Below are positions 1 through 64,000 of a stretch of 64,000 nucleotides of DNA, in pieces. Both the position numbers and the translations under genes were made by a program. The notes below the pieces were generated by a model. The model did not search any database and was not told the DNA's origin. It saw only the letters and a list, made by a program, of their open reading frames with translations. The stretch comes from Candidatus Brocadia pituitae (GTDB lineage Bacteria > Planctomycetota > Brocadiia > Brocadiales > Brocadiaceae). Each line of letters begins with the position of its first letter. Position 1 is the stretch's first letter. The stretch spans positions 1,620,613 to 1,684,612 of the forward strand of contig AP021856.1 of the NCBI GenBank assembly GCA_017347445.1, written 5' to 3'.

Positions 1-53
1 CAGGCCTTTTTGATACGCACAGTGTGAGCAAGAGATTCAGCGGCATGCATCAT
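1..53 (-). CDS. IS3-family transposase OrfB, N-terminus only
   Basis: Seventeen codons are visible, starting with two consecutive ATGs (53-51 and 50-48) after a good AGGAGA ribosome-binding site. The peptide begins MMHAAESLAHTVRIKKA, an alpha-helical start typical of IS3-type OrfB integrases, whose DDE catalytic domain would lie beyond the window edge. The start overlaps the stop of orfA. In the IS3 family the two frames are commonly joined by a programmed frameshift; whether that happens here cannot be seen. Confidence 0.55.
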   Translation of the reverse strand, partial: MMHAAESLAHTVRIKKA

Positions 54-541
54 ATCTTCTCTCCTGTTGAATCGGGTGGTATCTGAAGTATTTCCGAGAG
101 TTTTTTTTGGACGTCAATAATGGTTGCCGCTTGTTTGAGTTCCTTCTTAAGCCGAGTGTTTTCTTTTTCCAGTTCAGCAATACGATAAACGGAAGGATCA
201 ATATTTTTCGTCTTTGGGCCACGATGTTTTGGGGAAAGCGCTTCCAGTGCGCCTTGTTTGCGTTGACGACGCCACGTAGTGAGATTGGACGAGTAGAGTC
301 CTTCACGGCGTAAAAGCGCCCCCATTTGACCCTGCGTAGCACAGGCTTCCGCCTCTTGAAGGATGCGGAGTTTGTACTTAGCGGTGAATTTCCGGCGAAC
401 AGCCTTTTCTGTTACCTCAGGGTCAGGAAAATGGCCGCTTTGAGTTGCGCCGCCAGGGGAAACTCCAGTCGCCCTACGGGCTCCTTCCGTTTCCCCTGGC
501 GTGTTATCTGTTTTCAGACTTATTGCACTACTATTTTTCAT
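50..541 (-). CDS. IS3/IS911-type transposase OrfA (helix-turn-helix protein)
   Basis: This 163-residue protein has an HTH_Tnp_1-type DNA-binding domain around residues 47-100, with a first helix beginning RRKFTAKYKLRILQEAEA. A basic linker follows, then a leucine-zipper-like coiled coil (about 120-155) typical of IS3 OrfA dimerisation. It binds the element's ends and partners OrfB. It is longer at the N-terminus than most OrfA proteins (about 100 residues), with a low-complexity stretch of about 45 residues first, so a later start is possible. The whole gene lies inside the element. Confidence 0.75.
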   Translation of the reverse strand: MKNSSAISLKTDNTPGETEGARRATGVSPGGATQSGHFPDPEVTEKAVRRKFTAKYKLRILQEAEACATQGQMGALLRREGLYSSNLTTWRRQRKQGALEALSPKHRGPKTKNIDPSVYRIAELEKENTRLKKELKQAATIIDVQKKLSEILQIPPDSTGEKI

Positions 542-604
542 AGTTTTTCTCCTTTACGCCCTACACTAAACTCTATGGGGTAAAGTGTCCAACTATTATT
601 GACA

Positions 605-893
605 CAGAGGGATTGCCCGCTTGCGGCAAAGTCACCCTAAGTATCGTCGCCTCATATATTGGCGCTGGAGAGTGCAGTCATCGCTTGTCTATTTCTTCCG
701 AACGCTCTTTGTCGAAATGCACTATAGGCTTCGCAGTTTTAAATGGTCGATTTGGCGAGTGCAATGGCGGCGGGACGCTATTGTTCGCTTGGAAACGGGT
801 GACACGCGATCACAGAAAAGTTAGTCTGCGATTTCAGGGTGGTGCGAAGGAGCCCGTGGCGGTTCGGACGACCGCTTCAGGCCGAATGCTGCA
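605..893. other. Segment without a convincing gene between the IS and dinB
   Basis: About 290 bases separate the IS end from an attC-like hairpin. A 118-codon plus-strand frame runs through it, but the frame has no ribosome-binding site, no recognisable domain and an odd composition. The base composition and short basic peptides look unlike the neighbouring genes and recall integron cassette DNA. That impression is from memory and was not checked. Confidence 0.3.
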
Positions 894-960
894 TCACAAC
901 CAGTTCGAAGGGACTGTTTGGAAGCTGAGCTTCGCTTTGCTCTCAACTTGGGCGTTATGT
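894..960 (+). repeat. attC-like recombination hairpin (integron cassette site candidate)
   Basis: The 67-base stretch ends in GGGCGTTATGT and begins TCACAACCAGTTCGAAG, and its two ends are largely complementary. The centre carries a perfect small palindrome (GAAGC-TGA-GCTTC, 921-933). Size, the GTT-type right box and the imperfect outer arms match integron attC sites. The 7-base boxes do not fully fit the RYYYAAC/GTTRRRY consensus, so this may be a decayed site or a coincidence. The last codons of dinB overlap its right end. No integron integrase is in the window. Confidence 0.35.
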
Positions 961-2253
961 ATTGCGTGAGGCATTGTTACCAGCCTTTCTGGTGATGGTA
1001 TCTGTTTTCCCTTTTGGTTTTTGTTGGGTCGACAGGTTCACATGCTTTATCCCGTCGGGCCGCCAGGATGGGGAGATGACACCTTTGTGATGATACCGCT
1101 CGGTTAACGTACCCCAAGTGATGCAAAAATCGCCGTACCGGTCATTGATCTCGTCCATAGCGCGTGTGGCGGACTGTTTGTCCCTGTCCGAGCGGAAAAG
1201 CGATATCTGGGCAAGATGCTTTGTGAGATTACTGACACTGATGCCTACCAACCGGACCGGTTGCCGGAGTCGCCCGGCAGAGAATATCTCCCGTGCAACG
1301 AGAAAGATGTCGATGCTGTGGCTCATATACATCCCCACGGTATTACGCTTTGTAACGGTATGGAAGTCGTGATACCGGAGGGTAAGGGCGACCGTCCTCC
1401 CTGCGTATCCGCCACGACGCAATCGTCGTCCCACCATTTCAGACAACTGGAGGATATGCCGTTCCAGCGTCTCCGTATCGCTTACATCTTTATCAAGGGT
1501 CATACTATGGCCAACCGATTTTGCATCGGGTTCCTGTCCGGCGGGAATAACGGGACTCGTGTCGATACCCTGTGCCATAAGCTTGAATCGTTCACCAATG
1601 ATGCCAAACCTGCTCCTTAATGCATGGATGGAAGCCCGTTTCAGTTCACCACAGGTTGTAATACCCATGTCAGTCAGATGTTTTTCCATGCGTGCGCCTA
1701 TGCCGCAGAGTGCTTTTGCGGGCAAGGATTCCATCAACTGCTCAACATCTTCCTGCTGAATGATGACGAGGCCGTCCGGTTTTTTCATGTCGCTGCCCAG
1801 TTTTGCAAGGAGCTTATTGGGTGCTATTCCAACAGAGCAGGTGAGTCTGCTGAAATGCCTGCGAATGTCTTCCTTGATACGGTGAGCAATGGTCACGGCG
1901 CTTTCAAAGAGGGGTATCGAGCCGGTAATATCCAGAAATGCCTCATCGATGGAATAGACCTCGACGATAGGGGTGTATTGCTGGTATATCCCGACGAGCC
2001 GGCGGCAGGTGTCCGTATAGCGGCTGGTATCACCTGCAACAAGGATGATGTGGGGACATAACCGTTGGGCCTCGTATTTGGTCATACCGGTTTTGACGCC
2101 GTAGGCCCGCGCCTCGTAAGAAGCTGTGGTGACCACCGTCCTCTCGTTGGAACCGATGACAGCAATCGGTTTTCCCCGGAGGGCAGGATTAACCTGTTGT
2201 TCCACCGAGGCGAAAAAGGCGTTCATGTCGATGTGCATGATCGTTCTTTTCAT
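955..2253 (-). CDS. dinB: Y-family DNA polymerase IV (DinB)
   Basis: A 432-residue translesion polymerase that extends primers past damaged or stalled template. Catalytic metal ligands are visible: Asp9 in HIDMNAFFASVEQ and Asp103-Glu104 in YSIDEAFLD. Palm, fingers, thumb and little-finger regions follow in the usual order, and the protein is longer than E. coli DinB (351 residues) because of a basic, low-complexity C-terminal tail. The tail runs into the attC-like hairpin and could have been altered by that junction. It lies downstream of lexA on the same strand, which implies SOS control. It could also be called UmuC/ImuB-like, but the intact active site favours DinB. Confidence 0.9.
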   Translation of the reverse strand: MKRTIMHIDMNAFFASVEQQVNPALRGKPIAVIGSNERTVVTTASYEARAYGVKTGMTKYEAQRLCPHIILVAGDTSRYTDTCRRLVGIYQQYTPIVEVYSIDEAFLDITGSIPLFESAVTIAHRIKEDIRRHFSRLTCSVGIAPNKLLAKLGSDMKKPDGLVIIQQEDVEQLMESLPAKALCGIGARMEKHLTDMGITTCGELKRASIHALRSRFGIIGERFKLMAQGIDTSPVIPAGQEPDAKSVGHSMTLDKDVSDTETLERHILQLSEMVGRRLRRGGYAGRTVALTLRYHDFHTVTKRNTVGMYMSHSIDIFLVAREIFSAGRLRQPVRLVGISVSNLTKHLAQISLFRSDRDKQSATRAMDEINDRYGDFCITWGTLTERYHHKGVISPSWRPDGIKHVNLSTQQKPKGKTDTITRKAGNNASRNT

Positions 2254-2380
2254 AGTTTTTCAAAAAACTAAATTGTTACGTCAAAAGTGTCTTTAGAAGA
2301 TATTCGGTGAATATGCTATGCTCAAGAGGCTCACCATTTGTGATTTATATGCTTGATACAAAGTCGCCATAATCGAACTG

Positions 2381-2545
2381 GGTGGCACGGACAAGCCATG
2401 CTTGTCCGTGTTTTTGTAATACCGCTTTAACGCCTTGTGCTTGCATGGTCTGGCTTGGATTGTTTATCCAAATATGAAAATGAATATTTCGTAAACAATG
2501 TTGTGCAAGTCCATCACGGACAAACGGAGTTTGTCCGTGCCACCC
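2381..2545. repeat. Two inverted palindromes forming a BIME/MITE-like element
   Basis: Two 11-bp perfect hairpins occur in opposite orientation. The left one is CACGGACAAGC-CAT-GCTTGTCCGTG preceded by GGTGG (2381-2410). The right one is CACGGACAAAC-GGA-GTTTGTCCGTG followed by CCACC (2515-2544). Together they give the element long terminal inverted repeats around about 100 bases of unrelated sequence. A third copy of the right-hand hairpin with the same CCACCC flank sits at 31825-31853. This structure explains a 73-codon open frame here, which is not called as a gene. Confidence 0.75.
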
Positions 2546-2562
2546 TGTTACCAATGTAAAAT

Positions 2563-2841
2563 TCACCTTTTATGAGCATCTTGAGTATAACCATCTGTTT
2601 CTACAGAACGAAGCGTCCACACCAAGGTGTCGGTATTATATGAGATGGCAAAGAGGTTGGTCCCATCCGTGACCGTAAAATGGTGTATGCTGGCCTTTCC
2701 TGCCTTTTCCGTCCAGATGTACGTGATCTCCCGGACGTTATACTTTCGGTTGCCCCATACGAACCAGACGGGTTTGAGCTTCTTTTTATTATCACCAAAA
2801 ATGACGCCCACCTTAATGGGTTCATTAACCTCGGTAGTCAT
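2563..2841 (-). CDS. Small SOS-cassette protein, DUF6504-like
   Basis: A 92-residue soluble protein between lexA and dinB, all on one strand, with a purine-rich ribosome-binding site (GAGGGGA) before its ATG. The pattern PVWFVWGNRKYNVREI, then a Trp, then alternating beta strands ending VWTLRSVE, resembles the small DUF6504 proteins encoded beside Y-family polymerase genes. I place it there by pattern only. A role as a polymerase accessory or SOS-response protein is inferred from position. No signal peptide or membrane segment is present. Confidence 0.55.
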   Translation of the reverse strand: MTTEVNEPIKVGVIFGDNKKKLKPVWFVWGNRKYNVREITYIWTEKAGKASIHHFTVTDGTNLFAISYNTDTLVWTLRSVETDGYTQDAHKR

Positions 2842-2896
2842 AGGTTTCCCCTCAAAAAGTATCTGTCTTATAATAAACGTAAAAAGAAAGTTACCA

Positions 2897-2956
2897 TTGT
2901 GAGCGAAGCGATTCCAACCGTGGAGATTGCTTCGGGCTATCGCCCTCGCAATGACA
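2897..2956. repeat. Dispersed palindromic repeat
   Basis: Imperfect inverted repeat: TTGTGAGCGAAGC ... GAGATTGCTTCGGG ... CCTCGCAATGACA. It shares the 'GCAATGAC' and 'GAAGCAAT' words with the palindrome at 53654-53720, so both probably belong to one family. It sits just beyond the 3' end of lexA. Confidence 0.5.
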
Positions 2957-2985
2957 CTTGCAGGTATACTTATTTACTCCGTTTA

Positions 2986-3624
2986 CTATAGTTGTCTGAT
3001 TACGGCAGTAACCTTCCCGATGATATGGACGTCGGCCTGCCCTTCGGCAATGGTAATTGGCTTCATTGCGGGATGAGCGGGTTTCAATTCTATGATGTTT
3101 CCCTTTTGGTAAAACCGTTTTACCGTGGCTTCGCCATCAATAAGAACTGCCACAATTTCACCGTTATGAGCTACCGGTTGCGGGACAATAAGGACGAGAT
3201 CCCCATCCAGGATATGGGCATTTATCATGCTGTCTCCCACGACCCGCAGGAAAAAGGCCTTATGGTTGCGGCATATTGCCTTATCCACCGGAAAAGATCC
3301 TTCAATATCCTCGATAGGGGGGTGCGGTATACCCGCCCGTATCCTTCCCACAATCGGGATATGTCGTACCTCCGATGTTGCAGCTACCTCAATGATCTCT
3401 ATGGCACGGGGGCTGTTGAATTGCCGCCTGATGTACCCCTTGCGTTCCAGGACGTCGAGGTATTTTTTTACCATATTGGTGCTGGATAATCCGAGTCCAT
3501 CCCTCAGCTCCCTGACGGTGGGTGGAAACCCCTTTTCTTGCAGATAGTCCTTAAGGAAAAGGAAAAAATCAGTCTGTTTTTTCGATAAGGCAGCATTTGC
3601 CGGTTTTGGTTTATTGGGGTTCAT
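2986..3624 (-). CDS. lexA: LexA, SOS-response repressor and self-cleaving protease
   Basis: A 212-residue repressor. Residues 15-70 form the winged helix-turn-helix, including the family motif FPPTVREL. Residues 88-212 form the S24 latent protease. The RecA-stimulated cleavage bond is Ala97-Gly98 (RIRAGIPHP), the nucleophile Ser132 lies in VVGDSMI and the general-base Lys169 in EATVKRFY, so self-cleavage should work. It heads the cassette lexA - small gene - dinB and probably represses it. I could not recognise a LexA operator upstream. The recognition helix (GLSSTNMVKKYLDVLE) differs from that of E. coli, so the box is likely different. Confidence 0.95.
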   Translation of the reverse strand: MNPNKPKPANAALSKKQTDFFLFLKDYLQEKGFPPTVRELRDGLGLSSTNMVKKYLDVLERKGYIRRQFNSPRAIEIIEVAATSEVRHIPIVGRIRAGIPHPPIEDIEGSFPVDKAICRNHKAFFLRVVGDSMINAHILDGDLVLIVPQPVAHNGEIVAVLIDGEATVKRFYQKGNIIELKPAHPAMKPITIAEGQADVHIIGKVTAVIRQL

Positions 3625-3634
3625 GTGTTCACCT

Positions 3635-3662
3635 ATTATACTATGTCATTTCCTCTTGTCAA
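3635..3662 (-). promoter_or_regulatory. Sigma-70 promoter candidate for lexA
   Basis: Minus strand: TTGACA (3662-3657), a 16-base spacer, then TATAAT (3640-3635). Both boxes are perfect. The expected start of transcription is only about 4-6 bases before the lexA ATG (3624), so the AGGTGA that looks like a ribosome-binding site would lie upstream of the transcript. Either the message is nearly leaderless or another promoter is used. Confidence 0.55.
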
Positions 3663-3812
3663 GTTTCAACAATAGCTTTTGATTTGGGGTACATAACGTG
3701 ATAACAGATGCTGATTTGGCAGATGTTTTTTGGGGTAATTACAAATCTAGAAAGAGATTTGATTTCACAGCAAAGGTGACGCAGGACGTGGGAATGGGAA
3801 TACCCGGTGGTA

Positions 3813-4433
3813 TTAATGCACCATGAGCGATATGATACCTATAATGGTTAGTATTCCGCCAATGATTTCCTTTTCGTACTCTTCGATACTGCAAAGGTTT
3901 ATTTTTTTTACCCCGCTATAGGCAAGGATGGTCAGCACTAACATGCCGGAAATGGTTGTCACGGACAGGATAGCAGAGAGCAGCAGGAGTTTGCTCCAAC
4001 TAAAGGTGCTGGCTGCCAGAAATATCGGTAATGCGGCAACACAGGGTGACAAACTTAACATGATAAAGAGGGAGATTGCAATGGTTTTATCCGAAAATTT
4101 TGCATGGTTATGATTATGTTTGCCGTGCCTTAATCTTCCGATAATGACAAAGGTGATACCCAGTACGATCAGGATACTACCCGCCAGGGGCTCAGCAAAG
4201 GTTTCAGCATATTTTGTTATGTGAAATCCAAGAATAGCAATGATAAAGCCCAGGAGGGTTGTTGTTATAGAATGTCCCAGCCCTGCAATAGCAGTAACAA
4301 AGATGGTCTTCGTCAGGCTCCACTTTTGCCCTTTCCCTATCAGGGCAAAGGGCATCCAGTGATTTGGCATGATGGCATGTGTCAGGGCGATAAAGAAGGT
4401 TGCTCCGATAAGACTGATGGTAGTGTTGTACAT
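3813..4433 (-). CDS. NicO/RcnA-type metal transporter or related membrane protein
   Basis: Starting at the internal ATG 4433, which has an AAAGG ribosome-binding site, this is a 206-residue protein with about six membrane segments. The first helix carries the HAIMPNHWMPF motif and the third region a second GHS motif (AGLGHSITTT), as in the NicO/UreH-type nickel-cobalt transporter superfamily. A His-rich loop (RHGKHNHNHAKF) between helices could bind metal. Substrate is unknown; Ni or Co export, or a general role like CcdA/UreH relatives, are options. A longer frame to 4529 exists, but its extra 32 residues lack family features. Confidence 0.65.
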   Translation of the reverse strand: MYNTTISLIGATFFIALTHAIMPNHWMPFALIGKGQKWSLTKTIFVTAIAGLGHSITTTLLGFIIAILGFHITKYAETFAEPLAGSILIVLGITFVIIGRLRHGKHNHNHAKFSDKTIAISLFIMLSLSPCVAALPIFLAASTFSWSKLLLLSAILSVTTISGMLVLTILAYSGVKKINLCSIEEYEKEIIGGILTIIGIISLMVH

Positions 4434-4616
4434 GATAAAAACCTTTGTGAGTTTTTGGTTTATAATATTATTTTGTAAAAAATTCTTTTCCCCATTGCCA
4501 TGAGGACAAGTTTTAGCAAGTTTTTTCACAACCCCCTAGTCCCCTTACTAAAGGGGATTTGGTTGCGGCTGTGCTGTGTTAGTAATCCTGAAGGGATATC
4601 ATTATGATAAGACGTA

Positions 4617-5435
4617 TTACAATCCAACCATAGCAATCTTTGCATCATCAGCGGCTGTGATGGTCTCTTCAATATCCAGGATAAGCGTCTTTTCGGCTTC
4701 TAAGGCGAGCACTGAAGCAGAGGACTGCTGCAATGATTTGATGGTTTCTAACCCAACCGTAGGAATATCAAAGCGCGGATCAAAATCGTGCTTGCTGACC
4801 TTGATAACGACAACACCCTCTTTCCCAAGATTTCCGCCGCGTCGGATTGCTTCATCCGTACCTTCCAGTGCCTCCACTGCTAGCACGACCTTTTCCTTTA
4901 CCACAATACATTGACCGATACCGAGCCTTGCAACCTCTTTGGCAATAGGCCACCCAAATCCGATGTCCTCCATTTCTGTTTCTGTTGGCTGTTTTTTGGT
5001 CAATACACCCTTTTGTGCAAGGAGTTGCGGTACATAGAGGGTAGAGTTTTGCAATTCAATACCGTCTTTTCGTAGTTCTTCAGCAACGGCTCCAAGCAGG
5101 GAGTGATCATCCCGCCTTTTTACATGACGGTACCAGAGGTTAATCGTCCTCAGATCCGGCAGGAAGCGAAGATTTCTCCACGAAGAGAACATGTTGGTTT
5201 TTTTCAGTCCCCCCGCCATGACTGCCCTGGAAACATGTTCCTGTTTAAACACCTTGATAAGTTTGCCGATCTGCGCGACGCCGACCCAGTACAGTTTTTC
5301 TACGTGCTGTTCAATTTCCGGAGATGTCTCTCCTTCGATGCCCACGGCAATGACAGACACGTTATTCTCCCGCGCCCCTTTTGCAAATAAAATAGGAAAC
5401 CGCCCGTTGCCTGCTATTAATCCGATTTTATCCAT
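4617..5435 (-). CDS. lpxI: UDP-2,3-diacylglucosamine pyrophosphatase LpxI
   Basis: A 272-residue member of the LpxI (DUF1009) family, which hydrolyses UDP-2,3-diacylglucosamine to lipid X in lipid A biosynthesis and replaces LpxH in many bacteria. The N-terminus MDKIGLIAGNGRFPILFAKG and the MAGGLKK segment are family hallmarks, and the C-terminal catalytic half contains the conserved VVIKVSKHDFDPRFDIPTVG block. It lies 6 bases downstream of lpxD on the same strand, so the two are co-transcribed. Length is normal for the family. Confidence 0.92.
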   Translation of the reverse strand: MDKIGLIAGNGRFPILFAKGARENNVSVIAVGIEGETSPEIEQHVEKLYWVGVAQIGKLIKVFKQEHVSRAVMAGGLKKTNMFSSWRNLRFLPDLRTINLWYRHVKRRDDHSLLGAVAEELRKDGIELQNSTLYVPQLLAQKGVLTKKQPTETEMEDIGFGWPIAKEVARLGIGQCIVVKEKVVLAVEALEGTDEAIRRGGNLGKEGVVVIKVSKHDFDPRFDIPTVGLETIKSLQQSSASVLALEAEKTLILDIEETITAADDAKIAMVGL

Positions 5436-5441
5436 AAGGTC

Positions 5442-6530
5442 TCAACTATTTTCCTGTTTTTTAGCCTGTAATAAGTCATTATTCCGTTTTTCCAGTTGTG
5501 TAATCCTTTTTTCGAGGGATTTGATAAGGTCTCTCATTTCGGGGAGTTTTTCAATGATCACATAGCACCGACGCATTCGCTGAATGGGGAGCGCTGGCGC
5601 ACCCAAATACGTTTGGTTGCTGGGAATATCATTGATAACCCCCGAATACCCACCGACGGTAACGTTGTCACCGACCGTAATATGACCTACAATGCCGGCC
5701 CCACCGGCAAGGGTCACATGTTTTCCGATCTTGGCAGAACCGGCAATGCCTACCTGGGATACAATCAGAGAGTTTTCGCCAACCTCCACATTGTGCGAGA
5801 TAACCACCTGACTATCAATCTTCGTACCCTTTCTGATTACCGTTTCGCCCATTACGGCACGGTTGATCGTTGTGTTTGCCCCAATATCCACATCGTCTTC
5901 GATGATGGTGCTGCCGATCTGTGGTATCCTGTAATAACCCTGGCCGTCCGGCGCATATCCGAATCCGCTGCTGCCGATGACGGTATTGCTGTGGATGGTC
6001 ACCCGTTTGCCAATAACCGTTTCATTATAGACCACGACATTGGGATAGATGATCGTATTGTCACCAATGGTGCAACCGTCACCTATATAGACACACGGGT
6101 GTAAGACTACGTGATCTCCAATGCGGGTATTTTTTCCTATTGTGACGTATGCCTGAACAGAGATGTTTTGACCCAGTACGGCGGTTTTGTCAATTCTGGC
6201 AGAAGGATCGAGGCCCTCAGGGTAAACAGGTTTTTTGTGCATCAGAAGGTCTATAAGCTTTGCAAATGCCAGATACGGGTTGTTGCATACCAAAAGGTTT
6301 CGTTTCTTTTTTTGAGAAAGAGACACGTTGGTGTCTCTTAATTTTGGTGAGACGATGATGGCAGAGGCCTTTGTTTGATTGATTTTCCGGATATATTTTT
6401 CATTCGATATAAAGGTAATGTCTCCTTCCCGGGCATCATCGATGCCCATCACGCCGCGGATCTTTACTGAAGGGTCCCCGATGGCCGTGCCTCCAACGTA
6501 TTCAGAGAGTTCTTGTAGTGTTTTTTCCAT
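5442..6530 (-). CDS. lpxD: UDP-3-O-acylglucosamine N-acyltransferase LpxD
   Basis: A 362-residue acyltransferase that adds the second acyl chain in lipid A biosynthesis. An N-terminal uridine-binding domain (about 1-100) precedes a left-handed beta helix of hexapeptide repeats (about 105-320, repeats of the type xIGxxx). The catalytic base is His246 in QVVISHNVEVG. A C-terminal helix (about 325-360, RDLIKSLEKRITQLEKR) gives the usual trimer arm. It is directly upstream of lpxI. Its presence implies that this planctomycete makes at least part of a lipid A-type outer leaflet. Confidence 0.95.
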   Translation of the reverse strand: MEKTLQELSEYVGGTAIGDPSVKIRGVMGIDDAREGDITFISNEKYIRKINQTKASAIIVSPKLRDTNVSLSQKKKRNLLVCNNPYLAFAKLIDLLMHKKPVYPEGLDPSARIDKTAVLGQNISVQAYVTIGKNTRIGDHVVLHPCVYIGDGCTIGDNTIIYPNVVVYNETVIGKRVTIHSNTVIGSSGFGYAPDGQGYYRIPQIGSTIIEDDVDIGANTTINRAVMGETVIRKGTKIDSQVVISHNVEVGENSLIVSQVGIAGSAKIGKHVTLAGGAGIVGHITVGDNVTVGGYSGVINDIPSNQTYLGAPALPIQRMRRCYVIIEKLPEMRDLIKSLEKRITQLEKRNNDLLQAKKQENS

Positions 6531-6568
6531 CGGTATTTTATCGGAAAAGTATCTTTTTCAAGGGTTTT

Positions 6569-7561
6569 TTAAATATTATGAGGCAATGCCACACCAGCAG
6601 GCGCTTTAGCTATAAATCGTATGAGAACTAACGTGAATATTAAAAAGATCCACCCAAGCACACCGGTTACGATATAGTTATCGCCAAACAACCACTTCAC
6701 ATTCTTTCCTGCATGATGATCAAAAAAGAGTTTATTTGCCTTGATGAGAAATACCCATCCTGCATGGAGCCCGATTGCAAGATAGAGTGATTTTGTCCGG
6801 AGACAAGAGTAAGATAACACTGCACCAACAAGAAAAAGACCAATGAGAGTAGGCCAGGCGGTGCCAAAATCAACGATAATGTTTTTAAAGGAGTGGTAAA
6901 TGATTGCAAAACCAATAAACGGCTGAAAGCCGGTTGATACGATAAATTTAACCTTGAAGAAATGCAATGAAGAAAAAAGGAGGCTGCTGATACACACGGC
7001 AGAAACGGCGCTCATGTCTAATAGCATACCCTGGAATATAACCCCACGGAACAAGAGCTCTTCAATGCATCCGACAAGGCCTGCGATGAGCAAGAGTGTC
7101 AGGAGTCGAAAGATTATATCGTGGAATGATTTTGCATCAAGATCGAATGTCTGGATGCCACAGATCCAGAGGATGGTAACATAGAGGACAAACAATCCTG
7201 CTCCCAGAAGAAAACCCATTTGCAATTGTTTGCGCCATCCGCGAATAGGCTTTATTCCTCTCTTAATCAAAGAGCCGATCATGAGCTGCTTTCTCAGGAG
7301 TACAATAAAGATAAGGACGACGGCCATGATGATACGCCGCATAACCCTCCCGAAATCGTAAGATTCTTGTTTGTATTTGAGCAGGTCTGCCAGGAAAGGA
7401 CTCGATGGGAGCATGGAATCCAAAAAGATCTTGATCAGCGGAGCAAATAAGCTGCTCAGGCCTAATGCCAGGAAGAATAAGAGGAATATCTTATTATATT
7501 GTTTTATGCCGTTCCATGAATTCATTCTGAAAATAATAGTCTCGTAAAAAGAAGTTGTCAA
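6569..7561 (-). CDS. CPBP-family intramembrane metalloprotease
   Basis: A 330-residue membrane protein with about eight helices. The CPBP (Abi/Rce1-like) motifs are present: EE plus R in GCIEELLFRG (Glu167-Glu168, Arg172), the next helix with SSLLFSSLHF (catalytic His), and a later IGLHAGWVF histidine. These residues form the zinc or water-activating site of the family. Substrate is unknown; prenylated or signal-type peptides are typical for relatives. It sits 38 bases upstream of lpxD on the same strand and may share its transcript. Confidence 0.8.
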   Translation of the reverse strand: MTTSFYETIIFRMNSWNGIKQYNKIFLLFFLALGLSSLFAPLIKIFLDSMLPSSPFLADLLKYKQESYDFGRVMRRIIMAVVLIFIVLLRKQLMIGSLIKRGIKPIRGWRKQLQMGFLLGAGLFVLYVTILWICGIQTFDLDAKSFHDIIFRLLTLLLIAGLVGCIEELLFRGVIFQGMLLDMSAVSAVCISSLLFSSLHFFKVKFIVSTGFQPFIGFAIIYHSFKNIIVDFGTAWPTLIGLFLVGAVLSYSCLRTKSLYLAIGLHAGWVFLIKANKLFFDHHAGKNVKWLFGDNYIVTGVLGWIFLIFTLVLIRFIAKAPAGVALPHNI

Positions 7562-7897
7562 CTGAAAATAGTTTTAGCTTATAACATTATCTCTATTTAG
7601 GGTAAGAACTCTTTGGCTTCTTGACAGGGATAATTGCTGGACAGACAAACAGCTATTCTCCTTGCACTCACCTTTACCTATGCTCCAATCTTGAGCAGTT
7701 TTGTGCGGATTGCACTGCGCTTGTGAGGATTCTGTTGAACAAAGCCTTATCTGTCTGAATTCGTTGAGTAATACCAAAAGTCCAGGTACGTGTGTCAAAA
7801 CAAAGAGTGATGAAATCGATAAAGATTTTAAAACTTACAATAATTTTTAAAAGATAGCTGTAATCAAAAAAAACAGTCTGAGTCTGCAAAATAGAAA
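7562..7897. other. Intergenic stretch with no gene seen
   Basis: About 335 bases between the CPBP protease and the flippase. Short open frames exist on the minus strand, but they have no ribosome-binding sites and no recognisable domains. No clear repeat or terminator was seen. It may be a decayed gene. Confidence 0.4.
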
Positions 7898-9361
7898 TTA
7901 TATTCTATCTTGTCTGATAAACAGACCTGCTGCCGCGATAAAAATCAGGAATAGGGCAGAATTTATACTGAGGGTTCGCATTAGATTACCGGTAGAAAAG
8001 ATGTTTCTGCAGAACCATCCGGCGAAAAACAGTATAAGTGCTATTCCTGTGAAACTCAATATATGCCTGATATGATAGGGTATCGGGTAGTATTTCATTC
8101 CCATAACATAGCAGATCAGCATCATGCTAAAGTAGCAAAGAAAGGTTGCCCACGCCGAGCCTACGTATCCGAATACGGGAATCCACCAGATATTTAAACC
8201 AATAGTAATGCCCGCGCCAATCAATGATATTATGGCGCCTTTGCTGGTTTGATCGGAAAGCTTGTACCAGATGGAAAGATTATAATAAACGCCGAGAAAC
8301 AAATTGGCGAGCAGCAATATCGGAACTACTTTTAATCCCTCATAAAATTGCTCACCAATAAAGTGTTTGAAGAGGTCTATGCATAACGTTACGAACAGGA
8401 ATATTCCCAGGCACACAATTACAAAATAATCCATTACCCTGGCGTATATGGTTTTTTTGTCTAATGTTTTTGCATGAGAAAAAAAGAACGGCTCTGCGGC
8501 AAAACGAAATGCCTGAATAAACAAACTCATCAGGATGGAAAGTTTGTAATTTGCCCCGTAAATGCCAACCTGGCTCAAAGTTCCCTTGCCTGCTGGAAGG
8601 AGATATTTCATGATTGCCCGATCCAGTGTTTCATTTACCATGCCACCCAGCCCTACGATTAATAATGGTAAACCGTAAGCGATCATTTTCCTCCAGAGCG
8701 TTGGATCGAAACCCTTTTTCATCCACAAAATTTCCTTGGACAATAAGGGAAGTGTGATGATGCTTGCCGCGAGATTTGAAATAAAAACATAACCCACGCC
8801 AATGGTTGCATCATAAAATGGCAGCGAAATATTTGATTTATGCTGCATATATGGACAGAGCATTAAAAAATAGATATTGAGGATGATATTGCTGATGATA
8901 TTGATGTTTTTTACGATGGCAAATTTTGTCGGACGCCCTTGTTGTCTGAGCAAAGCAAAGGGGATACTCGCCATGGCGTCAAAACCCAGGATGAGGGAAA
9001 AAATGACGATGTATTCCGGATGATTCGGATAGCGGATGACATTGGCAATCGGTTGTGCAAATACGCCCATGCCGAGCATGAAAACTACCGAAGAAATGCT
9101 AACGGAAACAAATGCCGTCGGAAACACCTTGTCTTTTTTTTCTTCGTCCTGCGAGAAACGGAAAAATGCCGTCTCCATTCCATAGGTAAGCACCACAAGA
9201 AAAAACGAAATATAGGCATACAATTCACTCACCACTCCGTACTCATCCGTGTCAAAAACCCTTGTGTGCAGCGGCACGAGAAGATAGTTGAGAAAGCGGC
9301 CGAATATAGTACTCAAACCATACACAGCCGTTTGTGAGGCAAGTTTTCTAAGCGGACTCAA
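7898..9361 (-). CDS. Polysaccharide/oligosaccharide flippase (Wzx-like, MOP superfamily)
   Basis: A 487-residue protein with 12-14 predicted membrane helices and the N-terminal pattern KLASQTAVYGLSTIFGRFLN typical of polysaccharide biosynthesis (PST/Wzx) flippases. Such proteins move undecaprenyl-linked sugar repeat units across the inner membrane. Length and start (basic residues before the first helix) fit the family. No glycosyltransferase operon adjoins it, so its substrate cannot be told from context. Its position near lpxD/lpxI suggests a surface-glycan role. Confidence 0.85.
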   Translation of the reverse strand: MSPLRKLASQTAVYGLSTIFGRFLNYLLVPLHTRVFDTDEYGVVSELYAYISFFLVVLTYGMETAFFRFSQDEEKKDKVFPTAFVSVSISSVVFMLGMGVFAQPIANVIRYPNHPEYIVIFSLILGFDAMASIPFALLRQQGRPTKFAIVKNINIISNIILNIYFLMLCPYMQHKSNISLPFYDATIGVGYVFISNLAASIITLPLLSKEILWMKKGFDPTLWRKMIAYGLPLLIVGLGGMVNETLDRAIMKYLLPAGKGTLSQVGIYGANYKLSILMSLFIQAFRFAAEPFFFSHAKTLDKKTIYARVMDYFVIVCLGIFLFVTLCIDLFKHFIGEQFYEGLKVVPILLLANLFLGVYYNLSIWYKLSDQTSKGAIISLIGAGITIGLNIWWIPVFGYVGSAWATFLCYFSMMLICYVMGMKYYPIPYHIRHILSFTGIALILFFAGWFCRNIFSTGNLMRTLSINSALFLIFIAAAGLFIRQDRI

Positions 9362-9454
9362 TGCAGAAGATTATTCGTTGAAAAATAGATGATTCTTTTG
9401 CGTTAACCCAAAGATAACGTTTTCCTGGGTATAACCTTGTTTATACACACAACG

Positions 9455-9994
9455 CTATTCCTTTTCTTTTTTCACAAAGTCAAGTGCAGCCGAATTGATA
9501 CAATAGCGGAGACGGGTAGGCGGTGGGCCATCATGAAACATGTGCCCAAGATGAGCATCACACCGGTTGCATGTAACTTCAGTTCGTACCATCCCATGAC
9601 TTGTATCGGGAGAGGTATTAACGTTTTGTCCAGAAATTGGTTCCCAAAAACTTGGCCAACCTGTCCCGGAATCGAATTTTGCTTCTGATCGGAATAAATC
9701 ATTCCCACAACCCACACACCGGAATATCCCTTTTCCTTTAAAATTATGGTATTCACCGGTAAAAGGCGGTTCTGTCCCTTTTTGACGGATAATCTTATAT
9801 TGTTCCGGTGTTAGTATTCGCTTCCCCCCACCGTCACTTTTCATAACTTTTTCGGGCATGGTTATCCCTTTCTCTTTTAAATCAAAGGAATGATCTTTTG
9901 CAATGGCAATTATTTGTTTTTCTGTGATTTTTACCCTATTGCATGCAAGTAAGATACATGAAAATAAAAGCATAGCGAATCGCAAAAAAACCAT
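9455..9994 (-). CDS. msrB: Peptide-methionine (R)-S-oxide reductase MsrB, lipoprotein form
   Basis: A 179-residue enzyme that reduces methionine-R-sulfoxide in proteins. The N-terminus is a lipoprotein signal ending LLFSCILLAC18, so it should be anchored in a membrane facing the periplasm or paryphoplasm. The MsrB fold starts near residue 58. Zinc is held by CVGC (93-96) and CNRC (142-145), and the catalytic cysteine is Cys165 in RYCINSAAL. The family motifs GTGWPSFW and HLGHMFHDG are intact. An exported form suggests repair of oxidised envelope proteins. It appears to be transcribed alone. Confidence 0.93.
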   Translation of the reverse strand: MVFLRFAMLLFSCILLACNRVKITEKQIIAIAKDHSFDLKEKGITMPEKVMKSDGGGKRILTPEQYKIIRQKGTEPPFTGEYHNFKGKGIFRCVGCGNDLFRSEAKFDSGTGWPSFWEPISGQNVNTSPDTSHGMVRTEVTCNRCDAHLGHMFHDGPPPTRLRYCINSAALDFVKKEKE

Positions 9995-10071
9995 GATTCA
10001 TTTCCGCTTTATCATACAACGCCCCTGAAAAGAGCAATACACAGAAAAAGTTCGGTATGTACTGGGAACTG

Positions 10072-10497
10072 CTAGTCTTCTGTATGACGAGATGACTGCC
10101 TCAACCGTTTTGTTCCACCCCGATGATGTTTGAAATCCAAACGGCGCTTCTTTGATGCTAACGTGGGCTTTGTTTGTCGCCTTGGTTTTGGCTTTTCAAC
10201 GGCCTTGCGAATTAATTCAACTAACCGGTTGATTGCATCCTGACGGTTTCTTTCCTGGGTTCGGAAACGCCGCGCAACGATGATAAGTACACCACCTCCT
10301 ATACTACGTTTGCCGGTAATGCGATTGAGGCGTTCGCGAACGTCTCCTGGAAGTGAAGGGGAGTTTCGTACATCAAAGCGAAGCTGCACAGCCGATGCAA
10401 CCTTGTTAACATTCTGTCCGCCCGGTCCGGAAGCACGGATAAAATCACAATGAATTTCATTCTCGTCTAATGAAATTGTGCGGGTAATCTGAATCAC
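10072..10497 (-). CDS. arfB: Alternative ribosome-rescue factor ArfB (YaeJ-type hydrolase)
   Basis: A 141-residue release-factor-like protein that frees stalled ribosomes by hydrolysing peptidyl-tRNA. The GGQ catalytic motif is at residues 26-28 in SGPGGQNVNKVASAVQL. The C-terminal tail is strongly basic (KPKPRRQTKPTLASKKRR and beyond), as needed to occupy the empty mRNA channel. Length matches E. coli ArfB (140 residues). It stands between msrB and a cyclophilin on the same strand with moderate gaps. Confidence 0.92.
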   Translation of the reverse strand: MIQITRTISLDENEIHCDFIRASGPGGQNVNKVASAVQLRFDVRNSPSLPGDVRERLNRITGKRSIGGGVLIIVARRFRTQERNRQDAINRLVELIRKAVEKPKPRRQTKPTLASKKRRLDFKHHRGGTKRLRQSSRHTED

Positions 10498-10585
10498 GTT
10501 TCTTAAACATTCCTGATGGTATTAAACTCGCAGTATCAAATGAATCCCTGGAATTATTCTTGTTAACCCAATTAATCAAATGCCT

Positions 10586-11071
10586 TTAGCTTTCAGATAT
10601 CGTTACCTTAGTCATGGTATCGCCTTGACGAATGGCATTAACGATCTCCTGGCCACTGACTACTTTACCAAAGACTGTATGTTTTCCATTGAGGTGAGGT
10701 TGAGGTGAATGCGTGATAAAAAACTGACTGCCATTCGTATTTGGACCTGCATTAGCCATGGATATCACCCCTGTGTCGTGGGTCAGCGGGTTTCCTTTTA
10801 CTTCATCTTCAAACCTGTAGCCGGGTCCTCCCCGGCCCGTGCCGGTAGGGTCTCCACCCTGGATCATAAAATCGCTGATCACCCTGTGGAACAATAATCC
10901 ATCATAGAAACCTTCTTTGACGAGAAAGACAAAATTATTGACTGTTTTCGGGGCATTTTTTGGAAAGAATTCTATCGAGATCGTACCCCGGTTGGTCTCA
11001 ATAGTTGCGTGATAGGTTTTCGTCGGATCAATCTGCATCGCCGGCGGACTACTCCACTGTTTCTCAGGCAT
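10586..11071 (-). CDS. Cyclophilin-type peptidyl-prolyl cis-trans isomerase
   Basis: A 161-residue cyclophilin without a signal peptide, so probably cytoplasmic. Catalytic and binding residues are visible in [21 protein letters not shown] (the FHR Arg) and in the SQFFIT and LNGKHTVFG blocks. It catalyses proline isomerisation during protein folding. It is the upstream gene of a same-strand run with arfB and msrB. The start ATG has a GGAGTT ribosome-binding site about 5 bases upstream. Confidence 0.93.
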
Positions 11072-11266
11072 CAGGAACTCCTTTCAGGGAAAATGCTTAT
11101 AAAATGGGATTTTCATTATAAGATTTATATTATCACTTTATTGTCTTTAACGCAACTTCAATAATGACTATAAAAAATACACCGATGCCAATAATTGATC
11201 AAACGTTGAAATCGTACCAATAAGTTTGCTATGATTATACCCAATCATTACCTGTACTTAAAATTT

Positions 11267-12389
11267 ATGATTACGATTGCCTATATCCTTTCTTCAATCA
11301 TGTTTATTTTTGGTGTTAAGGGGCTCAGTTCACCAAAAACTGCGCATCGGGGTAATGTGATTGCCATGATTGCGATGCTTATTGCCATCATGATCACTCT
11401 TTTTCACCAGAAGATTCAAGACTTTAGTTTTATCCTTGCAAGTAGTTTTGTCGGGAGCACCATAAGCGTCATTCTTGCTAAAAAAGCCAAACTGACTGCG
11501 CTACCCAGGATTGTAGCCTTTTATAATGGGCTTGGGGGGGCGGTGTCGGTGTCTGTTGCACTGACAGAGCACTATCTCATCATACGCGAACTGCAACTGA
11601 ATATTATCATTTCCATCGTACTTGGTTTGCTTATTGGTATGGTAACCCTTACGGGCAGCCTTGTAGTATACGCTAAATTCCAGAATTATTTTAAAGCGGC
11701 CCCTTTAGTCTATACAATAAAGTATGCGCTGCATCTGCTCCTTTTCATCGTTTGTCTGGCATTTTGCATTCTCATATCATTTCATCAGACCTGTGGAATA
11801 TATCTTCTTGCCTTTTTTGTTATTTCTTCTGCTCTGGGAATATTAATTGTCATTCCTATTGGCGGCGCAAACATGCCAGTGGTCGTATTATTGCTGATTT
11901 CGTATACCGGTTTGGTTATCGTAGCAACGGGGTTTTTATTTTCCAGCAACGTTTCTATTATGACTGGTGTGATTATCTGCGCTTCCGGTATTGTTCTGAC
12001 AATTCTGAAATGTAAAGCAATAGAAAGTTCCTCTCCGGCAGAAGCGCTGAAATTCATTAAAATTAATGTTCTGGAGAATGATGGCAAAAAATACTGAAGT
12101 AGTGTAATAGCGCATACGCCGGAAGATTTAGTAGCACTGCTTGAGAACACACAATCGATAATTATTATTCTTGACTATGGTCTTACTGCTGTTCAGGCGC
12201 AATGCCTTTTTCATGTTTTGGGAAATGCCCTGATTGATAAAGGCGTTCGTGTCCGTCTTGCAGCATATCCTGCTACAGGATGAATGTCTGGCCATATGCA
12301 CGTCCTCCTGACAGATGATTTTTGGCAACATCAAAGTTGGCGTTACGTATACGGTACAATTACTGAAGGTCAGAGTAAAGAGAAACTGA
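11267..12389 (+). pseudogene. pntB: Decayed NAD(P) transhydrogenase beta subunit (pntB)
   Basis: The open part (start ATG 11231 or better 11267, stop 12095-12097) encodes the membrane domain of PntB: GVKGLSSPKTAHRGN, FYNGLGGAVS, TLTGSLVVYAKFQ and VIPIGGANMPVVV are family blocks. The NADP-binding domain continues in the same frame after the TGA (DYGLTAVQAQ, then VRLAAYPATG), meets a second in-frame TGA at 12281-12283 where PntB has an Arg, and resumes MSGHMHVLL. About 100 residues are then missing, and the family C-terminus (MIFGNIKVGV) appears in another frame up to 12389. Two stops, a deletion and a frame change mark a pseudogene. No pntA is near. Confidence 0.88.
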
Positions 12390-12401
12390 GGGTTGCCAAT
12401 G

Positions 12402-13463
12402 TTATTCTCCGTGCGGTTCCGACACCCCCGCTTCATAAAAGGTAGCCATTTCATGCAGCAATTTTACTCCCGCTTCTATCAGGCTTATACCTAAAGCCGC
12501 ACCAGTGCCTTCACCTAACCTCATGTTCAGATCAAGTATTGGGCGTTTGTTTAAGAATTTTAACATCATACTGTGCCCCTTTTCTGCAGAGACGTGAGAT
12601 GCTATCAGGTAGTTGTTCACTTTTGGTTCTATTGCATGGGCTATTAATGCCCCAGCCGTTGAAATAAATCCGTCAAGCATTACCGGTATACGATAACGTG
12701 CAGCGCCCAGGCATAAACCGGCAATGCCGCCAATCTCATATCCACCAACCTTTGCCAAGACATCTATTGGGTCATTGGAATTTGGTTGATTCACCGTGAT
12801 GGCCCTTGTTATTATCTCTCGCTTTCTCCGGAGAGATTCATCATCTAATCCGGTACCGCGGCCTGTTACCGACATTACATCCATGCTCCCCAGGACGGAA
12901 AGCAGCGCACTGCTTGGGGTCGTATTGGCAATCCCCATATCTCCCGTGCCAACAATATCGATTCCGTCTTCAAGTTCTTCCTCAATCAGCTCGATGCCGG
13001 ATTCAATGGACCGGATGGCCTCTTCCCTGGACATCGCAGGTCCTACCGCCATATTTCTTGTACCAAGACCAACCTTCTTGATCTTCAGATACGGTTGTGA
13101 CTCCAGATGTGAAGCAATCCCGCAATCAACCACAATCACCTTTGCGCCAATATGACGTGCAAGCACGTTGATAGCCGCACCTCCTTCTATAAAATTTTGC
13201 ACCATTTGTCTGGTAACTTGCTGTGGAAAGGTACTGACTCCTTCTTCTGCTACGCCGTGGTCGCCTGCCATCGTAAATATCTTTTTATGTTTGATTGTGC
13301 AGATAACAGTACCTTTTATTGAAGCATAAATCGTTGCTAATTCTTCTAACCGTCCAAGGCTGCCCCGTGGTATTGCAAAGGTATTAAATTTTGCTTGAAT
13401 TTCACCTGTAGCATCAATCAATACCTCTTTAATATGATCTACTGTATGCTTTAACAACTTCAT
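12402..13463 (-). CDS. cobT: Nicotinate-nucleotide-dimethylbenzimidazole phosphoribosyltransferase CobT
   Basis: A 353-residue enzyme that transfers phosphoribose from nicotinate mononucleotide to a lower-ligand base in cobalamin nucleotide-loop assembly. Family blocks include PRGSLGRLEELA, FTMAGDHGV and GTGDMGIANTT. The catalytic Glu318 lies in RLGEGTGAAL. Length is typical. It faces the pntB remnant (convergent) and diverges from the pilus block. No other cobalamin gene and no cobalamin riboswitch is visible nearby. Anammox bacteria use many corrinoid and heme enzymes, so a functional gene is expected. Confidence 0.94.
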   Translation of the reverse strand: MKLLKHTVDHIKEVLIDATGEIQAKFNTFAIPRGSLGRLEELATIYASIKGTVICTIKHKKIFTMAGDHGVAEEGVSTFPQQVTRQMVQNFIEGGAAINVLARHIGAKVIVVDCGIASHLESQPYLKIKKVGLGTRNMAVGPAMSREEAIRSIESGIELIEEELEDGIDIVGTGDMGIANTTPSSALLSVLGSMDVMSVTGRGTGLDDESLRRKREIITRAITVNQPNSNDPIDVLAKVGGYEIGGIAGLCLGAARYRIPVMLDGFISTAGALIAHAIEPKVNNYLIASHVSAEKGHSMMLKFLNKRPILDLNMRLGEGTGAALGISLIEAGVKLLHEMATFYEAGVSEPHGE

Positions 13464-13594
13464 AGGATAGCTTACAACACTATATCATACAATTTCTTAT
13501 AACATGTCTGGTTAAAACATTTTTACGTTTTACCGATAATCCTCAAGAAACGGCGTATAGATATCCGGCGGGTTCGTAATGCCCGTATTTTTTT

Positions 13595-15367
13595 ATGGCT
13601 TGTGAATTTTATCTGTACCATGAGGATATTTCAAGAAAATTCAACATGAACGCACCCCTGTATCAGTTAGAAGACGCCTTATTGAATGCTGGTACCATCA
13701 ATAAAGAACAGATGGATAAGGCCTGTGAAATTAAAAAAAAAGAGAACATCCCCCTGGAAGATGTCCTTGTAAAACTCGGATATTCAACATATACAGAAAT
13801 CATCACCTGTATGTCCCTCTATTATGATTTACCGGTAATCGACATCGAGAAGGTCACCATTCCCCCAGAAATGATGAGTTTATTGCCCGCATCACTCATA
13901 AAAAAATATGGTGTCATACCAATATCAAAAAATAACGGCATCATAACCATTGCGGTGAGTAATCAACCTGACCTTGGGTTTATAGACAATTTACGTTTTC
14001 GGCTAAACGCTGATATCAAGTGTGTGCTTGCCACGCCGGAGAATCTGAAGAATACCATTCGTAAACATTTCGATCAGGAACCTGCGCAAACTATTGATAC
14101 CTTAATGAAAGAGCTCACCGTCCATGAGACATCCCTAAATAAGGAGGTAGAAGGTAACCGGTTAGATAAGCAACAGAGAGGAACGAATGAGCCCGAAGAC
14201 GAAGGGCCTGTTATACAACTCGTCGACTTGATTATCAATAAAGCCACTGCATCCCGTGCCAGCGATATCCATGTAGAGCCACTTTCCAACAGATTACGAA
14301 TACGATACCGTATCGATGGAGTATGCCAGGAGGCTGAAGTTCTTCCCAAACATCTTCAGGACTCTGTCATTTCGAGAATTAAGATCCTCGCCAACATTGA
14401 TATTGCAGAGAAAAGACGGCCTCAGGATGGTCGTATCAGCCTGGGAAATACAGGAAAAGAGTTAGACATCCGGGTATCCTGTTTACCCTCCATTTATGGA
14501 GAGAGCATTGTTATGCGACTCCTTGAAAAATCGACTATTCTGATGGACCTGAACAACGTGGGATTTTACGAAAATGACGCCAAACGCTTTCACTCCATTA
14601 TAAAAAAACCCCATGGCATATTCTTAATTACCGGCCCCACAGGGAGTGGTAAGACAACAACTCTGTATGCAATCATTAATGAAGTGAATAAAACTGATAC
14701 AAAGATCATTACCGCAGAAGACCCGGTGGAATATACCCTTGCCGGCGTTAATCAGGCAGAGGTAAATGAAAAGATAGGTTATACTTTTCCTGCGATCTTA
14801 AGAACAATGCTCCGGCAGGATCCCAATATCATCCTTGTGGGTGAAATCCGTGATACGGAGACAGCGGACACAGCCATTGCCGCTGCCTTAACTGGGCACC
14901 TTGTCCTCAGCACCCTCCATACCAATGATGCTCCATCCGCCATCACAAGGCTGATTGACATGGGGATAAAACCCTTTCTTGTTGCCACTTCTTTGCAAGG
15001 TATCATGGCGCAACGTCTGGTGAGAATGATCTGTACCCAATGCAAAGAGCCGTCTGCTTACACCCATGAACAGTTAACTGAAATGGGGTTTGAGACAGAA
15101 GAATTAAAAGATGCCCTGTTTTATAAAGGGAAAGGCTGCAAGCACTGTAATAACATTGGATACCATGGCAGAATAGGTATTTACGAACTGCTGGAAATGA
15201 ATGAGACCTTACGTGACATGACCTATCACGTCGCTGCAACAAACGAAATCAGAAAAGTCGCACGAACTCATGGTATGACAACGCTGAAAGAGGATGGACT
15301 GAGAAAGGCAAAAGACGGGAAAACAACGCTAGAGGAAGTCTTTCGAATTACCGGCGTGGATAATTAG
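13595..15367 (+). CDS. Type IV pilus/type II secretion assembly ATPase (PilB/GspE), copy 1
   Basis: A 590-residue hexameric ATPase that powers pilus extension. The N-terminal 150 residues form an MshEN-like domain (LEDALLNAGTINKEQMDKA and the LPVIDI segment), a known c-di-GMP-binding fold. The ATPase core has Walker A GPTGSGKTT (347-355), Walker B ILVGEIRD (about 415) and the Asp/His boxes. A zinc-binding pair CTQC/CKHC sits near 480-520. No strong ribosome-binding site precedes ATG 13595, and ATG 13646 (MNAPLYQLED) fits the family start better. It is followed at 36 bases by a second, different ATPase gene. Confidence 0.92.
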   Translation: MACEFYLYHEDISRKFNMNAPLYQLEDALLNAGTINKEQMDKACEIKKKENIPLEDVLVKLGYSTYTEIITCMSLYYDLPVIDIEKVTIPPEMMSLLPASLIKKYGVIPISKNNGIITIAVSNQPDLGFIDNLRFRLNADIKCVLATPENLKNTIRKHFDQEPAQTIDTLMKELTVHETSLNKEVEGNRLDKQQRGTNEPEDEGPVIQLVDLIINKATASRASDIHVEPLSNRLRIRYRIDGVCQEAEVLPKHLQDSVISRIKILANIDIAEKRRPQDGRISLGNTGKELDIRVSCLPSIYGESIVMRLLEKSTILMDLNNVGFYENDAKRFHSIIKKPHGIFLITGPTGSGKTTTLYAIINEVNKTDTKIITAEDPVEYTLAGVNQAEVNEKIGYTFPAILRTMLRQDPNIILVGEIRDTETADTAIAAALTGHLVLSTLHTNDAPSAITRLIDMGIKPFLVATSLQGIMAQRLVRMICTQCKEPSAYTHEQLTEMGFETEELKDALFYKGKGCKHCNNIGYHGRIGIYELLEMNETLRDMTYHVAATNEIRKVARTHGMTTLKEDGLRKAKDGKTTLEEVFRITGVDN

Positions 15368-15403
15368 GGAAAAGCCCCTTCAAACTATGCAAATAGAATT
15401 ATT

Positions 15404-17146
15404 ATGCGTGTAAAAGAAAAAACAAAAATAGACGTAAAAACCGAAGCAAAGAAAAGACTCTTCGGACAATTATTGAAGGATAAAGGGTTTGTTACGGAAG
15501 AGCAAATCAGGGAGGCCTTGGCTATCCAAAAGCAGAATGGTGGTTTACTCGAAGATATCCTCATAAGTCTTCACTATATAACCAACAAGCAGATTATGCA
15601 GGCATTAAGCGAACATATGGGATTAGAGTTAGTAGATATTGCAGACAGAGAAATACCGGGCGAGATAATTCATTTGGTGCCTCATGCAATTGCTCACCTA
15701 TATCGCATTATTCCTCTTGGGATTAAAGACAACATCCTCACCATCGCTCAGGATGATGCATTCAATTTCGAAACGATAGATGATTTACGATTGATCCTTA
15801 AATATTCAATAAAATCCATGCTCTGCAGTAAAAACGCAATCACCCGGGCGCTGGAAAAATACTATCCCAGGAAACACGAGTCTATGGAACAACTATTATC
15901 TGAATTTAAAGGGGATGTGTCCTATACGGAGACTATTAAAGGTGAGTATATTGACGTTGAAGAACTCAAGAAAATGGCAGATGCTGCCCCCGTAAAGAAA
16001 TGGGTGGGGCTGATGTTTTTGGATGCCATCTCAAATAAAGCCAGTGATATTCATTTTGAGGCCTTTGAAGAAGGATTTCGGTTAAGGTATCGCATAGACG
16101 GTATGCTTTACGAAAAGGCATCTCCCCCAAAACCTATGGGAATACCAATTACTTCGAGAATAAAGGTTATCTCTGGTATGGACATTTCTGAGCGCAAATT
16201 ACCTCAGGATGGGCGCATTCAATTAAATGTTGGTGGTATTCCGATAGATTTACGGGTTTCAACGCTCCCGACCAAATATGGTGAAAGCGTTGTCATGCGC
16301 TTGCTGAATAAAACCGCCGTGTCGCTCAACCTGGACACCTTAGGTTTTACTCCAGACGACTTGCGGGTGATGTACCAGCTTTTAAATAAACCCAATGGAA
16401 TCATTCTTGTTACTGGCCCTACTGGTTCAGGAAAAACAACAACCTTGTATGCAGCGCTCAATTATTTAAATGATATCGGTACGAAAATTATTACAACGGA
16501 AGACCCCGTGGAATATGATGTTGACGGCCTCATTCAGGTACAAATAAATCCGTCTATCAATGTGAATTTTGCAAATTGTCTGAGGGCTATTTTAAGGCAA
16601 GACCCCGATATTATTCTTGTGGGTGAAATCCGGGACGAAGAATCAGCCCGCATTGCTATCCAGGCATCGCTTACGGGGCACCTAGTTTTTAGCACCTTGC
16701 ATACCAACGACTCCCCTACAACGGTCACACGGTTAATTGACATGGGTATCAAACCATACCTGCTAGCCGCCACGGTAGAGGCCGTGATCAGCCAGAGACT
16801 CGTGCGTAAGATATGTGAATCGTGCAAAGAAGGATACGAACCTACTGAACAATCACTCATGGAAGTAAACCTTACCAAGACAGATGCTGTCAGGGAAAAA
16901 TTTTTCAGGGGGAAAGGGTGTAATCATTGCAATAAAACAGGCTATAAGGGACGCATGGGAATATATGAGATCATGGTGATGAATAACGAAATACGTCGTT
17001 TAATTATCGAACAGTCAAACACTAATCTTATAAGAACCGCTGCGAAAAAAAATGGTATGAATACCCTAAGAAATAGCGGATTAGTAGCAGCATACAAAGG
17101 ATTGACAACCCTTCATGAAGTCGCAAGAGAAACCATATTGGTATAA
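15404..17146 (+). CDS. Type IV pilus/type II secretion assembly ATPase (PilB/GspE), copy 2
   Basis: A 580-residue paralogue of the preceding ATPase. The MshEN-like N-domain is clearer here: LFGQLLKDKGFVTEEQ then GLLEDILISLHYIT, matching the two c-di-GMP-binding repeats of MshEN. Walker A GPTGSGKTT, Walker B ILVGEIRD and the zinc CESC/CNHC pair are intact. It is probably co-transcribed with copy 1 and with pilC. Two complete but divergent assembly ATPases may serve two fibres, or act in sequence or as a hetero-oligomer. There is no PilT retraction ATPase in the window. Confidence 0.92.
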   Translation: MRVKEKTKIDVKTEAKKRLFGQLLKDKGFVTEEQIREALAIQKQNGGLLEDILISLHYITNKQIMQALSEHMGLELVDIADREIPGEIIHLVPHAIAHLYRIIPLGIKDNILTIAQDDAFNFETIDDLRLILKYSIKSMLCSKNAITRALEKYYPRKHESMEQLLSEFKGDVSYTETIKGEYIDVEELKKMADAAPVKKWVGLMFLDAISNKASDIHFEAFEEGFRLRYRIDGMLYEKASPPKPMGIPITSRIKVISGMDISERKLPQDGRIQLNVGGIPIDLRVSTLPTKYGESVVMRLLNKTAVSLNLDTLGFTPDDLRVMYQLLNKPNGIILVTGPTGSGKTTTLYAALNYLNDIGTKIITTEDPVEYDVDGLIQVQINPSINVNFANCLRAILRQDPDIILVGEIRDEESARIAIQASLTGHLVFSTLHTNDSPTTVTRLIDMGIKPYLLAATVEAVISQRLVRKICESCKEGYEPTEQSLMEVNLTKTDAVREKFFRGKGCNHCNKTGYKGRMGIYEIMVMNNEIRRLIIEQSNTNLIRTAAKKNGMNTLRNSGLVAAYKGLTTLHEVARETILV

Positions 17147-17172
17147 CTTTAAGGTTTAGGAATTTCAACGTT

Positions 17173-17250
17173 GAGATTCTTCGGGCGTTTCACTTCATCA
17201 GAATGACAGAGTGATGCGAAAATGTCATTCTGAGCGGAGCGAAGAATCTA
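17173..17250. repeat. Dispersed palindromic repeat between pilB2 and pilC
   Basis: Inverted repeat with arms AGATTCTTCG ... CAGAATGACA and TGTCATTCTG ... CGAAGAATCT. A weaker relative (GACCCTGAGCGG ... GATTCTTCG) lies near 38530. It may act as a transcript-stability hairpin between the two genes; that is inference. Confidence 0.65.
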
Positions 17251-17297
17251 ATTCACGATAAAGATTATTTTGTAAATAATGACAGAAGGAGTTAGCG

Positions 17298-18548
17298 ATG
17301 TCAGTTTTCCAATACAGTGCCGTTGACAACCAGGGACAAGCGGTAAAGAACAGGATTGATGCATCCACGTCTGATGAGGCGATTACAAAGATCCGCGGAC
17401 TAGGCTATTTTCCAACCAATATTAAAGAAATCACCGTGCGCCAAAGATCAGGTGAAACATTGAATACCCCACGGAAAAAGCGTGGGGAAATATCTCTCTC
17501 TTTCGGCAGGGTAAAATCCAAGGAATTAACCGTCTTTACCCGCCAACTGTCAACGTTGCAGGACGCGGGACTTCCTATTATACGTGGTCTAAAAATACTT
17601 GCTTCGCAAATGAAAAAAGGTTTTTTTAAAAATACGACACGGAAAATTATCGAAGATATAGAAGGTGGCAACACCCTTTCCGGGGCACTCGCGAAACATC
17701 CGAGGGTCTTTGATAAATTGTATGTGAATATCGTAAAAGCCGGCGAGACGAGCGGCTCCCTCGATATTATCCTTCAGCGGTTAGCCGATTTCAGAGAAAA
17801 GATAGAACGTTTGGTCAGGAAAATAATCGGTGCCATGGTATATCCGGCAGTCGTTACTGTTGTTGCAGCAGGTATTTTAATAGGTCTTATGATTTTTATC
17901 ATACCAAATTTTGCAAAGATCTTTGAAGAGATGGATCTGGAACTACCTACCCCTACCAAAATGCTTATCACGTTTAGTATGATATTAAAGAATCAGTGGA
18001 TGTTTATCCCGGCCGTACCTTTTGGCACCTTTATTATTTATAAAATTGCGGGAAAGATAAAAAAAATACGGTTGGTTATAGACAGAACCAAATTCAAATT
18101 GCCCGTCTTTGGAAAGATTATCAACAAATCTACGGTATCAAGGTTTACCCGCACGCTGGCAACCCTGACTTCCAGCGGAGTACCTATCCTTGATGCCCTG
18201 AATAATGTCAAAGAGGCGACCGGAAATGCAGCGATGTCGCGAGCTATTCAAAACATCCACGACAGCATCCGGAGTGGAGAGAGTATCACGAAACCACTTC
18301 GCGCCTCGAAGATCTGCAGCGAAATGGTTGTCAATATGGTTGAAGTCGGAGAAGAAACGGGGGAACTGGACAAGATGCTCTCAAAGGTAGCAGATAATTA
18401 TGATGACGAAGTAGACAGGGCTGTGGAGGCGATGGTTAGCCTGATAGAACCGATGATGATCGTATTTCTCGGTGGATCCGTTGGCTTTATTGTAATTGCG
18501 ATGTTTGTGCCTTTAATAAAACTGATGCAGGGTATGGGTGCTCAGTAA
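17298..18548 (+). CDS. pilC: Type IV pilus inner-membrane platform protein PilC (GspF)
   Basis: A 416-residue polytopic protein that links the assembly ATPase to pilin insertion. It has two repeated GspF cytoplasmic domains (about 70-195 and 272-395), each followed by membrane helices, with three helices in total (near 170-195, 220-245 and 385-410). The family block FTRQLSTLQDAGLPIIRGL is present, and its repeat FTRTLATLTSSGVPILDAL in the second half. GGAGTT precedes the ATG. Length and architecture are normal. Confidence 0.95.
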   Translation: MSVFQYSAVDNQGQAVKNRIDASTSDEAITKIRGLGYFPTNIKEITVRQRSGETLNTPRKKRGEISLSFGRVKSKELTVFTRQLSTLQDAGLPIIRGLKILASQMKKGFFKNTTRKIIEDIEGGNTLSGALAKHPRVFDKLYVNIVKAGETSGSLDIILQRLADFREKIERLVRKIIGAMVYPAVVTVVAAGILIGLMIFIIPNFAKIFEEMDLELPTPTKMLITFSMILKNQWMFIPAVPFGTFIIYKIAGKIKKIRLVIDRTKFKLPVFGKIINKSTVSRFTRTLATLTSSGVPILDALNNVKEATGNAAMSRAIQNIHDSIRSGESITKPLRASKICSEMVVNMVEVGEETGELDKMLSKVADNYDDEVDRAVEAMVSLIEPMMIVFLGGSVGFIVIAMFVPLIKLMQGMGAQ

Positions 18549-18735
18549 TCATAATTTATTCACTACAAAATGAATTGGCTAATGAATGTTTTTTCATACA
18601 ATATAATATTTGTATTAATATTTTAATATTTACGCCGATAATCTTAATATTTACTATTACGTACTCTTTTAGAATGTGAGGTAAACAGACAAAGAACTAA
18701 CTAAATAGTTACTACCCATACAAAAAAACAACAAA

Positions 18736-18824
18736 TCTGAAAAAGGCAAACCAGCCGTGAGGCTGGGACGCAAAGCCATGGGTCTTCAATGAAAAAGAAA
18801 GAAGAATGCCAGGTTGCCGTGACC
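18736..18824 (+). promoter_or_regulatory. Cyclic di-GMP-I (GEMM-I) riboswitch
   Basis: The conserved core is present: GGCAAACC (18745-18752), a short P1b stem AGCC/GGCT closed by a GTGA tetraloop, GGGACGCAAAGCC (18764-18776), a variable P2 arm, and the terminal AGGTTGCCG (18811-18819). The GNRA loop and the region opposite give the standard tetraloop-receptor contact. It lies about 255 bases upstream of the pseudopilin genes and in their orientation, so c-di-GMP should control their expression. The expression platform is not obvious: no strong poly-U terminator was found. Confidence 0.9.
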
Positions 18825-19078
18825 GAATGGTCCGTAACAATTCAGGTATTTCTCCAAGATATTCAAAGAAGATCGCTAGGTCGCCACTATTGTTAAACTT
18901 TATTTGAATAGGAGAAATATCATGTAACACACCTTCTACCTTTTAACACTTCTTGGCTTTCAGAATTCATATTTTCTTTGTCAGCCTTTAATCATAACAT
19001 TCTAACAGTTTATGGGCAGGCTATTTCTCATGCAGAGAATTCCGCATGAGCACAGGAATATATCATAATTAAAATATT

Positions 19079-19576
19079 ATGAAATGGCAGTTCAAAACAA
19101 TGAAAACAAATCATGCTTTAAAAATGACTAATCAAAAGGGTTTCTCACTTATTGAAATGGTTATAGTGATGTTCGTAATTTCAATTTTAGCAGGAATTAC
19201 TGTTTCTGTTTATGTTGGCATGAAACCGTCAATTCGACTAAGTGGGGCAACCAGACAAATCATTGGAGATCTCATGTGGGCACGGATGCAAGCAATCAGC
19301 CAAAACAATGAATTCAGAATTATCTACGACAATAATTATCAATATAGCATATTAGACGATGACAACAACAATGGCACCAGCACTGCTGGCGAATTACTTA
19401 TACAAAAAAATATTCGTGAGAGATATTATGATGTGACTTATAGCTCAAGCAATACAGACGATCTTGTTTTCTTTCCCAGGGGAAATGCAACAAATTTAGC
19501 AACAATTACCATTACAAATGCAAGTGGTGCAAAGACGGTAAAAATTGCTATGACTGGACGAGTTAAAAAAGAATAA
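19079..19576 (+). CDS. GspH/FimT-type minor pilin
   Basis: A 165-residue prepilin-like protein. The type III signal is QKG-FSLIEMVIVMFVISIL; cleavage by prepilin peptidase would fall after Gly22, and Glu5 of the mature protein is present. The rest resembles the GspH/FimT pseudopilin head (DLMWARMQAISQNNEFRI). It is the first gene after the c-di-GMP riboswitch. Several ATGs precede the signal, and the last (MTNQKGF) gives the usual short leader. It should act as a minor pilin at the fibre tip. Confidence 0.88.
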   Translation: MKWQFKTMKTNHALKMTNQKGFSLIEMVIVMFVISILAGITVSVYVGMKPSIRLSGATRQIIGDLMWARMQAISQNNEFRIIYDNNYQYSILDDDNNNGTSTAGELLIQKNIRERYYDVTYSSSNTDDLVFFPRGNATNLATITITNASGAKTVKIAMTGRVKKE

Positions 19577-19602
19577 CCTGTTTAAAATACCATGAAATAA
19601 TC

Positions 19603-19977
19603 ATGAAAACCATTCGCACATTATGCAACAATAAAGGCTTTCTGATGATAGAAGCCATACTAGCTATTGCCCTTATCGCTATCGGGTTGTTTGCTGTAAT
19701 GAGTTTAGCGACGGCAGTTATAAAGGGTAATACGCACAGCAAAAAAGCTACCACTGCAATAACCATCGCGCAGGATAAGATAGAGTATTTTAAAGGCATT
19801 GGTTATGATAGCATCTCTGGAATCTCTACCGCCTTTTCAGATTATTATATAGAAGCGGTGGTACAAAACAATACCCCTGGCACAAACATGAAAACAGTAA
19901 CGGTCGATGTATACTGGAACCCTGGGGCTGTAACTTCAAAACACAAAGTAACTTTACAAACAATATTTGTAAAATAG
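19603..19977 (+). CDS. PilV-type minor pilin
   Basis: A 124-residue prepilin with the signal NNKG-FLMIEAILAIALIAIG, including the mature Glu5. Its short head fits PilV/GspI-like minor pilins. It lies 26 bases after the FimT-like gene and 10 bases before the PilW-like gene, in the standard fimT-pilV-pilW-pilX order. Assignment rests on the N-terminus and gene order, because head domains are poorly conserved. Confidence 0.85.
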   Translation: MKTIRTLCNNKGFLMIEAILAIALIAIGLFAVMSLATAVIKGNTHSKKATTAITIAQDKIEYFKGIGYDSISGISTAFSDYYIEAVVQNNTPGTNMKTVTVDVYWNPGAVTSKHKVTLQTIFVK

Positions 19978-19987
19978 GATCAAAGGA

Positions 19988-20581
19988 ATGTTCGCATCGC
20001 TAAAAAACAATAAAAGAGGTTTTACGCTTATAGAAGTGGTAATAGGTCTTGCAATCAGCCTGATTCTCATGGTTGTGACAGTCAAGATTTTTCAGGTGCA
20101 ACGCAACTCATACAGCATGCAAGAGCAGGTAGCCGAAATGCAACAAAATGTCAGAGCTGCTATGGATATGATGGTTAGAGAAATCAGAATGACTGGTTAT
20201 GATCCAACTGGGACTGGCTTTGCCGGAATAGGCACGAATACATCAGGAATGCTTCAATTCCTGGCGGACATTGATGGCAATGGAGCAACTACAGACACAA
20301 ATGAAGATATAACATATCGCTATTACGACGCTAATGACGCATCGTACCCACGCGAAATCAAAAGGAAGACTGACAGTGGATCATTTCAACCGTTTGTAGA
20401 AAACATAGATGATTGCAATTTTCTTTACTATGACAATAATGGCGTTGCCACTTCAACGGCATCCAGTATTCGCCAGATACGAATTACCATAACTGGGAGG
20501 ACTACCAAAGCCGATTCCAATTATGGATACAGATATGGTACGCTGACTTCCCTTGTAATTCCAGAAAATCTTAATTATTGA
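19988..20581 (+). CDS. PilW-type minor pilin
   Basis: A 197-residue prepilin with signal NKRG-FTLIEVVIGLAISLIL. A PilW-like stretch follows (QNVRAAMDMMVREIRMTGYDP), which is characteristic of PilW proteins. The beta-rich remainder matches minor-pilin heads. The stop overlaps the long open frame of the next gene, whose own start is at 20611. Confidence 0.87.
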   Translation: MFASLKNNKRGFTLIEVVIGLAISLILMVVTVKIFQVQRNSYSMQEQVAEMQQNVRAAMDMMVREIRMTGYDPTGTGFAGIGTNTSGMLQFLADIDGNGATTDTNEDITYRYYDANDASYPREIKRKTDSGSFQPFVENIDDCNFLYYDNNGVATSTASSIRQIRITITGRTTKADSNYGYRYGTLTSLVIPENLNY

Positions 20582-20610
20582 TCATTTTTATTATAGGCAG
20601 GAGGATTAAT

Positions 20611-22320
20611 ATGAAAAACAGGATTAATTCAAAACAGATTTCAAGGTTATCAAACATTCTATCAACATGCGCAGATAATAAAGGAATGGTCTTTATTATT
20701 GTCCTTGGTTTGTTGGCTACCCTGTCCCTTGTGGGAACAACCTCAGTTGTCACAACCACTACTGATATGAAAATCAGCAACAACTACCAGAGCAGTACGC
20801 AAGCATTTTATACGGCAGAAGGTGGGGCAAAATATGGTGTTGAGAAACTCAGACAAAAGCTCAAAACCGTGTTGAATCCTTCATCTTCTGATCTTAGTAG
20901 TATAACAGCTCCTACAATAGATGGTTACAATTTTGACGAATTTTCAGTTTCAAAAGTCGGGGTAGGAAGCACAACAGAAATTACAACTGGTAATTTTACA
21001 GATTTAACGGCGTTAATACAAAAATATGAAATTATTAGTACGGCTAAACGCACTGGAAATAATTCCTCTACGGCAAAAGTAGTTCAATCCGTCGAAGACA
21101 ATCTCATTCCTTTGTTTCAGTTTGGAATTTTTTATCATGATGATTTAGAGATATTGCCAGGACCAGAAATGACATTTTCCGGTGGTAGAATTCATTCTAA
21201 TAGTAATATCTATTTGGGCGCAAATGATACACTTTCCATAGACTCAAAAATAACCTCTGCTGGCAATATTTATAACCATCGCAAAGATACTGGCGCTGTA
21301 ACATACGGAACTGTTCAAATTAAAGACAGCGCCGGAAATTATCAAGCAATGAATATAAGCGGCATCATCCTGGACAGCAACAATTCTGACTGGACAACTG
21401 AGTCCATAAACAGATGGAATGGAAAAGTTAAAAGTACAAATCATGGAATAATTGAATTGAGTTTACCCTTGCCACAGGGAAAAGAGTCAATTGAGATAAT
21501 TAAAAAAGGTGATACACTAGACCCTAACGATTCAACAGAATCAGAGGAACTTCTCAATGAAAGATATTATTGGAAAGCCGGCCTTAGAATCATTAATGGC
21601 ATCTTCTATAATAGAAGTGGTAACACCATTGATATCACAAACGGTGGAACAGTAGATACTCCACTCTCTACTCAATCTATTTACGATGCAAGAGAAGAGG
21701 ATACTGTCACGCTAACAACGATTAATTTAGAGGCATTAGGAACAAATGCCGTTGCAATGGATGCATTAAATGATCCCCCAGCAGGTATACTTTACATATC
21801 AGAATCTGCTTCAAACAAGGCCATCCGTTTGACTGATGGTTCTTCGCTACCACCGGGCGGATTAACTGTCGCATCTGAAAATCCTGTTTATATTCAGGGC
21901 GATTATAATTCTGATAATAAACCTGCTTCAATAGCCGGAGATGCTGTTACCATTCTGTCTAATGCCTGGAATGATGCAAATAGTAGTAGCACCCTAACCA
22001 ACAGAGTTGCAAACAATACAACAGTTAAAACGGTAATCATGGCAGGCCATGTAGCGACGAATGGTACTCAGTACAGCGGTGGAGTGGAAAATTTTCCCCG
22101 ATTTCTGGAAAATTGGTCTGGCAAGACGTTTACTTATAGCGGCTCATTGATATCGCTCTGGCAAAGTGCAAAAGCTACAGGAACATGGATTTACGGATCC
22201 CCGGTTTATGAAGCGCCTACACGTGTTTGGTCATATGGCATCGATTTCAACAACCTGCCCCCGGGAACACCGATCGTCAGAATGGTTCAGAAGGTTGGCT
22301 GGCATCAAGATATAAACTAG
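20611..22320 (+). CDS. PilX-type pilus assembly protein
   Basis: A 569-residue protein starting at ATG 20611 after a perfect AGGAGG box. The N-terminus has an atypical prepilin-like segment (NKGMVFIIVLGLLATLSLVG) followed by the PilX_N hallmark of a Thr/Ser stretch and the helix NNYQSSTQAFYTAEGGAKYG. It is far longer than Pseudomonas PilX (about 200 residues). The additional beta-rich, Asn/Thr/Ser-rich region (150-560) resembles the large PilX-like proteins of deltaproteobacteria and planctomycetes. It may form a tip or adhesin element. It closes the riboswitch-controlled set. Confidence 0.82.
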   Translation: MKNRINSKQISRLSNILSTCADNKGMVFIIVLGLLATLSLVGTTSVVTTTTDMKISNNYQSSTQAFYTAEGGAKYGVEKLRQKLKTVLNPSSSDLSSITAPTIDGYNFDEFSVSKVGVGSTTEITTGNFTDLTALIQKYEIISTAKRTGNNSSTAKVVQSVEDNLIPLFQFGIFYHDDLEILPGPEMTFSGGRIHSNSNIYLGANDTLSIDSKITSAGNIYNHRKDTGAVTYGTVQIKDSAGNYQAMNISGIILDSNNSDWTTESINRWNGKVKSTNHGIIELSLPLPQGKESIEIIKKGDTLDPNDSTESEELLNERYYWKAGLRIINGIFYNRSGNTIDITNGGTVDTPLSTQSIYDAREEDTVTLTTINLEALGTNAVAMDALNDPPAGILYISESASNKAIRLTDGSSLPPGGLTVASENPVYIQGDYNSDNKPASIAGDAVTILSNAWNDANSSSTLTNRVANNTTVKTVIMAGHVATNGTQYSGGVENFPRFLENWSGKTFTYSGSLISLWQSAKATGTWIYGSPVYEAPTRVWSYGIDFNNLPPGTPIVRMVQKVGWHQDIN

Positions 22321-22615
22321 TCCATATTCAGAGATGACATGCATGTTGATTAGTTCTCTTTGATGAACGAAAAAAATAGTTCTCATTTTAATCTTTACAT
22401 TGTTCTGTACATATTAGATACTATCCTACATGCAAACGGACGGTTATCATTACCGGCAAAGCAAAACAATCAAAACCCGATAAACCGCTTTGGACCATTG
22501 CTATCGTATCGATGATATTTTCGTGCTTCTTTATTCCGTTTGCATTGGATAAATAGTTGCTATGTAAGAAGCATGGCAATGTATTTGAGCTATCCAATAT
22601 AGGTCGCAGTTGCTA

Positions 22616-23113
22616 ATGATTATCTACAATGGCAAAAAAATAAACATCAGAAGGGAAGAAGTTCTTTTAGATAAAGGAAGAAAGGTCACGAGGGAGGTCA
22701 TTGAGCATCCCGGATCAGCAGCCATTATTCCATTTATTACCCAGGACGAAATTATCCTTCTTCAACAATACCGATACCCAATGAAAGAAACACTTTACGA
22801 AATTCCTGCAGGTACTCTTGATAGGGGTGAGTCGTTCTTCACCTGTGCAGGTCGTGAATTGGAAGAAGAAATTGGTTATAGGGCAGGTACTCTTGAACTC
22901 CTCATTATTCTTTACCCCTCGCCAGGCATCCTGAATGAAACTATGCATCTCTTCAAGGCAACAAATCTTGTAAAAACTCAAACAAATTATCAGATGGACG
23001 AATCAATTAAAGGCACAATGCAGGTTAAATTGCATGATGCGTTAGAGATGATACGGAAGGGTATCATCAAGGATGCAAAAACCGTTTGCAGTATTTTATG
23101 GTGTCTCAGATAA
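22616..23113 (+). CDS. NUDIX hydrolase (ADP-ribose pyrophosphatase-like)
   Basis: A 165-residue protein. The Nudix box fits GX5EX7REUXEEXGU: it starts at the Gly of GTLDRGE and runs through RELEEEIGY, with only the last hydrophobic position replaced by Tyr. The N-terminal beta strands and the EIPAGTLDRGE motif match ADP-ribose/ADP-sugar pyrophosphatases such as NudF. The start ATG 22616 is preferred over the TTG at 22610, though neither has a strong ribosome-binding site. It appears monocistronic and converges with the efflux operon. Confidence 0.88.
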   Translation: MIIYNGKKINIRREEVLLDKGRKVTREVIEHPGSAAIIPFITQDEIILLQQYRYPMKETLYEIPAGTLDRGESFFTCAGRELEEEIGYRAGTLELLIILYPSPGILNETMHLFKATNLVKTQTNYQMDESIKGTMQVKLHDALEMIRKGIIKDAKTVCSILWCLR

Positions 23114-23211
23114 CCGATGCGCCCAATCTTCGTATTGCCGAAGAATAAATGATGCTCATAATATTAATTTGTAAAACCTTCTCTTCGTAGCACGTTTTTT
23201 CACACCCTACT

Positions 23212-26475
<3,264 letters not shown>

Positions 26476-29400
26476 TTATTTACTTTTTTGAATTATTGCA
26501 CCGAAGATATTAGTCAATTCTGTAGCTTCTTGAACTAACTGCTCTCGTTCTTTTTCGAGTTCAGTACTATTTTCGATGAAAACTAAACTTAACCAGTATC
26601 TGCTTTCTTTTGCTTCTTTTCTACAAATAGCTGGTAGACTGGAGGCAGAGCCTCCAGCCCCCAATCGTCGCCAGGTACATTGGACAACGACCACTGCACC
26701 TTTTTAAACCATACGTCTTTCTCGTAGTTAGCGACCCCAGTAGCGTTGCTCTATACCAGAGAAGAGGTAACCTATCATGCCTTAGCACACGTCTTAAGAA
26801 ATTCTCTTTCAAATGAGAGTAACCCCATCTTGAAGAAACGGTGTACCGGGAAACGTTTGTTGTCAGTTTTCCACTTTCTCGAAAACTTGAAGCATCGAAG
26901 CCTCATTCGTACCCAGCAGTCTAACGAGCGATATACCTTTTGTACATCGCCCAGCCGAAAATAGTTGACATGTCCACGAATTACCGGGTTTAATGTATCA
27001 ATAACGGCTTGCAGATTAACGCCTTGTGTGCGTCTGGTGATGTTCCTGATGTTGTTCTTGAGTTTATCCAGTGACTTCATGCTTATCCCTTTGTAATTGC
27101 CAGAGAAGTTGTATCCGAGAAACCTGAAGCCTCGTTTGAAGTTGGTGAGCTTGGTTTTATCCTCGCTCAGCTTCATTCCAAGCTTCCCTTCAATGATTTC
27201 CTTGACATAAGTAAGGGCGGCAGGGAGTTCTTCTTTGGTCTTTGTCATGACAACGAAGTCATCAGCATAGCGGACAAACTTATATCCCGCTTTTTCAAGC
27301 TCCTTATCGATGATGTCACCGACAAGGTTGGCAAGTAGGGGAGATATGACACCTCCTTGTGGAGTGCCTTCGGTTGTCTTATGCATGATGCCATCCTCCA
27401 TGACCCCCGCCTTAAGCATCTTCTCAATACTGTTCAAAACCCATCCATCAGCGATTTTCTCACGCACCCTGTTCATAATAAGCGTATGGGGCAGCGTGTC
27501 ATAGAATGCTGTTATATCAGCATCCAGGACTTCTTTATACCCTTCCTGCTTATACTGTTCAAGCCTCTTGATAGCATCATGACAGCATCGATTCTGACGA
27601 AATCCAAAGCTATTATCCGAGAAGTCTTTCTCGAAGATAGGCTCTATGATGTGTCTGAACGCCTGCTGTACCACCCTGTCTTTCACGATGGGTATGCCAA
27701 GAGGTCTTTTCCCGTGTTTGCCTTTGGGAATATATACCCTCAGCACAGGAGAGGGTTGGTATATCGTAGTTTTTAGCTCCTTGTGAATATTCATGATATT
27801 CGTATCAAGATCAGCCTCAAACTGTTTTATACTCACCCTGTCAAGACCAGCTTTGCCTTTGTTCTTCTTTACGTGCCCAAAAGCAGCATAAAGGTTTTTG
27901 AGGCCAAACACCTTGTCTCTTAGTGAATGATACTTCAGCATCTCTCGATACATTCCTTTTGATTGATTACGGTTGATAGATTTGTCAACCGTGTTTCCTG
28001 AGTGCTCATACCCCATGCCATAAACACCACAAGAGAGGCTCCTGTTACTATCGTGCTTTCTGCAAAGAGTATCTGCCCTCACTGAACGTATTTAATCTAT
28101 CCCTTTCATCAACTCCACTACGGTTATGCCCCTTCATCCTGAAGCCAGTTCAGGACTATTATGAGCAATGCTGACGACTTCAAAAACAGACCTGTGAGAG
28201 CCAGTCGTCTGTCACCATCTCATACAGCTTGGATTTCGGATTTCCCTTATACCTTGCTGTTAGGGAATTTCTTCCCAGGACGTAAGTCCTCCCTCGGTCA
28301 TATGGATTGCCCCTTTTCCCTTCGTGATGTATGTTCAAACGCATTATCCAGAGATGTTTTCGCCTAATCTCTTGCATCATCTCTAACAGGGACAGTGTCA
28401 GTGCTTCACCGAGAAAGGGCAGTTGGCACGAATAACACGCCATACTCATACACCCCAAAAGGTCGTCTGTACCTCGTAACTCCGTCATACCCCTCACGGG
28501 AAATACGCTATCTTTCTACGCATACGGATTGCTCCATTGTGTGCGCATAGGGACAAACTTCTCTACGAGGAATTAGGCTTGCAGAGATGGTATTTTCTAC
28601 CACTTAGGTATTCCATACTTCAAGGCACGCCTTTCTCGAAGATAGGCTCTATGATGTGTCTGAACGCCTGCTGTACCACCCTGTCTTTAACGATGGGAAT
28701 GCCAAGAGGTCTTTTCCCGTGTTTGCCTTTGGGAATATATACCCTCAGCACAGGAGAGGGTTGGTATATCGTAGTTTTTAGCTCCTTGTGAATATTCGTG
28801 ATATTCGTATCAAGATCAGCTTCAAACTGTTTTATACTCACCCTGTCAAGACCAGCTTTGCCTTTGTTCTTCTTTACGTGCCCAAAAGCAGCATAAAGGT
28901 TTTTGAGGCCAAACACCTTGTCTCTTAATGAATGATACTTCAGCATCTCCCGATAAATTCCTTTTGATTGATTACGGTTGATAGATTTGTCAACCGTGTT
29001 TCCTGAGTGCTCGTACCCCATGCCATAAACACCACAAGAGAGGCTCTTGTTACTACCGTGCTTTCTGCAAAGAGTATCTGTCCTCACTGAACGTATTTAA
29101 TCTATCCCTTTCATCAACTCCACTACGGTTATGCCCCTTCATCCTGAAGCCAGTTCAGGACTATTATGAGCAATGCTGACGACTTCAAAGACAGACCTGT
29201 GAGAGCCAGTCGTCTGTTACCATCTCATACAGCCTGGATTTCGGATTTCCCTTATACCTTGCTGTTAGGGAATTTCTTCCCAGGACGTAAGTCCTCCCTC
29301 GGTCATATGGATTACCCCTTTTCACTTCGTGATGTATGTTCAAACGCATTATCCAGAGATGTTTTCGCCTAATCTCCTGCATCATCTCTAACAGGGACAT

Positions 29401-29849
29401 TGTCAGTGCTTCACCGAGAAAGGGCAGTTGGCACGAACTAACACGCCATACTCATACACCCCAAAAGGTCGTCTGTACCTCGTAACTCCGTCATACCCCT
29501 CACGGGAAATACGCTATCTTTCTACGCATACGGATTGCTCCATTGTGTGCGCATAGGGACAAACTTCTCTACGAGGAATTAGGCTTGCAGAGATGGTATT
29601 TTCTACCACTTAGGTATTCCATACTTCAAGGCACGCCTTTTCTCTAAAAACAAAATCTTTTTTACTAAACGATTCATTTACTTCAATGTAGTTTGCTCCC
29701 ACAGAACCCGATGCATTTATTAGTTGTTTCCCATCTTCAATATTGGCAATAGTTCTAGGTAGTTTTCTCACAAAACTTCTCACATTTTTTGCAAACTGAA
29801 AAGTGCGATCTTCTAAATCATAATGTCGGTTATTTTCGTCATCGTTCAT
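26476..29849 (-). CDS. Four-helix-bundle (S23-type) protein gene split by a group II intron
   Basis: The two exons are 29849-29635 and 26626-26476. Joined, they give 366 bases, exactly 122 codons, encoding a 121-residue protein: MNDDENNRHYDLEDRTFQFA through FVFREKA, then CRKEAKESRYWLSL to IIQKSK. This matches the length and pattern of four-helix-bundle (23S rRNA intervening-sequence) proteins, including the KEAKESRYWL signature that spans the junction. The intron lies in the same orientation, so splicing could restore the protein. Function of this family is unknown. The gene itself is wedged between a metal-efflux adaptor and its pump. Confidence 0.82.
26627..28628 (-). mobile_element. Group II intron, complete copy
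   Basis: Boundaries are set from the exon reconstruction: the RNA would begin GTGCCTTGAAG at 28628 and end CCAGCTAT at 26627, compatible with the GUGY...AY rule for group II introns. About 550 bases of structured 5' RNA precede the reverse-transcriptase gene, and about 150 bases follow it. The 3' tail contains a perfect stem CTGGAGGC/GCCTCCAG (26638-26656). I could not draw a convincing domain V by eye. The copy directly abuts a second, partial copy upstream. Confidence 0.75.
26775..28082 (-). CDS. ltrA: Group II intron reverse transcriptase/maturase (LtrA-like)
   Basis: A 435-residue intron-encoded protein; translation more likely starts at the internal Met at 27953 (MYREMLKYHSLRD). RT domain blocks are intact: PLGIPIVKDRVVQQAF, the NSFGFRQNR motif, DADITAFYD, GTPQGGVISPLLAN and the catalytic FVRYADDFVV. 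A maturase X/GIIM domain follows (VNYFRLGDVQKVYRSLD). No HNH endonuclease domain is present. It should promote splicing and retrohoming of its intron. Confidence 0.93.
   Translation of the reverse strand: MRADTLCRKHDSNRSLSCGVYGMGYEHSGNTVDKSINRNQSKGMYREMLKYHSLRDKVFGLKNLYAAFGHVKKNKGKAGLDRVSIKQFEADLDTNIMNIHKELKTTIYQPSPVLRVYIPKGKHGKRPLGIPIVKDRVVQQAFRHIIEPIFEKDFSDNSFGFRQNRCCHDAIKRLEQYKQEGYKEVLDADITAFYDTLPHTLIMNRVREKIADGWVLNSIEKMLKAGVMEDGIMHKTTEGTPQGGVISPLLANLVGDIIDKELEKAGYKFVRYADDFVVMTKTKEELPAALTYVKEIIEGKLGMKLSEDKTKLTNFKRGFRFLGYNFSGNYKGISMKSLDKLKNNIRNITRRTQGVNLQAVIDTLNPVIRGHVNYFRLGDVQKVYRSLDCWVRMRLRCFKFSRKWKTDNKRFPVHRFFKMGLLSFEREFLKTCAKA
28620..29087 (-). pseudogene. Truncated group II intron reverse transcriptase
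   Basis: The first about 150 residues match the complete RT to near identity (substitutions such as MRTDT for MRADT and HGSNK for HDSNR), then the frame ends three codons beyond the duplication junction. It lacks the catalytic YADD and the maturase domain, so it cannot be active. Confidence 0.88.
28629..29634 (-). mobile_element. Group II intron, duplicated 5' third
   Basis: This stretch repeats the first 1000 bases of the complete intron with a few percent divergence, including one indel. It begins at the true exon junction (29634) and stops inside the reverse-transcriptase gene after the codons for IIEPIFEK. There the intron 5' end starts again. The junction reads CGAGAAAGGCGTGCC. It matches a crossover between the RT sequence CGAGAAAGAC and the exon sequence GAGAAAAGGC at the shared AAAG. 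Confidence 0.82.
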
Positions 29850-29936
29850 TGCAGTTAATTTCGGATTTCGAATTTCGAAATCCAGGTTTCTGTTTTGCAT
29901 TCGAATTTCGGGTTTCGGGCTTCGAATTTATTATCG

Positions 29937-31472
29937 TTAATGCTCATGTGTTGCCCCAGCCTTCCCCAGTTCTGCTTTCAGGATGAAACTATTGTGCACA
30001 ACGTATTTTTCACCCGGTAAGATACCCTGTAAGACCTCCCACCATCGTCCGTTGCTTCTGCCTAACGCTAATGGGCGAGCTTCAAACTGATTCCCATATT
30101 GCACAAACACAACTGGTCGGTCGTTTAGGGTTTGAATTGCGTCAACGGATACTGCCACCGGTATCGACACCTCTTCCTGAACAATTTCGACAGTTACAAA
30201 GAGACCGGGACGCCACTGACCGTCCGGGTTCTGCACAACTATTATTCCCCTGGCGGTCCGTGTTTGCTCACCAACAAGTGGACCAATATACGTGAGCGTA
30301 CCGTCAACTTCCAGGCCTGATGCCTTGGATTTCACGGTAACATTTTGCCCAACTCTGACGATATTCAGATCCTTTGCATATATGGTAACTTCTGCCCAAA
30401 CGGTTGACAAATCGGCAAGAACGAAACAATCAGCGTCCTCCTTGACTGCTTCGCCGACAGAGATGTGCTTCTCAATAACCACCCCATCGAAATGTACACA
30501 CATCTCGTAGCGTGTGAGACTTGCATCTGGCTTATCTAATATCCTGTCCAAGTCGTTTTGGGAATGTCCCATGGACAACAATTTTTGTGTTGCCGCCTGC
30601 ATCTTTATTTTAGCTTCCGACAGTGCCTGCCGGCTGGCAAGATAATCTTTTTCTGAAGAAATTTTTTGTTTCCAAAGACGTTCGATCCGTTCAAATGTCG
30701 CTTGCGCAAGTTCTACTCGTTTTACAGAAGCCAGATACTCGCTCTTCAATTCTGCCAACTCCAGGCTGTCAACAACAGCGATAACCTCGTCATGTTTAAC
30801 CTTATCACCGAGATTTTTGTATACCGCAGTGACAACGCCAGAGACCCTTGGTACGACGTGTACCACCTTATCAGCATTGAGCTCAATCTCGCCCGGAAGT
30901 TCAAGTACCGTCTTCATCTGAACGGGACCGGCAGGTCCAACAACAATTCCGGTGCTTTGTACTGCCTCGGGTGTAAGCTCGATCCTCCCTTCTATCTGTG
31001 AATATTCCCAGCGATAGATACAACCGTTATATTCCGCTATCACTTTAACGTCAAAGGAGTGTGGTTCTTCAATAATCCTGTCACTGCAGAGATGGTCACC
31101 CTCACTCTTGAAGTTGATAACATCCACTCTTCCACCAAGCCTGTGTAATTCTATAGTCAGTTTCACTTTATCAGGATCAACCACTTTCCCATTATCATAT
31201 GCATGAACCCTGAATAGAAGAGGAATTCCCTGTTCATAAATGGCGATCTCAACCTGAAAGTGGTCGTCTGATAACAATCTCCCTCCATGAGACCCTTTTA
31301 CTTGTTCCTCCTCGTGCACATGTTCTAAAGCAGAGTGCTCATGATGTTCCTCAACGGTTGTTTTCTCTATACGGAGAATAATTACTGCCAGCACAATTCC
31401 TATCAGGACGACAATGCCAATTGGTAACATCTTCTTAAAATAAGCTGTTTTATATATCTTCTTGCTCCACAT
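29937..31472 (-). CDS. RND efflux periplasmic adaptor, CzcB/CusB-type (system 1)
   Basis: A 511-residue membrane-fusion protein. An N-terminal membrane anchor (about 14-33) is followed by a His-rich stretch (EEHHEHSALEHVHEEE), then a beta domain, a lipoyl/hairpin region (about 205-330) and the barrel domains typical of HlyD-like heavy-metal adaptors. The His cluster probably binds metal ions before transfer to the pump. It is the upstream gene of efflux system 1, with the four-helix-bundle gene and pump downstream on the same strand. Confidence 0.9.
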   Translation of the reverse strand: MWSKKIYKTAYFKKMLPIGIVVLIGIVLAVIILRIEKTTVEEHHEHSALEHVHEEEQVKGSHGGRLLSDDHFQVEIAIYEQGIPLLFRVHAYDNGKVVDPDKVKLTIELHRLGGRVDVINFKSEGDHLCSDRIIEEPHSFDVKVIAEYNGCIYRWEYSQIEGRIELTPEAVQSTGIVVGPAGPVQMKTVLELPGEIELNADKVVHVVPRVSGVVTAVYKNLGDKVKHDEVIAVVDSLELAELKSEYLASVKRVELAQATFERIERLWKQKISSEKDYLASRQALSEAKIKMQAATQKLLSMGHSQNDLDRILDKPDASLTRYEMCVHFDGVVIEKHISVGEAVKEDADCFVLADLSTVWAEVTIYAKDLNIVRVGQNVTVKSKASGLEVDGTLTYIGPLVGEQTRTARGIIVVQNPDGQWRPGLFVTVEIVQEEVSIPVAVSVDAIQTLNDRPVVFVQYGNQFEARPLALGRSNGRWWEVLQGILPGEKYVVHNSFILKAELGKAGATHEH

Positions 31473-31824
31473 TATTGATCCCCTGTTTATTTTAGGTAGG
31501 CTGCCAAAGGCAGCGGCTTTTCATTTCCCCTCTTAAAAAAAGAAATCGGGGGTATTCCGGTAAACTTTTCATACCTCTGTATTGTTCAACTGGGTGTTCG
31601 CCTGAGCTCATGCCGGAGACTCACGACAAAGTCCCAGTCCCCTCTTTTTAAAGCGTATTGTTGAACAATTATTTTTGCCGGAAAAATTATCCATAGTCAG
31701 AGAGCAGGATGGGTTAAGTGACAACGTTCAGGACATCGTTACCATTTTTTTGTTGGGTGCGCTCCGCTTCACACAACCTGCTGAACTCATTGGTACCTAT
31801 TATGTTCTGCATCTGGAAAACAAA
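31473..31824. other. Intergenic stretch between ynfA and the system 1 adaptor gene
   Basis: No gene is convincing here. It contains a widely spaced inverted repeat (TATTGTTCAAC near 31580 and GTTGAACAAT near 31662) and ends at a hairpin repeat. The promoter of system 1 may lie in it, but no clear pair of boxes was found. Confidence 0.4.
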
Positions 31825-31853
31825 CACGGACAAACAAGTTTGTCCGTGCCACC
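31825..31853. repeat. Single copy of the GGACAAAC palindrome
   Basis: Perfect 11-bp hairpin CACGGACAAAC-AA-GTTTGTCCGTG followed by CCACCC. Apart from the loop, it is identical to the right half of the element at 2381-2545. It lies just past the 3' end of ynfA and may serve as its transcript end. Confidence 0.75.
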
Positions 31854-31869
31854 CCTCTGTCAACCAAAA

Positions 31870-32208
31870 TTATCCCCTTGGCCAATACATGATGATAACC
31901 ACACCTATGAGGGCAATAAGACCACCAATCAGGTCAAATTTGTCCGGCGCAATCTTGTCAACCTGCCATCCCCATAGAATGGAGAGAACGATAAATACAC
32001 CACCATAGGCGGCATAGACCCGGCCAAAACTTGCAGGCTGGAAGGTTGGAATAACTCCATAGACAACCAGCACAATTGCTCCTAATAAACCAAGCCAAAT
32101 ACCCTTCTCCTCTCTGAGCCAGAGCCATACCAGGTATCCTCCTCCTATTTCACAAACTCCGGCAAGGATAAAGAAGAAAATTGATCTGGCAATCTCGATT
32201 TTTTCCAT
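31870..32208 (-). CDS. YnfA/UPF0060 small membrane protein
   Basis: A 112-residue protein with four membrane helices, starting at ATG 32208 ([12 protein letters not shown]). Family patterns are present: the [15 protein letters not shown] helix, the [12 protein letters not shown] motif and the [15 protein letters not shown] loop. YnfA proteins belong to the drug/metabolite small transporter group and have been linked to drug efflux or metal-like tolerance. Here it is wedged between two metal efflux systems on the same strand. Confidence 0.92.
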
Positions 32209-32313
32209 GTTTTGCCTCATTCATGTTTCTGTAATAATGTAATATTTTCTAAGAATTTCAAACGCTTTTTCTATCATCTCCGCGCTCTCTGCGACCTCTG
32301 CGGTAAAATTATT

Positions 32314-35300
32314 TTATGTGGCTTCAAGTCTTTTGGGAAACCATTGGTAGAGGGCAGGGATCACGAAAAGGGTTAAAAAACTCGAAAAGCATACTCCACC
32401 AACGATCACTGTCGCCAATGGTTTCTGTACCTCCGCCCCTATATCCGTAGATATGGTCATCGGCAATAGCCCAATAATATCGGTTATGACGGTTATCAGT
32501 ACGGGTCTCAGTCGCCTTGTAGCGGCCTCTACGATCGTATCTCTTGTTTCCTTACCTTTTTGAAGATATTCATTAATACACGACACCATAACGGTGCCAT
32601 TTAACACGCATAGACCAAACAGTGAGATAAATCCCACCCCTGCAGAAACACTCAACGGCATGCCCCTTAAGAATAGTGCCACAATCCCTCCGGTAGCGGC
32701 AAAAGGAACATTTATATAAATAAGAATAGCATTTTTAAAGGAACGGAAACTCATGAAAAGAAGGATGAAGATTAATCCCATGGAAATGGGAATAACGATT
32801 GCCATCCGATTCCGCGCACGCTGCATGTTCTCAAACTGACCACCCCAGTCCAGGTAATATCCTGCGGGGATATCCACACCTTCCCGGATCTTCCTTTTTG
32901 CCTCTGCTACAAAGCTGCCGATATCCCTGTCCCGCACATTACACTCTACAACGATACGGCGGTGTCCGTTCTCACGGTTGACCTGGGCATGTCCCTCTTC
33001 AACAAAAATATCCGCCAGTTGGATGAGCGGCACACGCACACCACCCGGGGCGCTAATCAGGATATTTTTTATTTCCTCTATATTGTCCCTTGCCTCTTCG
33101 GAAAAACGGACTATGAGGTCGAATCGCATCTGCTCTTCCAGCACCTGTGATGCCGCCCTGCCGCCGATTGCCGTAGTGATAACATCCTGTATATCCGACA
33201 CGTTGATACCATAACGGGCAATGGCGGTCCGGTCAATTTTTATCTGTATCACCGGCAACCCTGCCACCTGTTCACCTTTCACATCCTCGGCTCCCGGTAC
33301 ATGCGAAACAACTCGTTCGATCTCCCCCGCCTTTGACTTTAATACCGCATAATCCTCGCCAAAAAGTTTAATGGCGACATCAGAACGAACACCGGCTATT
33401 AACTCACTGACCCTGAGCTCAATGGGCTGTGAAAAACTATACTGCATGCCAGGAATCTTTTTCAAATCCTCTTCCATACGGGCAATGAGGCCACCCTTGG
33501 TCCTGGCCGTCTGCCATGTATCCTTCGGCTTGAGCATTACGAACACATCACTGATCTCCTGTCCCATGGGGTCCGTGGCAATTTCTGCCCTTCCGGTCTT
33601 GGATACAACGGTCTCAACCTCCGGATATTTCATGAGAGTTTTCTCTATGAGCGTAGAGAGTTCTACCGAAGCCTTTAAAGAGACGCTGGGCAGTCTCCGT
33701 GCGTTGATTGCTATGGCGCCTTCATCCAATTCGGGCATAAATTCAGAACCTAAAAATGGAATAAGGACAAGGCTTGAAAGAAAGCACGAGGCTGCAATAA
33801 TTAAGGTGATCCTGGGATGGAACACAATCTTTTGTAATAACGGCCTGTAACGGTTCTTCAGGAACAACATTATGCGATTATCCATTTCCTCAGTATGCTC
33901 CTTTGCCTTTACCCCTTTTTTAAAAATAAGGGAGCTAAGAGTGGGCATAATAACCAGGGCAACGAAAAGTGAACTCAGCATGGCAAGGCTGACGGTAAGG
34001 GCTACAGGCCTGAACATCTTGCCTTCAACACCCTGTAAAGTCAGGAGCGGCACATAGATGATAATGATAATGCCCACGGCGAAGAAGATGGGACGTCCCA
34101 CCTCTTGAGCTGCACGGAGTATTGTCTCCGTGTGACCATCACTCCTTTTTCTCAAGGTCAGGCGCTGGACAATATTTTCCACCGTGCAAACTGAACCATC
34201 AGTAATGTTACCAAACCCAAGTGAACCAATACTCATTACCGTAGCGGCAATCCCCAGGTGATACATGCCTGAAAAGGTTAAAACGACCGTTAAAGGAACA
34301 GAGAAAGCAATAAGGAGTGAGACTCGCCAGTTGCCTACCGTTAACGTAAGGACTATGATTATCAGGATAATGCCGAAAATGACGTTGCTTATAACGGTAT
34401 GAATAACGTCGTTGACCAGGGCAGCCCGATCATAAAACGGCACGATATCAACGCCTTTTGGCAAATTCTGCCTGATCTCCTCAACCTTCTGTTTTACCCT
34501 TTCCACCACGGTGCGGCTATTCTCACCCTTGAGCATCATGGCGATACCCGTAACAACCTCTCCCTTGCCGTCTTTGGTAACCGCCCCATAACGCACCTCT
34601 GGACCCACCACCACATCGGCAATATTTTTAATATAAATGGGGGTACCTTCTGCCGTTGCATGGACGACAATATTTTCAATGTCTTGTATGGTATGAATAA
34701 GTCCTATACCCCTTATGAAATATTGTTCAGAGGAATGTTCAATGTATTGCCCACCGGCATTGGCATTATTGGATGCCAGGGCGTCAAAGACCTGCCGGAG
34801 AGCAATATCATAGGTGATGAGCTTTTTGGGATCCACCAGCACTTGGTACTGCTTTACAAAACCGCCGAAGCTGTTGATCTCAATAATCCCTGGTGTGGTC
34901 AGGAGTCTGGGTTTAATTATCCAGTCCTGGATGGTCCTGAGTTCCATGGTATCTTTGCCCTCACCGGCAACTACATATTGATAAATCTCACCAAGTCCCG
35001 TGCTAATCGGCCCCATGATAGGCTGGGCATTGAAAACCTTCGGTAGTTGCTCTTTTGCTGTTTGTAAACGCTCCAAGACCAATTGGCGGGCAAAATAGAT
35101 GTTTACATGGTCAGCAAAAACCACCGTAACCTGTGAGAGCCCTGACTTTGAAAGGGAACGAGTCTCCACAACGTTGGGTAATCCACCCATGGAGAACTCA
35201 ATGGGGAAGGTAATGAGTTTTTCCACTTCAAGAGGACCAAGTCCTGATACCTCAGTATTAATCTGCACCTGGTTTGTGGTAACATCAGGGACGGCATCGA

Positions 35301-35406
35301 CCGGCAAACGCATAATGTAGTATAAACCTACTCCTAGAATGACACCTATCACGATAATAACAAGGAAACCCTGTTTTAAGGCATATTCGATAAGCCGGTT
35401 GATCAT
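32314..35406 (-). CDS. Heavy-metal RND efflux pump, CzcA/CusA-type (system 2)
   Basis: A 1030-residue pump starting at ATG 35406, which overlaps the end of its adaptor gene. The HME-RND block RLPVDAVPDVTTNQVQINTE is present, and the 12-helix, two-loop layout is intact. Helix 4 is unusual: GFGNITDGSVCTVEN has lost the first Asp of the DFG...DGA...EN motif and carries a Cys. This is neither the CzcA nor the CusA pattern, so metal specificity is open. With the adaptor at 35411-36751 and the TolC protein at 37028-38362 it forms a complete tripartite system. Confidence 0.92.
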   Translation of the reverse strand: MINRLIEYALKQGFLVIIVIGVILGVGLYYIMRLPVDAVPDVTTNQVQINTEVSGLGPLEVEKLITFPIEFSMGGLPNVVETRSLSKSGLSQVTVVFADHVNIYFARQLVLERLQTAKEQLPKVFNAQPIMGPISTGLGEIYQYVVAGEGKDTMELRTIQDWIIKPRLLTTPGIIEINSFGGFVKQYQVLVDPKKLITYDIALRQVFDALASNNANAGGQYIEHSSEQYFIRGIGLIHTIQDIENIVVHATAEGTPIYIKNIADVVVGPEVRYGAVTKDGKGEVVTGIAMMLKGENSRTVVERVKQKVEEIRQNLPKGVDIVPFYDRAALVNDVIHTVISNVIFGIILIIIVLTLTVGNWRVSLLIAFSVPLTVVLTFSGMYHLGIAATVMSIGSLGFGNITDGSVCTVENIVQRLTLRKRSDGHTETILRAAQEVGRPIFFAVGIIIIIYVPLLTLQGVEGKMFRPVALTVSLAMLSSLFVALVIMPTLSSLIFKKGVKAKEHTEEMDNRIMLFLKNRYRPLLQKIVFHPRITLIIAASCFLSSLVLIPFLGSEFMPELDEGAIAINARRLPSVSLKASVELSTLIEKTLMKYPEVETVVSKTGRAEIATDPMGQEISDVFVMLKPKDTWQTARTKGGLIARMEEDLKKIPGMQYSFSQPIELRVSELIAGVRSDVAIKLFGEDYAVLKSKAGEIERVVSHVPGAEDVKGEQVAGLPVIQIKIDRTAIARYGINVSDIQDVITTAIGGRAASQVLEEQMRFDLIVRFSEEARDNIEEIKNILISAPGGVRVPLIQLADIFVEEGHAQVNRENGHRRIVVECNVRDRDIGSFVAEAKRKIREGVDIPAGYYLDWGGQFENMQRARNRMAIVIPISMGLIFILLFMSFRSFKNAILIYINVPFAATGGIVALFLRGMPLSVSAGVGFISLFGLCVLNGTVMVSCINEYLQKGKETRDTIVEAATRRLRPVLITVITDIIGLLPMTISTDIGAEVQKPLATVIVGGVCFSSFLTLFVIPALYQWFPKRLEAT

Positions 35407-35410
35407 GTCG

Positions 35411-36751
35411 TTAGTGTACGCACCCCTCCCCAAACTTTTCCTTCATGATTCCGGATTTGAGCAGGAAAGCCCCCTTAACAACCACGCTATCGTTCTTGCT
35501 TAAGCCACTCACAACTTTCACATGGCCATTTATCCGCGTACCCAAGGTCACATCCCGTCTTAAAAAAAGTCCCTCGTGAAGGGGCACAAAGACAAAATAT
35601 TCTTGTCCGTCCGCCTGAACGGCTTTAGCAGGCACAATGGGAGCACTATCTGCTTTCTCCGATTGATATAACAGCAACACCTTGGCAAACATTCCCGGTT
35701 TCAATTTTTCATGGCGATTGTCAACCTCTGCACGAACCTTTACGGTCCGCGTCTTTTCATCAACGGTAACTCCAATATACGTAACAATCCCCTCAAATTG
35801 TTCGTCCGGGTAAGAGGCAACTGATATCATTACCTTATTTCCCGGCTGAACCATGGAAATATCTTTTTCGTAGATATCAAACCATACCCACAGATTGGTG
35901 AGGTCAGAAATGGTGACAACCGGCGTAAAGGCGCCCTTGAGTTCACCAATGGCTACATTTTTTTCAATCACCGTACCATCAAAGGGGGCCGAAAGGATAA
36001 ACAGTGAGGATACCTGGTCCTCTGCTATACCCTGGATGTCATCCTCCACCTGACCCATGAGTATTAACTTCTCTTTTAGCGCTTTTAACTCTATCTGCGC
36101 CTGTTCGTACGTGCTCTCCGCTTCCAGAAAATGTTTTGTGGATGAAATCTTTTGTTTATAGAGAGACTTTTCCCTGGAATAGTTCTTTTTTGCCATTCTT
36201 AACATTGCCATCGCTTTCTTATAATTAGCCCGGAACTCTCCCAGTTCAACACTATCCAATACGGCCAGCTTCTGTCCTTTCTTCACATGATCTCCCCAGT
36301 CCACAAACAACTCCTTAACGACCCCGGATACCCTTGGGGAAACGATAACAAAGCGGTCCCGGTTAGGCGCTATCTCACCTGTTGCCTTATGAGTTACCTC
36401 TATGTCAAACAACTCAACGTTTTCGACGGTTATAATCTCCCCTAGTATCGATGTATCGACCTTGACTGCCCCGACCTCATAACGACAACCGTCACAGTCA
36501 ATAATGGAGAGATTGTGCTCACATTGCCTTTTTAATAATTCTTCGTAACTGCTGTCTTTCATGACAGGATTACACAAGACACATCCACTTTCTGGGACAC
36601 CATGTTCAGGACACATTTTCCCTTTATCTGAATTCTGACAACCTTGATGTGCAGCAACATTTGCAATGCAAAAGATTCCCATGCATAAAAGAAGTATCAT
36701 AAAACTAATCATTCGGATGTTCCATGATTGTAAATAATTCATACGTTGCAC
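35411..36751 (-). CDS. RND efflux periplasmic adaptor with Cys-rich metal-binding N-terminus (system 2)
   Basis: A 446-residue adaptor. A signal or anchor segment (about 12-34) precedes a Cys/His-rich module (about 38-95): CQNSDKGKMCPEHGVPESGC, LCNP, then CEHNLSIIDCDGC. This resembles heavy-metal-binding zinc-ribbon-like modules of CusB-type adaptors. Membrane-fusion, hairpin and barrel domains follow. The 3' end overlaps the start of its pump, so translation is coupled. It may sequester metal in the periplasm and hand it to the pump. Confidence 0.9.
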   Translation of the reverse strand: MQRMNYLQSWNIRMISFMILLLCMGIFCIANVAAHQGCQNSDKGKMCPEHGVPESGCVLCNPVMKDSSYEELLKRQCEHNLSIIDCDGCRYEVGAVKVDTSILGEIITVENVELFDIEVTHKATGEIAPNRDRFVIVSPRVSGVVKELFVDWGDHVKKGQKLAVLDSVELGEFRANYKKAMAMLRMAKKNYSREKSLYKQKISSTKHFLEAESTYEQAQIELKALKEKLILMGQVEDDIQGIAEDQVSSLFILSAPFDGTVIEKNVAIGELKGAFTPVVTISDLTNLWVWFDIYEKDISMVQPGNKVMISVASYPDEQFEGIVTYIGVTVDEKTRTVKVRAEVDNRHEKLKPGMFAKVLLLYQSEKADSAPIVPAKAVQADGQEYFVFVPLHEGLFLRRDVTLGTRINGHVKVVSGLSKNDSVVVKGAFLLKSGIMKEKFGEGCVH

Positions 36752-37027
36752 GTTCCCTCTTAAGTAAATGTTAGAAATTTAAAAATTCGTATCATAGCGT
36801 ACCAGACAACTCCCAGGATCCCTCTTTTTTAAGGGGAACTTGCGGAAATCCCCCTATGGCTGGTTCAATCTTGCAGATTGAACCATGCATTTGAAGGATA
36901 CTCTAAAGCCTGTGCTGTAAGACGGAATTATATCAAACGCTTCGGTCCAATCGTGAACAATTGAGCCAGCGAAAGAACACGGTGTAAAGGTTGACAATGG
37001 CCTAATGAAAATATCTTCTTATCGCCA

Positions 37028-38362
37028 TTATTGCTCACGTATCTTCGTTACCGCCAGTCTTTCAATATCAGCAATGAACAGATTTAAACTTTTTAGAGAT
37101 GCAATGTAGGAAATCCTTGTTTCTGCCCATGTCCTTTGGGCATCCAGGAGGTCGATGTAATCAAACTCCCCCTCTCTGTATCCTCTGGTAATTAACTTCA
37201 GGGATTCTTCCGCCTTTGGCAGAATTTTATCCCTATACTCAATGGTGCGTTTCCGTTCTACGTTGTATGAATTAAAATTTTTTCGTAACTGAAATAGCAG
37301 TTCATTATACACTGACTGGTTTTCATTTTTTGCTTTTTTTGAAAGAGCTTTATTTCTTTGTATATTACCCTGATTACGATTAAAAAATGGGGCCGGTATC
37401 TCAACACCTACCTGCACGGTGTCTATGTTATCCAATGAGAGCCTTTTATAGCCAGCAGACACATTGATATCGGGTATCACCCGTCTCTTTTCCAATGACA
37501 ATTGTGTTTCCGCTATTTCGATATTCTTCTTGGACGCCTTAAGGAATGGTTGATTGTTATTCATTTTTAGTTCAAGCTCAGAAAGCGACAACTCCACGGG
37601 TCTTGACAAAAGCATTCCCGTTACTCCATGAACGATCTCATCCGGAATACCCATTACCGTTTGTAACTCCTTAATCGAATTTTGAAGATTTCCTTCTGCT
37701 TGGGAGACGAGATTTCTTGCCTTTGACCATTCAACCTCCGCCCTGAGGACATTGGTAATAGCCACTTCTCCCGCATCAAACCTGAGTTTTTCGCTTCCAT
37801 AAATCCCTTTTGCAATTTCCTCCGTTTCCTTCGCTATAGTCAACCCTTCCTGATCACCGACAACCATATAAAACGCTTTTTTTGTGTCGGCAACAACACT
37901 TAAAAAAGCAACTTCACGTTCGAACTCATTTTTTTCTTTTCCCTTTTCACTGACCCTGATTCCTAGTCCTCTCTTGCCCCCCGTAATGATGGGCTGAGTT
38001 ACGGCCACGAGGTTCTGACTTTGATTTAATCCGATTTCATTGTCAGGAATTTCTTCTGCTAAAAACTGAAGAACGGGATTAGGATATAATTTCGATTGCC
38101 GCAGCGAACCCAAAGCGGCTTCTACCTGATCCCTGGTCGATTGCAAGAAAGGATTCTTTTCAATGGCAATACGAATGGCCTCTTCGAGCGAAATTTTTTT
38201 GTTTGATAATTGATCATCCTTGTCCCGGGCTTTGACAGGAAGATCCTTCCCAAAGGCTAGTAACCAAAAACTTGGCAAAAAAATAGAGACATAAACGAGC
38301 ATGATAAAAAAAATGAATCCGGCTTTCTGAAGATGATGTTTAAAATCAAAATGCAAATCCAT
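37028..38362 (-). CDS. TolC-family outer-membrane efflux protein (CzcC/CusC-type)
   Basis: A 444-residue protein with a signal or anchor helix (about 15-37) and two repeated TolC domains. The first contains ISLEEAIRIAIEKNPFLQST. The second includes FFNRNQGNIQRNKA, a hallmark of CzcC-like proteins, and both have long alpha-helical coiled coils. It forms the outer-membrane tunnel of the efflux system. As the only TolC-type gene in the window it may serve both RND systems. It is the most upstream gene of the main efflux operon. Confidence 0.92.
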   Translation of the reverse strand: MDLHFDFKHHLQKAGFIFFIMLVYVSIFLPSFWLLAFGKDLPVKARDKDDQLSNKKISLEEAIRIAIEKNPFLQSTRDQVEAALGSLRQSKLYPNPVLQFLAEEIPDNEIGLNQSQNLVAVTQPIITGGKRGLGIRVSEKGKEKNEFEREVAFLSVVADTKKAFYMVVGDQEGLTIAKETEEIAKGIYGSEKLRFDAGEVAITNVLRAEVEWSKARNLVSQAEGNLQNSIKELQTVMGIPDEIVHGVTGMLLSRPVELSLSELELKMNNNQPFLKASKKNIEIAETQLSLEKRRVIPDINVSAGYKRLSLDNIDTVQVGVEIPAPFFNRNQGNIQRNKALSKKAKNENQSVYNELLFQLRKNFNSYNVERKRTIEYRDKILPKAEESLKLITRGYREGEFDYIDLLDAQRTWAETRISYIASLKSLNLFIADIERLAVTKIREQ

Positions 38363-38806
38363 AAGAAAAACCTTTCACAATATACCAATGAATGAATAAT
38401 AGCTCACATAGATTCTTCATGAAGCGACCCTTCGCAAACTGAGACTTCCCTCCGTGCAGCTATCTTAAAGCTGTTTACATAAAAATGAAACATCCATGTC
38501 TCTCTAGCTCACAAGAGGTCGTAAAAATATGACCCTGAGCGGCAATAAAGATTCTTCGTTTCGTTCAAAATGATAAAAAACGAAGGGCTCTGAATGACGG
38601 TGTTCTGTTATTTTCAGGTGAAATTCCTCATAGCATCAGGAAATTCACCTGGCATCTGCAATCTCGAAACCTGCCCTAAGCAATCGGGATATTACACAGA
38701 TTACCAGCCACAACCACCCGGATATATCTTTTAATTCACAGATATGCCGTGTCTTTCAGTAGTGACTCTATACGTCGTTATGAGATGTTGAAAATAAGAG
38801 AATGGA
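38363..38806. other. Intergenic stretch with a degraded palindromic repeat
   Basis: About 440 bases. It holds a degraded copy of the CATTCTGAGCG / GAAGAATC palindrome seen at 17173 (around 38525-38620) and no convincing gene. Confidence 0.4.
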
Positions 38807-39166
38807 TTATACGGCTAAACGCGGCGGATGATAGATGATCGTCTGGAAAATGCTTTTGAAATGATCAAAACGAATGTGTTGCAACCACGAGGGAGAATCC
38901 TTGAGAATCAGTAAAGGGCTTTGCAATAAACCAATGACTAAATTGTGGGAGCACAGGAGACAACAATGTGAACAATGCTGATCGTCACTGGGAACGGAAG
39001 AACAGTCGCCAGTGTGTGATAAAACGGCAGATTCCCTTTCACTACTATGGAGCGAAACCTTTTCTCCACAACCTAACACGAAGCAGTCACCCGGTAATAT
39101 GCATAAAATAAACCAAAACGTCAGGGCGACTATAAAATCCTTTTTTAAAAAAAATACTTTTTCCAT
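38807..39166 (-). CDS. Small exported Cys/His-rich protein preceding the efflux operon
   Basis: Taking ATG 39166 (MEKVFFLKKDF), this is a 119-residue protein with a signal peptide (hydrophobic core IVALTFWFILCILPGD) and a metal-ligand-rich stretch DDQHCSHCCLLCSHN near residue 70. Small periplasmic proteins with an HCxHC...CxH core often precede czc/cus-type efflux genes (CzcI/CopL-like). A metal-sensing or chaperone role is inferred from this and from position. It starts with no strong ribosome-binding site. The family is not identified with certainty. Confidence 0.6.
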   Translation of the reverse strand: MEKVFFLKKDFIVALTFWFILCILPGDCFVLGCGEKVSLHSSERESAVLSHTGDCSSVPSDDQHCSHCCLLCSHNLVIGLLQSPLLILKDSPSWLQHIRFDHFKSIFQTIIYHPPRLAV

Positions 39167-39253
39167 GTATTTCCAGGTAAAGGAATTGGGACATTTGGTA
39201 AACCTGATACAATATAATCGATAATTTATTGTAAAGCAAATAAAAACAAACAT

Positions 39254-39725
39254 ATATTTTTACAGTATTGTCCGGTTAGGAAATTGTGTAATACAGGTAA
39301 TAAGAGAGACGAGAAAAAATAATGTTTTTAGGAGATATTTACTTGACAAATCAGCAAAAGGTATTCGTAAAAACCCTTAACAATAGGAGTTACGAAAAAT
39401 GCCGCGCACCTGTCATCAGGCAGATATTCATAATCTCAAAGAACAATATGGACGCTCTTTCGCAATTCCCTAACCGGGGCAACGCTGGGTTAGAATAAAT
39501 CTTTTGTTCGGAAAAATACTAACAAACCGATGTGTATTATGCAGATGTTTTTAAGGCGATTAAACAGATTGTGAGTTTTTCTTTAAGTGATCTGGGAAAA
39601 TTCCGATTATCTATTATTGTATATATTATATTCTGCCGGGTCTCGTATGTTAAAGAAATCTGCCCGCATGCACGGACGAAAGAGCCAATTTCGATTACAC
39701 CTTAAGATTGTCGGTAAGAGGGACT
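39254..39725. other. Divergent upstream region of the HDOD gene
   Basis: About 470 bases between the minus-strand metal operon and the plus-strand HDOD gene, so it should hold promoters for both. A 24-codon frame starts at ATG 39399 after AGGAG (peptide MPRTCHQADIHNLKEQYGRS and four more residues). It is followed by an imperfect hairpin CTAACC...GGGTTAG (39470-39493). These could be a leader peptide and attenuator or chance. Confidence 0.35.
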
Positions 39726-40583
39726 ATGCAGTTACAAAGGTATAATATGGCGGAGGTTGTTGAGAAAGCAGAACATCTTCCTTACGTAACAACGGTTGTG
39801 TTGAGGCTCATGGAAATAATTTCCAATCCTGATGTGTCGGTGCAAGAAGTTGTCGGGGAAATTAAAAAGGACCAGGGTCTCGTTGCCAGAGTATTTAAGG
39901 TCGCTAATTCAACTTTTTATGGGCGATTAAAAAGGGCGGAAAACTTAAACGATGCCGTTGTGACCGTGGGATTGAGGGGATTATACTCCCTTGTCCTTGC
40001 AGATGTAGTGAAACAGGTATTAATGACTGCCGATCAGGGGGATCAATCATTATGGAAGCATGCAGTAAAGGTGTCTGTCGCTTCTGTGGTTTTGGCGAAA
40101 GAAATGAGGTGTAATGCATTAGATGATGCTCTCGTGGGAGGATTGGTGCATGATATTGGGAAGGCATTTATTGAAAGCGTTTATCCTGGGATTTCTTCGT
40201 TCATTAACCAAAAGGTTGCCAAAGACAGTGTAACGTATGAAGATGCCGAAATGAGTATATTGGGTTTTGATCATGCAGCAATTGGGGCGTCGGTAACAGA
40301 GAAGTGGAATTTTCCGGCAAAGATGGTTGATGTGATACGTCATCACCACGGCCCAAATGATATGAAAGACGTGTGTGTGGCATCACAGGAGTTGTTACGC
40401 ATGATTAAACTCGCAAACGTAATAAGCAGTCAATACGATCAATTGCCAAAGGTATGTAAGGGTAATGAGGCTCATGAAGTGCTTGGTTCTCTTGGTACCC
40501 TTGATCTAACACCGGATCGTTTAACGAGTCTGATGGAAGAAATAAAAGTTAAATGGGAAAACGAGAATAAATTATATTATTAA
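39726..40583 (+). CDS. HDOD-domain signalling protein
   Basis: A 285-residue protein starting at ATG 39726 after AGAGGGA. It is a single HDOD domain (about 12-215): LPYVTTVVLRLMEIISNPDVS, then KVANSTFYG, then GGLVHDIGKA. The last retains an HD pair, but the full HD phosphodiesterase signature is not evident. HDOD proteins act in signalling and regulation, often linked to c-di-GMP or stress. No effector domain is attached. It appears monocistronic. Confidence 0.9.
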   Translation: MQLQRYNMAEVVEKAEHLPYVTTVVLRLMEIISNPDVSVQEVVGEIKKDQGLVARVFKVANSTFYGRLKRAENLNDAVVTVGLRGLYSLVLADVVKQVLMTADQGDQSLWKHAVKVSVASVVLAKEMRCNALDDALVGGLVHDIGKAFIESVYPGISSFINQKVAKDSVTYEDAEMSILGFDHAAIGASVTEKWNFPAKMVDVIRHHHGPNDMKDVCVASQELLRMIKLANVISSQYDQLPKVCKGNEAHEVLGSLGTLDLTPDRLTSLMEEIKVKWENENKLYY

Positions 40584-40689
40584 AGAATTTTTACAATTAC
40601 TCAGACCACTCACGCCGGAAGTACACATCTGTCAAAAACTAAATTGCTGCCTTTCTTGTAATCCTGCATAAAGTATTTCGAAAATCACC

Positions 40690-40749
40690 TTGACAATTAA
40701 CGACTAATTTATATAATCACCTTTCATCGAATTGAGAATGAGTCTTAAT
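40690..40749 (+). promoter_or_regulatory. Sigma-70 promoter with overlapping Fur box
   Basis: TTGACA (40690-40695), a 16-base spacer and TATAAT (40712-40717) form a near-perfect promoter. At 40731-40749 lies ATTGAGAATGAGTCTTAAT, which matches the Fur-box palindrome ATTGAGAATGATTCTCAAT at 17 of 19 positions. It sits just downstream of the expected start site, a normal place for repression. The porin gene should therefore be induced by iron limitation. The site is predicted by eye. Confidence 0.7.
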
Positions 40750-40775
40750 TGATTTCTTTGGAGGGGGTACGAATT

Positions 40776-42245
40776 ATGCGTTATATGCGTCTTCTTGGTC
40801 TGGTTGCTTTGTTGGTGTGCATTTTTATCGCCGATAGCTTTGCACAATCTAATGAAACAGAGGTGTTAAAAAACAAAGTTGACACTCTCGAAAAAGAATT
40901 GAGAGAGATAAAAGACCTGCTGAAACAGCAAATTCAAAAGGACACTCAAAAAGAAAAGGAGATCGCATCCCTGAAGGAAGAGATGCAAAAAAAGGAGGTA
41001 AAGGTTGCGGCAGAAGAAATGCCGTCACAGACAACAGTGGAAAATGGAACCGAAATGCAGCACGTGAAGGCGGATGAGGTCCCTTATCTGGCCAAACAAG
41101 GTGTTGATTTGGAAGAAAAAAAGCTTTCCCCCCAATTTGGGGGTATCTATACCAAACCATTTCTAAGGAGGTTTGGTAGAAACACGTATCTGGGTGGATA
41201 CATGGACTTTGAGTACCGGACAACCGAGAACGAGGCCGATCCGCAAGGATTTACCCAGAAGAGATTCATTCCCTTTATCTATTCAGATATCTCAGATCGT
41301 GTTAAACTCGCCGCTGAGCTTGAATTTGAGTTTGGCGGGGTAGGCGGTGGCAGAAACGGGGAGGTGATCCTGGAATTTGGAACAATCGATTTTTTACTAA
41401 CCGACTGGATTAACTGGAGGGGTGGATATATCCTTACCCCCCTGGGAAAGTTTAATTTGGTGCATGATTCTCCTTTGCAAGACCTTACCGACCGTCCCCT
41501 GGTAAATCAATTGATTATTCCGACTACCCTTACCGATCTGGGTATGGGGTTCTTTGGCACGCTTTATCCGTCTGAGCTTAGCAAGTTGGATTATGAGATT
41601 TATGTGGCGAATGGTGTCTTTCGCGGCTTAGACAAAGACGGCGCGGCGCGCTTTGGGGAGACCAATGGATTGAGAAGTTCCAAGAGCGGATATGTTAACG
41701 ATAACTATAATGAAAGCCCGGGCGTTGTGGGTCGTGTCACTTTTAGTCCTTTTATCGGCCTGGAGTTTGGAGGTTCGGCATATACCTGCCGGTATGATGA
41801 GAACAACGATAATCAACTGACGGTCCCTGCCTTGGATTTTATTTATCAAAGGGGTCCGTTTGAATTTATAGGAGAAGGCGCTTATGCCTTTATAGAAACC
41901 GATGATTTTGCAGAAGATGCAGGTATTACTGATGATATGTGGGGATATTATCTGGAGGCGCGTTACCATTTTATGCCATCGGTATTGAAAAATCTGAGCC
42001 CGCGCTTCTTTACTGAGCATTCAACCTTTACGGGTGTCTTGCGGTGGGATCAGGTCCAGACGGCAGGCAGAGACGACGCGTTTCAAAGGGTTCACTGGAT
42101 GCGTAACCGGCTTACCCCAGGTCTAAACTACCGTTATACCGAAGATACGGTTATCAAGCTGGACTATCAGATAAATATGGAAGAAAAAGACATGACGGAT
42201 GTAGCCAATAACGCATTTTTATTTTCTGTAGCAACGTATTTTTAA
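40776..42245 (+). CDS. Outer-membrane porin with N-terminal coiled coil (phosphate-selective-porin-like)
   Basis: A 489-residue protein with signal peptide (VALLVCIFIADSFAQS), a coiled coil (about 22-80, heptads in LKNKVDTLEKELREIKDLL) that may bind peptidoglycan, and a 16-18-stranded barrel ending in Phe (FSVATYF). The barrel pattern resembles OprP/OprO-like porins. A strong GGAGGGGG ribosome-binding site precedes ATG 40776. With a Fur box upstream, the cargo may be a metal complex or an anion needed under iron limitation. Substrate is not determined. Confidence 0.78.
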   Translation: MRYMRLLGLVALLVCIFIADSFAQSNETEVLKNKVDTLEKELREIKDLLKQQIQKDTQKEKEIASLKEEMQKKEVKVAAEEMPSQTTVENGTEMQHVKADEVPYLAKQGVDLEEKKLSPQFGGIYTKPFLRRFGRNTYLGGYMDFEYRTTENEADPQGFTQKRFIPFIYSDISDRVKLAAELEFEFGGVGGGRNGEVILEFGTIDFLLTDWINWRGGYILTPLGKFNLVHDSPLQDLTDRPLVNQLIIPTTLTDLGMGFFGTLYPSELSKLDYEIYVANGVFRGLDKDGAARFGETNGLRSSKSGYVNDNYNESPGVVGRVTFSPFIGLEFGGSAYTCRYDENNDNQLTVPALDFIYQRGPFEFIGEGAYAFIETDDFAEDAGITDDMWGYYLEARYHFMPSVLKNLSPRFFTEHSTFTGVLRWDQVQTAGRDDAFQRVHWMRNRLTPGLNYRYTEDTVIKLDYQINMEEKDMTDVANNAFLFSVATYF

Positions 42246-42258
42246 AGGAGTGCCAGAA

Positions 42259-43686
42259 GTGAAGAAAAAGATACTTATACTCGGTGGTGGGCCTTGCGGC
42301 CTGTCAGCCGCCTGGGAGTTGTGCCGTTACGGACATGAGGTCACCGTCATTGAAAAAGAATCAAAGGTCGGTGGCTTATGCATTACCAACGAATACAAGG
42401 GATACCGCTTCGATCTGGGGGGACATCGTTTTATCTCTCATAACAAGGAGCTTGTTGAAAATGTTTGTGACATGATGGATGATCAGCTCCTGACGTCAAA
42501 TAGAAAAAGCGTTATTTTATTAAAAGGAAAGACCTTTGACTATCCTCTGTCTGCAAAAGATATCTTTCGGAAGATGGACCTCTGGACAAATCTGAAGGTA
42601 TTTGCATCGTATCTGATTGCCGCCGTTTCCAGGATTATCTTCCGGAAAAAGGACATCTCTTTTGAGGATTGGATTGTCAATCGCTTTGGCCGGACCTTGT
42701 ATAATTTATTCTTTGGTCCCTACACGGAAAAACTCTGGGGCATATCTCCGAAACTTATTTCAACTGATTGGGCATCCCAGCGGATTTCGCTCTTAAATCT
42801 GAAAGACGTCATTTTCCGTCTCCTGAAGTTGAAGGGAGGCACTCCGCGCACCTATGCCAAGGGTTATTTCTATCCCAAAAAAGGTATTGGTCAGATGTTT
42901 GATATCATGGGTGAGGATATCACCAGAAGGGGCGGAAGGATCATTCTGGATGCAACGGTCTCGCGGATACTGGTAAACCATAACAGCGTTGAACGTGTGT
43001 GCTACACGCAGTACGGCACCACAAAAACCATTGATTGCGATGCGGTTATTTCCACGATTCCTCTGCCGGAACTTGTAAAGGCATTTCCGGGATTTCTTAC
43101 AACGGATCTTATTAGTCATACAACACCGCTCAGGTTCCGTGCGGTAAGATTTTTGAACATCTTAGTCGATCTCCCTGATGTCAGTGATAACACATGGATG
43201 TATGTATCAGAGGGGAAATATATCACGACACGTATTCAGGAGCCGAAGAGGCGGAGCCCCTTCAGCGCTCCGGAAGGAAAGACGTCCGTGATGCTGGAAA
43301 TACCATGCAACGAAAATGATGAAATCTGGAACTGCCCCAAGGAGAGCCTGCTGAAGCGGTGTCTTGCGGATTTAAAAGAACTGGGGATTGATATTAAGGA
43401 CAAGGTCATAGATTCTTTTACCACAAGCGTTACCCATGGCTATCCTGTCTATAGTCTTGATTATGCTATGCACCGTCAAAAACTCTTTGATTTTCTGGAC
43501 CCTTACGAAAATTTGATTACGTGCGGCAGGCAAGGTACATTCCGGTATATCTTCATGGACACGGCCATGGAAATGGGGATAACGGCGGCACAGAATCTCA
43601 TGCTGGATACGGTATGCAAGAAGACCGACGTGCAATTAATGCGTTCTGAAGGGGAGTTGATTGAGGTAAGCTCGGTAACTGCTTAA
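42259..43686 (+). CDS. FAD-dependent oxidoreductase/amine-oxidase family (protoporphyrinogen-oxidase-like)
   Basis: A 475-residue flavoprotein starting at GTG 42259, 8 bases after AAAGGAG. The dinucleotide-binding motif GGGPCGLSAAWEL and the following VGGLCITNEYKGYRFDLGGH block fit the UDP-galactopyranose-mutase/protoporphyrinogen-oxidase-like FAD family. The segment KLWGISPKLISTDWASQRIS is common in sugar-flavoprotein homologues. It directly follows the porin and precedes a GT39-type glycosyltransferase, so a role in surface-sugar modification is as likely as porphyrin chemistry. Confidence 0.8.
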   Translation: MKKKILILGGGPCGLSAAWELCRYGHEVTVIEKESKVGGLCITNEYKGYRFDLGGHRFISHNKELVENVCDMMDDQLLTSNRKSVILLKGKTFDYPLSAKDIFRKMDLWTNLKVFASYLIAAVSRIIFRKKDISFEDWIVNRFGRTLYNLFFGPYTEKLWGISPKLISTDWASQRISLLNLKDVIFRLLKLKGGTPRTYAKGYFYPKKGIGQMFDIMGEDITRRGGRIILDATVSRILVNHNSVERVCYTQYGTTKTIDCDAVISTIPLPELVKAFPGFLTTDLISHTTPLRFRAVRFLNILVDLPDVSDNTWMYVSEGKYITTRIQEPKRRSPFSAPEGKTSVMLEIPCNENDEIWNCPKESLLKRCLADLKELGIDIKDKVIDSFTTSVTHGYPVYSLDYAMHRQKLFDFLDPYENLITCGRQGTFRYIFMDTAMEMGITAAQNLMLDTVCKKTDVQLMRSEGELIEVSSVTA

Positions 43687-43704
43687 ACGTTAATTAATTT
43701 CAAC

Positions 43705-43752
43705 CACCCCCCATAATCCACCCCCGTTTACGGGGGTAAAAAGGGGGGGAGG
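43705..43752. repeat. C-rich/G-rich hairpin repeat, copy 1
   Basis: CACCCCCCATAATCCACC then CCCGTTTACGGGGGTAAAAA then GGGGGGGAGG forms a strong hairpin. A second copy lies at 58185-58231, and both are preceded by ATTTCAA. A partial relative lies near 4540. It may work as a terminator-like or REP-type element. Confidence 0.65.
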
Positions 43753-43804
43753 TCGCCGATGGACTATTTTATGCTAAGGAATATCAAAGTATATTGTTTT
43801 CGTA

Positions 43805-43877
43805 TGTCATTCTCACGAAAGTGGGAATCCATGCACCTTTTTGAAGAATTTGGATTCCCGTTTGTGCGGGAATGACA
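43805..43877. repeat. Long palindromic repeat
   Basis: Arms TGTCATTCTCACGAAAGTGG and GGATTCCCGTTTGTGCGGG with AATGACA form a 73-base inverted repeat around CATGCACC. It lies between the FAD enzyme and glycosyltransferase genes. The TGTCATTC word recurs in the palindromes at 17173 and, as TGTCATTG, at 53654. Confidence 0.65.
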
Positions 43878-43927
43878 AAATAATGCAAAGTCGTTGCCAC
43901 AGGCAGCCTACTTAAATATTTATTACC

Positions 43928-45508
43928 ATGATTTTGACTATCCATGATAAATTAAATATGCCGCAGCAGACGAGAGCAGTTTCCTGGCAGGGGTACCTGA
44001 TACCCATAACTGCTGTGGGCATCTGTTTGATTACCCGGTTGTGGTATTTTGGCAGATACATCGATGAATGGGACAGTGTGAATTTTGCCTTTGGTTTATC
44101 AAAGGAATATGACATCCTGCACGATCAGCCACATTTTCCTGGCTATCCGGTGTACATGTTTGTAAGCTGGATTTGGTACCTGGTGGTGGGATCAGACATA
44201 CAGGCGTTGGTCTTTTCAGGTGTCTTGTTTAGCAGCCTCGCCGTGCTTCCCTTGTATGAACTCGCGCAGCGTATGTTTTCAAAAGAGGTGGCAATTCTCA
44301 CTGCTGTCTTATATATAGTAAACCCACAGGTTTGGTTACAGGCGGAAAAACCGTTATCGGATGCCTTTGGTCTGTTTTTTGTTATTACCACTATCTTGTT
44401 TTTCTACCTGGCCATAGAATCCGCACAGAAAACATCCGTAAGGAGGGACGAGCGGTCGTTCGTTTCTGCCAAAATTCTGATCTCCCTGAAGTGTATTGGT
44501 ATGGGCGGCGTTATGTTGGGGCTGGGGCTGGGGGTAAGGGTTACCTATCTCGCCTTACTGCCCATTATGGCATATTCGGCTTATTTAATGAGCCAAAAGG
44601 TAAGCAGCAGAAAGGTAATCATATGGGGATTGGCTGGTTTGGCCCTTGGAGTGGGGTCGTGGCTGGGGTATCTCATCGTCTGTTTTTCACCGTACCGGTT
44701 TTTCAAGAAATTTCTGAGTCATGCCGATTATCATTTTTACCGGGAAGGAAACTCCATCATTACCACGGATGATTACGGTGAACGCTTTTTCGACATCTTC
44801 CACCGTCTCAGTGCCCATAGTCTGGGTACCTGGTGGATGGATACGCCCCTTCTTCGGGTTGTTCCAACGATCATACTTGTAGTTTCCCTGGGATATTTTA
44901 TTGTCTATGAAAAGTGGAACCTCAGAAATAAGTTTCTGGTGGCATTTTTCGTCCCGTACTTTCTCTGGATTGCCCTTGTGCAGGACGCCATTCGGCAGAT
45001 CATGGTGCTGATACCCTTCCTGGCTATTGTTGTGAGTGCAGGTTTATTGCACATATATACTATCCACTTAAGAAACAGGAAGTATGGTGTGGTCTCTTTT
45101 TTAGCGATAGTGCTTGCCTTTGTTGTTTCTCAAACCATTGATTCGGTAAGGATCGTTTCGATAAACAAGAATGAAGAACCGCCGTCCGTTTCTACTATAA
45201 ATTATATAATAAATAATTATGATAAGGATGAGACAAAGTTTTATTGTGTAAACGACTGGCGTTTGTTCCAATATTACGCCCCTGAGTGGTGTGACAAAAA
45301 AAATAGCCATGTCTATTTTACCTCGCCTATGAGCGGGGTACTGAAGGATCTGGGCCGGTTAAGGCAGAAACCAGCGAATATCCTTGTTTCGTCAAAGCTC
45401 TTTGAGCGTCATAACTATAAAGACAGGCTGAAAAAACTGGTAGAATTCAATCGGGATCGGTATGGTGTAGCTGACTATAACTGGCTGGCGTTGTATCGTT
45501 ATGAATGA
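43928..45508 (+). CDS. GT39-type (PMT/ArnT-like) membrane glycosyltransferase
   Basis: A 526-residue protein with about 10-12 membrane helices. The first periplasmic loop has an acidic pair DEWDSVNFAFG, corresponding to the catalytic Asp region of GT-C lipid-linked sugar transferases, and the HFPGYPVYMFVSW segment follows. A long soluble C-terminal domain (about 400-526) ends the protein. It should transfer a sugar from a lipid-phosphate donor to an acceptor outside the cytoplasm. The acceptor is unknown. It is about 240 bases after the FAD enzyme. Confidence 0.72.
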   Translation: MILTIHDKLNMPQQTRAVSWQGYLIPITAVGICLITRLWYFGRYIDEWDSVNFAFGLSKEYDILHDQPHFPGYPVYMFVSWIWYLVVGSDIQALVFSGVLFSSLAVLPLYELAQRMFSKEVAILTAVLYIVNPQVWLQAEKPLSDAFGLFFVITTILFFYLAIESAQKTSVRRDERSFVSAKILISLKCIGMGGVMLGLGLGVRVTYLALLPIMAYSAYLMSQKVSSRKVIIWGLAGLALGVGSWLGYLIVCFSPYRFFKKFLSHADYHFYREGNSIITTDDYGERFFDIFHRLSAHSLGTWWMDTPLLRVVPTIILVVSLGYFIVYEKWNLRNKFLVAFFVPYFLWIALVQDAIRQIMVLIPFLAIVVSAGLLHIYTIHLRNRKYGVVSFLAIVLAFVVSQTIDSVRIVSINKNEEPPSVSTINYIINNYDKDETKFYCVNDWRLFQYYAPEWCDKKNSHVYFTSPMSGVLKDLGRLRQKPANILVSSKLFERHNYKDRLKKLVEFNRDRYGVADYNWLALYRYE

Positions 45509-45577
45509 AGGGGATTTTATACTGCAGATGTGTGATTGCTATTTTAGTAAGACGGAAAATTTTTTCAGGAGGATAAA

Positions 45578-46003
45578 ATGTTGAAAAATATATTTTTGTC
45601 GCTGTGTCTTGTCGTGATGGTTGGTTCTCTGGCTTTGTCTCCATGTGCAGATGCACAAACTACCGGAAGTGTGTCCGGTATAGTAACGGATCCGTCCAAT
45701 GTCCCTATAAGTGGCGCAAAGGTAACATTAAAAAGTAGGAAGCTAAAGTTCAAGGATAGTGGGACAACGGGAAGCAATGGTGAGTATAAATTTTCGGGGC
45801 TAAGTGCCGGCAAATATACCTTAAAAGTAAACAAATCTGGATTTAAGAAAGGGAGCAAACAAGTTAAACTCAAAGAAGGACAGAATAGGGTGATGAATAT
45901 ACAACTGAAAACTGATGGTTCGGGTGGTGGCAGTGGTTCGGGTAGCGGTAGTGGTTCCGGCTCCGGAAGTGGTGGTGGCTCTGGCTCTGGCAGTGGTGCA
46001 TGA
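45578..46003 (+). CDS. Exported carboxypeptidase-regulatory-like protein with Gly-Ser tail
   Basis: A 141-residue protein: signal peptide (about 1-25, ending ADAQ), one CarboxypepD_reg/Cna-B-like beta domain (about 28-108; SVSGIVTDPSNVPISGAKVT, then GEYKFSGLSAGKYTLKV) and a C-terminal tail of about 28 residues built almost wholly of Gly and Ser. AGGAGG precedes the ATG. The tail resembles that of the diheme protein at 47623. It may be a flexible surface or sorting tail. No enzyme activity is apparent. Confidence 0.8.
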   Translation: MLKNIFLSLCLVVMVGSLALSPCADAQTTGSVSGIVTDPSNVPISGAKVTLKSRKLKFKDSGTTGSNGEYKFSGLSAGKYTLKVNKSGFKKGSKQVKLKEGQNRVMNIQLKTDGSGGGSGSGSGSGSGSGSGGGSGSGSGA

Positions 46004-46032
46004 ACCGGGGGAAAGCACTCGCTCTAAAACTA

Positions 46033-46062
46033 ACCCTGTCAGGGTTTAAAACCCTGACAGGG
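46033..46062. repeat. Perfect palindrome CCCTGTCAGGGTTT
   Basis: CCCTGTCAGGGTTT-AA-AACCCTGACAGGG is a nearly perfect hairpin with a 13-base stem. It follows the stop of the Gly-Ser protein. There is no poly-T tract, so it is a REP-type repeat rather than a classical terminator. Confidence 0.65.
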
Positions 46063-46100
46063 GTTTCGGTCTAATCGTGGTTCGTATTTTTTTATTTTTA

Positions 46101-46119
46101 ATTGAGAATGAGTCTAGTT
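46101..46119 (+). promoter_or_regulatory. Second Fur-box-like site
   Basis: ATTGAGAATGAGTCTAGTT shares its first 15 bases exactly with the Fur box of the porin promoter but is less symmetrical on the right. It lies 23 bases before the 46142 start, with a TTAGGAGTG ribosome-binding site between. No clear -10/-35 boxes were found. Confidence 0.5.
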
Positions 46120-46141
46120 ATTTATTTAGGAGTGTAAGTCG

Positions 46142-47593
46142 ATGCTTTTGTTCAACAAGTTGTTTGTAAAAACGGGATTGGTTGTAGGTTTGTTATGCAG
46201 CGCCACTTTGGTGGATGCAAATATGCCTGACCTTCAGGCGGCAGAACTCTTTGGTATCGTTTCTGATGAAAATGGCGATCCCATAGAAGACGCCCTGATA
46301 ACAATCAAATCGAAAAAGAATGCAGGAGGAAAGAACCCAAAAAAAACGGACTCATCCGATCCTGATGGTTCATATGAAATTGACGATTTAAAAAAGGGCA
46401 ACTACAAAATAACGATTATTTCCGGAGGTTATGAAAAAGTAACCGAAACATTGAAGATAAGTGAAGACAGTGAGGAAATTGAAAAGGATTATACTTTGAC
46501 ATTTTCATCCTACAAAAAGACAAGCAAGACAAAAACAATGGATGCCGCGGTTGCTTCCTACCAGGAAATAGGTACGTTGAGAAAGCAGGTTCCGATTGAT
46601 GCAAACTCTCTGGCTTCTGCCTATGAGGGTGAACTGCAGAATTTAACAAAGGAAGTGGACACTGAAAACACGCTGACTCTGGATAGTGATGTTTTGGGGG
46701 CTATTGATGACATTAAAAACAATAACGAGCCGGATCTGGCTGCACAGGTGATTGACAAGACCCTGCAGCGGGTGTTTTACCTGGCTATTCTAGAACGCAT
46801 TACGGATGTCCGCGATGATTTTCATGACGGGAAAAAATCAGACCTTGCATTTTTATGGGATGAGGCATATGCAGCATATCTGGCCATTATCGGCACAGCA
46901 GATAGAGAAAATAAGGTGCTTACCGAAGACCGCACAGCTCTCGAAACAGGTGGTAATCCTAATCTGGAAGATCAAATATTGGTTGCCTTTATACGGGGTC
47001 AAAAAGCGCTGGATCGGAAAAATCATGATGAAGATGAAATTACCATCGGTGTACAGCGTCAGGTCATCAGGCTCTCCCTCGTTCGGGCATTCTATATTGC
47101 AGTCCTCAGGGAGGTCGAAGGGGTTTTAAACAACAGGGATAGCGATCCGGAGGAAGCCCTGGTGGCTCAAAAAGAGGGTGAGGTTTATTACCGTATTATA
47201 GAAGAATTCGTTTCACGTGATAATCCCGAAGGTAACGAAATCATAAAATCTCAGCTTACGGGTGATGTGGCGGACGTGCATGCCGATACCATCGTAAGTG
47301 AACTGAGCAAAGGTTTTATCGGCAGGGTCAGGGGGGAATTAGCTTCTAATGCATCGGCGCTCGATGCAAATAATCGTGGCGATGCCATGGTAACGTCCGA
47401 AGAGGCGCTGCTCTATGCCTGGGTATTTCTGGAGGATTTGGAATTGCGTCTTGGTGCCGATGAGAGTGATGAGATGAACGACGACCTGCATGATTTACGT
47501 GATGCCAGCAACGAGGTCGATAAAGAAGATGCGGCTGACGCCTCTGAAACAATATCAGCCAGTCTCGATAGTTATGAGGATGAACTACTTTAA
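46142..47593 (+). CDS. Exported protein: Cna-B-like domain plus repeated helical domain
   Basis: A 483-residue protein with a signal peptide (about 1-28), a CarboxypepD_reg-like beta domain (about 35-118) and a helical region of about 350 residues. The latter shows two to three weak repeats with the core DEAYAAYLAII, then EGEVYYRIIEEF, then SEEALLYAWVFLEDLE. The acidic helical repeats recall iron-assimilation (FEA1-like) proteins, but that is a weak comparison from memory. Position downstream of a Fur-like site and 30 bases before a diheme protein hints at iron-linked function. No enzyme motif is seen. Confidence 0.55.
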   Translation: MLLFNKLFVKTGLVVGLLCSATLVDANMPDLQAAELFGIVSDENGDPIEDALITIKSKKNAGGKNPKKTDSSDPDGSYEIDDLKKGNYKITIISGGYEKVTETLKISEDSEEIEKDYTLTFSSYKKTSKTKTMDAAVASYQEIGTLRKQVPIDANSLASAYEGELQNLTKEVDTENTLTLDSDVLGAIDDIKNNNEPDLAAQVIDKTLQRVFYLAILERITDVRDDFHDGKKSDLAFLWDEAYAAYLAIIGTADRENKVLTEDRTALETGGNPNLEDQILVAFIRGQKALDRKNHDEDEITIGVQRQVIRLSLVRAFYIAVLREVEGVLNNRDSDPEEALVAQKEGEVYYRIIEEFVSRDNPEGNEIIKSQLTGDVADVHADTIVSELSKGFIGRVRGELASNASALDANNRGDAMVTSEEALLYAWVFLEDLELRLGADESDEMNDDLHDLRDASNEVDKEDAADASETISASLDSYEDELL

Positions 47594-47622
47594 ACACAAA
47601 GCTTCAAAAGAAAGGTGAACCT

Positions 47623-48603
47623 ATGAAGAAAAAGGGCATAAAATATTTACTGGTAACGATGGGGATTATTCTCCCCGTTTTTTCCATGGTAATCCATCTC
47701 CGGTCGGGGAATGCACAGAATCAAATCAGCGGAAAAGAGAAAAGTACGGAGGTGCAATCGGCTCGAAAAAAGAAGGCGGTCAGTTTCACAAAGGATGTTT
47801 TACCCTTATTTGTAAAGCCGAAAAAGCAGGGCAAATTGGAATCCGTTCCTTGCATCCATTGTCATTTTTCCAGTCTGTCTCTAGCAAATGACGGCATACC
47901 GGAAAATGCGTGGCACCAACTTAGCTTAGGCTCGTACAGAGACATCATGTATGGTGCTGATGGGGGGATAGAGCAGATTATTGATCTCGAAAATCCCAAA
48001 GAAAGCAGTCTGCTTGTTGTGCTGAAGGGCGAGGGTGATGAATCCCGTATGCCATACAGAGGCCCTTTCTTTTCAAAAAAAGAAATTGCCATCATTCAAA
48101 GATGGATTGAAGAGGGGGCAAAGGACGACACCCCCGCTCCTGATTTTAATCGGGATGTGCTCCCTTTGCTAACAAAACCAGTGAATGGCAGTATGGCCTG
48201 CAGCGATTGCCACTATAATAACAACGGCGCGACTTCCAAGGAGCGCACCGAATCACAGTCGTGTCTTGATCTGTCCAGATGGGAAGGCATAATCTCCGGT
48301 GCAGAGGGAAATATACACGAGGCAATCATAGACCTGGCAACTCCCGCAGACAGTCTGATCTTAAAACGTCTGCGTGGTCAGAAAACGGGGGAACTGCCGG
48401 AAGAAGATCATCGGATGCCCTTTGGTGGACCGTACTTTACGGAATACGAGATACAGAAAATCGAACGCTGGATAGCGAGTGGTGCTAAAGGTCCCAATGG
48501 CGAAGACCCCAGTGAGGCCGATATCAGTGATGCCGGGGAATGTCTGGGCGGCAGTGGTTCTGGCAGTGGCAGCGGCTCAGGCAGTGGTAGTGAAAATGAG
48601 TAG
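47623..48603 (+). CDS. Exported diheme c-type cytochrome with Gly-Ser tail
   Basis: A 326-residue protein with an N-terminal signal (about 7-25). It has two homologous planctomycete-type cytochrome domains, each opening with a (D)VLPLF/LxKP pattern. Heme motifs are CIHCH (about residue 86) and CSDCH (about 193). Each domain also carries an RMP(F/Y)RGPFF- or RMPFGGPYF-type segment whose Met may be the distal ligand. The tail is GGSGSGSGSGSGSGSGSENE. It follows the helical protein with a 30-base gap, so the two are probably co-expressed. It may pass electrons at the cell surface. Confidence 0.82.
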   Translation: MKKKGIKYLLVTMGIILPVFSMVIHLRSGNAQNQISGKEKSTEVQSARKKKAVSFTKDVLPLFVKPKKQGKLESVPCIHCHFSSLSLANDGIPENAWHQLSLGSYRDIMYGADGGIEQIIDLENPKESSLLVVLKGEGDESRMPYRGPFFSKKEIAIIQRWIEEGAKDDTPAPDFNRDVLPLLTKPVNGSMACSDCHYNNNGATSKERTESQSCLDLSRWEGIISGAEGNIHEAIIDLATPADSLILKRLRGQKTGELPEEDHRMPFGGPYFTEYEIQKIERWIASGAKGPNGEDPSEADISDAGECLGGSGSGSGSGSGSGSENE

Positions 48604-48924
48604 CATCTTCCAGGGATAATTGTGGCATGTTAAGCAAAAATTATGAATTTCATTCGATGCACATGAAGAGACAGAAGCCCAATAATGTGTATTCTGAACA
48701 TCCCTTATCTCTCTCTAAAGAGGAATATGAGAAGTCCCCTCTTGCGCGGGAATTCAGGGACAGATTTTTCCCCACCCCTTGATGGGAAGCTAGGGGTGGG
48801 TGCCCTTCCTTCTATCACCCTTGCCTTAGCTTTCCTCATCGAGGAGAAGGAAAATCTGTTTGAAATATCGTAGCAATGTAGTCTTTTAAAAAACAATAGT
48901 GCAAGTGACGAAAGGAGATAGGTT
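48604..48924. other. Intergenic stretch before the P-type ATPase cluster
   Basis: About 320 bases. It contains C-rich runs with a possible hairpin (CACCCCTTGATGGG...CTAGGGGTGGG, 48773-48799) and no convincing gene. A GGAGATAGG ribosome-binding site before 48925 marks the next gene. Confidence 0.45.
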
Positions 48925-49194
48925 ATGTCCGCAATGGTAATCAGCAGTCTTGATAGGTTTATTGATATGGCGCGAAAACTCGAAAATTCCGGGGTAACAA
49001 ACATTCATTTGTGTTACGCGAAAAGTACTGAAAAATTAGACCTGTCAGTTGTAGCCCTCGTGCCGTTTGTTGACTATGTGATCGTGGGTGAAGACGCCCA
49101 TAGCTTGCCGTATCTCAAACACATAATCACTGAGGCACAGCTCCGACAAATACCAGTTTTGCCGGAAGAACGAATTACAGCAGTAAAGAAATAA
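48925..49194 (+). CDS. Hypothetical small soluble protein
   Basis: An 89-residue protein with a strong AAAGGAG ribosome-binding site 8 bases before the ATG. No signal, membrane segment or known motif is seen. The mixed alpha/beta pattern (MVISSLDRFIDMARKLENSG and then VDYVIVGEDAHSLPYLKHI) suggests a compact domain. It opens the run of genes leading to the P-type ATPase, so it may belong to that system. Function unknown. Confidence 0.65.
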   Translation: MSAMVISSLDRFIDMARKLENSGVTNIHLCYAKSTEKLDLSVVALVPFVDYVIVGEDAHSLPYLKHIITEAQLRQIPVLPEERITAVKK

Positions 49195-49268
49195 TAATGA
49201 GAAACGCAACATAATGAAACATACACAGGGTATTCGTTATAAAAAAATTTTGTTGAAGGAGAATAGGG

Positions 49269-49667
49269 ATGGCACCACTGAGTATTTTGCCGGGTAGGAT
49301 GAGGCTTGAAAGCCAGGAGCTTGTTGGAAAACCGCATGTATGCAGGTATTTACAGAAACACATAATACATTATATGAATGGATTAACGGAGGTGACGGTA
49401 AATCACATAACAGGGAGAATACTGGTCAGGTTTGATGAACGACAGATTGACAGGCAGGACTTAACGCAGCGTATCAGGCAGATTATGCATGAAGCGCTGG
49501 CGAACGCTTCAGAAGACGGTCAATCTTTGGCAGGGGAAAAGAATTCAATGTCACTCACCACAAGGAGTGCCTTGCATGCCATAACAGATATGGTTGCCCA
49601 TGCAATATTTCCCAAGCCGTTGAATACCCTGATTCCCATGGCAATAAAAGTAACAATGGGAAGATGA
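49269..49667 (+). CDS. HMA-like metal-binding domain protein
   Basis: A 132-residue protein with an HMA_2-like fold (about 1-80): LPGRMRLESQELVGK, then a helix, GLTEVTVNHITGRILVRFDE, then a second helix. The classical CxxC metal motif is missing, as in many HMA_2 domains fused to P-type ATPases of unusual specificity. A hydrophobic segment near the C-terminus (FPKPLNTLIPMAIKV) may touch the membrane. AAGGAG precedes the ATG. It probably serves the ATPase downstream. Confidence 0.6.
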   Translation: MAPLSILPGRMRLESQELVGKPHVCRYLQKHIIHYMNGLTEVTVNHITGRILVRFDERQIDRQDLTQRIRQIMHEALANASEDGQSLAGEKNSMSLTTRSALHAITDMVAHAIFPKPLNTLIPMAIKVTMGR

Positions 49668-49714
49668 TGTTTAATATATCCGTGTGTTAATTTTAAGTAC
49701 AAAAGGAGGGCTGT

Positions 49715-50116
49715 GTGGGAGAAATAGTTGAGGAAAAAGGCGAAAACAAAAACGATGAAATGGGAAAAGAAAAGCAGATGGGTGGTTTTTTCATAAGCAA
49801 GCGCAGTCTTTATCTGGCAGCAGGCGGTGCATTGGGTGTCCTTGCAGCTTTTGGAATTGGTAAGTTGTCAAAGAGGTTGAGGCCTGCTGCGGTTGGGGTT
49901 ACAAAAGAAGGTCTTGCATTTAGGGAATGGCTGATTGCAAATTATGAAAAGGTGAAAGAGGATATCGAAGATATCGTGGCAGAGGCGAAACATGCACAGC
50001 AAAAAGATTTTCATGCAGCGGCGGAAACAGCAAAAAAGGAGGAAGATATCCTGAAGAAGGTAGAACAGATGGTAGAAGAGGCTTTAAAACAAAAGTCTAA
50101 AACGGAGGAGGCTTAA
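49715..50116 (+). CDS. DUF5132-like membrane-anchored helical protein, copy 1
   Basis: A 133-residue protein (GTG start after GGAGGG) with an acidic/basic leader, a membrane helix (about 30-52, LYLAAGGALGVLAAFGIGKL) and a charged helical tail. The tail has an EWLIANYEKVKEDIEDI segment and a C-terminal Lys/Glu coiled coil. It is a close paralogue of the 50931-51269 gene, starting at its residue 22. Such proteins recur next to heavy-metal P-type ATPases. It overlaps or abuts the next small gene. Confidence 0.6.
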   Translation: MGEIVEEKGENKNDEMGKEKQMGGFFISKRSLYLAAGGALGVLAAFGIGKLSKRLRPAAVGVTKEGLAFREWLIANYEKVKEDIEDIVAEAKHAQQKDFHAAAETAKKEEDILKKVEQMVEEALKQKSKTEEA

Positions 50117-50118
50117 CC

Positions 50119-50307
50119 ATGAGTATCATCAATAAGACAAGAACGTATGCCGGTTCACTGCTTACCATTGCCGGTGGTGTGGGTGCAGTCATGGCTGGGG
50201 CATATCTGTTTTCCAGAATCAGGGAAAGACAAGAGAAGGAAACCCGGCTGGAGAGAATGGAGCAGATACTCCAGAAACTGGCGGAGGTGCAGAAAAAGAA
50301 GGGATGA
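50119..50307 (+). CDS. Small membrane protein, copy 1
   Basis: A 62-residue protein with one membrane helix (about 11-29, GSLLTIAGGVGAVMAGAYLF) followed by a charged helix (RERQEKETRLERMEQILQKL). Its paralogue at 51272 differs at only six of 62 positions. The stop overlaps the start of an ATPase stub by ATGA. It may be a subunit or regulator of the ATPase. Confidence 0.65.
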   Translation: MSIINKTRTYAGSLLTIAGGVGAVMAGAYLFSRIRERQEKETRLERMEQILQKLAEVQKKKG

Positions 50308-50408
50308 ACTTTCGCATTGCCCACAATCTCCCGTATAGAATGAGGATTGCTCTCACCTTACCCAAAAGGCATAGGCCTGTCTCCCAAGCTTGCGCTCAGG
50401 CTCTTTAA
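50304..50408 (+). pseudogene. 34-codon stub of a duplicated P-type ATPase
   Basis: The peptide begins MNFRIAHNLPYRMRIALTLP and is nearly the same as the start of the ATPase at 51457 (MKFRIVHNLPQRMRITLVLP), then runs out of homology after KRHRP and stops at TAA 50406-50408. It keeps the same ATGA overlap with the upstream small gene. The rest of this ATPase copy is gone. Confidence 0.85.
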
Positions 50409-50417
50409 ACTTAGCGC

Positions 50418-50714
50418 CTACATCTTTTGGAAATAATCGTTTATGATCGAGTTTACTGAAGATATGACAACCGTTCCTGCGGTTGCCTGAGGGTTGTACA
50501 ATATCGTCATCGAGAAAATTATTGGATTTATAAGAACCGCTTTGATGCCTGGTAACGATTCGATTGTTTTGATTATTTCTTCCTTCTTTTTGAGCATTTC
50601 TTTTTTTTGTTCTGAGCTAAGGTTTCGTGCAGCGTCGGTAAGCCGAAATCTCAAACGCCCTTCTATGGAGTGGATACATTTAATAAAGTTTTCCATGATT
50701 GAGAAGAACTCCAT
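50418..50714 (-). CDS. HMA-like small protein on the opposite strand
   Basis: A 98-residue protein with an HMA_2-like pattern: SIEGRLRFRLTDAARNL, a Lys-rich helix, then SLPGIKAVLINPIIFSMTIL, a helix and end. Like the other small proteins here it lacks CxxC. It is the only minus-strand gene of the cluster and lies exactly where the first ATPase copy is missing. This suggests insertion or rearrangement. The start may be the second Met (50696). Metal binding is inferred. Confidence 0.55.
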   Translation of the reverse strand: MEFFSIMENFIKCIHSIEGRLRFRLTDAARNLSSEQKKEMLKKKEEIIKTIESLPGIKAVLINPIIFSMTILYNPQATAGTVVISSVNSIINDYFQKM

Positions 50715-50930
50715 TCTTTCTGGCTAACACGACTGGGTGGGTTGAAAATGTCTATTTGCTTGTTATTGTACACTACGTTTGCAAATTACAAAAACACAAA
50801 ACTTTTCGACTCGTTCGGGTTAGGAATAACAAAACAACGAATGTAATTAAAACCAAACAGTAATGAAAAAAAGAATAATACTGCCGATTTATTTTGTGTC
50901 AACAAAAAATTTTAGTGTTCCAGAAAGCGG

Positions 50931-51269
50931 ATGAGTGGTTTTTTTATAAACAAGCGTAGTCTCTGGCTGGCGTCCTGCGGTGCATTGGGTGTTCTTGCAG
51001 CTATTGGAATTGGTAAGTTGTCAAAGAAGGTGAGACCCGCTGCGGTTGAGGTTACGAAGGAAGGTCTTGCGTTTAAAGAATGGTTGATTGCACATTATGA
51101 AAAGGTGAAAGAGGATAGAGAAGATATCGTGGCAGAGTCGAAGCATGCGCAGCAAAAAGACCTTCATAAGACGTCAGAGACAGCCAGGAAAGAGGAAGAT
51201 ATCCTGACGAAGGTGGAACAGTTGGTAGAAGAGGCTTTAAAGCAAAAGGCTGAAAAGGAGGGGGCTTAA
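50931..51269 (+). CDS. DUF5132-like membrane-anchored helical protein, copy 2
   Basis: A 112-residue paralogue of 49715-50116 without that copy's extra N-terminal 21 residues. The membrane helix (about 9-31) and the EWLIAHYEKVKEDREDI tail are conserved. The upstream ribosome-binding site is weak. It starts the intact module: DUF5132-like gene, small membrane gene, ATPase gene, with gaps of 2 bases and an ATGA overlap. Confidence 0.62.
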   Translation: MSGFFINKRSLWLASCGALGVLAAIGIGKLSKKVRPAAVEVTKEGLAFKEWLIAHYEKVKEDREDIVAESKHAQQKDLHKTSETARKEEDILTKVEQLVEEALKQKAEKEGA

Positions 51270-51271
51270 CT

Positions 51272-51460
51272 ATGAATATCATCAATAAGACAAAAACATA
51301 TGCCGGTTCACTGCTTACCATTGCCGGTGGTGTGGGCGCAGTCCTGGCTGGGGCATATCTGTTTTCCAGAATCAGGGAAAGACAAGAGAAGGAAACCCGG
51401 CTTGAAAAAATAGAGCAAATACTCCTGAAACTGGCGGAGGTACAGAAAAAGAAGGGATGA
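51272..51460 (+). CDS. Small membrane protein, copy 2
   Basis: A 62-residue paralogue of 50119-50307 (one membrane helix, then a charged amphipathic helix). It sits between the helical protein gene and the ATPase, overlapping the latter by ATGA, so translation is coupled. This fits a stoichiometric accessory subunit. Function is unknown. Confidence 0.65.
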   Translation: MNIINKTKTYAGSLLTIAGGVGAVLAGAYLFSRIRERQEKETRLEKIEQILLKLAEVQKKKG

Positions 51461-53559
51461 AGTTTCGTATTGTTCACAATCTTCCGCAGAGGATGAGGAT
51501 TACTCTCGTCTTGCCTAAAAGGCATATTCCGGACAATTCTCAGATAGAAAACTTGTTTTTCGCTGTTGATGGAGTTCATAAGGTGTCTTTCAATGGTCGA
51601 ACCAGGGGCCTATTGATTAGATACAACGGTGATGGTGCTGTGAGAGTTGCCTTGTTAAAGATAATAAAAGAGGCACCTTTAATATTTGTAACAAAAGAAA
51701 ATATTAAACATAATAGACTTGAACAGAAAAAAAAGGCAGTGGTGTTGTCGGGAGCTTTGTTGGTTGCGAGACCAATGATACCTTTCATGCTAGCGCCATT
51801 CTTTGCACTGTATGGCGCCATGCCTGTCCTGAAAAAAGGTTTCAGGGCAACTCTGAAAAGACGCCTAAGCGTTGATACCCTTGACTCTGCAGCGATAGGT
51901 ATTTCATTGCTGAGGGGGGATTACCTGACTGCAAGTTTCATAACATTCTTTCTGAAGGTGGGCGATTACCTCGAAGAGCGGATACGTCAAAAATCAAGGG
52001 AAAGTCTTTCAAAGATGTTCCAGAATCAGGATGGGTGGGCGTGGATAAAGAGGAATGGTTATGAAACGAAGGTACATATAAAAGATATAGTTACAGGCGA
52101 CCATGTAGTGGTAAGAACGGGTAGCAGCATTCCTGTGGATGGTATTGTAGTCGAGGGTGTGGCGCTGGTCAATCAGTCGTCAATGACAGGCGAACCATTG
52201 CCTGTTTCCAAAATGGCTGGATTAATGGTGTATGCAGGTACCGTACTGGAAGAAGGCCTTCTAACAGTAAAGTCGATAAGAGTAGGTGATGCAACAAGGG
52301 TCTCCAAAATAATCAAGGTGATTGAGGAATCGGAAGGTTCGAAGGCAGATGTGCAAAACCATGCAGAAATGCTTGCAAACAAGATTGTTCCCTATAGCTT
52401 TTTATTGAGCGGGCTCACATATCTCTTTTCAGGTAATCCATTAAAGGCAGCCTCAGTACTGCTGGTAGATTACTCATGCTCCATCAAATTGTCTACCCCT
52501 TTGACACTTATGTCGGCAATGATAGTTGCCTCAAAGCGTGGTGTTCTCATAAAAGGCGGCAGATTCATAGAAAAACTAGCGCAGGCAAACATCTTTGTGT
52601 TTGACAAGACAGGAACCCTTACTGAGGCAAAGCCAAAAGTGTTAGATCTCATTCCTTTCAACGGTTTTAACCGGGAATATCTGTTGAAAAATGTGGCGTG
52701 TGTGGAAGAGCATTTCCCACATCCGGTGGCAACTGCCGTGGTGAAAAGGGCGGAGGACGAAGGGCTTGACCATGAGGAGAACCATGCCGAAGTTGAATAT
52801 ATTCTTGCCCATGGCATTGCATCAAGAATTGAAGGTAAAAGGATACTGGTGGGGAGCAAACACTTTGTATGCGAAGACAATAAGATTCGTGTGCAGCGTG
52901 AAGAGCCAGTGATAAAAGATTTTATGGACAGGGGATATTCAATACTGTATGTGGCCGTGGAAGATACGCTGGCAGGTGTTGTCGTCATTGAAGATCAGGT
53001 AAGAGAAGATGCGCAAAGATTTCTCAAGACACTTAAGGATTTGTGTGTGGGGCGCATTATCATGCTTACGGGTGACAATGATGCTACTGCACGGCATGTG
53101 GCAAAAAGACTTGGGATTGAGGAATACCACGCCCAGCTCCTTCCGGAAAAAAAGAGAGAAATAGTTAAGGATTTAAAAGACAATGGCTATGTTGTTGCAA
53201 TGGTTGGAGACGGTATCAATGATTCCCCTGCTCTATCGTATGCAGATATTGGCATCTCTCTGAAGCATGGTGCAGATATCGCCAGAGAGGCCTGTGATAT
53301 TTTGCTTTTAGATGCAGCGCTCGAAGGAATTCTTGAGGCAAGGGAGATTGCACAGGATGCCATGTTGCGCATCAAAAAGAATTTCAGATATATCATCGGA
53401 ATTAACAGCGCCTTGATGGGTCTTGGTATTGCAGGGATGATAACTCCGGTAGCTTCTGCGTTTATGCATAATGCAACAACAATTCTCGTTACCGTAAATG
53501 CACTAAAACCTTATCGTATTACTTCGCATAGTCAAAGAGAAGACAATGGCCTGAAATAA
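51457..53559 (+). CDS. P1B-type heavy-metal-transporting ATPase
   Basis: A 700-residue pump. An N-terminal HMA_2-like domain (about 1-75, NLPQRMRITLVLPKRH) lacks CxxC. Actuator motif SMTGEPLPV, phosphorylation site FDKTGTLT (Asp near 382), the HP motif in HFPHPVATAV and the hinge GDGINDSPAL show an active P1B ATPase. In the metal-binding helix the usual CPC is replaced by DYSCSIKLSTP, so the ion is not predicted; Mn-, Co- or Fe-type relatives have non-CPC patterns. It should move metal out of the cytoplasm. It ends the duplicated module. Confidence 0.9.
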   Translation: MKFRIVHNLPQRMRITLVLPKRHIPDNSQIENLFFAVDGVHKVSFNGRTRGLLIRYNGDGAVRVALLKIIKEAPLIFVTKENIKHNRLEQKKKAVVLSGALLVARPMIPFMLAPFFALYGAMPVLKKGFRATLKRRLSVDTLDSAAIGISLLRGDYLTASFITFFLKVGDYLEERIRQKSRESLSKMFQNQDGWAWIKRNGYETKVHIKDIVTGDHVVVRTGSSIPVDGIVVEGVALVNQSSMTGEPLPVSKMAGLMVYAGTVLEEGLLTVKSIRVGDATRVSKIIKVIEESEGSKADVQNHAEMLANKIVPYSFLLSGLTYLFSGNPLKAASVLLVDYSCSIKLSTPLTLMSAMIVASKRGVLIKGGRFIEKLAQANIFVFDKTGTLTEAKPKVLDLIPFNGFNREYLLKNVACVEEHFPHPVATAVVKRAEDEGLDHEENHAEVEYILAHGIASRIEGKRILVGSKHFVCEDNKIRVQREEPVIKDFMDRGYSILYVAVEDTLAGVVVIEDQVREDAQRFLKTLKDLCVGRIIMLTGDNDATARHVAKRLGIEEYHAQLLPEKKREIVKDLKDNGYVVAMVGDGINDSPALSYADIGISLKHGADIAREACDILLLDAALEGILEAREIAQDAMLRIKKNFRYIIGINSALMGLGIAGMITPVASAFMHNATTILVTVNALKPYRITSHSQREDNGLK

Positions 53560-53653
53560 CGATAAAAAAATCCGTAACATTCCAGTTTTACTGTTCATCG
53601 TTTTAAACACCCTGCCAGAATAATGCGCATTATAGTTAGCGCATAAAGAACGT

Positions 53654-53720
53654 TGTCATTGCACGGGTGCTCCCGAAGCAATCTCTATAGTGGAATTGCT
53701 TCGCTGTCGCTTGCAATGAC
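53654..53720. repeat. Palindromic repeat downstream of the ATPase gene
   Basis: Arms TGTCATTGCACGGGTGCTCC and CGCTTGCAATGAC, with an inner GAAGCAAT...ATTGCTTC pair, form a 67-base inverted repeat. It shares words with the repeat at 2897-2956. Confidence 0.7.
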
Positions 53721-53775
53721 CAGCACATATCAATGTATGTAATACGTTTACTCAAGTGAGAGAGGAGGAAAAGAT

Positions 53776-53994
53776 ATGGAGAAGATTATACAAAATGACA
53801 GAAATACGAAGAGAAAGGGAGTTGACAAAGTTTATAAAGAGACGAAGTCAAATGGTTGTTTTTATTACACCTATTGCACCTCAATAGCAGGTATCTTTGT
53901 CCTGCTTATAGCCTATCTTGTATTTTTTCTAAAAGTCGTGGTTGATTTCATCAAAGAGGCATCTCTTGGTCTGACGACATTCTATCCCATATAA
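53776..53994 (+). CDS. Small single-helix membrane protein
   Basis: A 72-residue protein with a charged N-terminus and one hydrophobic segment (about 34-57, TSIAGIFVLLIAYLVFFLKV). GAGAGGAGG precedes the ATG. It lies between the ATPase cluster and the ApbE fusion gene, same strand, 21 bases before the latter. No family recognised. Confidence 0.55.
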   Translation: MEKIIQNDRNTKRKGVDKVYKETKSNGCFYYTYCTSIAGIFVLLIAYLVFFLKVVVDFIKEASLGLTTFYPI

Positions 53995-54015
53995 ATATCT
54001 ATCTCTTAAAAAATC

Positions 54016-55683
54016 ATGAAGATTTTATTACCTACGGTGATTATGAACAGGCGTTTCGTGTTGTATCTGTCGTTATGGGGATCTCTTCTGTTTCAGGGTT
54101 TATCTTCCGGGCAATCCCTCATGGAAGAGGGTGAGCCTCCGGAAAATTACCAGCTACAGGTCTTCCTGGAGGAAGAGGAGGCTCTTGCCAAGATTTTTGC
54201 CGGATGCGATCAGGTTGAATCCGAGATCCTTACCCTCACACCTGAAGGACTTGGGTATTTTAAGGAGCTCCTGAAACGACCGGATATTGAGGCAACCTTT
54301 GAGGTCTTTGTCGGCAAAAAGGGGACGAAGATAGACCGGTATGCGATTATTACCGAGGAGATGGGCTGCTTTCATCCGATTACGTGGATTCTCAGCGCAA
54401 ATACGGAGGGAAAGGTTCTTGATATTGCCGTGATGATCTATCGGGAAAGTCGCGGGCATGAGGTCAGCCGGAAGCGGTTTCTGAAACAGTTTGAAGGCAA
54501 GTCCCTGAAAGACCCTCTTTCGACGAATAAAGACATTATTAAGATTACCGGCGCCACCACTTCGGTACAGGCAGTTTGCCGGGGTGTGAAAAAGATGCTC
54601 GCCTTTATTCATGAATTTTATCTTAATAAAAATCCTGTTTCTGCAACACGGGCGCATCGTTTGACTCCTGACGGAGTCCGCTCTATGAAGAAATCTCGCC
54701 GTCAGCTCTTTACTACTGCGAAAACTATTGAGGGGACAAAAGCAGTGGTGGCTGCTGAAGGAGATAGTGAAAGTCAGTTCTTTTCTCTGGCAGAAAAGGC
54801 ATTTCATGAGATAGAACGCGTTGAAAGGCTTTTCAGGAAAGAATTGCGGGCAATGAATAAGGTTGCCGCGAAGACTGCCTTTCCCTGCAGTGAAGAGGTG
54901 TTTCAGGTAATGAAGCGATGTTACCAATATGGGCTGGTTACCGGAGGCGCTTTTGACATAACGGTTTCGCCGTTATTAGAACAATGGGGGATCTACCGGG
55001 GTAAACGAAAAGAGATAAAGGAAGACAGGCTCGAAACTATTCTTCAGGCGGTCTCATATAAACATGTAAAAATCGATGATGATACTACCCGCATTTCTTT
55101 TGTACATAGGGATACAAAGATCGATCTGGGGCCTGTGGTAAAAGGGTATGCAATAGACAAGGCATTGGAATTTTTTCGTAATTCGGGGCTTACCAATGCT
55201 TGCATTAACTACGGAAGTATGAGCCGTATGCTCAATGCTCCTCCCGGAAAAGATGCCTGGAAAATAGGGGTGCCCCATCCCACGAACGGAGATGCGATCG
55301 TAGGTGTTCTCCGTATGGTGAATCAGGGGATTGCCTTTGTTGGTGATTATTTGAGGTATCCTGCGGTGCAGGCTGAATCATATATGCACCTCGTGGATCC
55401 GGAAACGGGAATGCCGGCAGGGGGTGATAAACTCGCCGTGATAGCGGCAGCGCCTACTGCAGAAGAGGCGGGAATTGTGGCAACCGTCCTTTTTGTGAAA
55501 GACACAAAGGAAAGAGAAAAAGTGGCAACGATCTTTCCGTCTGCCGGGTGGTTGATTGTTTCGGATAAACCTCAGCACAGTCTCGTGTTTGAGGGTTCTC
55601 CGGGCATGATGGAAAAGTTCAGGAAAGGAGAAGAAAAGGGTTTTAAGTACGGCAGGGGCGCAGGATGTTCCTTTAGCCCATGA
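54016..55683 (+). CDS. ApbE FAD:protein FMN transferase fused to an FMN-binding domain
   Basis: A 555-residue exported protein with a signal helix (about 10-32). The N-terminal FMN_bind domain (about 80-200) contains KITGATTSVQAV, the [ST]GA[TS]-type motif whose Thr receives FMN in RnfG/NqrC-like proteins. The C-terminal ApbE domain (about 230-545) has GAFDITVSPLLEQWG, the DLGPVVKGYAID block and HLVDPETGMPAGG. The usual GGD loop is changed to NYGSM. The enzyme and its substrate are thus on one chain. It is upstream of tlpA and of the encapsulin genes and may flavinylate a partner in that redox system. Confidence 0.88.
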   Translation: MKILLPTVIMNRRFVLYLSLWGSLLFQGLSSGQSLMEEGEPPENYQLQVFLEEEEALAKIFAGCDQVESEILTLTPEGLGYFKELLKRPDIEATFEVFVGKKGTKIDRYAIITEEMGCFHPITWILSANTEGKVLDIAVMIYRESRGHEVSRKRFLKQFEGKSLKDPLSTNKDIIKITGATTSVQAVCRGVKKMLAFIHEFYLNKNPVSATRAHRLTPDGVRSMKKSRRQLFTTAKTIEGTKAVVAAEGDSESQFFSLAEKAFHEIERVERLFRKELRAMNKVAAKTAFPCSEEVFQVMKRCYQYGLVTGGAFDITVSPLLEQWGIYRGKRKEIKEDRLETILQAVSYKHVKIDDDTTRISFVHRDTKIDLGPVVKGYAIDKALEFFRNSGLTNACINYGSMSRMLNAPPGKDAWKIGVPHPTNGDAIVGVLRMVNQGIAFVGDYLRYPAVQAESYMHLVDPETGMPAGGDKLAVIAAAPTAEEAGIVATVLFVKDTKEREKVATIFPSAGWLIVSDKPQHSLVFEGSPGMMEKFRKGEEKGFKYGRGAGCSFSP

Positions 55684-55874
55684 AAATAACACCCACGGTC
55701 ATTCTGCACCCTTTCTTTTTTTTGTTGTTATGAGTGAAGCGAAGAATTTTTTTCCGTTTAGGATAAGCTCTGCGAAGGGTCTGCACAAGATCCTTCGCCT
55801 TAGGGCGACTTTTTTATTATATCGTGTAAGTCAGGAGGCTCATGAATGTTTCATAAAAAAAAAGGAGGAGAGAT

Positions 55875-56396
55875 ATGTCTTACGTGTGTCATTTGAGAGC
55901 AGTCTTATGTTTCGCAGTATTTGCGATGCTGTCTTTAACGGGTGTCTCCTATGCGAAGGATCCGAAAGAGATTACGTCCACAGAGTTGAAAGAGGTTGTT
56001 CGGGCTAACAAGGATAAGATCGTGTTAGTGACATTCTGGGCAACGTGGTGCAAGGTCTGCCGGGAGCATCTTCCAGAACTCAACACTCTTTACAGGAAAT
56101 ACAAAGACAAGAACGTGGAAATTATAGGGGTATCGCTGGACGATAAACCGGAAGATGTTCAAGATTTTATTCAAAGTAAGGGGATTGATTTTCTTGTTTT
56201 CAGGGCAAGGGACAAAGAGGAGATGAGTTATGTTTACCAGGTAAAGAAAATCCCCATTATCTGCTATTACAAAAATGGGAAGCTCGAACACGTCGAGGAG
56301 GGTTATACCGATCCTGCACATATTGAGGAGGATCTGCGTAGTTGCCTGGAAGGCGCCAGGCCTCCCAGCAAAGATACCCGTACGCCATCGAAATAA
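55875..56396 (+). CDS. TlpA/ResA-type thioredoxin
   Basis: A 173-residue exported thioredoxin with a signal peptide (about 8-27, AVFAMLSLTGVSYA) and the active site WCKVC in FWATWCKVCREHLP. The cis-Pro is in KKIPIICYY. TlpA/ResA proteins reduce apocytochrome c cysteines before heme attachment. Two multiheme proteins follow downstream, so a role in their maturation is likely. A strong AAAGGAGGAG precedes the ATG. The tail ARPPSKDTRTPSK is low complexity. Confidence 0.9.
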   Translation: MSYVCHLRAVLCFAVFAMLSLTGVSYAKDPKEITSTELKEVVRANKDKIVLVTFWATWCKVCREHLPELNTLYRKYKDKNVEIIGVSLDDKPEDVQDFIQSKGIDFLVFRARDKEEMSYVYQVKKIPIICYYKNGKLEHVEEGYTDPAHIEEDLRSCLEGARPPSKDTRTPSK

Positions 56397-56798
56397 CAAT
56401 GGCGGTATCAAGATTACCGTCCGTAAGGATAAAAAAATAAGTAATGGAAATATGTGAATGATAAGGTATAATGCAAACTAAATTAGGTTTTTTACGACTT
56501 ATTTAAAGAGAACATCGTACCGCAGAACAAGGAATTTAACAGGGACACGGTGCTCCGCGTCCCAACCTCATTATGCTACATTCCTTGTTCGATATCCGGC
56601 ATACATCTTATCAATGGAGAACGAGGAATCCCTTCGCTTTGTAACAACTTTAAAATTCCTAAACATCAGGTTGTTGGGATTTTGTCTCTGGAGTCTGTGC
56701 AATCTCACGTCTCAGGGAAAGAGAAGTGAAATGGGAGATGTTAAGTTACTGGAATGTGATTTCTGAAAAACTCTTTGAAGGAAAAGGAGGCTATGATT
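56397..56798. other. Upstream region of the encapsulin gene with an inverted repeat
   Basis: About 400 bases. A 67-base inverted element (56524-56590) with arms GAACAAGGAAT / ATTCCTTGTTC encloses an inner hairpin GGGACACGG...CCGCGTCCC. A lone TATAAT (56471) is seen without a good -35 box. No gene is evident. Confidence 0.5.
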
Positions 56799-57965
56799 AT
56801 GAAGGTCTGCAGAAAATTTTGTAAAAAATATCACTTTGTCTGGATTTTTGCCCTGTCTGCCATTTTCTATCTGCCACAAAATACCTCTTCTGTCTATGCA
56901 AAGTGCACGAAAGAAAATGACTGTTTTTCGTGTCACTCTTCCCAGGAATTAAGGGATGTCCATAAGACGTGCCAATATCTGAATCAGGGATGTCTTTCCT
57001 GTCATGCGGTCCCTAAAAATCTGGCAACATCATCGCCTGATTCTTCCTGTAGTGGCAAGGGTGAAAAGGGTTCTGGTGGCGATCGAAAAGGGTGCCAGGG
57101 TTCATGTGAGGGAGAAAAGGGATGCAGTGGGGGAGGCAATGGTGTTTCTTCTGATGTACAGATGGGACGTGAGGACTGGGAAAAATTACAGCGATGTGTC
57201 CATGAAACTATCGAAAAATGCCGCGTAGGCAGAAAGTTCCTGGAGACGTATGGTCCCCTCGGTGTGGGGAGCCAGTGTGTTCCTGTCGATACCTTTGGAA
57301 TACCATCATGGGCAACCGTTGACATGATGGGAGAATCTGATAATGCCATCCATGCGCTCAAACGTGAAATTGCGCACATACCGCTCATTTACAAAGATTT
57401 CTGGCTCTTCTGGAGGGACATTGAAGCAAGCAGCAAGTGTGAAACTCCCCTGGATACCAGCGCTGCAATCGGGGCTGCTGTTGCTGCGGCCGCCCGTGAA
57501 GACGACCTGGTGTTTAACGGCTTGCCGGATATGCATATAGCAGGGTTATTGAATGTGGATGGCCGTAACATCGCGAAACTGAGCGACTGGTCGGTCATCG
57601 GCAACGGGTTTCAGGACGTGGTATCTGCGATTGAGAGGTTGAGAAGTACCGGCTTTCTCCCGCCGTATACGCTTGTCGTGAGTCCAAGGCTTTATGCGCT
57701 GCTCCACAAGGTGTATGAGCGCACGGGAAAACTAGAAATCGAAGCGGTAAAAGAGATGGTAAAAGGCGGTGTATACCAGAGCTCTGTGCTGAAAAAAGAT
57801 GTAGCCCTGGTTATGGCAGCCGGCAGGCAAAATGCAGATTTGGCAGTGGGAGGAAATTTTAAGGTCGAATACTGTGGACCGGAAAACCTGAACCATCGGT
57901 TCCGCGTAGTTGGCAGTTCTGTGCTCAGGATCAAGTGCCCGCAGGCGATTTGTACCATAGAATAA
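56799..57965 (+). CDS. Diheme cytochrome c-encapsulin fusion (shell protein)
   Basis: Start ATG 56799 is 8 bases after AAAAGGAGG. The 388-residue protein has a signal peptide (about 11-34), two heme sites CFSCH (42-46) and CLSCH (65-69), a Gly/Cys-rich linker (about 80-120, with Cys84, 99, 103 and 109) and an encapsulin HK97-like shell domain (about 121-388). The last is marked by REDWEKL, GRKFLETYGPLGVGSQ and VSPRLYALLHKVYER. Encapsulins assemble into hollow protein cages; a cytochrome-bearing form is known from anammox bacteria. Export suggests that the cage sits in the anammoxosome or another non-cytoplasmic space. Its likely cargo is the next gene. Confidence 0.9.
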   Translation: MKVCRKFCKKYHFVWIFALSAIFYLPQNTSSVYAKCTKENDCFSCHSSQELRDVHKTCQYLNQGCLSCHAVPKNLATSSPDSSCSGKGEKGSGGDRKGCQGSCEGEKGCSGGGNGVSSDVQMGREDWEKLQRCVHETIEKCRVGRKFLETYGPLGVGSQCVPVDTFGIPSWATVDMMGESDNAIHALKREIAHIPLIYKDFWLFWRDIEASSKCETPLDTSAAIGAAVAAAAREDDLVFNGLPDMHIAGLLNVDGRNIAKLSDWSVIGNGFQDVVSAIERLRSTGFLPPYTLVVSPRLYALLHKVYERTGKLEIEAVKEMVKGGVYQSSVLKKDVALVMAAGRQNADLAVGGNFKVEYCGPENLNHRFRVVGSSVLRIKCPQAICTIE

Positions 57966-58301
57966 ATAATTAGGTAGATTCTTAATGTTCATTTTTAAAC
58001 AGCTCTAATCTAGTAAAAGTTGCGCTTTACGAAGTACGATTTGAGACTTCAGCGTAAGCTCAGTCAAACGATAAAGGGGTGTGTAAATCGGTCATAACAC
58101 CCTCACTGCCCATATGGTAGGTCAGGCGTCCCCACATGACATTATGATGACAAGCGGGGACGCTTGATGTATAGGAATTTCAATTACCCCCCCCCATAAT
58201 CCCCCCGTTTACTTGGGGAAACAGGGGGGAAAGTAGCCGAAGGCCTAATTTATAAACTTGATTTGTTTTCGATAATGCTTATCCAGTTAAGGAAGTCGGA
58301 A
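57966..58301. repeat. Intergenic region with two hairpin repeats
   Basis: Between shell and cargo genes lie an inverted repeat AGGCGTCCCC ... GGGGACGCTT (58124-58165) and a second copy of the C-rich/G-rich hairpin (58185-58231), both preceded by short spacers. These may reduce read-through or stabilise transcripts, giving different levels of shell and cargo. That is inference. AAGGAAG precedes the cargo start. Confidence 0.6.
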
Positions 58302-60824
58302 ATGTTCAAACAATCACGAATTTACCTTCCGATGGTGATTGTGTGCCTCCTTTTTATTCTTAAGACAGGATACGCAGAGATCCCTTGTGTGACTGGAATC
58401 GATGGAGTTGTTTCCCTGGAAATGGAGGCGCGTCCGGTTGCCATTGATCTGAGGCCTGGTGTTTTTTTTGATGCATGGGGATATTGCAGAAAAGGTGAAA
58501 GACCTACGGTGCCTGGGCCTACCATAAAAGTGCGGGAAGGGACCAAAATCATGGTTCATTTTACCAATAAGCTGGCGGTGCCTGCCTCTTTACATCCTCA
58601 CGGGGTGAAATACACCGCTGCGAATGACGGCGCTCACATAGCAGGGAATCCCACCAGTACGGTTGAACCAGGGCATTCAAGGACGTATGAGTGGGATACG
58701 AGCGGCACGCCGGGTACGTGGTTTTACCACACCCATGCCCTGGAAATGGGCGGAGATGAGGGTCTCTCCCGGGGACTCTGGGGTGCATTGATTATCGAGC
58801 CAAAAGAAGATATTGCAAACCCGCCGGACAAAGAGTTTGTTGTCTTCATGCACTCATACATGGTGAACGGGACTGAGTATGAGGCTTTTAATGATAAATC
58901 CGGTGATATTGAGTTTATGAATGGAGACAGCTCTGCATTTCCCGGCTTGATCTGGAAGGCAAATGTGGGGGAGAAGGTAAGATTTCATGTAATCAATACA
59001 GCAGAGGAGATGCATACCTTTCATACGCACGGACATCGATGGATCGACAAGGCGAGCGGGGAGTTGATAGACAATGTTTCACTTGCTCCCTTTACATCGT
59101 ATGTTGCAGAATTTACAGCAGGGGAGGGGGTTGGCCCTGGAAATTGGGCATTTCACTGTCATTTTCATGAACACATGATGAACGGTATGTTTGGAATTTT
59201 TGTTGTGGAAAAAGAAAAGATGAATGCCTGGATGTCTCCTGATACAGAGAGTCTCCCAACCCTTGATTCAGCGCCTGGTTCGTTTGAATATCCCGATCCA
59301 TTGCTCAAGAACTTGTATGAGGATTTTGTAGGGTTGAAGCAAGGTGACGGACCGTGGGGTGAATTTTACCAGCCGATACCGTTTTACATGTATTTCAATC
59401 CAACGAGACATTATTTTCCGCCTGCTGCAGAAAGTTCAAACTATAAAGAACTCCTGAACAGATACAAGCCTGATCAGTGCGTCGAATGCCACGAAGAGTC
59501 TTCACCGGGAATTGTGGCTCAGTGGAAGGCATCAAATCATGCAAAACCGAAAAAAAACCGCGAGGTCTCAGCGGAGACACAGGAGATTGAGGAATTAATC
59601 GGTAAAGAGCTAAACAACTGGGAACCGGGGACAAAGAACGGGGTGTACTGTTCTTACTGCCATGGCGACAATCACGAGAAATTATTTATGCCTACCGTTG
59701 ATAACGCCTGTGGTACCTGTCATCCACGACAGGCGGAAGAGTTTGCAAAGGGGAGAGATCACGGCAGGCCAAGTCATCCCCAGAGTTGGGAGTCTACGGT
59801 ATCTGTACCCTGGTATGTGGAAAATTACCGGCGTGGCGAGCGGTATTCGATGATCGGGTGCGACCAGTGTCATCAGAATATGTCATCGTGTGACGACTGT
59901 CATAGCAAGCATCTCTTTTCTGTTGCAGATGCCCGTCGTCCGGAGGTGTGTTCCGGATGCCATATGGGACCAGACCATCCTGATTGGGAGAGTTACGAAC
60001 ATTCCCGGTGGGGGATCATGTATAAAATTTCTGGGGAGAAATGGAACTGGGACAAGAAACTCTCTGAGATTATTCCCGGTGTGGATTACCCCGCTCCAAC
60101 GTGTCAATATTGCCATATGTATGTTGGAAATGGCCAATGGGAGATGAATGTAGAAACGAAAGGGATATGGCGTATGGGGGTTATACCGCCCGCTGAAGTC
60201 GGGTTTAAATCGGGAATCAAGGATTTCCCCTATGGGATAAAGATGCCGCCCATGGACAGGAAGCTTGAAATCTACTCCGCGGAAAGCAAGACGAAACGAC
60301 GGTACTGGGTGGAACTCTGTTCGAAATGCCACAGCAGCAGATTTTCCAGCATGTGGCTTGACTCCCTGGATCAATATATGTTTGAATCGTGGAGACGGAT
60401 CGACGAGGCACAGCTCGTGGTAGAAGAACTCTTTGCCAAAGATATGATTAGACCGTCTCCGGAAGAAAGAGCGCCTTTTCCCTTGAGCGACTTAATTGTC
60501 AAACTGCTCAGCCCAAAGGAACTGGGGCCGGATGTGTACAGCCTGTTCAAAAAGACCAGCGGCCACTTGCCGGTAATTGGGCCTGTCCTTGGCGCCTACG
60601 CCTTGTTTACCCAGAAGGACGGGAATCCCAGCGGGGTAGAGCAGGAGTATGTTCAGATGTGGTTCTGGAACCATCTGCAGGGATACAAAGGCACCGCCCA
60701 TGCACAGCCGGATATCAGCTGGTGGTGGGGCACTGCTCAAACAATGGGGAATGTGACGCGGATCCGGGATGAAGCAGTGAATTTGCGGCGTTTAAAGAAC
60801 CTTGAAGAGGCAGTTAAAAAGTAA
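58302..60824 (+). CDS. Multicopper oxidase-octaheme HAO-like fusion (probable encapsulin cargo)
   Basis: From ATG 58302 (AAGGAAG before it), an 840-residue exported protein (signal about 5-25). Residues 30-305 form two cupredoxin domains with all four copper motifs: HPHG (98-101), HTH (143-145), HTHGH (241-245) and HCHFHEHMMNGM (285-296), the last fitting HCHx3Hx4M. Residues about 380-840 hold eight CxxCH sites (CVECH, CSYCH, CGTCH, CDQCH, CDDCH, CSGCH, CQYCH, CSKCH), as in octaheme hydroxylamine oxidoreductases. Such NIR-HAO fusions accompany anammox encapsulins and are thought to handle reactive nitrogen species such as hydroxylamine, NO or nitrite. No typical LTVGSLRR-like targeting tag is seen; the C-terminus ends RRLKNLEEAVKK. 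Confidence 0.9.
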   Translation: MFKQSRIYLPMVIVCLLFILKTGYAEIPCVTGIDGVVSLEMEARPVAIDLRPGVFFDAWGYCRKGERPTVPGPTIKVREGTKIMVHFTNKLAVPASLHPHGVKYTAANDGAHIAGNPTSTVEPGHSRTYEWDTSGTPGTWFYHTHALEMGGDEGLSRGLWGALIIEPKEDIANPPDKEFVVFMHSYMVNGTEYEAFNDKSGDIEFMNGDSSAFPGLIWKANVGEKVRFHVINTAEEMHTFHTHGHRWIDKASGELIDNVSLAPFTSYVAEFTAGEGVGPGNWAFHCHFHEHMMNGMFGIFVVEKEKMNAWMSPDTESLPTLDSAPGSFEYPDPLLKNLYEDFVGLKQGDGPWGEFYQPIPFYMYFNPTRHYFPPAAESSNYKELLNRYKPDQCVECHEESSPGIVAQWKASNHAKPKKNREVSAETQEIEELIGKELNNWEPGTKNGVYCSYCHGDNHEKLFMPTVDNACGTCHPRQAEEFAKGRDHGRPSHPQSWESTVSVPWYVENYRRGERYSMIGCDQCHQNMSSCDDCHSKHLFSVADARRPEVCSGCHMGPDHPDWESYEHSRWGIMYKISGEKWNWDKKLSEIIPGVDYPAPTCQYCHMYVGNGQWEMNVETKGIWRMGVIPPAEVGFKSGIKDFPYGIKMPPMDRKLEIYSAESKTKRRYWVELCSKCHSSRFSSMWLDSLDQYMFESWRRIDEAQLVVEELFAKDMIRPSPEERAPFPLSDLIVKLLSPKELGPDVYSLFKKTSGHLPVIGPVLGAYALFTQKDGNPSGVEQEYVQMWFWNHLQGYKGTAHAQPDISWWWGTAQTMGNVTRIRDEAVNLRRLKNLEEAVKK

Positions 60825-60956
60825 ACTATACCATCAATACCGAGCGTAGCTACGCTGCAATCAAATCCCCCTTAGGAAAGCTTGCTATAATGTAGAAAGA
60901 AGTTGAGCTTTTGATAAAAGAGCTATACTCTTTCTTGAAATGAATAGGGTTAGTGA

Positions 60957-61048
60957 GTAGGTTGGGTTGAACGTAAGTGAAAACCCAACACCAACTGTTC
61001 ATTACTTCAATAATTATGTTGGGTTTCGCTCACGCTTAACACAACCGA
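60957..61048. repeat. Palindromic repeat flanking the toxin-antitoxin pair, left copy
   Basis: GTAGGTTGGGTTGAACGTAA, then GTGAAAACCCAACACCAAC, then ATGTTGGGTTTCGCTCACGC and TTAACACAACC. It forms arms around GTTGGGTTTC/GAAAACCCAAC. A relative lies at 61703-61800, right of the pair, so the module is bracketed. Confidence 0.75.
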
Positions 61049-61152
61049 CGGTGCTACTTTCAGAATATTTACAGGAAAATCAGGTTGATTCCTTCCTCTA
61101 AAATGCATAAAATGAAGTTAGTTATTAGGAATATTTACAAAAAGGAGATAAC

Positions 61153-61375
61153 CGTGCGTATAACTGATATTCCTGAAATTGCTAAATTAAGTACGCAGGA
61201 AAAAATCCTGTTAGTTGAAGATATTTGGGACAGCATAGCTTTGGATGAGTCTGCAGTACCCATTCCACATAGCCACAGAGATGAATTGGACAGAAGGCTC
61301 AGAATTCATGAATCTGTTCCTGGAAACCTTTTAACTCTCGAAGAACTTCAGGCTAGAATAGAAAAAAGGAAATGA
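61153..61375 (+). CDS. Antitoxin of a ParE/RelE-type module (CHP02574-like)
   Basis: Start GTG 61153 after AAAAAGGAG. The 73-residue protein begins MRITDIPEIAKLSTQEKILL, then VEDIWDSIA, typical of the CHP02574/addiction-module component family whose helix binds and blocks the toxin. The TA pair overlaps by ATGA. A longer frame to 61085 has an unlikely extra N-terminus. Confidence 0.88.
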
Positions 61376-61686
61376 CGCACAACATCCGGTTTCTTCCAGA
61401 AGTAGAAGACGATGTTGTCCGTGTATATGCATGGTACGAAGCAAAATCGCCAGGCCTTGGAGAGGAATATCTGAGCATGTTTTATGCCTGTGTTAGTGAG
61501 ATTTCTAAGAATCCCTTGCTTTATCCAAAGGTTCATAACGAATTTCGCCGCCGTTTGTTGAGAAGATTTCCATACGCTATCTATTTTATGATAAGAGACG
61601 ACAAAATTGTTGTATCTGGACTTTTTCATTGTGCACGTGATCCACGCTCAATCAGAGCGAAATTGCACGATCGGGAAACACCATAA
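61372..61686 (+). CDS. ParE/RelE-family toxin
   Basis: A 104-residue RelE/ParE-fold protein: VRFLPEVEDDV-like strand and helix (FLPEVEDDVVRVYAWYE), GLGEEYLSMF, then the C-terminal strands RRFPYAIYFMIRDDKIVV and the FHCARDPRSI tail. Members either cleave mRNA on the ribosome or block gyrase; the family cannot be told apart by sequence here. The start overlaps the antitoxin stop by 4 bases. Confidence 0.9.
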   Translation: MTHNIRFLPEVEDDVVRVYAWYEAKSPGLGEEYLSMFYACVSEISKNPLLYPKVHNEFRRRLLRRFPYAIYFMIRDDKIVVSGLFHCARDPRSIRAKLHDRETP

Positions 61687-61702
61687 TAAATTGACACGCA
61701 AG

Positions 61703-61800
61703 TCGAGTAGTTTAATTGAACGTAAGTGAAACCCAACACCAACCACTTGCATCGTCCATAATCTTGTTGGGTTTCATGCCTCAACCCAACCGGCGCTACT
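61703..61800. repeat. Palindromic repeat flanking the toxin-antitoxin pair, right copy
   Basis: GAGTAGTTTAATTGAACGTA, then AGTGAAACCCAACACCAACC, then CTTGTTGGGTTTCATGCC and TCAACCCAACCGGCGCTACT. It shares the TTGAACGTAAGTGAAA(A)CCC and CAACACCAAC blocks with the left copy. The two copies together bracket the TA genes. Confidence 0.75.
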
Positions 61801-62074
61801 CTCAGAAACGAAATACATTAATCATGAAAAATATTCCTTCACTCATTTCTTTATGATAAGACGTGGTATTAATCTCCTTCGAAGTAGATAAATTTGGGTT
61901 ATAAATTCCGTATCTTTAAGGGAATAAAAAATTCTGCTAAGGCTTGCAAAATGGATTGTATTATACAGAAGTCTAATGCTATGCTTCATTAAAGCTGCTA
62001 TAAAATCTTCATACCTCATACCCTGCAATCCAAGCTGGTATCTGATTGCAGGGTTGAGGTAATACTTCTAACGG
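61801..62074. other. Intergenic stretch with no gene seen
   Basis: About 270 bases after the TA repeat. A 61-codon minus-strand frame (61843-62028) lacks a ribosome-binding site and recognisable domain, so it is not called. Confidence 0.4.
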
Positions 62075-62299
62075 TTAAATTAATTCTGCCAATTTTTCTT
62101 CTTTACTCTTGTCTTTGTCCTTACCTTCATCTTTCGGCATGACCGTGCCGGCAAATGCAGTCGTTACAGCGTCAGACATCAATTTTCCAGACTTTTCCTC
62201 TTTGTCCTTGTCTTTATCTTCGACTAACAAACGCACTATTTACGACACCAGCACTAATGCCCCTACAACAGTAAGACTACAACCTAACTTCGTTAACAT
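62075..62299 (-). pseudogene. Small charged exported-type protein with an in-frame stop
   Basis: From ATG 62299 (ACAAGGA before it) the reading begins MLTKLGCSLTVVGALVLVS, a lipoprotein/signal-like start with a Cys at 7, then meets TAA. The same frame continues for 55 codons (IVRLLVEDKDKDKEEKSGK, then MSDAVTTAFAGTVMPKDEGK, then DKDKSKEEKLAELI) and ends at 62075. The total of 75 codons in a single frame suggests one small gene broken by a nonsense mutation. Alternatively the downstream part starts at GTG 62236. Function unknown. Confidence 0.45.
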
Positions 62300-62319
62300 T
62301 TCCTTGTCGGTTATTACAG

Positions 62320-62531
62320 AGGAAAAGACGGGTACCGCAAAAAGCCGGAGATGTTGCATGTACCTTTTAAAGGAACACAGCGGATTGGCGAATAAGAGGT
62401 CTGGGGAAGTATTTGGTGTAAGTTTAAGTGCGGTAACAAAAGCTGCCCTGCGGATAAGCGAAAAAATGAAAACACAAAGAAGATTTAAACAGGAGATGGA
62501 ACAGATTTTATATTCTATTTTCAAGGTCTGA
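62320..62531 (+). pseudogene. Remnant with a DnaA-like C-terminal helix-turn-helix (REP-associated transposase-like)
   Basis: The final 70 codons of a longer open frame encode RRCCMYLLKEHSGLANKRSG, EVFGVSLSAVTKAALRISE and KMKTQRRFKQEMEQILYSIF. This is the DnaA domain-IV-like DNA-binding helix set that is fused to the C-terminus of many REP-associated tyrosine transposases. Their catalytic N-domain is missing here. The preceding codons are of a different character and belong to another remnant on the other strand. It may relate to the palindromic repeats in the window. Confidence 0.6.
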
Positions 62532-62819
62532 TAATCATACGGGTTCGACCGGGTTCTGAATTTACTGGCTTAGCGGCTTACCTACCCCTAGAATTGCGAA
62601 GGTCGGGCTAACACACCCGTGAAGACAACTTACTTTTGGCATCCACAATACACAGCGCTGCAAAGTTGCAATCAAACATATTCTGCTTATCATCAACAAT
62701 TCGACAGGCGTTCGACCGATCTTGTGTCTAAGGCCTGTCGAAGGATAAATATATTGACTTAGTTTTTACGATATGATAGTGTACATTAGGGTTGTTTGGA
62801 TCTGGCGGTAAAAACACAA
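62532..62819. other. Upstream region of the TonB-dependent receptor
   Basis: About 290 bases with no gene. A short inverted pair CGACAGGCGTTCGACC / AGGCCTGTCG (62712-62744) is seen. TTGACT is at 62755, but a matching -10 box at proper spacing is not clear. Confidence 0.4.
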
Positions 62820-64000
62820 ATGAGGTTATCAAATACCTTTATGCGTCAATCCACCTTTATAACAACAAAGAGAGCGAGAGCAGTTTTATTCTTCCTTTAC
62901 TTAAGCCTTTCAACAGGCCTTATCCCCTCTTTTATCTTTGCCGAAGGCACCGATACTGCCTCGGCTTCCGTTGAAGATGCGATCACGCCATCTGAGACGT
63001 CTTCCAGAAACGGTAAGAAAAATACGCAATACCAGGAGACTTCCTTGTCGGAAGAACTTGTAACAGAGGCCATCTGGTTCGGACTTGAAGGAGAAGTCAC
63101 CATTGCGACACGACATAAAGCTCCTATCAGTAAGGCGCCGAGCATAGTTACCGTTATTACGGCAGAGGAGATTAAGAATTTAGGGTATCGCACCTTCGTG
63201 GAAGTTTTAAGGACTGTGCCTGGATTTGAAATCGCAAAGGGTGGTATCTTTGGAACTACCTTACCCAACGCACGAGGTCTCGATTTTGCCGGGCAAATAA
63301 GGCTGATGATCGATGGACATCTTGTAAATAATCCATTCAGGGGAGATGCCTTCACAAATTTTGACAATTTTCCCGTAGAAAACATAAAAAGAATAGAAAT
63401 CATCCGCGGACCCGGTTCTGCCGTGTACGGCGAAAACGCATTTTCAGCAGTCATTAATATTATTACCTTTGATGCAAAGGATATCAACGGGGTAAGGGTT
63501 AGCAGTGGGTACGGGAGTTTTGAGACCTATGATGAAAATGTTGTTTTCGGACAGAGCTGCGGAAAGGTTGATATTTCTGGGATAGCCCATTACAGACAAA
63601 CGGTTGGCTTCGATGGTATTGTGGAAAGTGATTTCCAAACAATAAACGATAAAATTCTTTCTCCTTTTGGATTTCCTGCGGTCTCGGAGGCCCCAGGGCC
63701 TGTGCAGGACTGGGGGCAGGAATATGACCTGAACCTGAAAGCAGTTTACAAAGATTTTTACGTTGAAGGCTTTTATATGAATAAAAATTGTGGACCTTTT
63801 ATCGGTATCCAGAGCGCTCTCAATGACGAGTCTGATATAGAAAACAACTACGTATTTGTTGAGGCTGGATATAAAAAAACCCTTAATGAAAATTTTGGAT
63901 TAAAACCCCGGATCTATTATGATCAATTCGATATTAATCTTCTCTTTGAAGCCCTGCCAGAAGGTGCGACGATAACGAATACCAGTGGCATACTACAAAC
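62820..64000 (+). CDS. TonB-dependent outer-membrane receptor, 5' part
   Basis: The frame from ATG 62820 (or 62841) stays open to the window end (over 390 residues). After a signal peptide (hydrophobic core AVLFFLYLSLSTGLIPSFIF, ending FAEG), the plug domain (about 90-200) has APSIVTVITAEEIKNLGYRT, the RGLDFAGQIRLMIDG block and the RIEIIRGPGSAVYGENAFSA motif. Barrel strands follow. Such receptors take up siderophores, corrinoids or metal complexes using TonB energy. The ligand is unknown. I found no clear Fur box directly upstream. Confidence 0.9.
   Translation, partial: MRLSNTFMRQSTFITTKRARAVLFFLYLSLSTGLIPSFIFAEGTDTASASVEDAITPSETSSRNGKKNTQYQETSLSEELVTEAIWFGLEGEVTIATRHKAPISKAPSIVTVITAEEIKNLGYRTFVEVLRTVPGFEIAKGGIFGTTLPNARGLDFAGQIRLMIDGHLVNNPFRGDAFTNFDNFPVENIKRIEIIRGPGSAVYGENAFSAVINIITFDAKDINGVRVSSGYGSFETYDENVVFGQSCGKVDISGIAHYRQTVGFDGIVESDFQTINDKILSPFGFPAVSEAPGPVQDWGQEYDLNLKAVYKDFYVEGFYMNKNCGPFIGIQSALNDESDIENNYVFVEAGYKKTLNENFGLKPRIYYDQFDINLLFEALPEGATITNTSGILQ

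What the first reader, a model, noticed from the sequence alone, without database searches (positions are those of the whole stretch)
56799..60824. Encapsulin shell carrying its own c-type hemes next to a copper/octaheme cargo
The shell protein has a Sec-type signal and two CxxCH sites before the HK97-like domain, so every subunit of the cage should bring two hemes. With 60 or more subunits per shell, over 100 hemes would surround a lumen probably holding the multicopper-octaheme enzyme encoded next. A conducting, exported nanocompartment is an unusual design. Diheme encapsulins with NIR-HAO-type cargo are known in anammox surveys; electron flow through the wall is inference.
Basis: partly seen in the sequence, partly recalled or inferred. 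Interest (0 to 1): 0.9.

Follow-up and report, generated by a model that had tools for sequence, protein, structure and literature searches.

The report
Heme-carrying protein cage of anammox bacteria
This is a member of an already published kind of protein nanocage from ammonium-oxidising anammox bacteria, in which each shell subunit carries two hemes (most likely pointing inward) and the neighbouring gene encodes the copper- and eight-heme enzyme thought to be packed inside; relatives that use the same enzyme without shell hemes argue against the idea of a 'conducting wall'.

Summary
56799-57962 encodes a Sec signal, two CxxCH motifs and a full family 1 encapsulin shell domain. 58302-60821 encodes a copper-oxidase/octaheme fusion. 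This is the known anammox cEnc/'NIR-HAO' encapsulin (PMC6934571; PMC8346489), here in a near-complete Brocadia-type genome. So it is a new member of a known kind. The 'conducting wall' reading is not supported: the N-terminus of family 1 encapsulins lies inside the shell, so the hemes should sit in the lumen.

What I add: (1) The copper half is not NirK-like. It matches two-domain laccases, and all 12 T1/trinuclear ligands are present here. Five of 17 cargos that keep all eight hemes have lost trinuclear ligands. (2) The octaheme half is the nitrite-reducing HAOr type, without the cross-link tyrosine. (3) At least five relatives pair the same cargo with heme-less shells, so shell hemes are optional. 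(4) The published 'unfused' B. carolinensis shell does encode both heme motifs; one extra A breaks its signal peptide frame. (5) No classical targeting peptide was found on the cargo.

Best guess: a lumenal, HAOr-type nitrogen-oxide-reducing chamber with shell hemes as electron buffer. Identity is near certain; function is inference.

The parts
55875..56396 (+). ResA/TlpA-like secreted thioredoxin (WATWCKVC motif), upstream neighbour; plausible apocytochrome c reductant
   Evidence: Pfam Thioredoxin_8 7.5e-19, NCBIfam ResA 1.6e-21 (below its curated cut-off); a homologue lies upstream of the shell gene in 11 relative loci, others often cut by contig ends
56783..56790 (+). Shine-Dalgarno-like AAAGGAGG before the shell gene
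   Evidence: sequence
56799..56900 (+). signal peptide of the shell protein, residues 1-34
   Evidence: inspection of translation; signal-like N-termini in both heme-bearing and heme-less relatives
56922..56936 (+). heme-binding motif 1, CFSCH, residues 42-46
   Evidence: conserved in related heme-bearing shells
56991..57005 (+). heme-binding motif 2, CLSCH, residues 65-69
   Evidence: conserved except CLSFH in one MAG
57006..57158 (+). Gly/Ser/Lys/Cys-rich linker, residues 70-120, variable in length and sequence
   Evidence: alignment
57159..57962 (+). family 1 encapsulin (HK97-type) shell domain, residues 121-388
   Evidence: Pfam 3e-57; NCBIfam encap_f1; 4pt2 6e-71
57966..58262 (+). intergenic stretch holding two kinds of dispersed genomic repeat (about 58045-58166 and 58164-58256)
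   Evidence: 44 further partial matches in the same genome; folds more stably than shuffles, z -4.0
58302..58376 (+). signal peptide of the cargo, residues 1-25
   Evidence: inspection; signal-like N-termini in relatives
58476..59216 (+). two-domain laccase-type multicopper oxidase half, residues 59-305; T1 and trinuclear ligands H98 H100 H143 H145 H238 H241 H243 H285 C286 H287 H291 M296
   Evidence: two-domain laccases from 5e-37; ligand table
59298..60821 (+). octaheme HAOr-type half, residues 333-840, eight CxxCH, no cross-link tyrosine
   Evidence: 6h5l (HAO-like protein) 3.8e-160; eight motifs in 17 of 17 cargos

Best explanation
This is a cEnc-type family 1 encapsulin system of an anammox bacterium of the Brocadia group. 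SHOWN by sequence: a shell protein with a signal peptide and two c-type heme sites ahead of a complete HK97-type shell domain; a cargo with a signal peptide that fuses a two-domain laccase-type copper oxidase to an octaheme HAOr-type reductase; a ResA-like thioredoxin gene upstream. INFERRED: both proteins cross the anammoxosome membrane unfolded by Sec. Hemes are attached on the inner side with help from the ResA-like protein. The shell then assembles around the cargo, with the diheme domains hanging into the lumen on flexible linkers. Two-domain laccases and HAOs are both trimeric, so the cargo is probably a trimer with 24 hemes and up to 12 coppers. Nitrite, NO or hydroxylamine enters through shell pores and is reduced at the octaheme site, which lacks the tyrosine cross-link of oxidative HAOs. 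The diheme domains act as an internal electron store and relay. In this clade the intact copper site could also reduce O2. Identity confidence about 0.97; lumenal hemes about 0.85; reductive nitrogen-oxide detoxification as the main task about 0.4.
For: Shell. Heme sites. Lumenal N-terminus of family 1 shells, and internalisation of N-terminally fused domains in Flp-fusion encapsulins: PMC8346489. Anammox cEnc systems reported as T=3 with Sec-like signal; encapsulin proteins found in anammoxosome proteomics (PMC6934571). Cargo octaheme half: 6h5l at 3.8e-160, no tyrosine at the cross-link region in any complete relative, eight CxxCH in 17 of 17. HAOr activity (nitrite to NO) and lack of the cross-link tyrosine: PMC12485887, PMC12758564. 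Copper half: two-domain laccases, all ligands present. A trimer is shown for a two-domain laccase (PMC10419308); the trimeric state of HAO is from general knowledge. Shell and cargo genes neighbours in nearly all relatives with enough sequence. ResA-like gene upstream.
Against: No activity, particle, heme stain or localisation could be tested. The cargo has no recognisable family 1 targeting peptide, and its C-terminus resembles that of the free HAOr, so encapsulation rests on gene adjacency and literature. Heme-less shells with the same cargo show the relay is not essential. The genome also encodes a free HAOr (L058, 45% identical to the cargo half), so the encapsulated one may do something else. 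Structure models were too poor to use (pLDDT 37 and 39).
Confidence: 0.6

Rival explanations
1. Conducting wall: the shell hemes form a relay that carries electrons through the protein shell between the lumen and the outside.
For: Two CxxCH per subunit; 60-180 subunits would give 120-360 hemes.
Against: Family 1 N-termini are sequestered inside the shell. The diheme stretch is about 35 residues on a 50-residue flexible, poorly conserved linker. No CxxCH lies within the shell domain itself. Heme-less shells carry the same cargo.
Confidence: 0.05
2. Oxygen-scavenging chamber: the intact laccase-type copper site reduces O2 to water with electrons from the octaheme half and shell hemes, protecting the anaerobic organelle.
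For: All 12 laccase T1/trinuclear ligands are present in the window and its nearest relatives; best matches are O2-reducing two-domain laccases. A laccase role was raised as a possibility in PMC6934571.
Against: Five of 17 cargos that keep all eight hemes have lost trinuclear ligands, including Kuenenia-group genomes, so it cannot be the family-wide function.
Confidence: 0.2
3. Copper nitrite reductase (NirK-type) plus HAO cargo feeding NO into the anammox reaction, as the published name NIR-HAO implies.
For: Published annotation; weak NirK model score (TIGR02376, 51.5 bits). Lineages that lost T3 ligands but kept T1 and T2-type His could be NirK-like.
Against: The NirK score is far under its curated cut-off of 296; the T1 Cys lies in the second cupredoxin domain, not the first as in NirK; the window keeps a full trinuclear ligand set.
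Confidence: 0.15
4. Iron storage or heme/iron reserve: the shells are the ~25 nm iron-rich particles seen in anammoxosomes.
For: Proposed in the literature (PMC8346489, PMC6934571); the closest solved shell is M. xanthus EncA, an iron-storing encapsulin.
Against: No ferritin-like or ferroxidase cargo was recognised among the genes tested beside it; heme-less versions exist with the same cargo.
Confidence: 0.15

Closest known systems
Anammox cEnc / NIR-HAO family 1 encapsulin systems (PMC6934571; PMC8346489)
   Same: Sec signal, N-terminal diheme domain, family 1 shell, adjacent copper/octaheme fusion cargo, anammox host
   Different: 336 bp with dispersed repeats between shell and cargo in this genome; Cys-rich linker peculiar to this Brocadia subclade; copper half here keeps the full laccase ligand set
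Flp-fusion encapsulins (Pyrococcus furiosus virus-like particle, 2e0z)
   Same: functional domain fused N-terminally to the shell and internalised on assembly
   Different: ferritin-like domain rather than c-type hemes; no signal peptide (general knowledge)
Kuenenia HAOr (PMC12485887; solved HAO-like protein 6h5l; free homologue in this genome at L058)
   Same: octaheme protein without the tyrosine cross-link; 45% identity between cargo half and this genome's HAOr-type protein
   Different: not fused to a copper oxidase; the L058 gene lies about 160 kb from the only encapsulin gene
Two-domain small laccases (4m3h, 3cg8, 4n8u)
   Same: same domain order, T1 in the second domain, all trinuclear ligands
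   Different: free enzymes, not fused to an octaheme protein

Membership tests
Family 1 encapsulin | HK97-type shell protein matching the family 1 profile over its whole length | tested here: met
   Linocin_M18 profile positions 10-249 of 253, NF041155 above cut-off, 4pt2 6e-71
Family 1 encapsulin | self-assembly into an icosahedral shell | not testable with these tools
   reported for relatives as T=3 in PMC8346489; structure model failed
Family 1 encapsulin | cargo with C-terminal targeting peptide of the GSL/IGSL type (usual, not universal) | tested here: not met
   no [LIV]G[ST][LIV] match in the cargo or its 17 relatives; PMC6934571 notes anammox core cargos often lack the consensus
cEnc (cytochrome-fused) encapsulin | N-terminal diheme c domain plus Sec-like signal | tested here: met
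   two CxxCH, signal by inspection, conserved in relatives
cEnc (cytochrome-fused) encapsulin | adjacent copper/octaheme fusion gene | tested here: met
cEnc (cytochrome-fused) encapsulin | hemes covalently bound in the mature shell | not testable with these tools
   inferred from CxxCH plus export
Copper nitrite reductase NirK | T1 Cys/His/Met site in cupredoxin domain 1, curated model score reached | tested here: not met
   T1 Cys286 lies in domain 2; TIGR02376 51.5 bits against cut-off 296.3
Two-domain laccase | four HxH motifs plus HCHxxxHxxxxM with T1 in domain 2 | tested here: met
   H98/H100, H143/H145, H238/H241/H243, H285-C286-H287, H291, M296
Two-domain laccase | O2 reduction with four coppers bound | not testable with these tools
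   needs purified protein
HAOr (reductive octaheme HAO) | eight CxxCH and no cross-link tyrosine | tested here: met
   eight motifs; TRIRDEA region without Tyr, as in 6h5l
HAOr (reductive octaheme HAO) | nitrite reduction to NO | not testable with these tools
   shown only for the free Kuenenia enzyme in the literature

The most novel reading that the evidence does not exclude
The lumen is an electron capacitor: hundreds of tethered shell hemes store electrons and let one cargo trimer couple octaheme nitrogen chemistry to four-electron O2 reduction at the intact trinuclear copper site. Lineages tune this by gaining or losing shell hemes or copper ligands, and one genome may build mosaic shells from its tandem heme-less and heme-bearing genes.
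Probability: 0.15. Interest if true: 0.75.

Novelty: new member of a known kind. Interest (0 to 1): 0.4.

Why it matters
The function of anammox encapsulins is still unknown in the papers read here. This survey changes how it should be asked. The octaheme half is invariant, while the shell hemes and the trinuclear copper ligands each come and go, so octaheme chemistry is the likely core function and the other two are accessories. The natural heme-less/heme-bearing pairs, and the copper-intact/copper-degenerate pairs, give ready-made comparisons for experiment. The label 'NIR' for the copper half, and the published 'unfused' state of the B. carolinensis shell, should be re-examined.

Tried and rejected
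Structure prediction of shell and cargo with the permitted shallow alignments gave pLDDT 37 and 39, so no fold search was run; the fold rests on sequence matches to solved shells. A targeting peptide search on 18 cargos found none. I looked for a separate small diheme protein beside heme-less shells that would replace the fused domain and found none convincing. Encapsulins at 15 loci from the wider phylum were searched for fused CxxCH: none in the frames recovered, two loci not resolved. The diheme stretch has only weak matches in the PDB (NrfH 0.027). I asked whether shell-heme loss follows copper-ligand loss: no simple link (heme kept with ligands lost in G031 and G035; heme absent with ligands intact in G003 and G010). 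A promoter/terminator scan found no more sites than shuffles. A cyt d1 (NirS) family search in the genome gave only weak, partial matches; NirK was not settled (one search failed).
Full report
OBSERVATION. The N-terminus reads as a Sec/signal peptidase I signal (cleavage probably after A34), followed by CFSCH (42-46) and CLSCH (65-69). In shuffles of residues 35-120 two or more CxxCH occur in 0.04%. Residues 121-388 are a complete family 1 encapsulin shell domain by Pfam, NCBIfam and comparison with solved shells (4pt2, EncA, 6e-71). The next gene, 58302-60821, encodes an 840-residue protein with a signal peptide, a two-domain copper oxidase half and an octaheme half with eight CxxCH.

SETTING. 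The window lies in a single-contig 4.08 Mb genome estimated 100% complete that has only one encapsulin gene. Its nearest named relatives are Brocadia sp. WS118 and Ca. Brocadia carolinensis (92-93% identity in the shell domain). Of 75 class genomes held, 23 have a match to the encapsulin model. Upstream lie a ResA-like thioredoxin and an ApbE/FMN-binding fusion protein; ResA homologues precede the shell gene in 11 relative loci. Between shell and cargo this genome has 336 bp containing two kinds of repeat that recur at about 40 other places in the genome. In several relatives the two genes nearly touch (stop and start within a few bases). Whether the two genes are co-transcribed here is therefore open.

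WHAT IS KNOWN. Anammox encapsulins fused to a diheme cytochrome and paired with a 'NIR-HAO' fusion are published (PMC6934571; PMC8346489), including the Sec-like signal, reported T=3 assembly, presence of encapsulin in anammoxosome proteomics, and proposed roles in detoxification of NO, hydroxylamine and hydrazine or in iron storage. A 2020 paper listed in PMC12445922 carries the hydroxylamine-stress idea in its title (not read). The window is therefore a new member of a known kind.

WHERE THE HEMES SIT. PMC8346489 states that the N-terminus of family 1 encapsulins is sequestered inside the shell, and that N-terminal Flp fusions are internalised on assembly. The window's diheme stretch is joined to the shell domain by about 50 residues of poorly conserved, Gly/Ser/Lys/Cys-rich linker, and the shell domain has no CxxCH. 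The simplest reading is a lumen lined with tethered hemes (120 in T=1, 360 in T=3), not a conducting wall. Only one non-motif His (H55) is conserved in the diheme stretch, so at most one heme can be bis-His from within that stretch; the second may be open or use another ligand (inference).

SHELL HEMES ARE OPTIONAL. Heme-less shells with a signal-like N-terminus accompany the same copper/octaheme cargo in G003, G010, G032, G029 (Ca. Kuenenia hertensis) and G044; G040 has a heme-less shell gene and a heme-bearing one in tandem. No separate small diheme gene was found to replace the fused domain. On a tree of the shell domains, starred branches force at least two changes of state; heme-less G029 is sister to heme-bearing G035 with 99/97 support. 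In G040 the encapsulin parts of the two tandem copies are nearly identical in DNA (97.1% over the last 378 bases) while the N-terminal parts do not align; the downstream copy is split over two contigs (C143, C269), so its continuity is inferred. G021 keeps a truncated encapsulin fragment directly after its ResA gene, upstream of its full heme-bearing shell gene, which suggests the tandem arrangement was once more common.

A LIKELY ERROR IN THE LITERATURE. PMC6934571 describes the B. caroliniensis shell as not fused to a cytochrome. In the 26THWARD assembly both CxxCH motifs are present in frame with the shell domain, but the signal peptide coding region carries seven A where the window has six, which breaks the frame after the start codon. 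This is probably why the fusion was missed; whether the extra base is real cannot be told from one assembly.

THE CARGO. The copper half matches two-domain laccases (5e-37 for the best; no NirK among the 60 best). Its NirK model score is 51.5 bits against a cut-off of 296. All T1 and trinuclear ligands of laccases are present: H98, H100, H143, H145, H238, H241, H243, H285, C286, H287, H291, M296. Of 17 cargos with the octaheme half, three (Kuenenia-type G031 and G029, and G035) have lost H145 and H287, one ligand of each type 3 copper by the assignment I use. The published SgfSL assignment of His105 and His290 to T3alpha fits that; the rest of the assignment is general knowledge of multicopper oxidases. 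G032 has lost H287 and a T1 His; G044 has lost most. On a tree of the octaheme half, ligand loss needs at least two changes. By contrast all eight heme motifs are kept in 17 of 17. The octaheme half is closest to 6h5l, an HAO-like protein (3.8e-160), is 45% identical to the free HAOr-type protein of the same genome (L058), and lacks the cross-link tyrosine, the mark of reductive HAOs.

HOW IT MOST LIKELY WORKS. Shown: the gene content and motifs above. Inferred: export of both proteins into the anammoxosome, heme attachment there, assembly with hemes and cargo inside, a trimeric cargo (two-domain laccases and HAOs are trimers), reduction of small nitrogen oxides that reach the octaheme site through shell pores, and an electron-buffering role for the shell hemes. 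How the cargo is retained is unknown, since no targeting peptide was found. In this clade O2 reduction at the copper site is possible, but it cannot be the family-wide function.

LIMITS. Structure predictions failed for lack of alignment depth. Several relatives are metagenome-assembled, so truncated or frame-broken genes (G022, G023, G021 fragment, B. carolinensis) may be assembly faults. Presence of NirK in this genome was not settled. Signal peptides were judged by eye. Function was not tested.

Noticed in passing
57966-58262: The gap between shell and cargo genes holds two kinds of dispersed repeat (about 58045-58166 and 58164-58256) with about 40 further partial matches across the genome (78-93% identical); some look like C-rich/G-rich palindromes.
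   Followed up: partly
L029:3475-4605 and L047 (Ca. Brocadia carolinensis 26THWARD): Shell gene carries both heme motifs, but seven A instead of six in the signal peptide region break the frame; this probably explains the published 'unfused' annotation.
   Followed up: yes
L042:1-1767 (minus strand) and L056:3070-3447: Tandem heme-less and heme-bearing encapsulin genes in one anammox MAG (G040), nearly identical in the shell domain DNA, different N-termini.
   Followed up: yes
L037:8649-9149 (minus strand): A truncated encapsulin fragment (167 codons) directly after the ResA gene and upstream of the intact heme-bearing shell gene; a similar truncation point is seen in L035/L055.
   Followed up: partly
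L052:3062-4219: Second heme motif of one Brocadia MAG reads CLSFH instead of CxxCH, leaving a single motif.
   Followed up: no
61085-61686: Downstream gene pair with a ParE-type toxin and a small probable partner, 97-99% identical to the pair in Brocadia WS118 although the neighbouring shell and cargo are 91-93% identical.
   Followed up: no
54016-55683: Probable secreted ApbE-type flavin transferase fused to an FMN-binding domain, conserved near the encapsulin in many relatives.
   Followed up: partly
47623-48603: Protein with two CxxCH and no clear family (weak match to CTI); similar-looking diheme proteins lie upstream of the encapsulin in L048, L049 and L035.
   Followed up: no
23212-38362: Two RND efflux sets (ACR_tran, HlyD, OEP) with a group II intron maturase gene (26775-28082) between parts; a heavy-metal P-type ATPase follows at 51457-53559.
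   Followed up: no

What the first reader, a model, noticed from the sequence alone, without database searches (positions are those of the whole stretch)
58391..59215. Cargo copper domain matches two-domain laccase-type oxidases better than NirK
The four His motifs (HPHG, HTH, HTHGH, HCHx3Hx4M) are those of multicopper oxidases with a trinuclear site. The single Cys-containing type 1 site is in domain 2, whereas classical NirK has its type 1 Cys in domain 1, where Thr144 (YHTH) stands here. The usual label 'nitrite reductase' may thus be misleading. The domain could reduce O2 or another oxidant, or act as an NO/hydroxylamine scavenger module.
Basis: partly seen in the sequence, partly recalled or inferred. 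Interest (0 to 1): 0.75.

Follow-up and report, generated by a model that had tools for sequence, protein, structure and literature searches.

The report
Encapsulin cargo copper domain is laccase-type
The enzyme that anammox bacteria pack into protein shells is usually called a copper nitrite reductase, but its copper half is built like a small oxygen-reducing laccase, and some relatives have lost the copper-binding residues while keeping the heme half intact.

Summary
Window 58302-60824 encodes an 840-residue anammox encapsulin cargo: two cupredoxin domains and an octaheme HAO-like half. All 12 copper ligands of a type B two-domain multicopper oxidase are present: the T1 set in domain 2, eight trinuclear His shared between domains, and Thr144 where NirK has its Cys. 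Solved-structure search, predicted structure and profile comparison place it with Streptomyces-type small laccases. The tree agrees, but the formal test against a NirK grouping is borderline (p 0.061). The laccase idea is already in print (Tracey 2019). Two points I did not find in print: (1) five of 20 homologous cargos have lost copper ligands, in at least two independent events, probably including Kuenenia stuttgartiensis, while eight heme motifs stay in all 17 fusions read through; (2) the heme half is closest to 6h5l, taken to be HAOr, the nitrite-to-NO reductase without Tyr cross-link. So if the cargo reduces nitrite, the heme half is the better candidate. Preferred mechanism (inferred): a heme-fed, oxygen-reducing copper module on an N-oxide-reducing octaheme trimer inside the shell; its loss in some lineages argues that the copper chemistry is accessory.

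The parts
58302..60824 (+). encapsulin cargo gene: two-domain multicopper oxidase fused to octaheme HAO-like cytochrome, 840 aa
58302..58373 (+). N-terminal hydrophobic stretch read as a Sec-type signal peptide (by eye, no predictor run)
58506..58808 (+). cupredoxin domain 1 (Cu-oxidase_3), residues 69-169
58593..58604 (+). HPHG, residues 98-101: trinuclear-site ligands His98 and His100
58728..58736 (+). HTH, residues 143-145: trinuclear-site ligands His143 and His145; Thr144 stands where NirK has its type 1 Cys
58947..59216 (+). cupredoxin domain 2 (Cu-oxidase_2), residues 216-305
59013..59036 (+). HTFHTHGH, residues 238-245: His238 (T1), His241 and His243 (trinuclear)
59154..59189 (+). HCHx3Hx4M, residues 285-296: His285 and His287 (trinuclear), Cys286, His291, Met296 (T1)
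59289..60821 (+). octaheme HAO-like half, eight CxxCH, nearest solved sequence 6h5l
60726..60728 (+). Trp809, aligned with the cross-linking Tyr467 of Nitrosomonas HAO (alignment may be off by one)
56799..57965 (+). family 1 encapsulin shell gene with N-terminal two-heme cytochrome extension (CFSCH, CLSCH)

Best explanation
The domain is a type B two-domain multicopper oxidase (2dMCO), not a NirK, fused in front of an HAOr-type octaheme reductase and packed in a family 1 encapsulin. Shown by sequence and model: the fold, the full T1 plus trinuclear ligand set with T1 in domain 2, the eight heme motifs, the missing cross-link Tyr, and the shell gene next door. Inferred: three chains join on a common threefold axis, because 2dMCOs and HAO-type cytochromes are both trimers; the trinuclear site forms between neighbours. 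Electrons enter through hemes (the two-heme cytochrome on the shell where present). The HAOr-like site reduces an N-oxide (nitrite, NO or hydroxylamine), and the copper half takes electrons from the hemes at T1 and reduces O2 to water, as an oxygen-removing accessory. In lineages that lost T3 or T1 ligands only the heme chemistry and perhaps a structural role remain. My confidence in the family assignment alone is about 0.95; the figure below is for the whole mechanism.
For: Family. Type B is defined by T1 in the C-terminal domain, with a trimer and trinuclear His from two protomers (PMC13151041, passages). HAOr-like half: best solved match 6h5l, E 3e-160, against 5e-47 for Nitrosomonas HAO; Tyr467 faces Trp809; AHAQxDxSWWxG in 16 of 17 fusions, the 17th cut by its contig end. 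The own-genome closest kin of 6h5l (1083 bits) follows a two-heme cytochrome gene, as Kustc0458 (HAOr) has the redox partner Kustc0457 (PMC12485887, PMC8388095, passages). [quoted passage not shown] Shell link: the same 20 of 62 genomes of the order hold the cargo domain (E at most 8e-107) and a family 1 encapsulin, in one locus each (window itself). Accessory copper: ligands lost in 5 of 20, a one-clade origin rejected at p 0.0006, eight CxxCH in 17 of 17.
Against: No activity, copper content or oligomer was measured; O2 reduction and heme-to-T1 transfer are inference from family chemistry. Anammox cells are anaerobic, so O2 may rarely be present. If oxygen removal mattered, its loss in Kuenenia and Loosdrechtia needs another explanation. 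The two-heme extension of the shell is missing in 5 genomes (G029, G003, G032, G060, G044), so it cannot be the only electron entry. The cargo-plus-NirK grouping is not cleanly rejected (p 0.061). The faster evolution of the copper half holds for four of five ligand-losing cargos, not for G031 (ratio 1.00).
Confidence: 0.5

Rival explanations
1. Laccase or metallo-oxidase proper: T1 takes electrons from a small external reductant (phenol, Fe2+, Cu+), not from the hemes, as proposed in print for aromatic oxidation.
For: Closest kin are small laccases; MnxG and ceruloplasmin also match at E 4e-26 to 3e-19; the printed suggestion is in PMC6934571.
Against: Fusion to an octaheme cytochrome in 19 of 20 genomes (two of the 19 are cut by contig ends) suggests hemes as partner; T1 of type B enzymes faces a central tunnel, which could limit large substrates.
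Confidence: 0.2
2. The copper domain is now mainly a structural or docking module (trimer clamp or shell contact) and its copper chemistry is dispensable.
For: Ligand loss in 5 of 20, at least two origins, with open frames and the domain still 53-68% identical to the window's; faster copper-half evolution in four of the five.
Against: 15 of 20 keep all 12 ligands, including the stand-alone Scalindua rubra protein at 61% identity, which argues for active selection there.
Confidence: 0.2
3. The copper domain is a nitrite reductase after all, with T1 and T2 sites swapped between domains relative to NirK.
For: Common label NIR-HAO (PMC8346489); distant NirK similarity, E 3e-21; AU p 0.061 for cargo plus NirK.
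Against: Thr144 replaces the NirK Cys; full trinuclear set; TIGR02376 gives cargo domains 30-60 bits and clear NirKs of the same order 163-271 bits; 7 of the 20 cargo genomes carry such a separate NirK.
Confidence: 0.06
4. The trinuclear site acts on NO or hydroxylamine as a scavenger.
For: The encapsulin system was linked to hydroxylamine stress (Xing 2020; only the reference entry was seen).
Against: No sequence feature tested here points to it; the HAO-like half is a more likely site.
Confidence: 0.04

Closest known systems
Type B two-domain multicopper oxidases, SLAC group (Streptomyces small laccases, e.g. 4m3h, 3kw8)
   Same: Two cupredoxin domains, T1 set in domain 2, same four His motifs, predicted fold Z about 28
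   Different: 36-38% identity in structural alignment; fused to an octaheme cytochrome and next to an encapsulin; an insert of about 13 residues of the small laccases in domain 1 is missing
Anammox NIR-HAO encapsulin cargo (Tracey 2019 PMC6934571; Andreas and Giessen 2021 PMC8346489)
   Same: This is that protein family, with the same shell gene architecture
   Different: Copper half assigned here at ligand level; ligand loss in some lineages not found in the texts searched
Copper nitrite reductase NirK (Jettenia, 5zl1)
   Same: Same pair of cupredoxin domains
   Different: NirK has its T1 Cys in domain 1 and no trinuclear set; it is a separate gene in 7 of 20 cargo genomes
HAOr, Kustc0458 (nitrite to NO, no Tyr cross-link)
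   Same: The octaheme half is nearest to 6h5l, which I take to be HAOr
   Different: HAOr has no copper domain and partners a separate two-heme protein

Membership tests
Type B two-domain multicopper oxidase | two cupredoxin domains in one chain | tested here: met
[quoted passage not shown]
   His238, Cys286, His291, Met296
Type B two-domain multicopper oxidase | eight trinuclear His, four from each domain | tested here: met
   His98, 100, 143, 145 and His241, 243, 285, 287; the site assignment by the laccase scheme is recalled
Type B two-domain multicopper oxidase | homotrimer with trinuclear site between protomers | not testable with these tools
   single-chain prediction only
Type B two-domain multicopper oxidase | four-electron O2 reduction | not testable with these tools
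   needs the enzyme
NirK | T1 Cys in domain 1 | tested here: not met
   Thr144 opposite the Cys of seven NirKs
NirK | TIGR02376 score | tested here: not met
   51.5-55.6 bits, cut-off 296.3; the Jettenia NirK itself has only 232, so the gap, not the cut-off, is informative
NirK | groups with NirK in a tree | tested here: inconclusive
   best tree separates them; AU p 0.061
HAOr (reducing HAO) | eight c-type heme motifs | tested here: met
   8 CxxCH in 17 of 17 fusions
HAOr (reducing HAO) | no cross-link Tyr | tested here: met
   Trp809 facing Tyr467; SWW motif in 16 of 17, one cut off
HAOr (reducing HAO) | nitrite reduction | not testable with these tools
   activity known for HAOr only
Family 1 encapsulin system | shell protein next to cargo | tested here: met
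   NF041155 225.7 bits, cut-off 100; 20 of 20 cargo genomes
Family 1 encapsulin system | C-terminal cargo-loading peptide | not tested
   a review says NIR-HAO lacks a detectable one (PMC8229669, passages)

The most novel reading that the evidence does not exclude
An encapsulated, heme-wired oxygen valve: a laccase-type trinuclear copper site drawing electrons from the 24 hemes of an HAOr-type trimer, so that the compartment removes O2 while its heme sites reduce toxic N-oxides, a coupling I know from no other encapsulin; lineages in stable anoxia then dropped the copper ligands and kept a pure heme reductase capsule.
Probability: 0.25. Interest if true: 0.75.

Novelty: new variant of a known kind. 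Interest (0 to 1): 0.5.

Why it matters
The label 'nitrite reductase' has steered ideas about what anammox encapsulins do. If the copper half is an oxidase that several lineages have disabled, the conserved function must lie in the heme half. Work done in Kuenenia, whose probable genome here lacks two type 3 ligands, may not carry over to Brocadia. It also bears on the open question of which enzyme reduces nitrite in Brocadia: B. sinica is reported to lack nirS and nirK (PMC4400429, passages), and in this window's genome the NirK model's best match is this cargo, at only 49 bits. Both points are directly testable with purified capsules.

Tried and rejected
A NirK-like two-copper remnant in the Kuenenia group was considered (HCQ resembles the HCA or HCG of NirK). 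It was set aside because the other lost ligand, His145, is the one that faces the third T2 ligand of NirK when cargo GTWFYHTHAL and NirK GxxxxVDHxx are laid together without gaps (my reading), so the remnant is not a NirK set.

A link between ligand loss and loss of the shell cytochrome was looked for: 3 of 5 ligand-losing genomes lack it (G029, G032, G044), but so do 2 intact ones (G003, G060). Four further intact genomes could not be judged: G040 and G010 run off their contigs, G022 shows one heme motif, G023 has a truncated frame. No claim is made.

NirK is absent from the 50 listed rows of the structure comparison and from the 60 listed rows of the sequence comparison. That is a listing limit, not an exclusion.

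PF02239 (cytochrome cd1) gave two weak matches in the genome, 26.8 bits each, in 386-394 aa frames; I did not pursue NirS further. The second structure job was not used.

Full report
What is there. The ORF at 58302-60824 on the + strand follows the family 1 encapsulin gene 56799-57965, which carries two CxxCH motifs in an N-terminal extension. The genome is a single contig of 4.08 Mb of unnamed origin; loci of close relatives of the copper domain are named Brocadia, Jettenia, Kuenenia, Loosdrechtia and Scalindua, or unnamed Planctomycetota, so it is an anammox bacterium. The cargo has Cu-oxidase_3 (residues 69-169), Cu-oxidase_2 (216-305) and an octaheme HAO-like half.

Family of the copper half. 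Against all solved-structure sequences the best 50 of 60 listed matches (205 in all at E up to 0.001) are two-domain laccases, E 4e-37 to 2e-34; none of the 60 is named a nitrite reductase. A scan of one genome per species found, beyond 12 loci of the cargo family, small laccases of Streptomyces and relatives and a few others at 33-39%, within the best 80 of 188. The AlphaFold2 model (34 sequences, pLDDT 91.9, pTM 0.89) has 50 listed matches that are all laccases or multicopper oxidases, Z 27.8-29.3, rmsd 2.0-2.3 over 241-257 residues; the 50 listed Foldseek rows agree. Profile comparison gives E 4.3e-51 with nine small laccases and 3.4e-21 with seven NirKs. The NCBIfam NirK model gives 51.5 bits for the whole protein and 55.6 for its first 333 residues against a cut-off of 296.3. 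That cut-off alone is no fair test: a Jettenia NirK identical over its matched length to 5zl1 scores 232. But the gap between 163-271 bits for 11 clear NirK loci of the order and 30-60 bits for cargo domains is clean (a twelfth, in G033, is broken into pieces).

Tree. Among 38 sequences the 14 cargo domains form one clade (100/99) and the seven NirKs another (100/99); cargo plus small laccases stand together at 92/87, below the starred level. Forcing cargo and NirK together is not clearly rejected, p 0.061. The tree is in favour but not decisive; the ligands are the stronger evidence.

Ligands. By the standard laccase scheme (recalled; the domain-level rule for type B is in passages of PMC13151041): T1 His238, Cys286, His291, Met296; T2 His98, His241; T3 His100, His143, His287 and His145, His243, His285. 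All 12 are present in 15 of 20 cargo domains, the window included (numbers there are 24 lower).

Ligand loss. Five cargos lack ligands. G031 (4.4 Mb single contig, same genus code, probably K. stuttgartiensis, not named by a call): His145 to Tyr, His287 to Gln. G035: His145 to Met, His287 to Gln. G044: His145, His238, His243, His285 and Met296 changed, Cys286 and His287 deleted. The tree of 17 whole fusions needs two changes, and a single origin of all five is rejected (p 0.0006); four of them group at 97/97. Small laccases and the stand-alone Scalindua rubra protein have the full set, so loss is the simpler direction. On a shared topology the copper half evolves 2.3-3.4 times as fast as the heme half on the end branches of G029, G035, G032 and G044, but at 1.00 in G031. 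Among the 12 intact cargos the ratio is 0.10-1.50 in 11, and 4.19 on one very short branch (L065, Jettenia). The heme half keeps eight CxxCH in all 17 fusions read through; of the 20 genomes, G022 and G023 were left out because contigs end inside the gene, and G060 because it has no fusion.

Heme half. Best solved match 6h5l, E 3e-160; Nitrosomonas HAO 5e-47. The own-genome locus nearest to 6h5l (1083 bits) lies behind a two-heme cytochrome, as expected for HAOr (Kustc0458 with partner Kustc0457), an NO-forming nitrite reductase of Kuenenia (PMC12485887, passages). That 6h5l is HAOr is my inference from this and from recall. The cross-link Tyr467 faces Trp809. Tracey 2019 states the missing Tyr for K. 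stuttgartiensis (PMC6934571, passages).

Shell link. Of 62 genomes of the order, 20 have the cargo domain at E up to 8e-107 and 20 have a family 1 encapsulin; they are the same 20, and the two genes share a locus in all. In a sample of 392 genomes of the phylum the best match outside the order is E 7.5e-33. Seven of the 20 also have a separate NirK, in two (G044, G060) near the encapsulin.

What is already known. NIR-HAO as anammox encapsulin cargo and the cytochrome-fused shell are published (PMC8346489, PMC6934571, passages). PMC6934571 says that conserved-domain search classes the NiR part as a NiR-like two-domain laccase and suggests aromatic oxidation, or keeping the surroundings of the cell anaerobic. 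I found no statement about ligand loss or the HAOr affinity of this cargo in the passages read; searches. Supplements could not be read, and Xing 2020 and Kartal 2013 were seen only as reference entries.

Mechanism. Shown: the architecture, ligand sets and gene linkage. Inferred: trimer on trimer, heme-to-T1 transfer, O2 reduction at the trinuclear site, N-oxide reduction at the heme site. The lineages without a full copper site argue that the copper chemistry, whatever it is, is accessory.

Noticed in passing
window 54016-55683 and 55875-56396: FMN-binding/ApbE double-domain protein and a thioredoxin-like protein upstream of the shell gene; thioredoxin homologue near the cargo in 11 of 19 other genomes, FMN/ApbE homologue in 8 of 19, some weak (several stretches were short).
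   Followed up: partly
window 51457-53559: ORF that reads as a P-type ATPase (by eye) upstream; homologue near the cargo in at least 3 other genomes (stretches fetched were short).
   Followed up: partly
window 61085-61686: Two small overlapping ORFs downstream that look like a toxin-antitoxin pair, 97-99% identical and in the same place in G017; not searched in family libraries.
   Followed up: no
L074 and L073: A separate NirK lies near the encapsulin in G044, whose cargo copper site is the most decayed, and in S. rubra (G060).
   Followed up: partly
L068, L071, L072, L073, L074: Shell protein without the two-heme extension in G029, G003, G032, G060 and G044.
   Followed up: partly
L062:10649-11149: A second, shorter encapsulin frame next to the full one in G021.
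   Followed up: no
L042 and L043: Two near-identical beta-propeller-like proteins matching the cytochrome d1 profile weakly, at two places of the genome.
   Followed up: no
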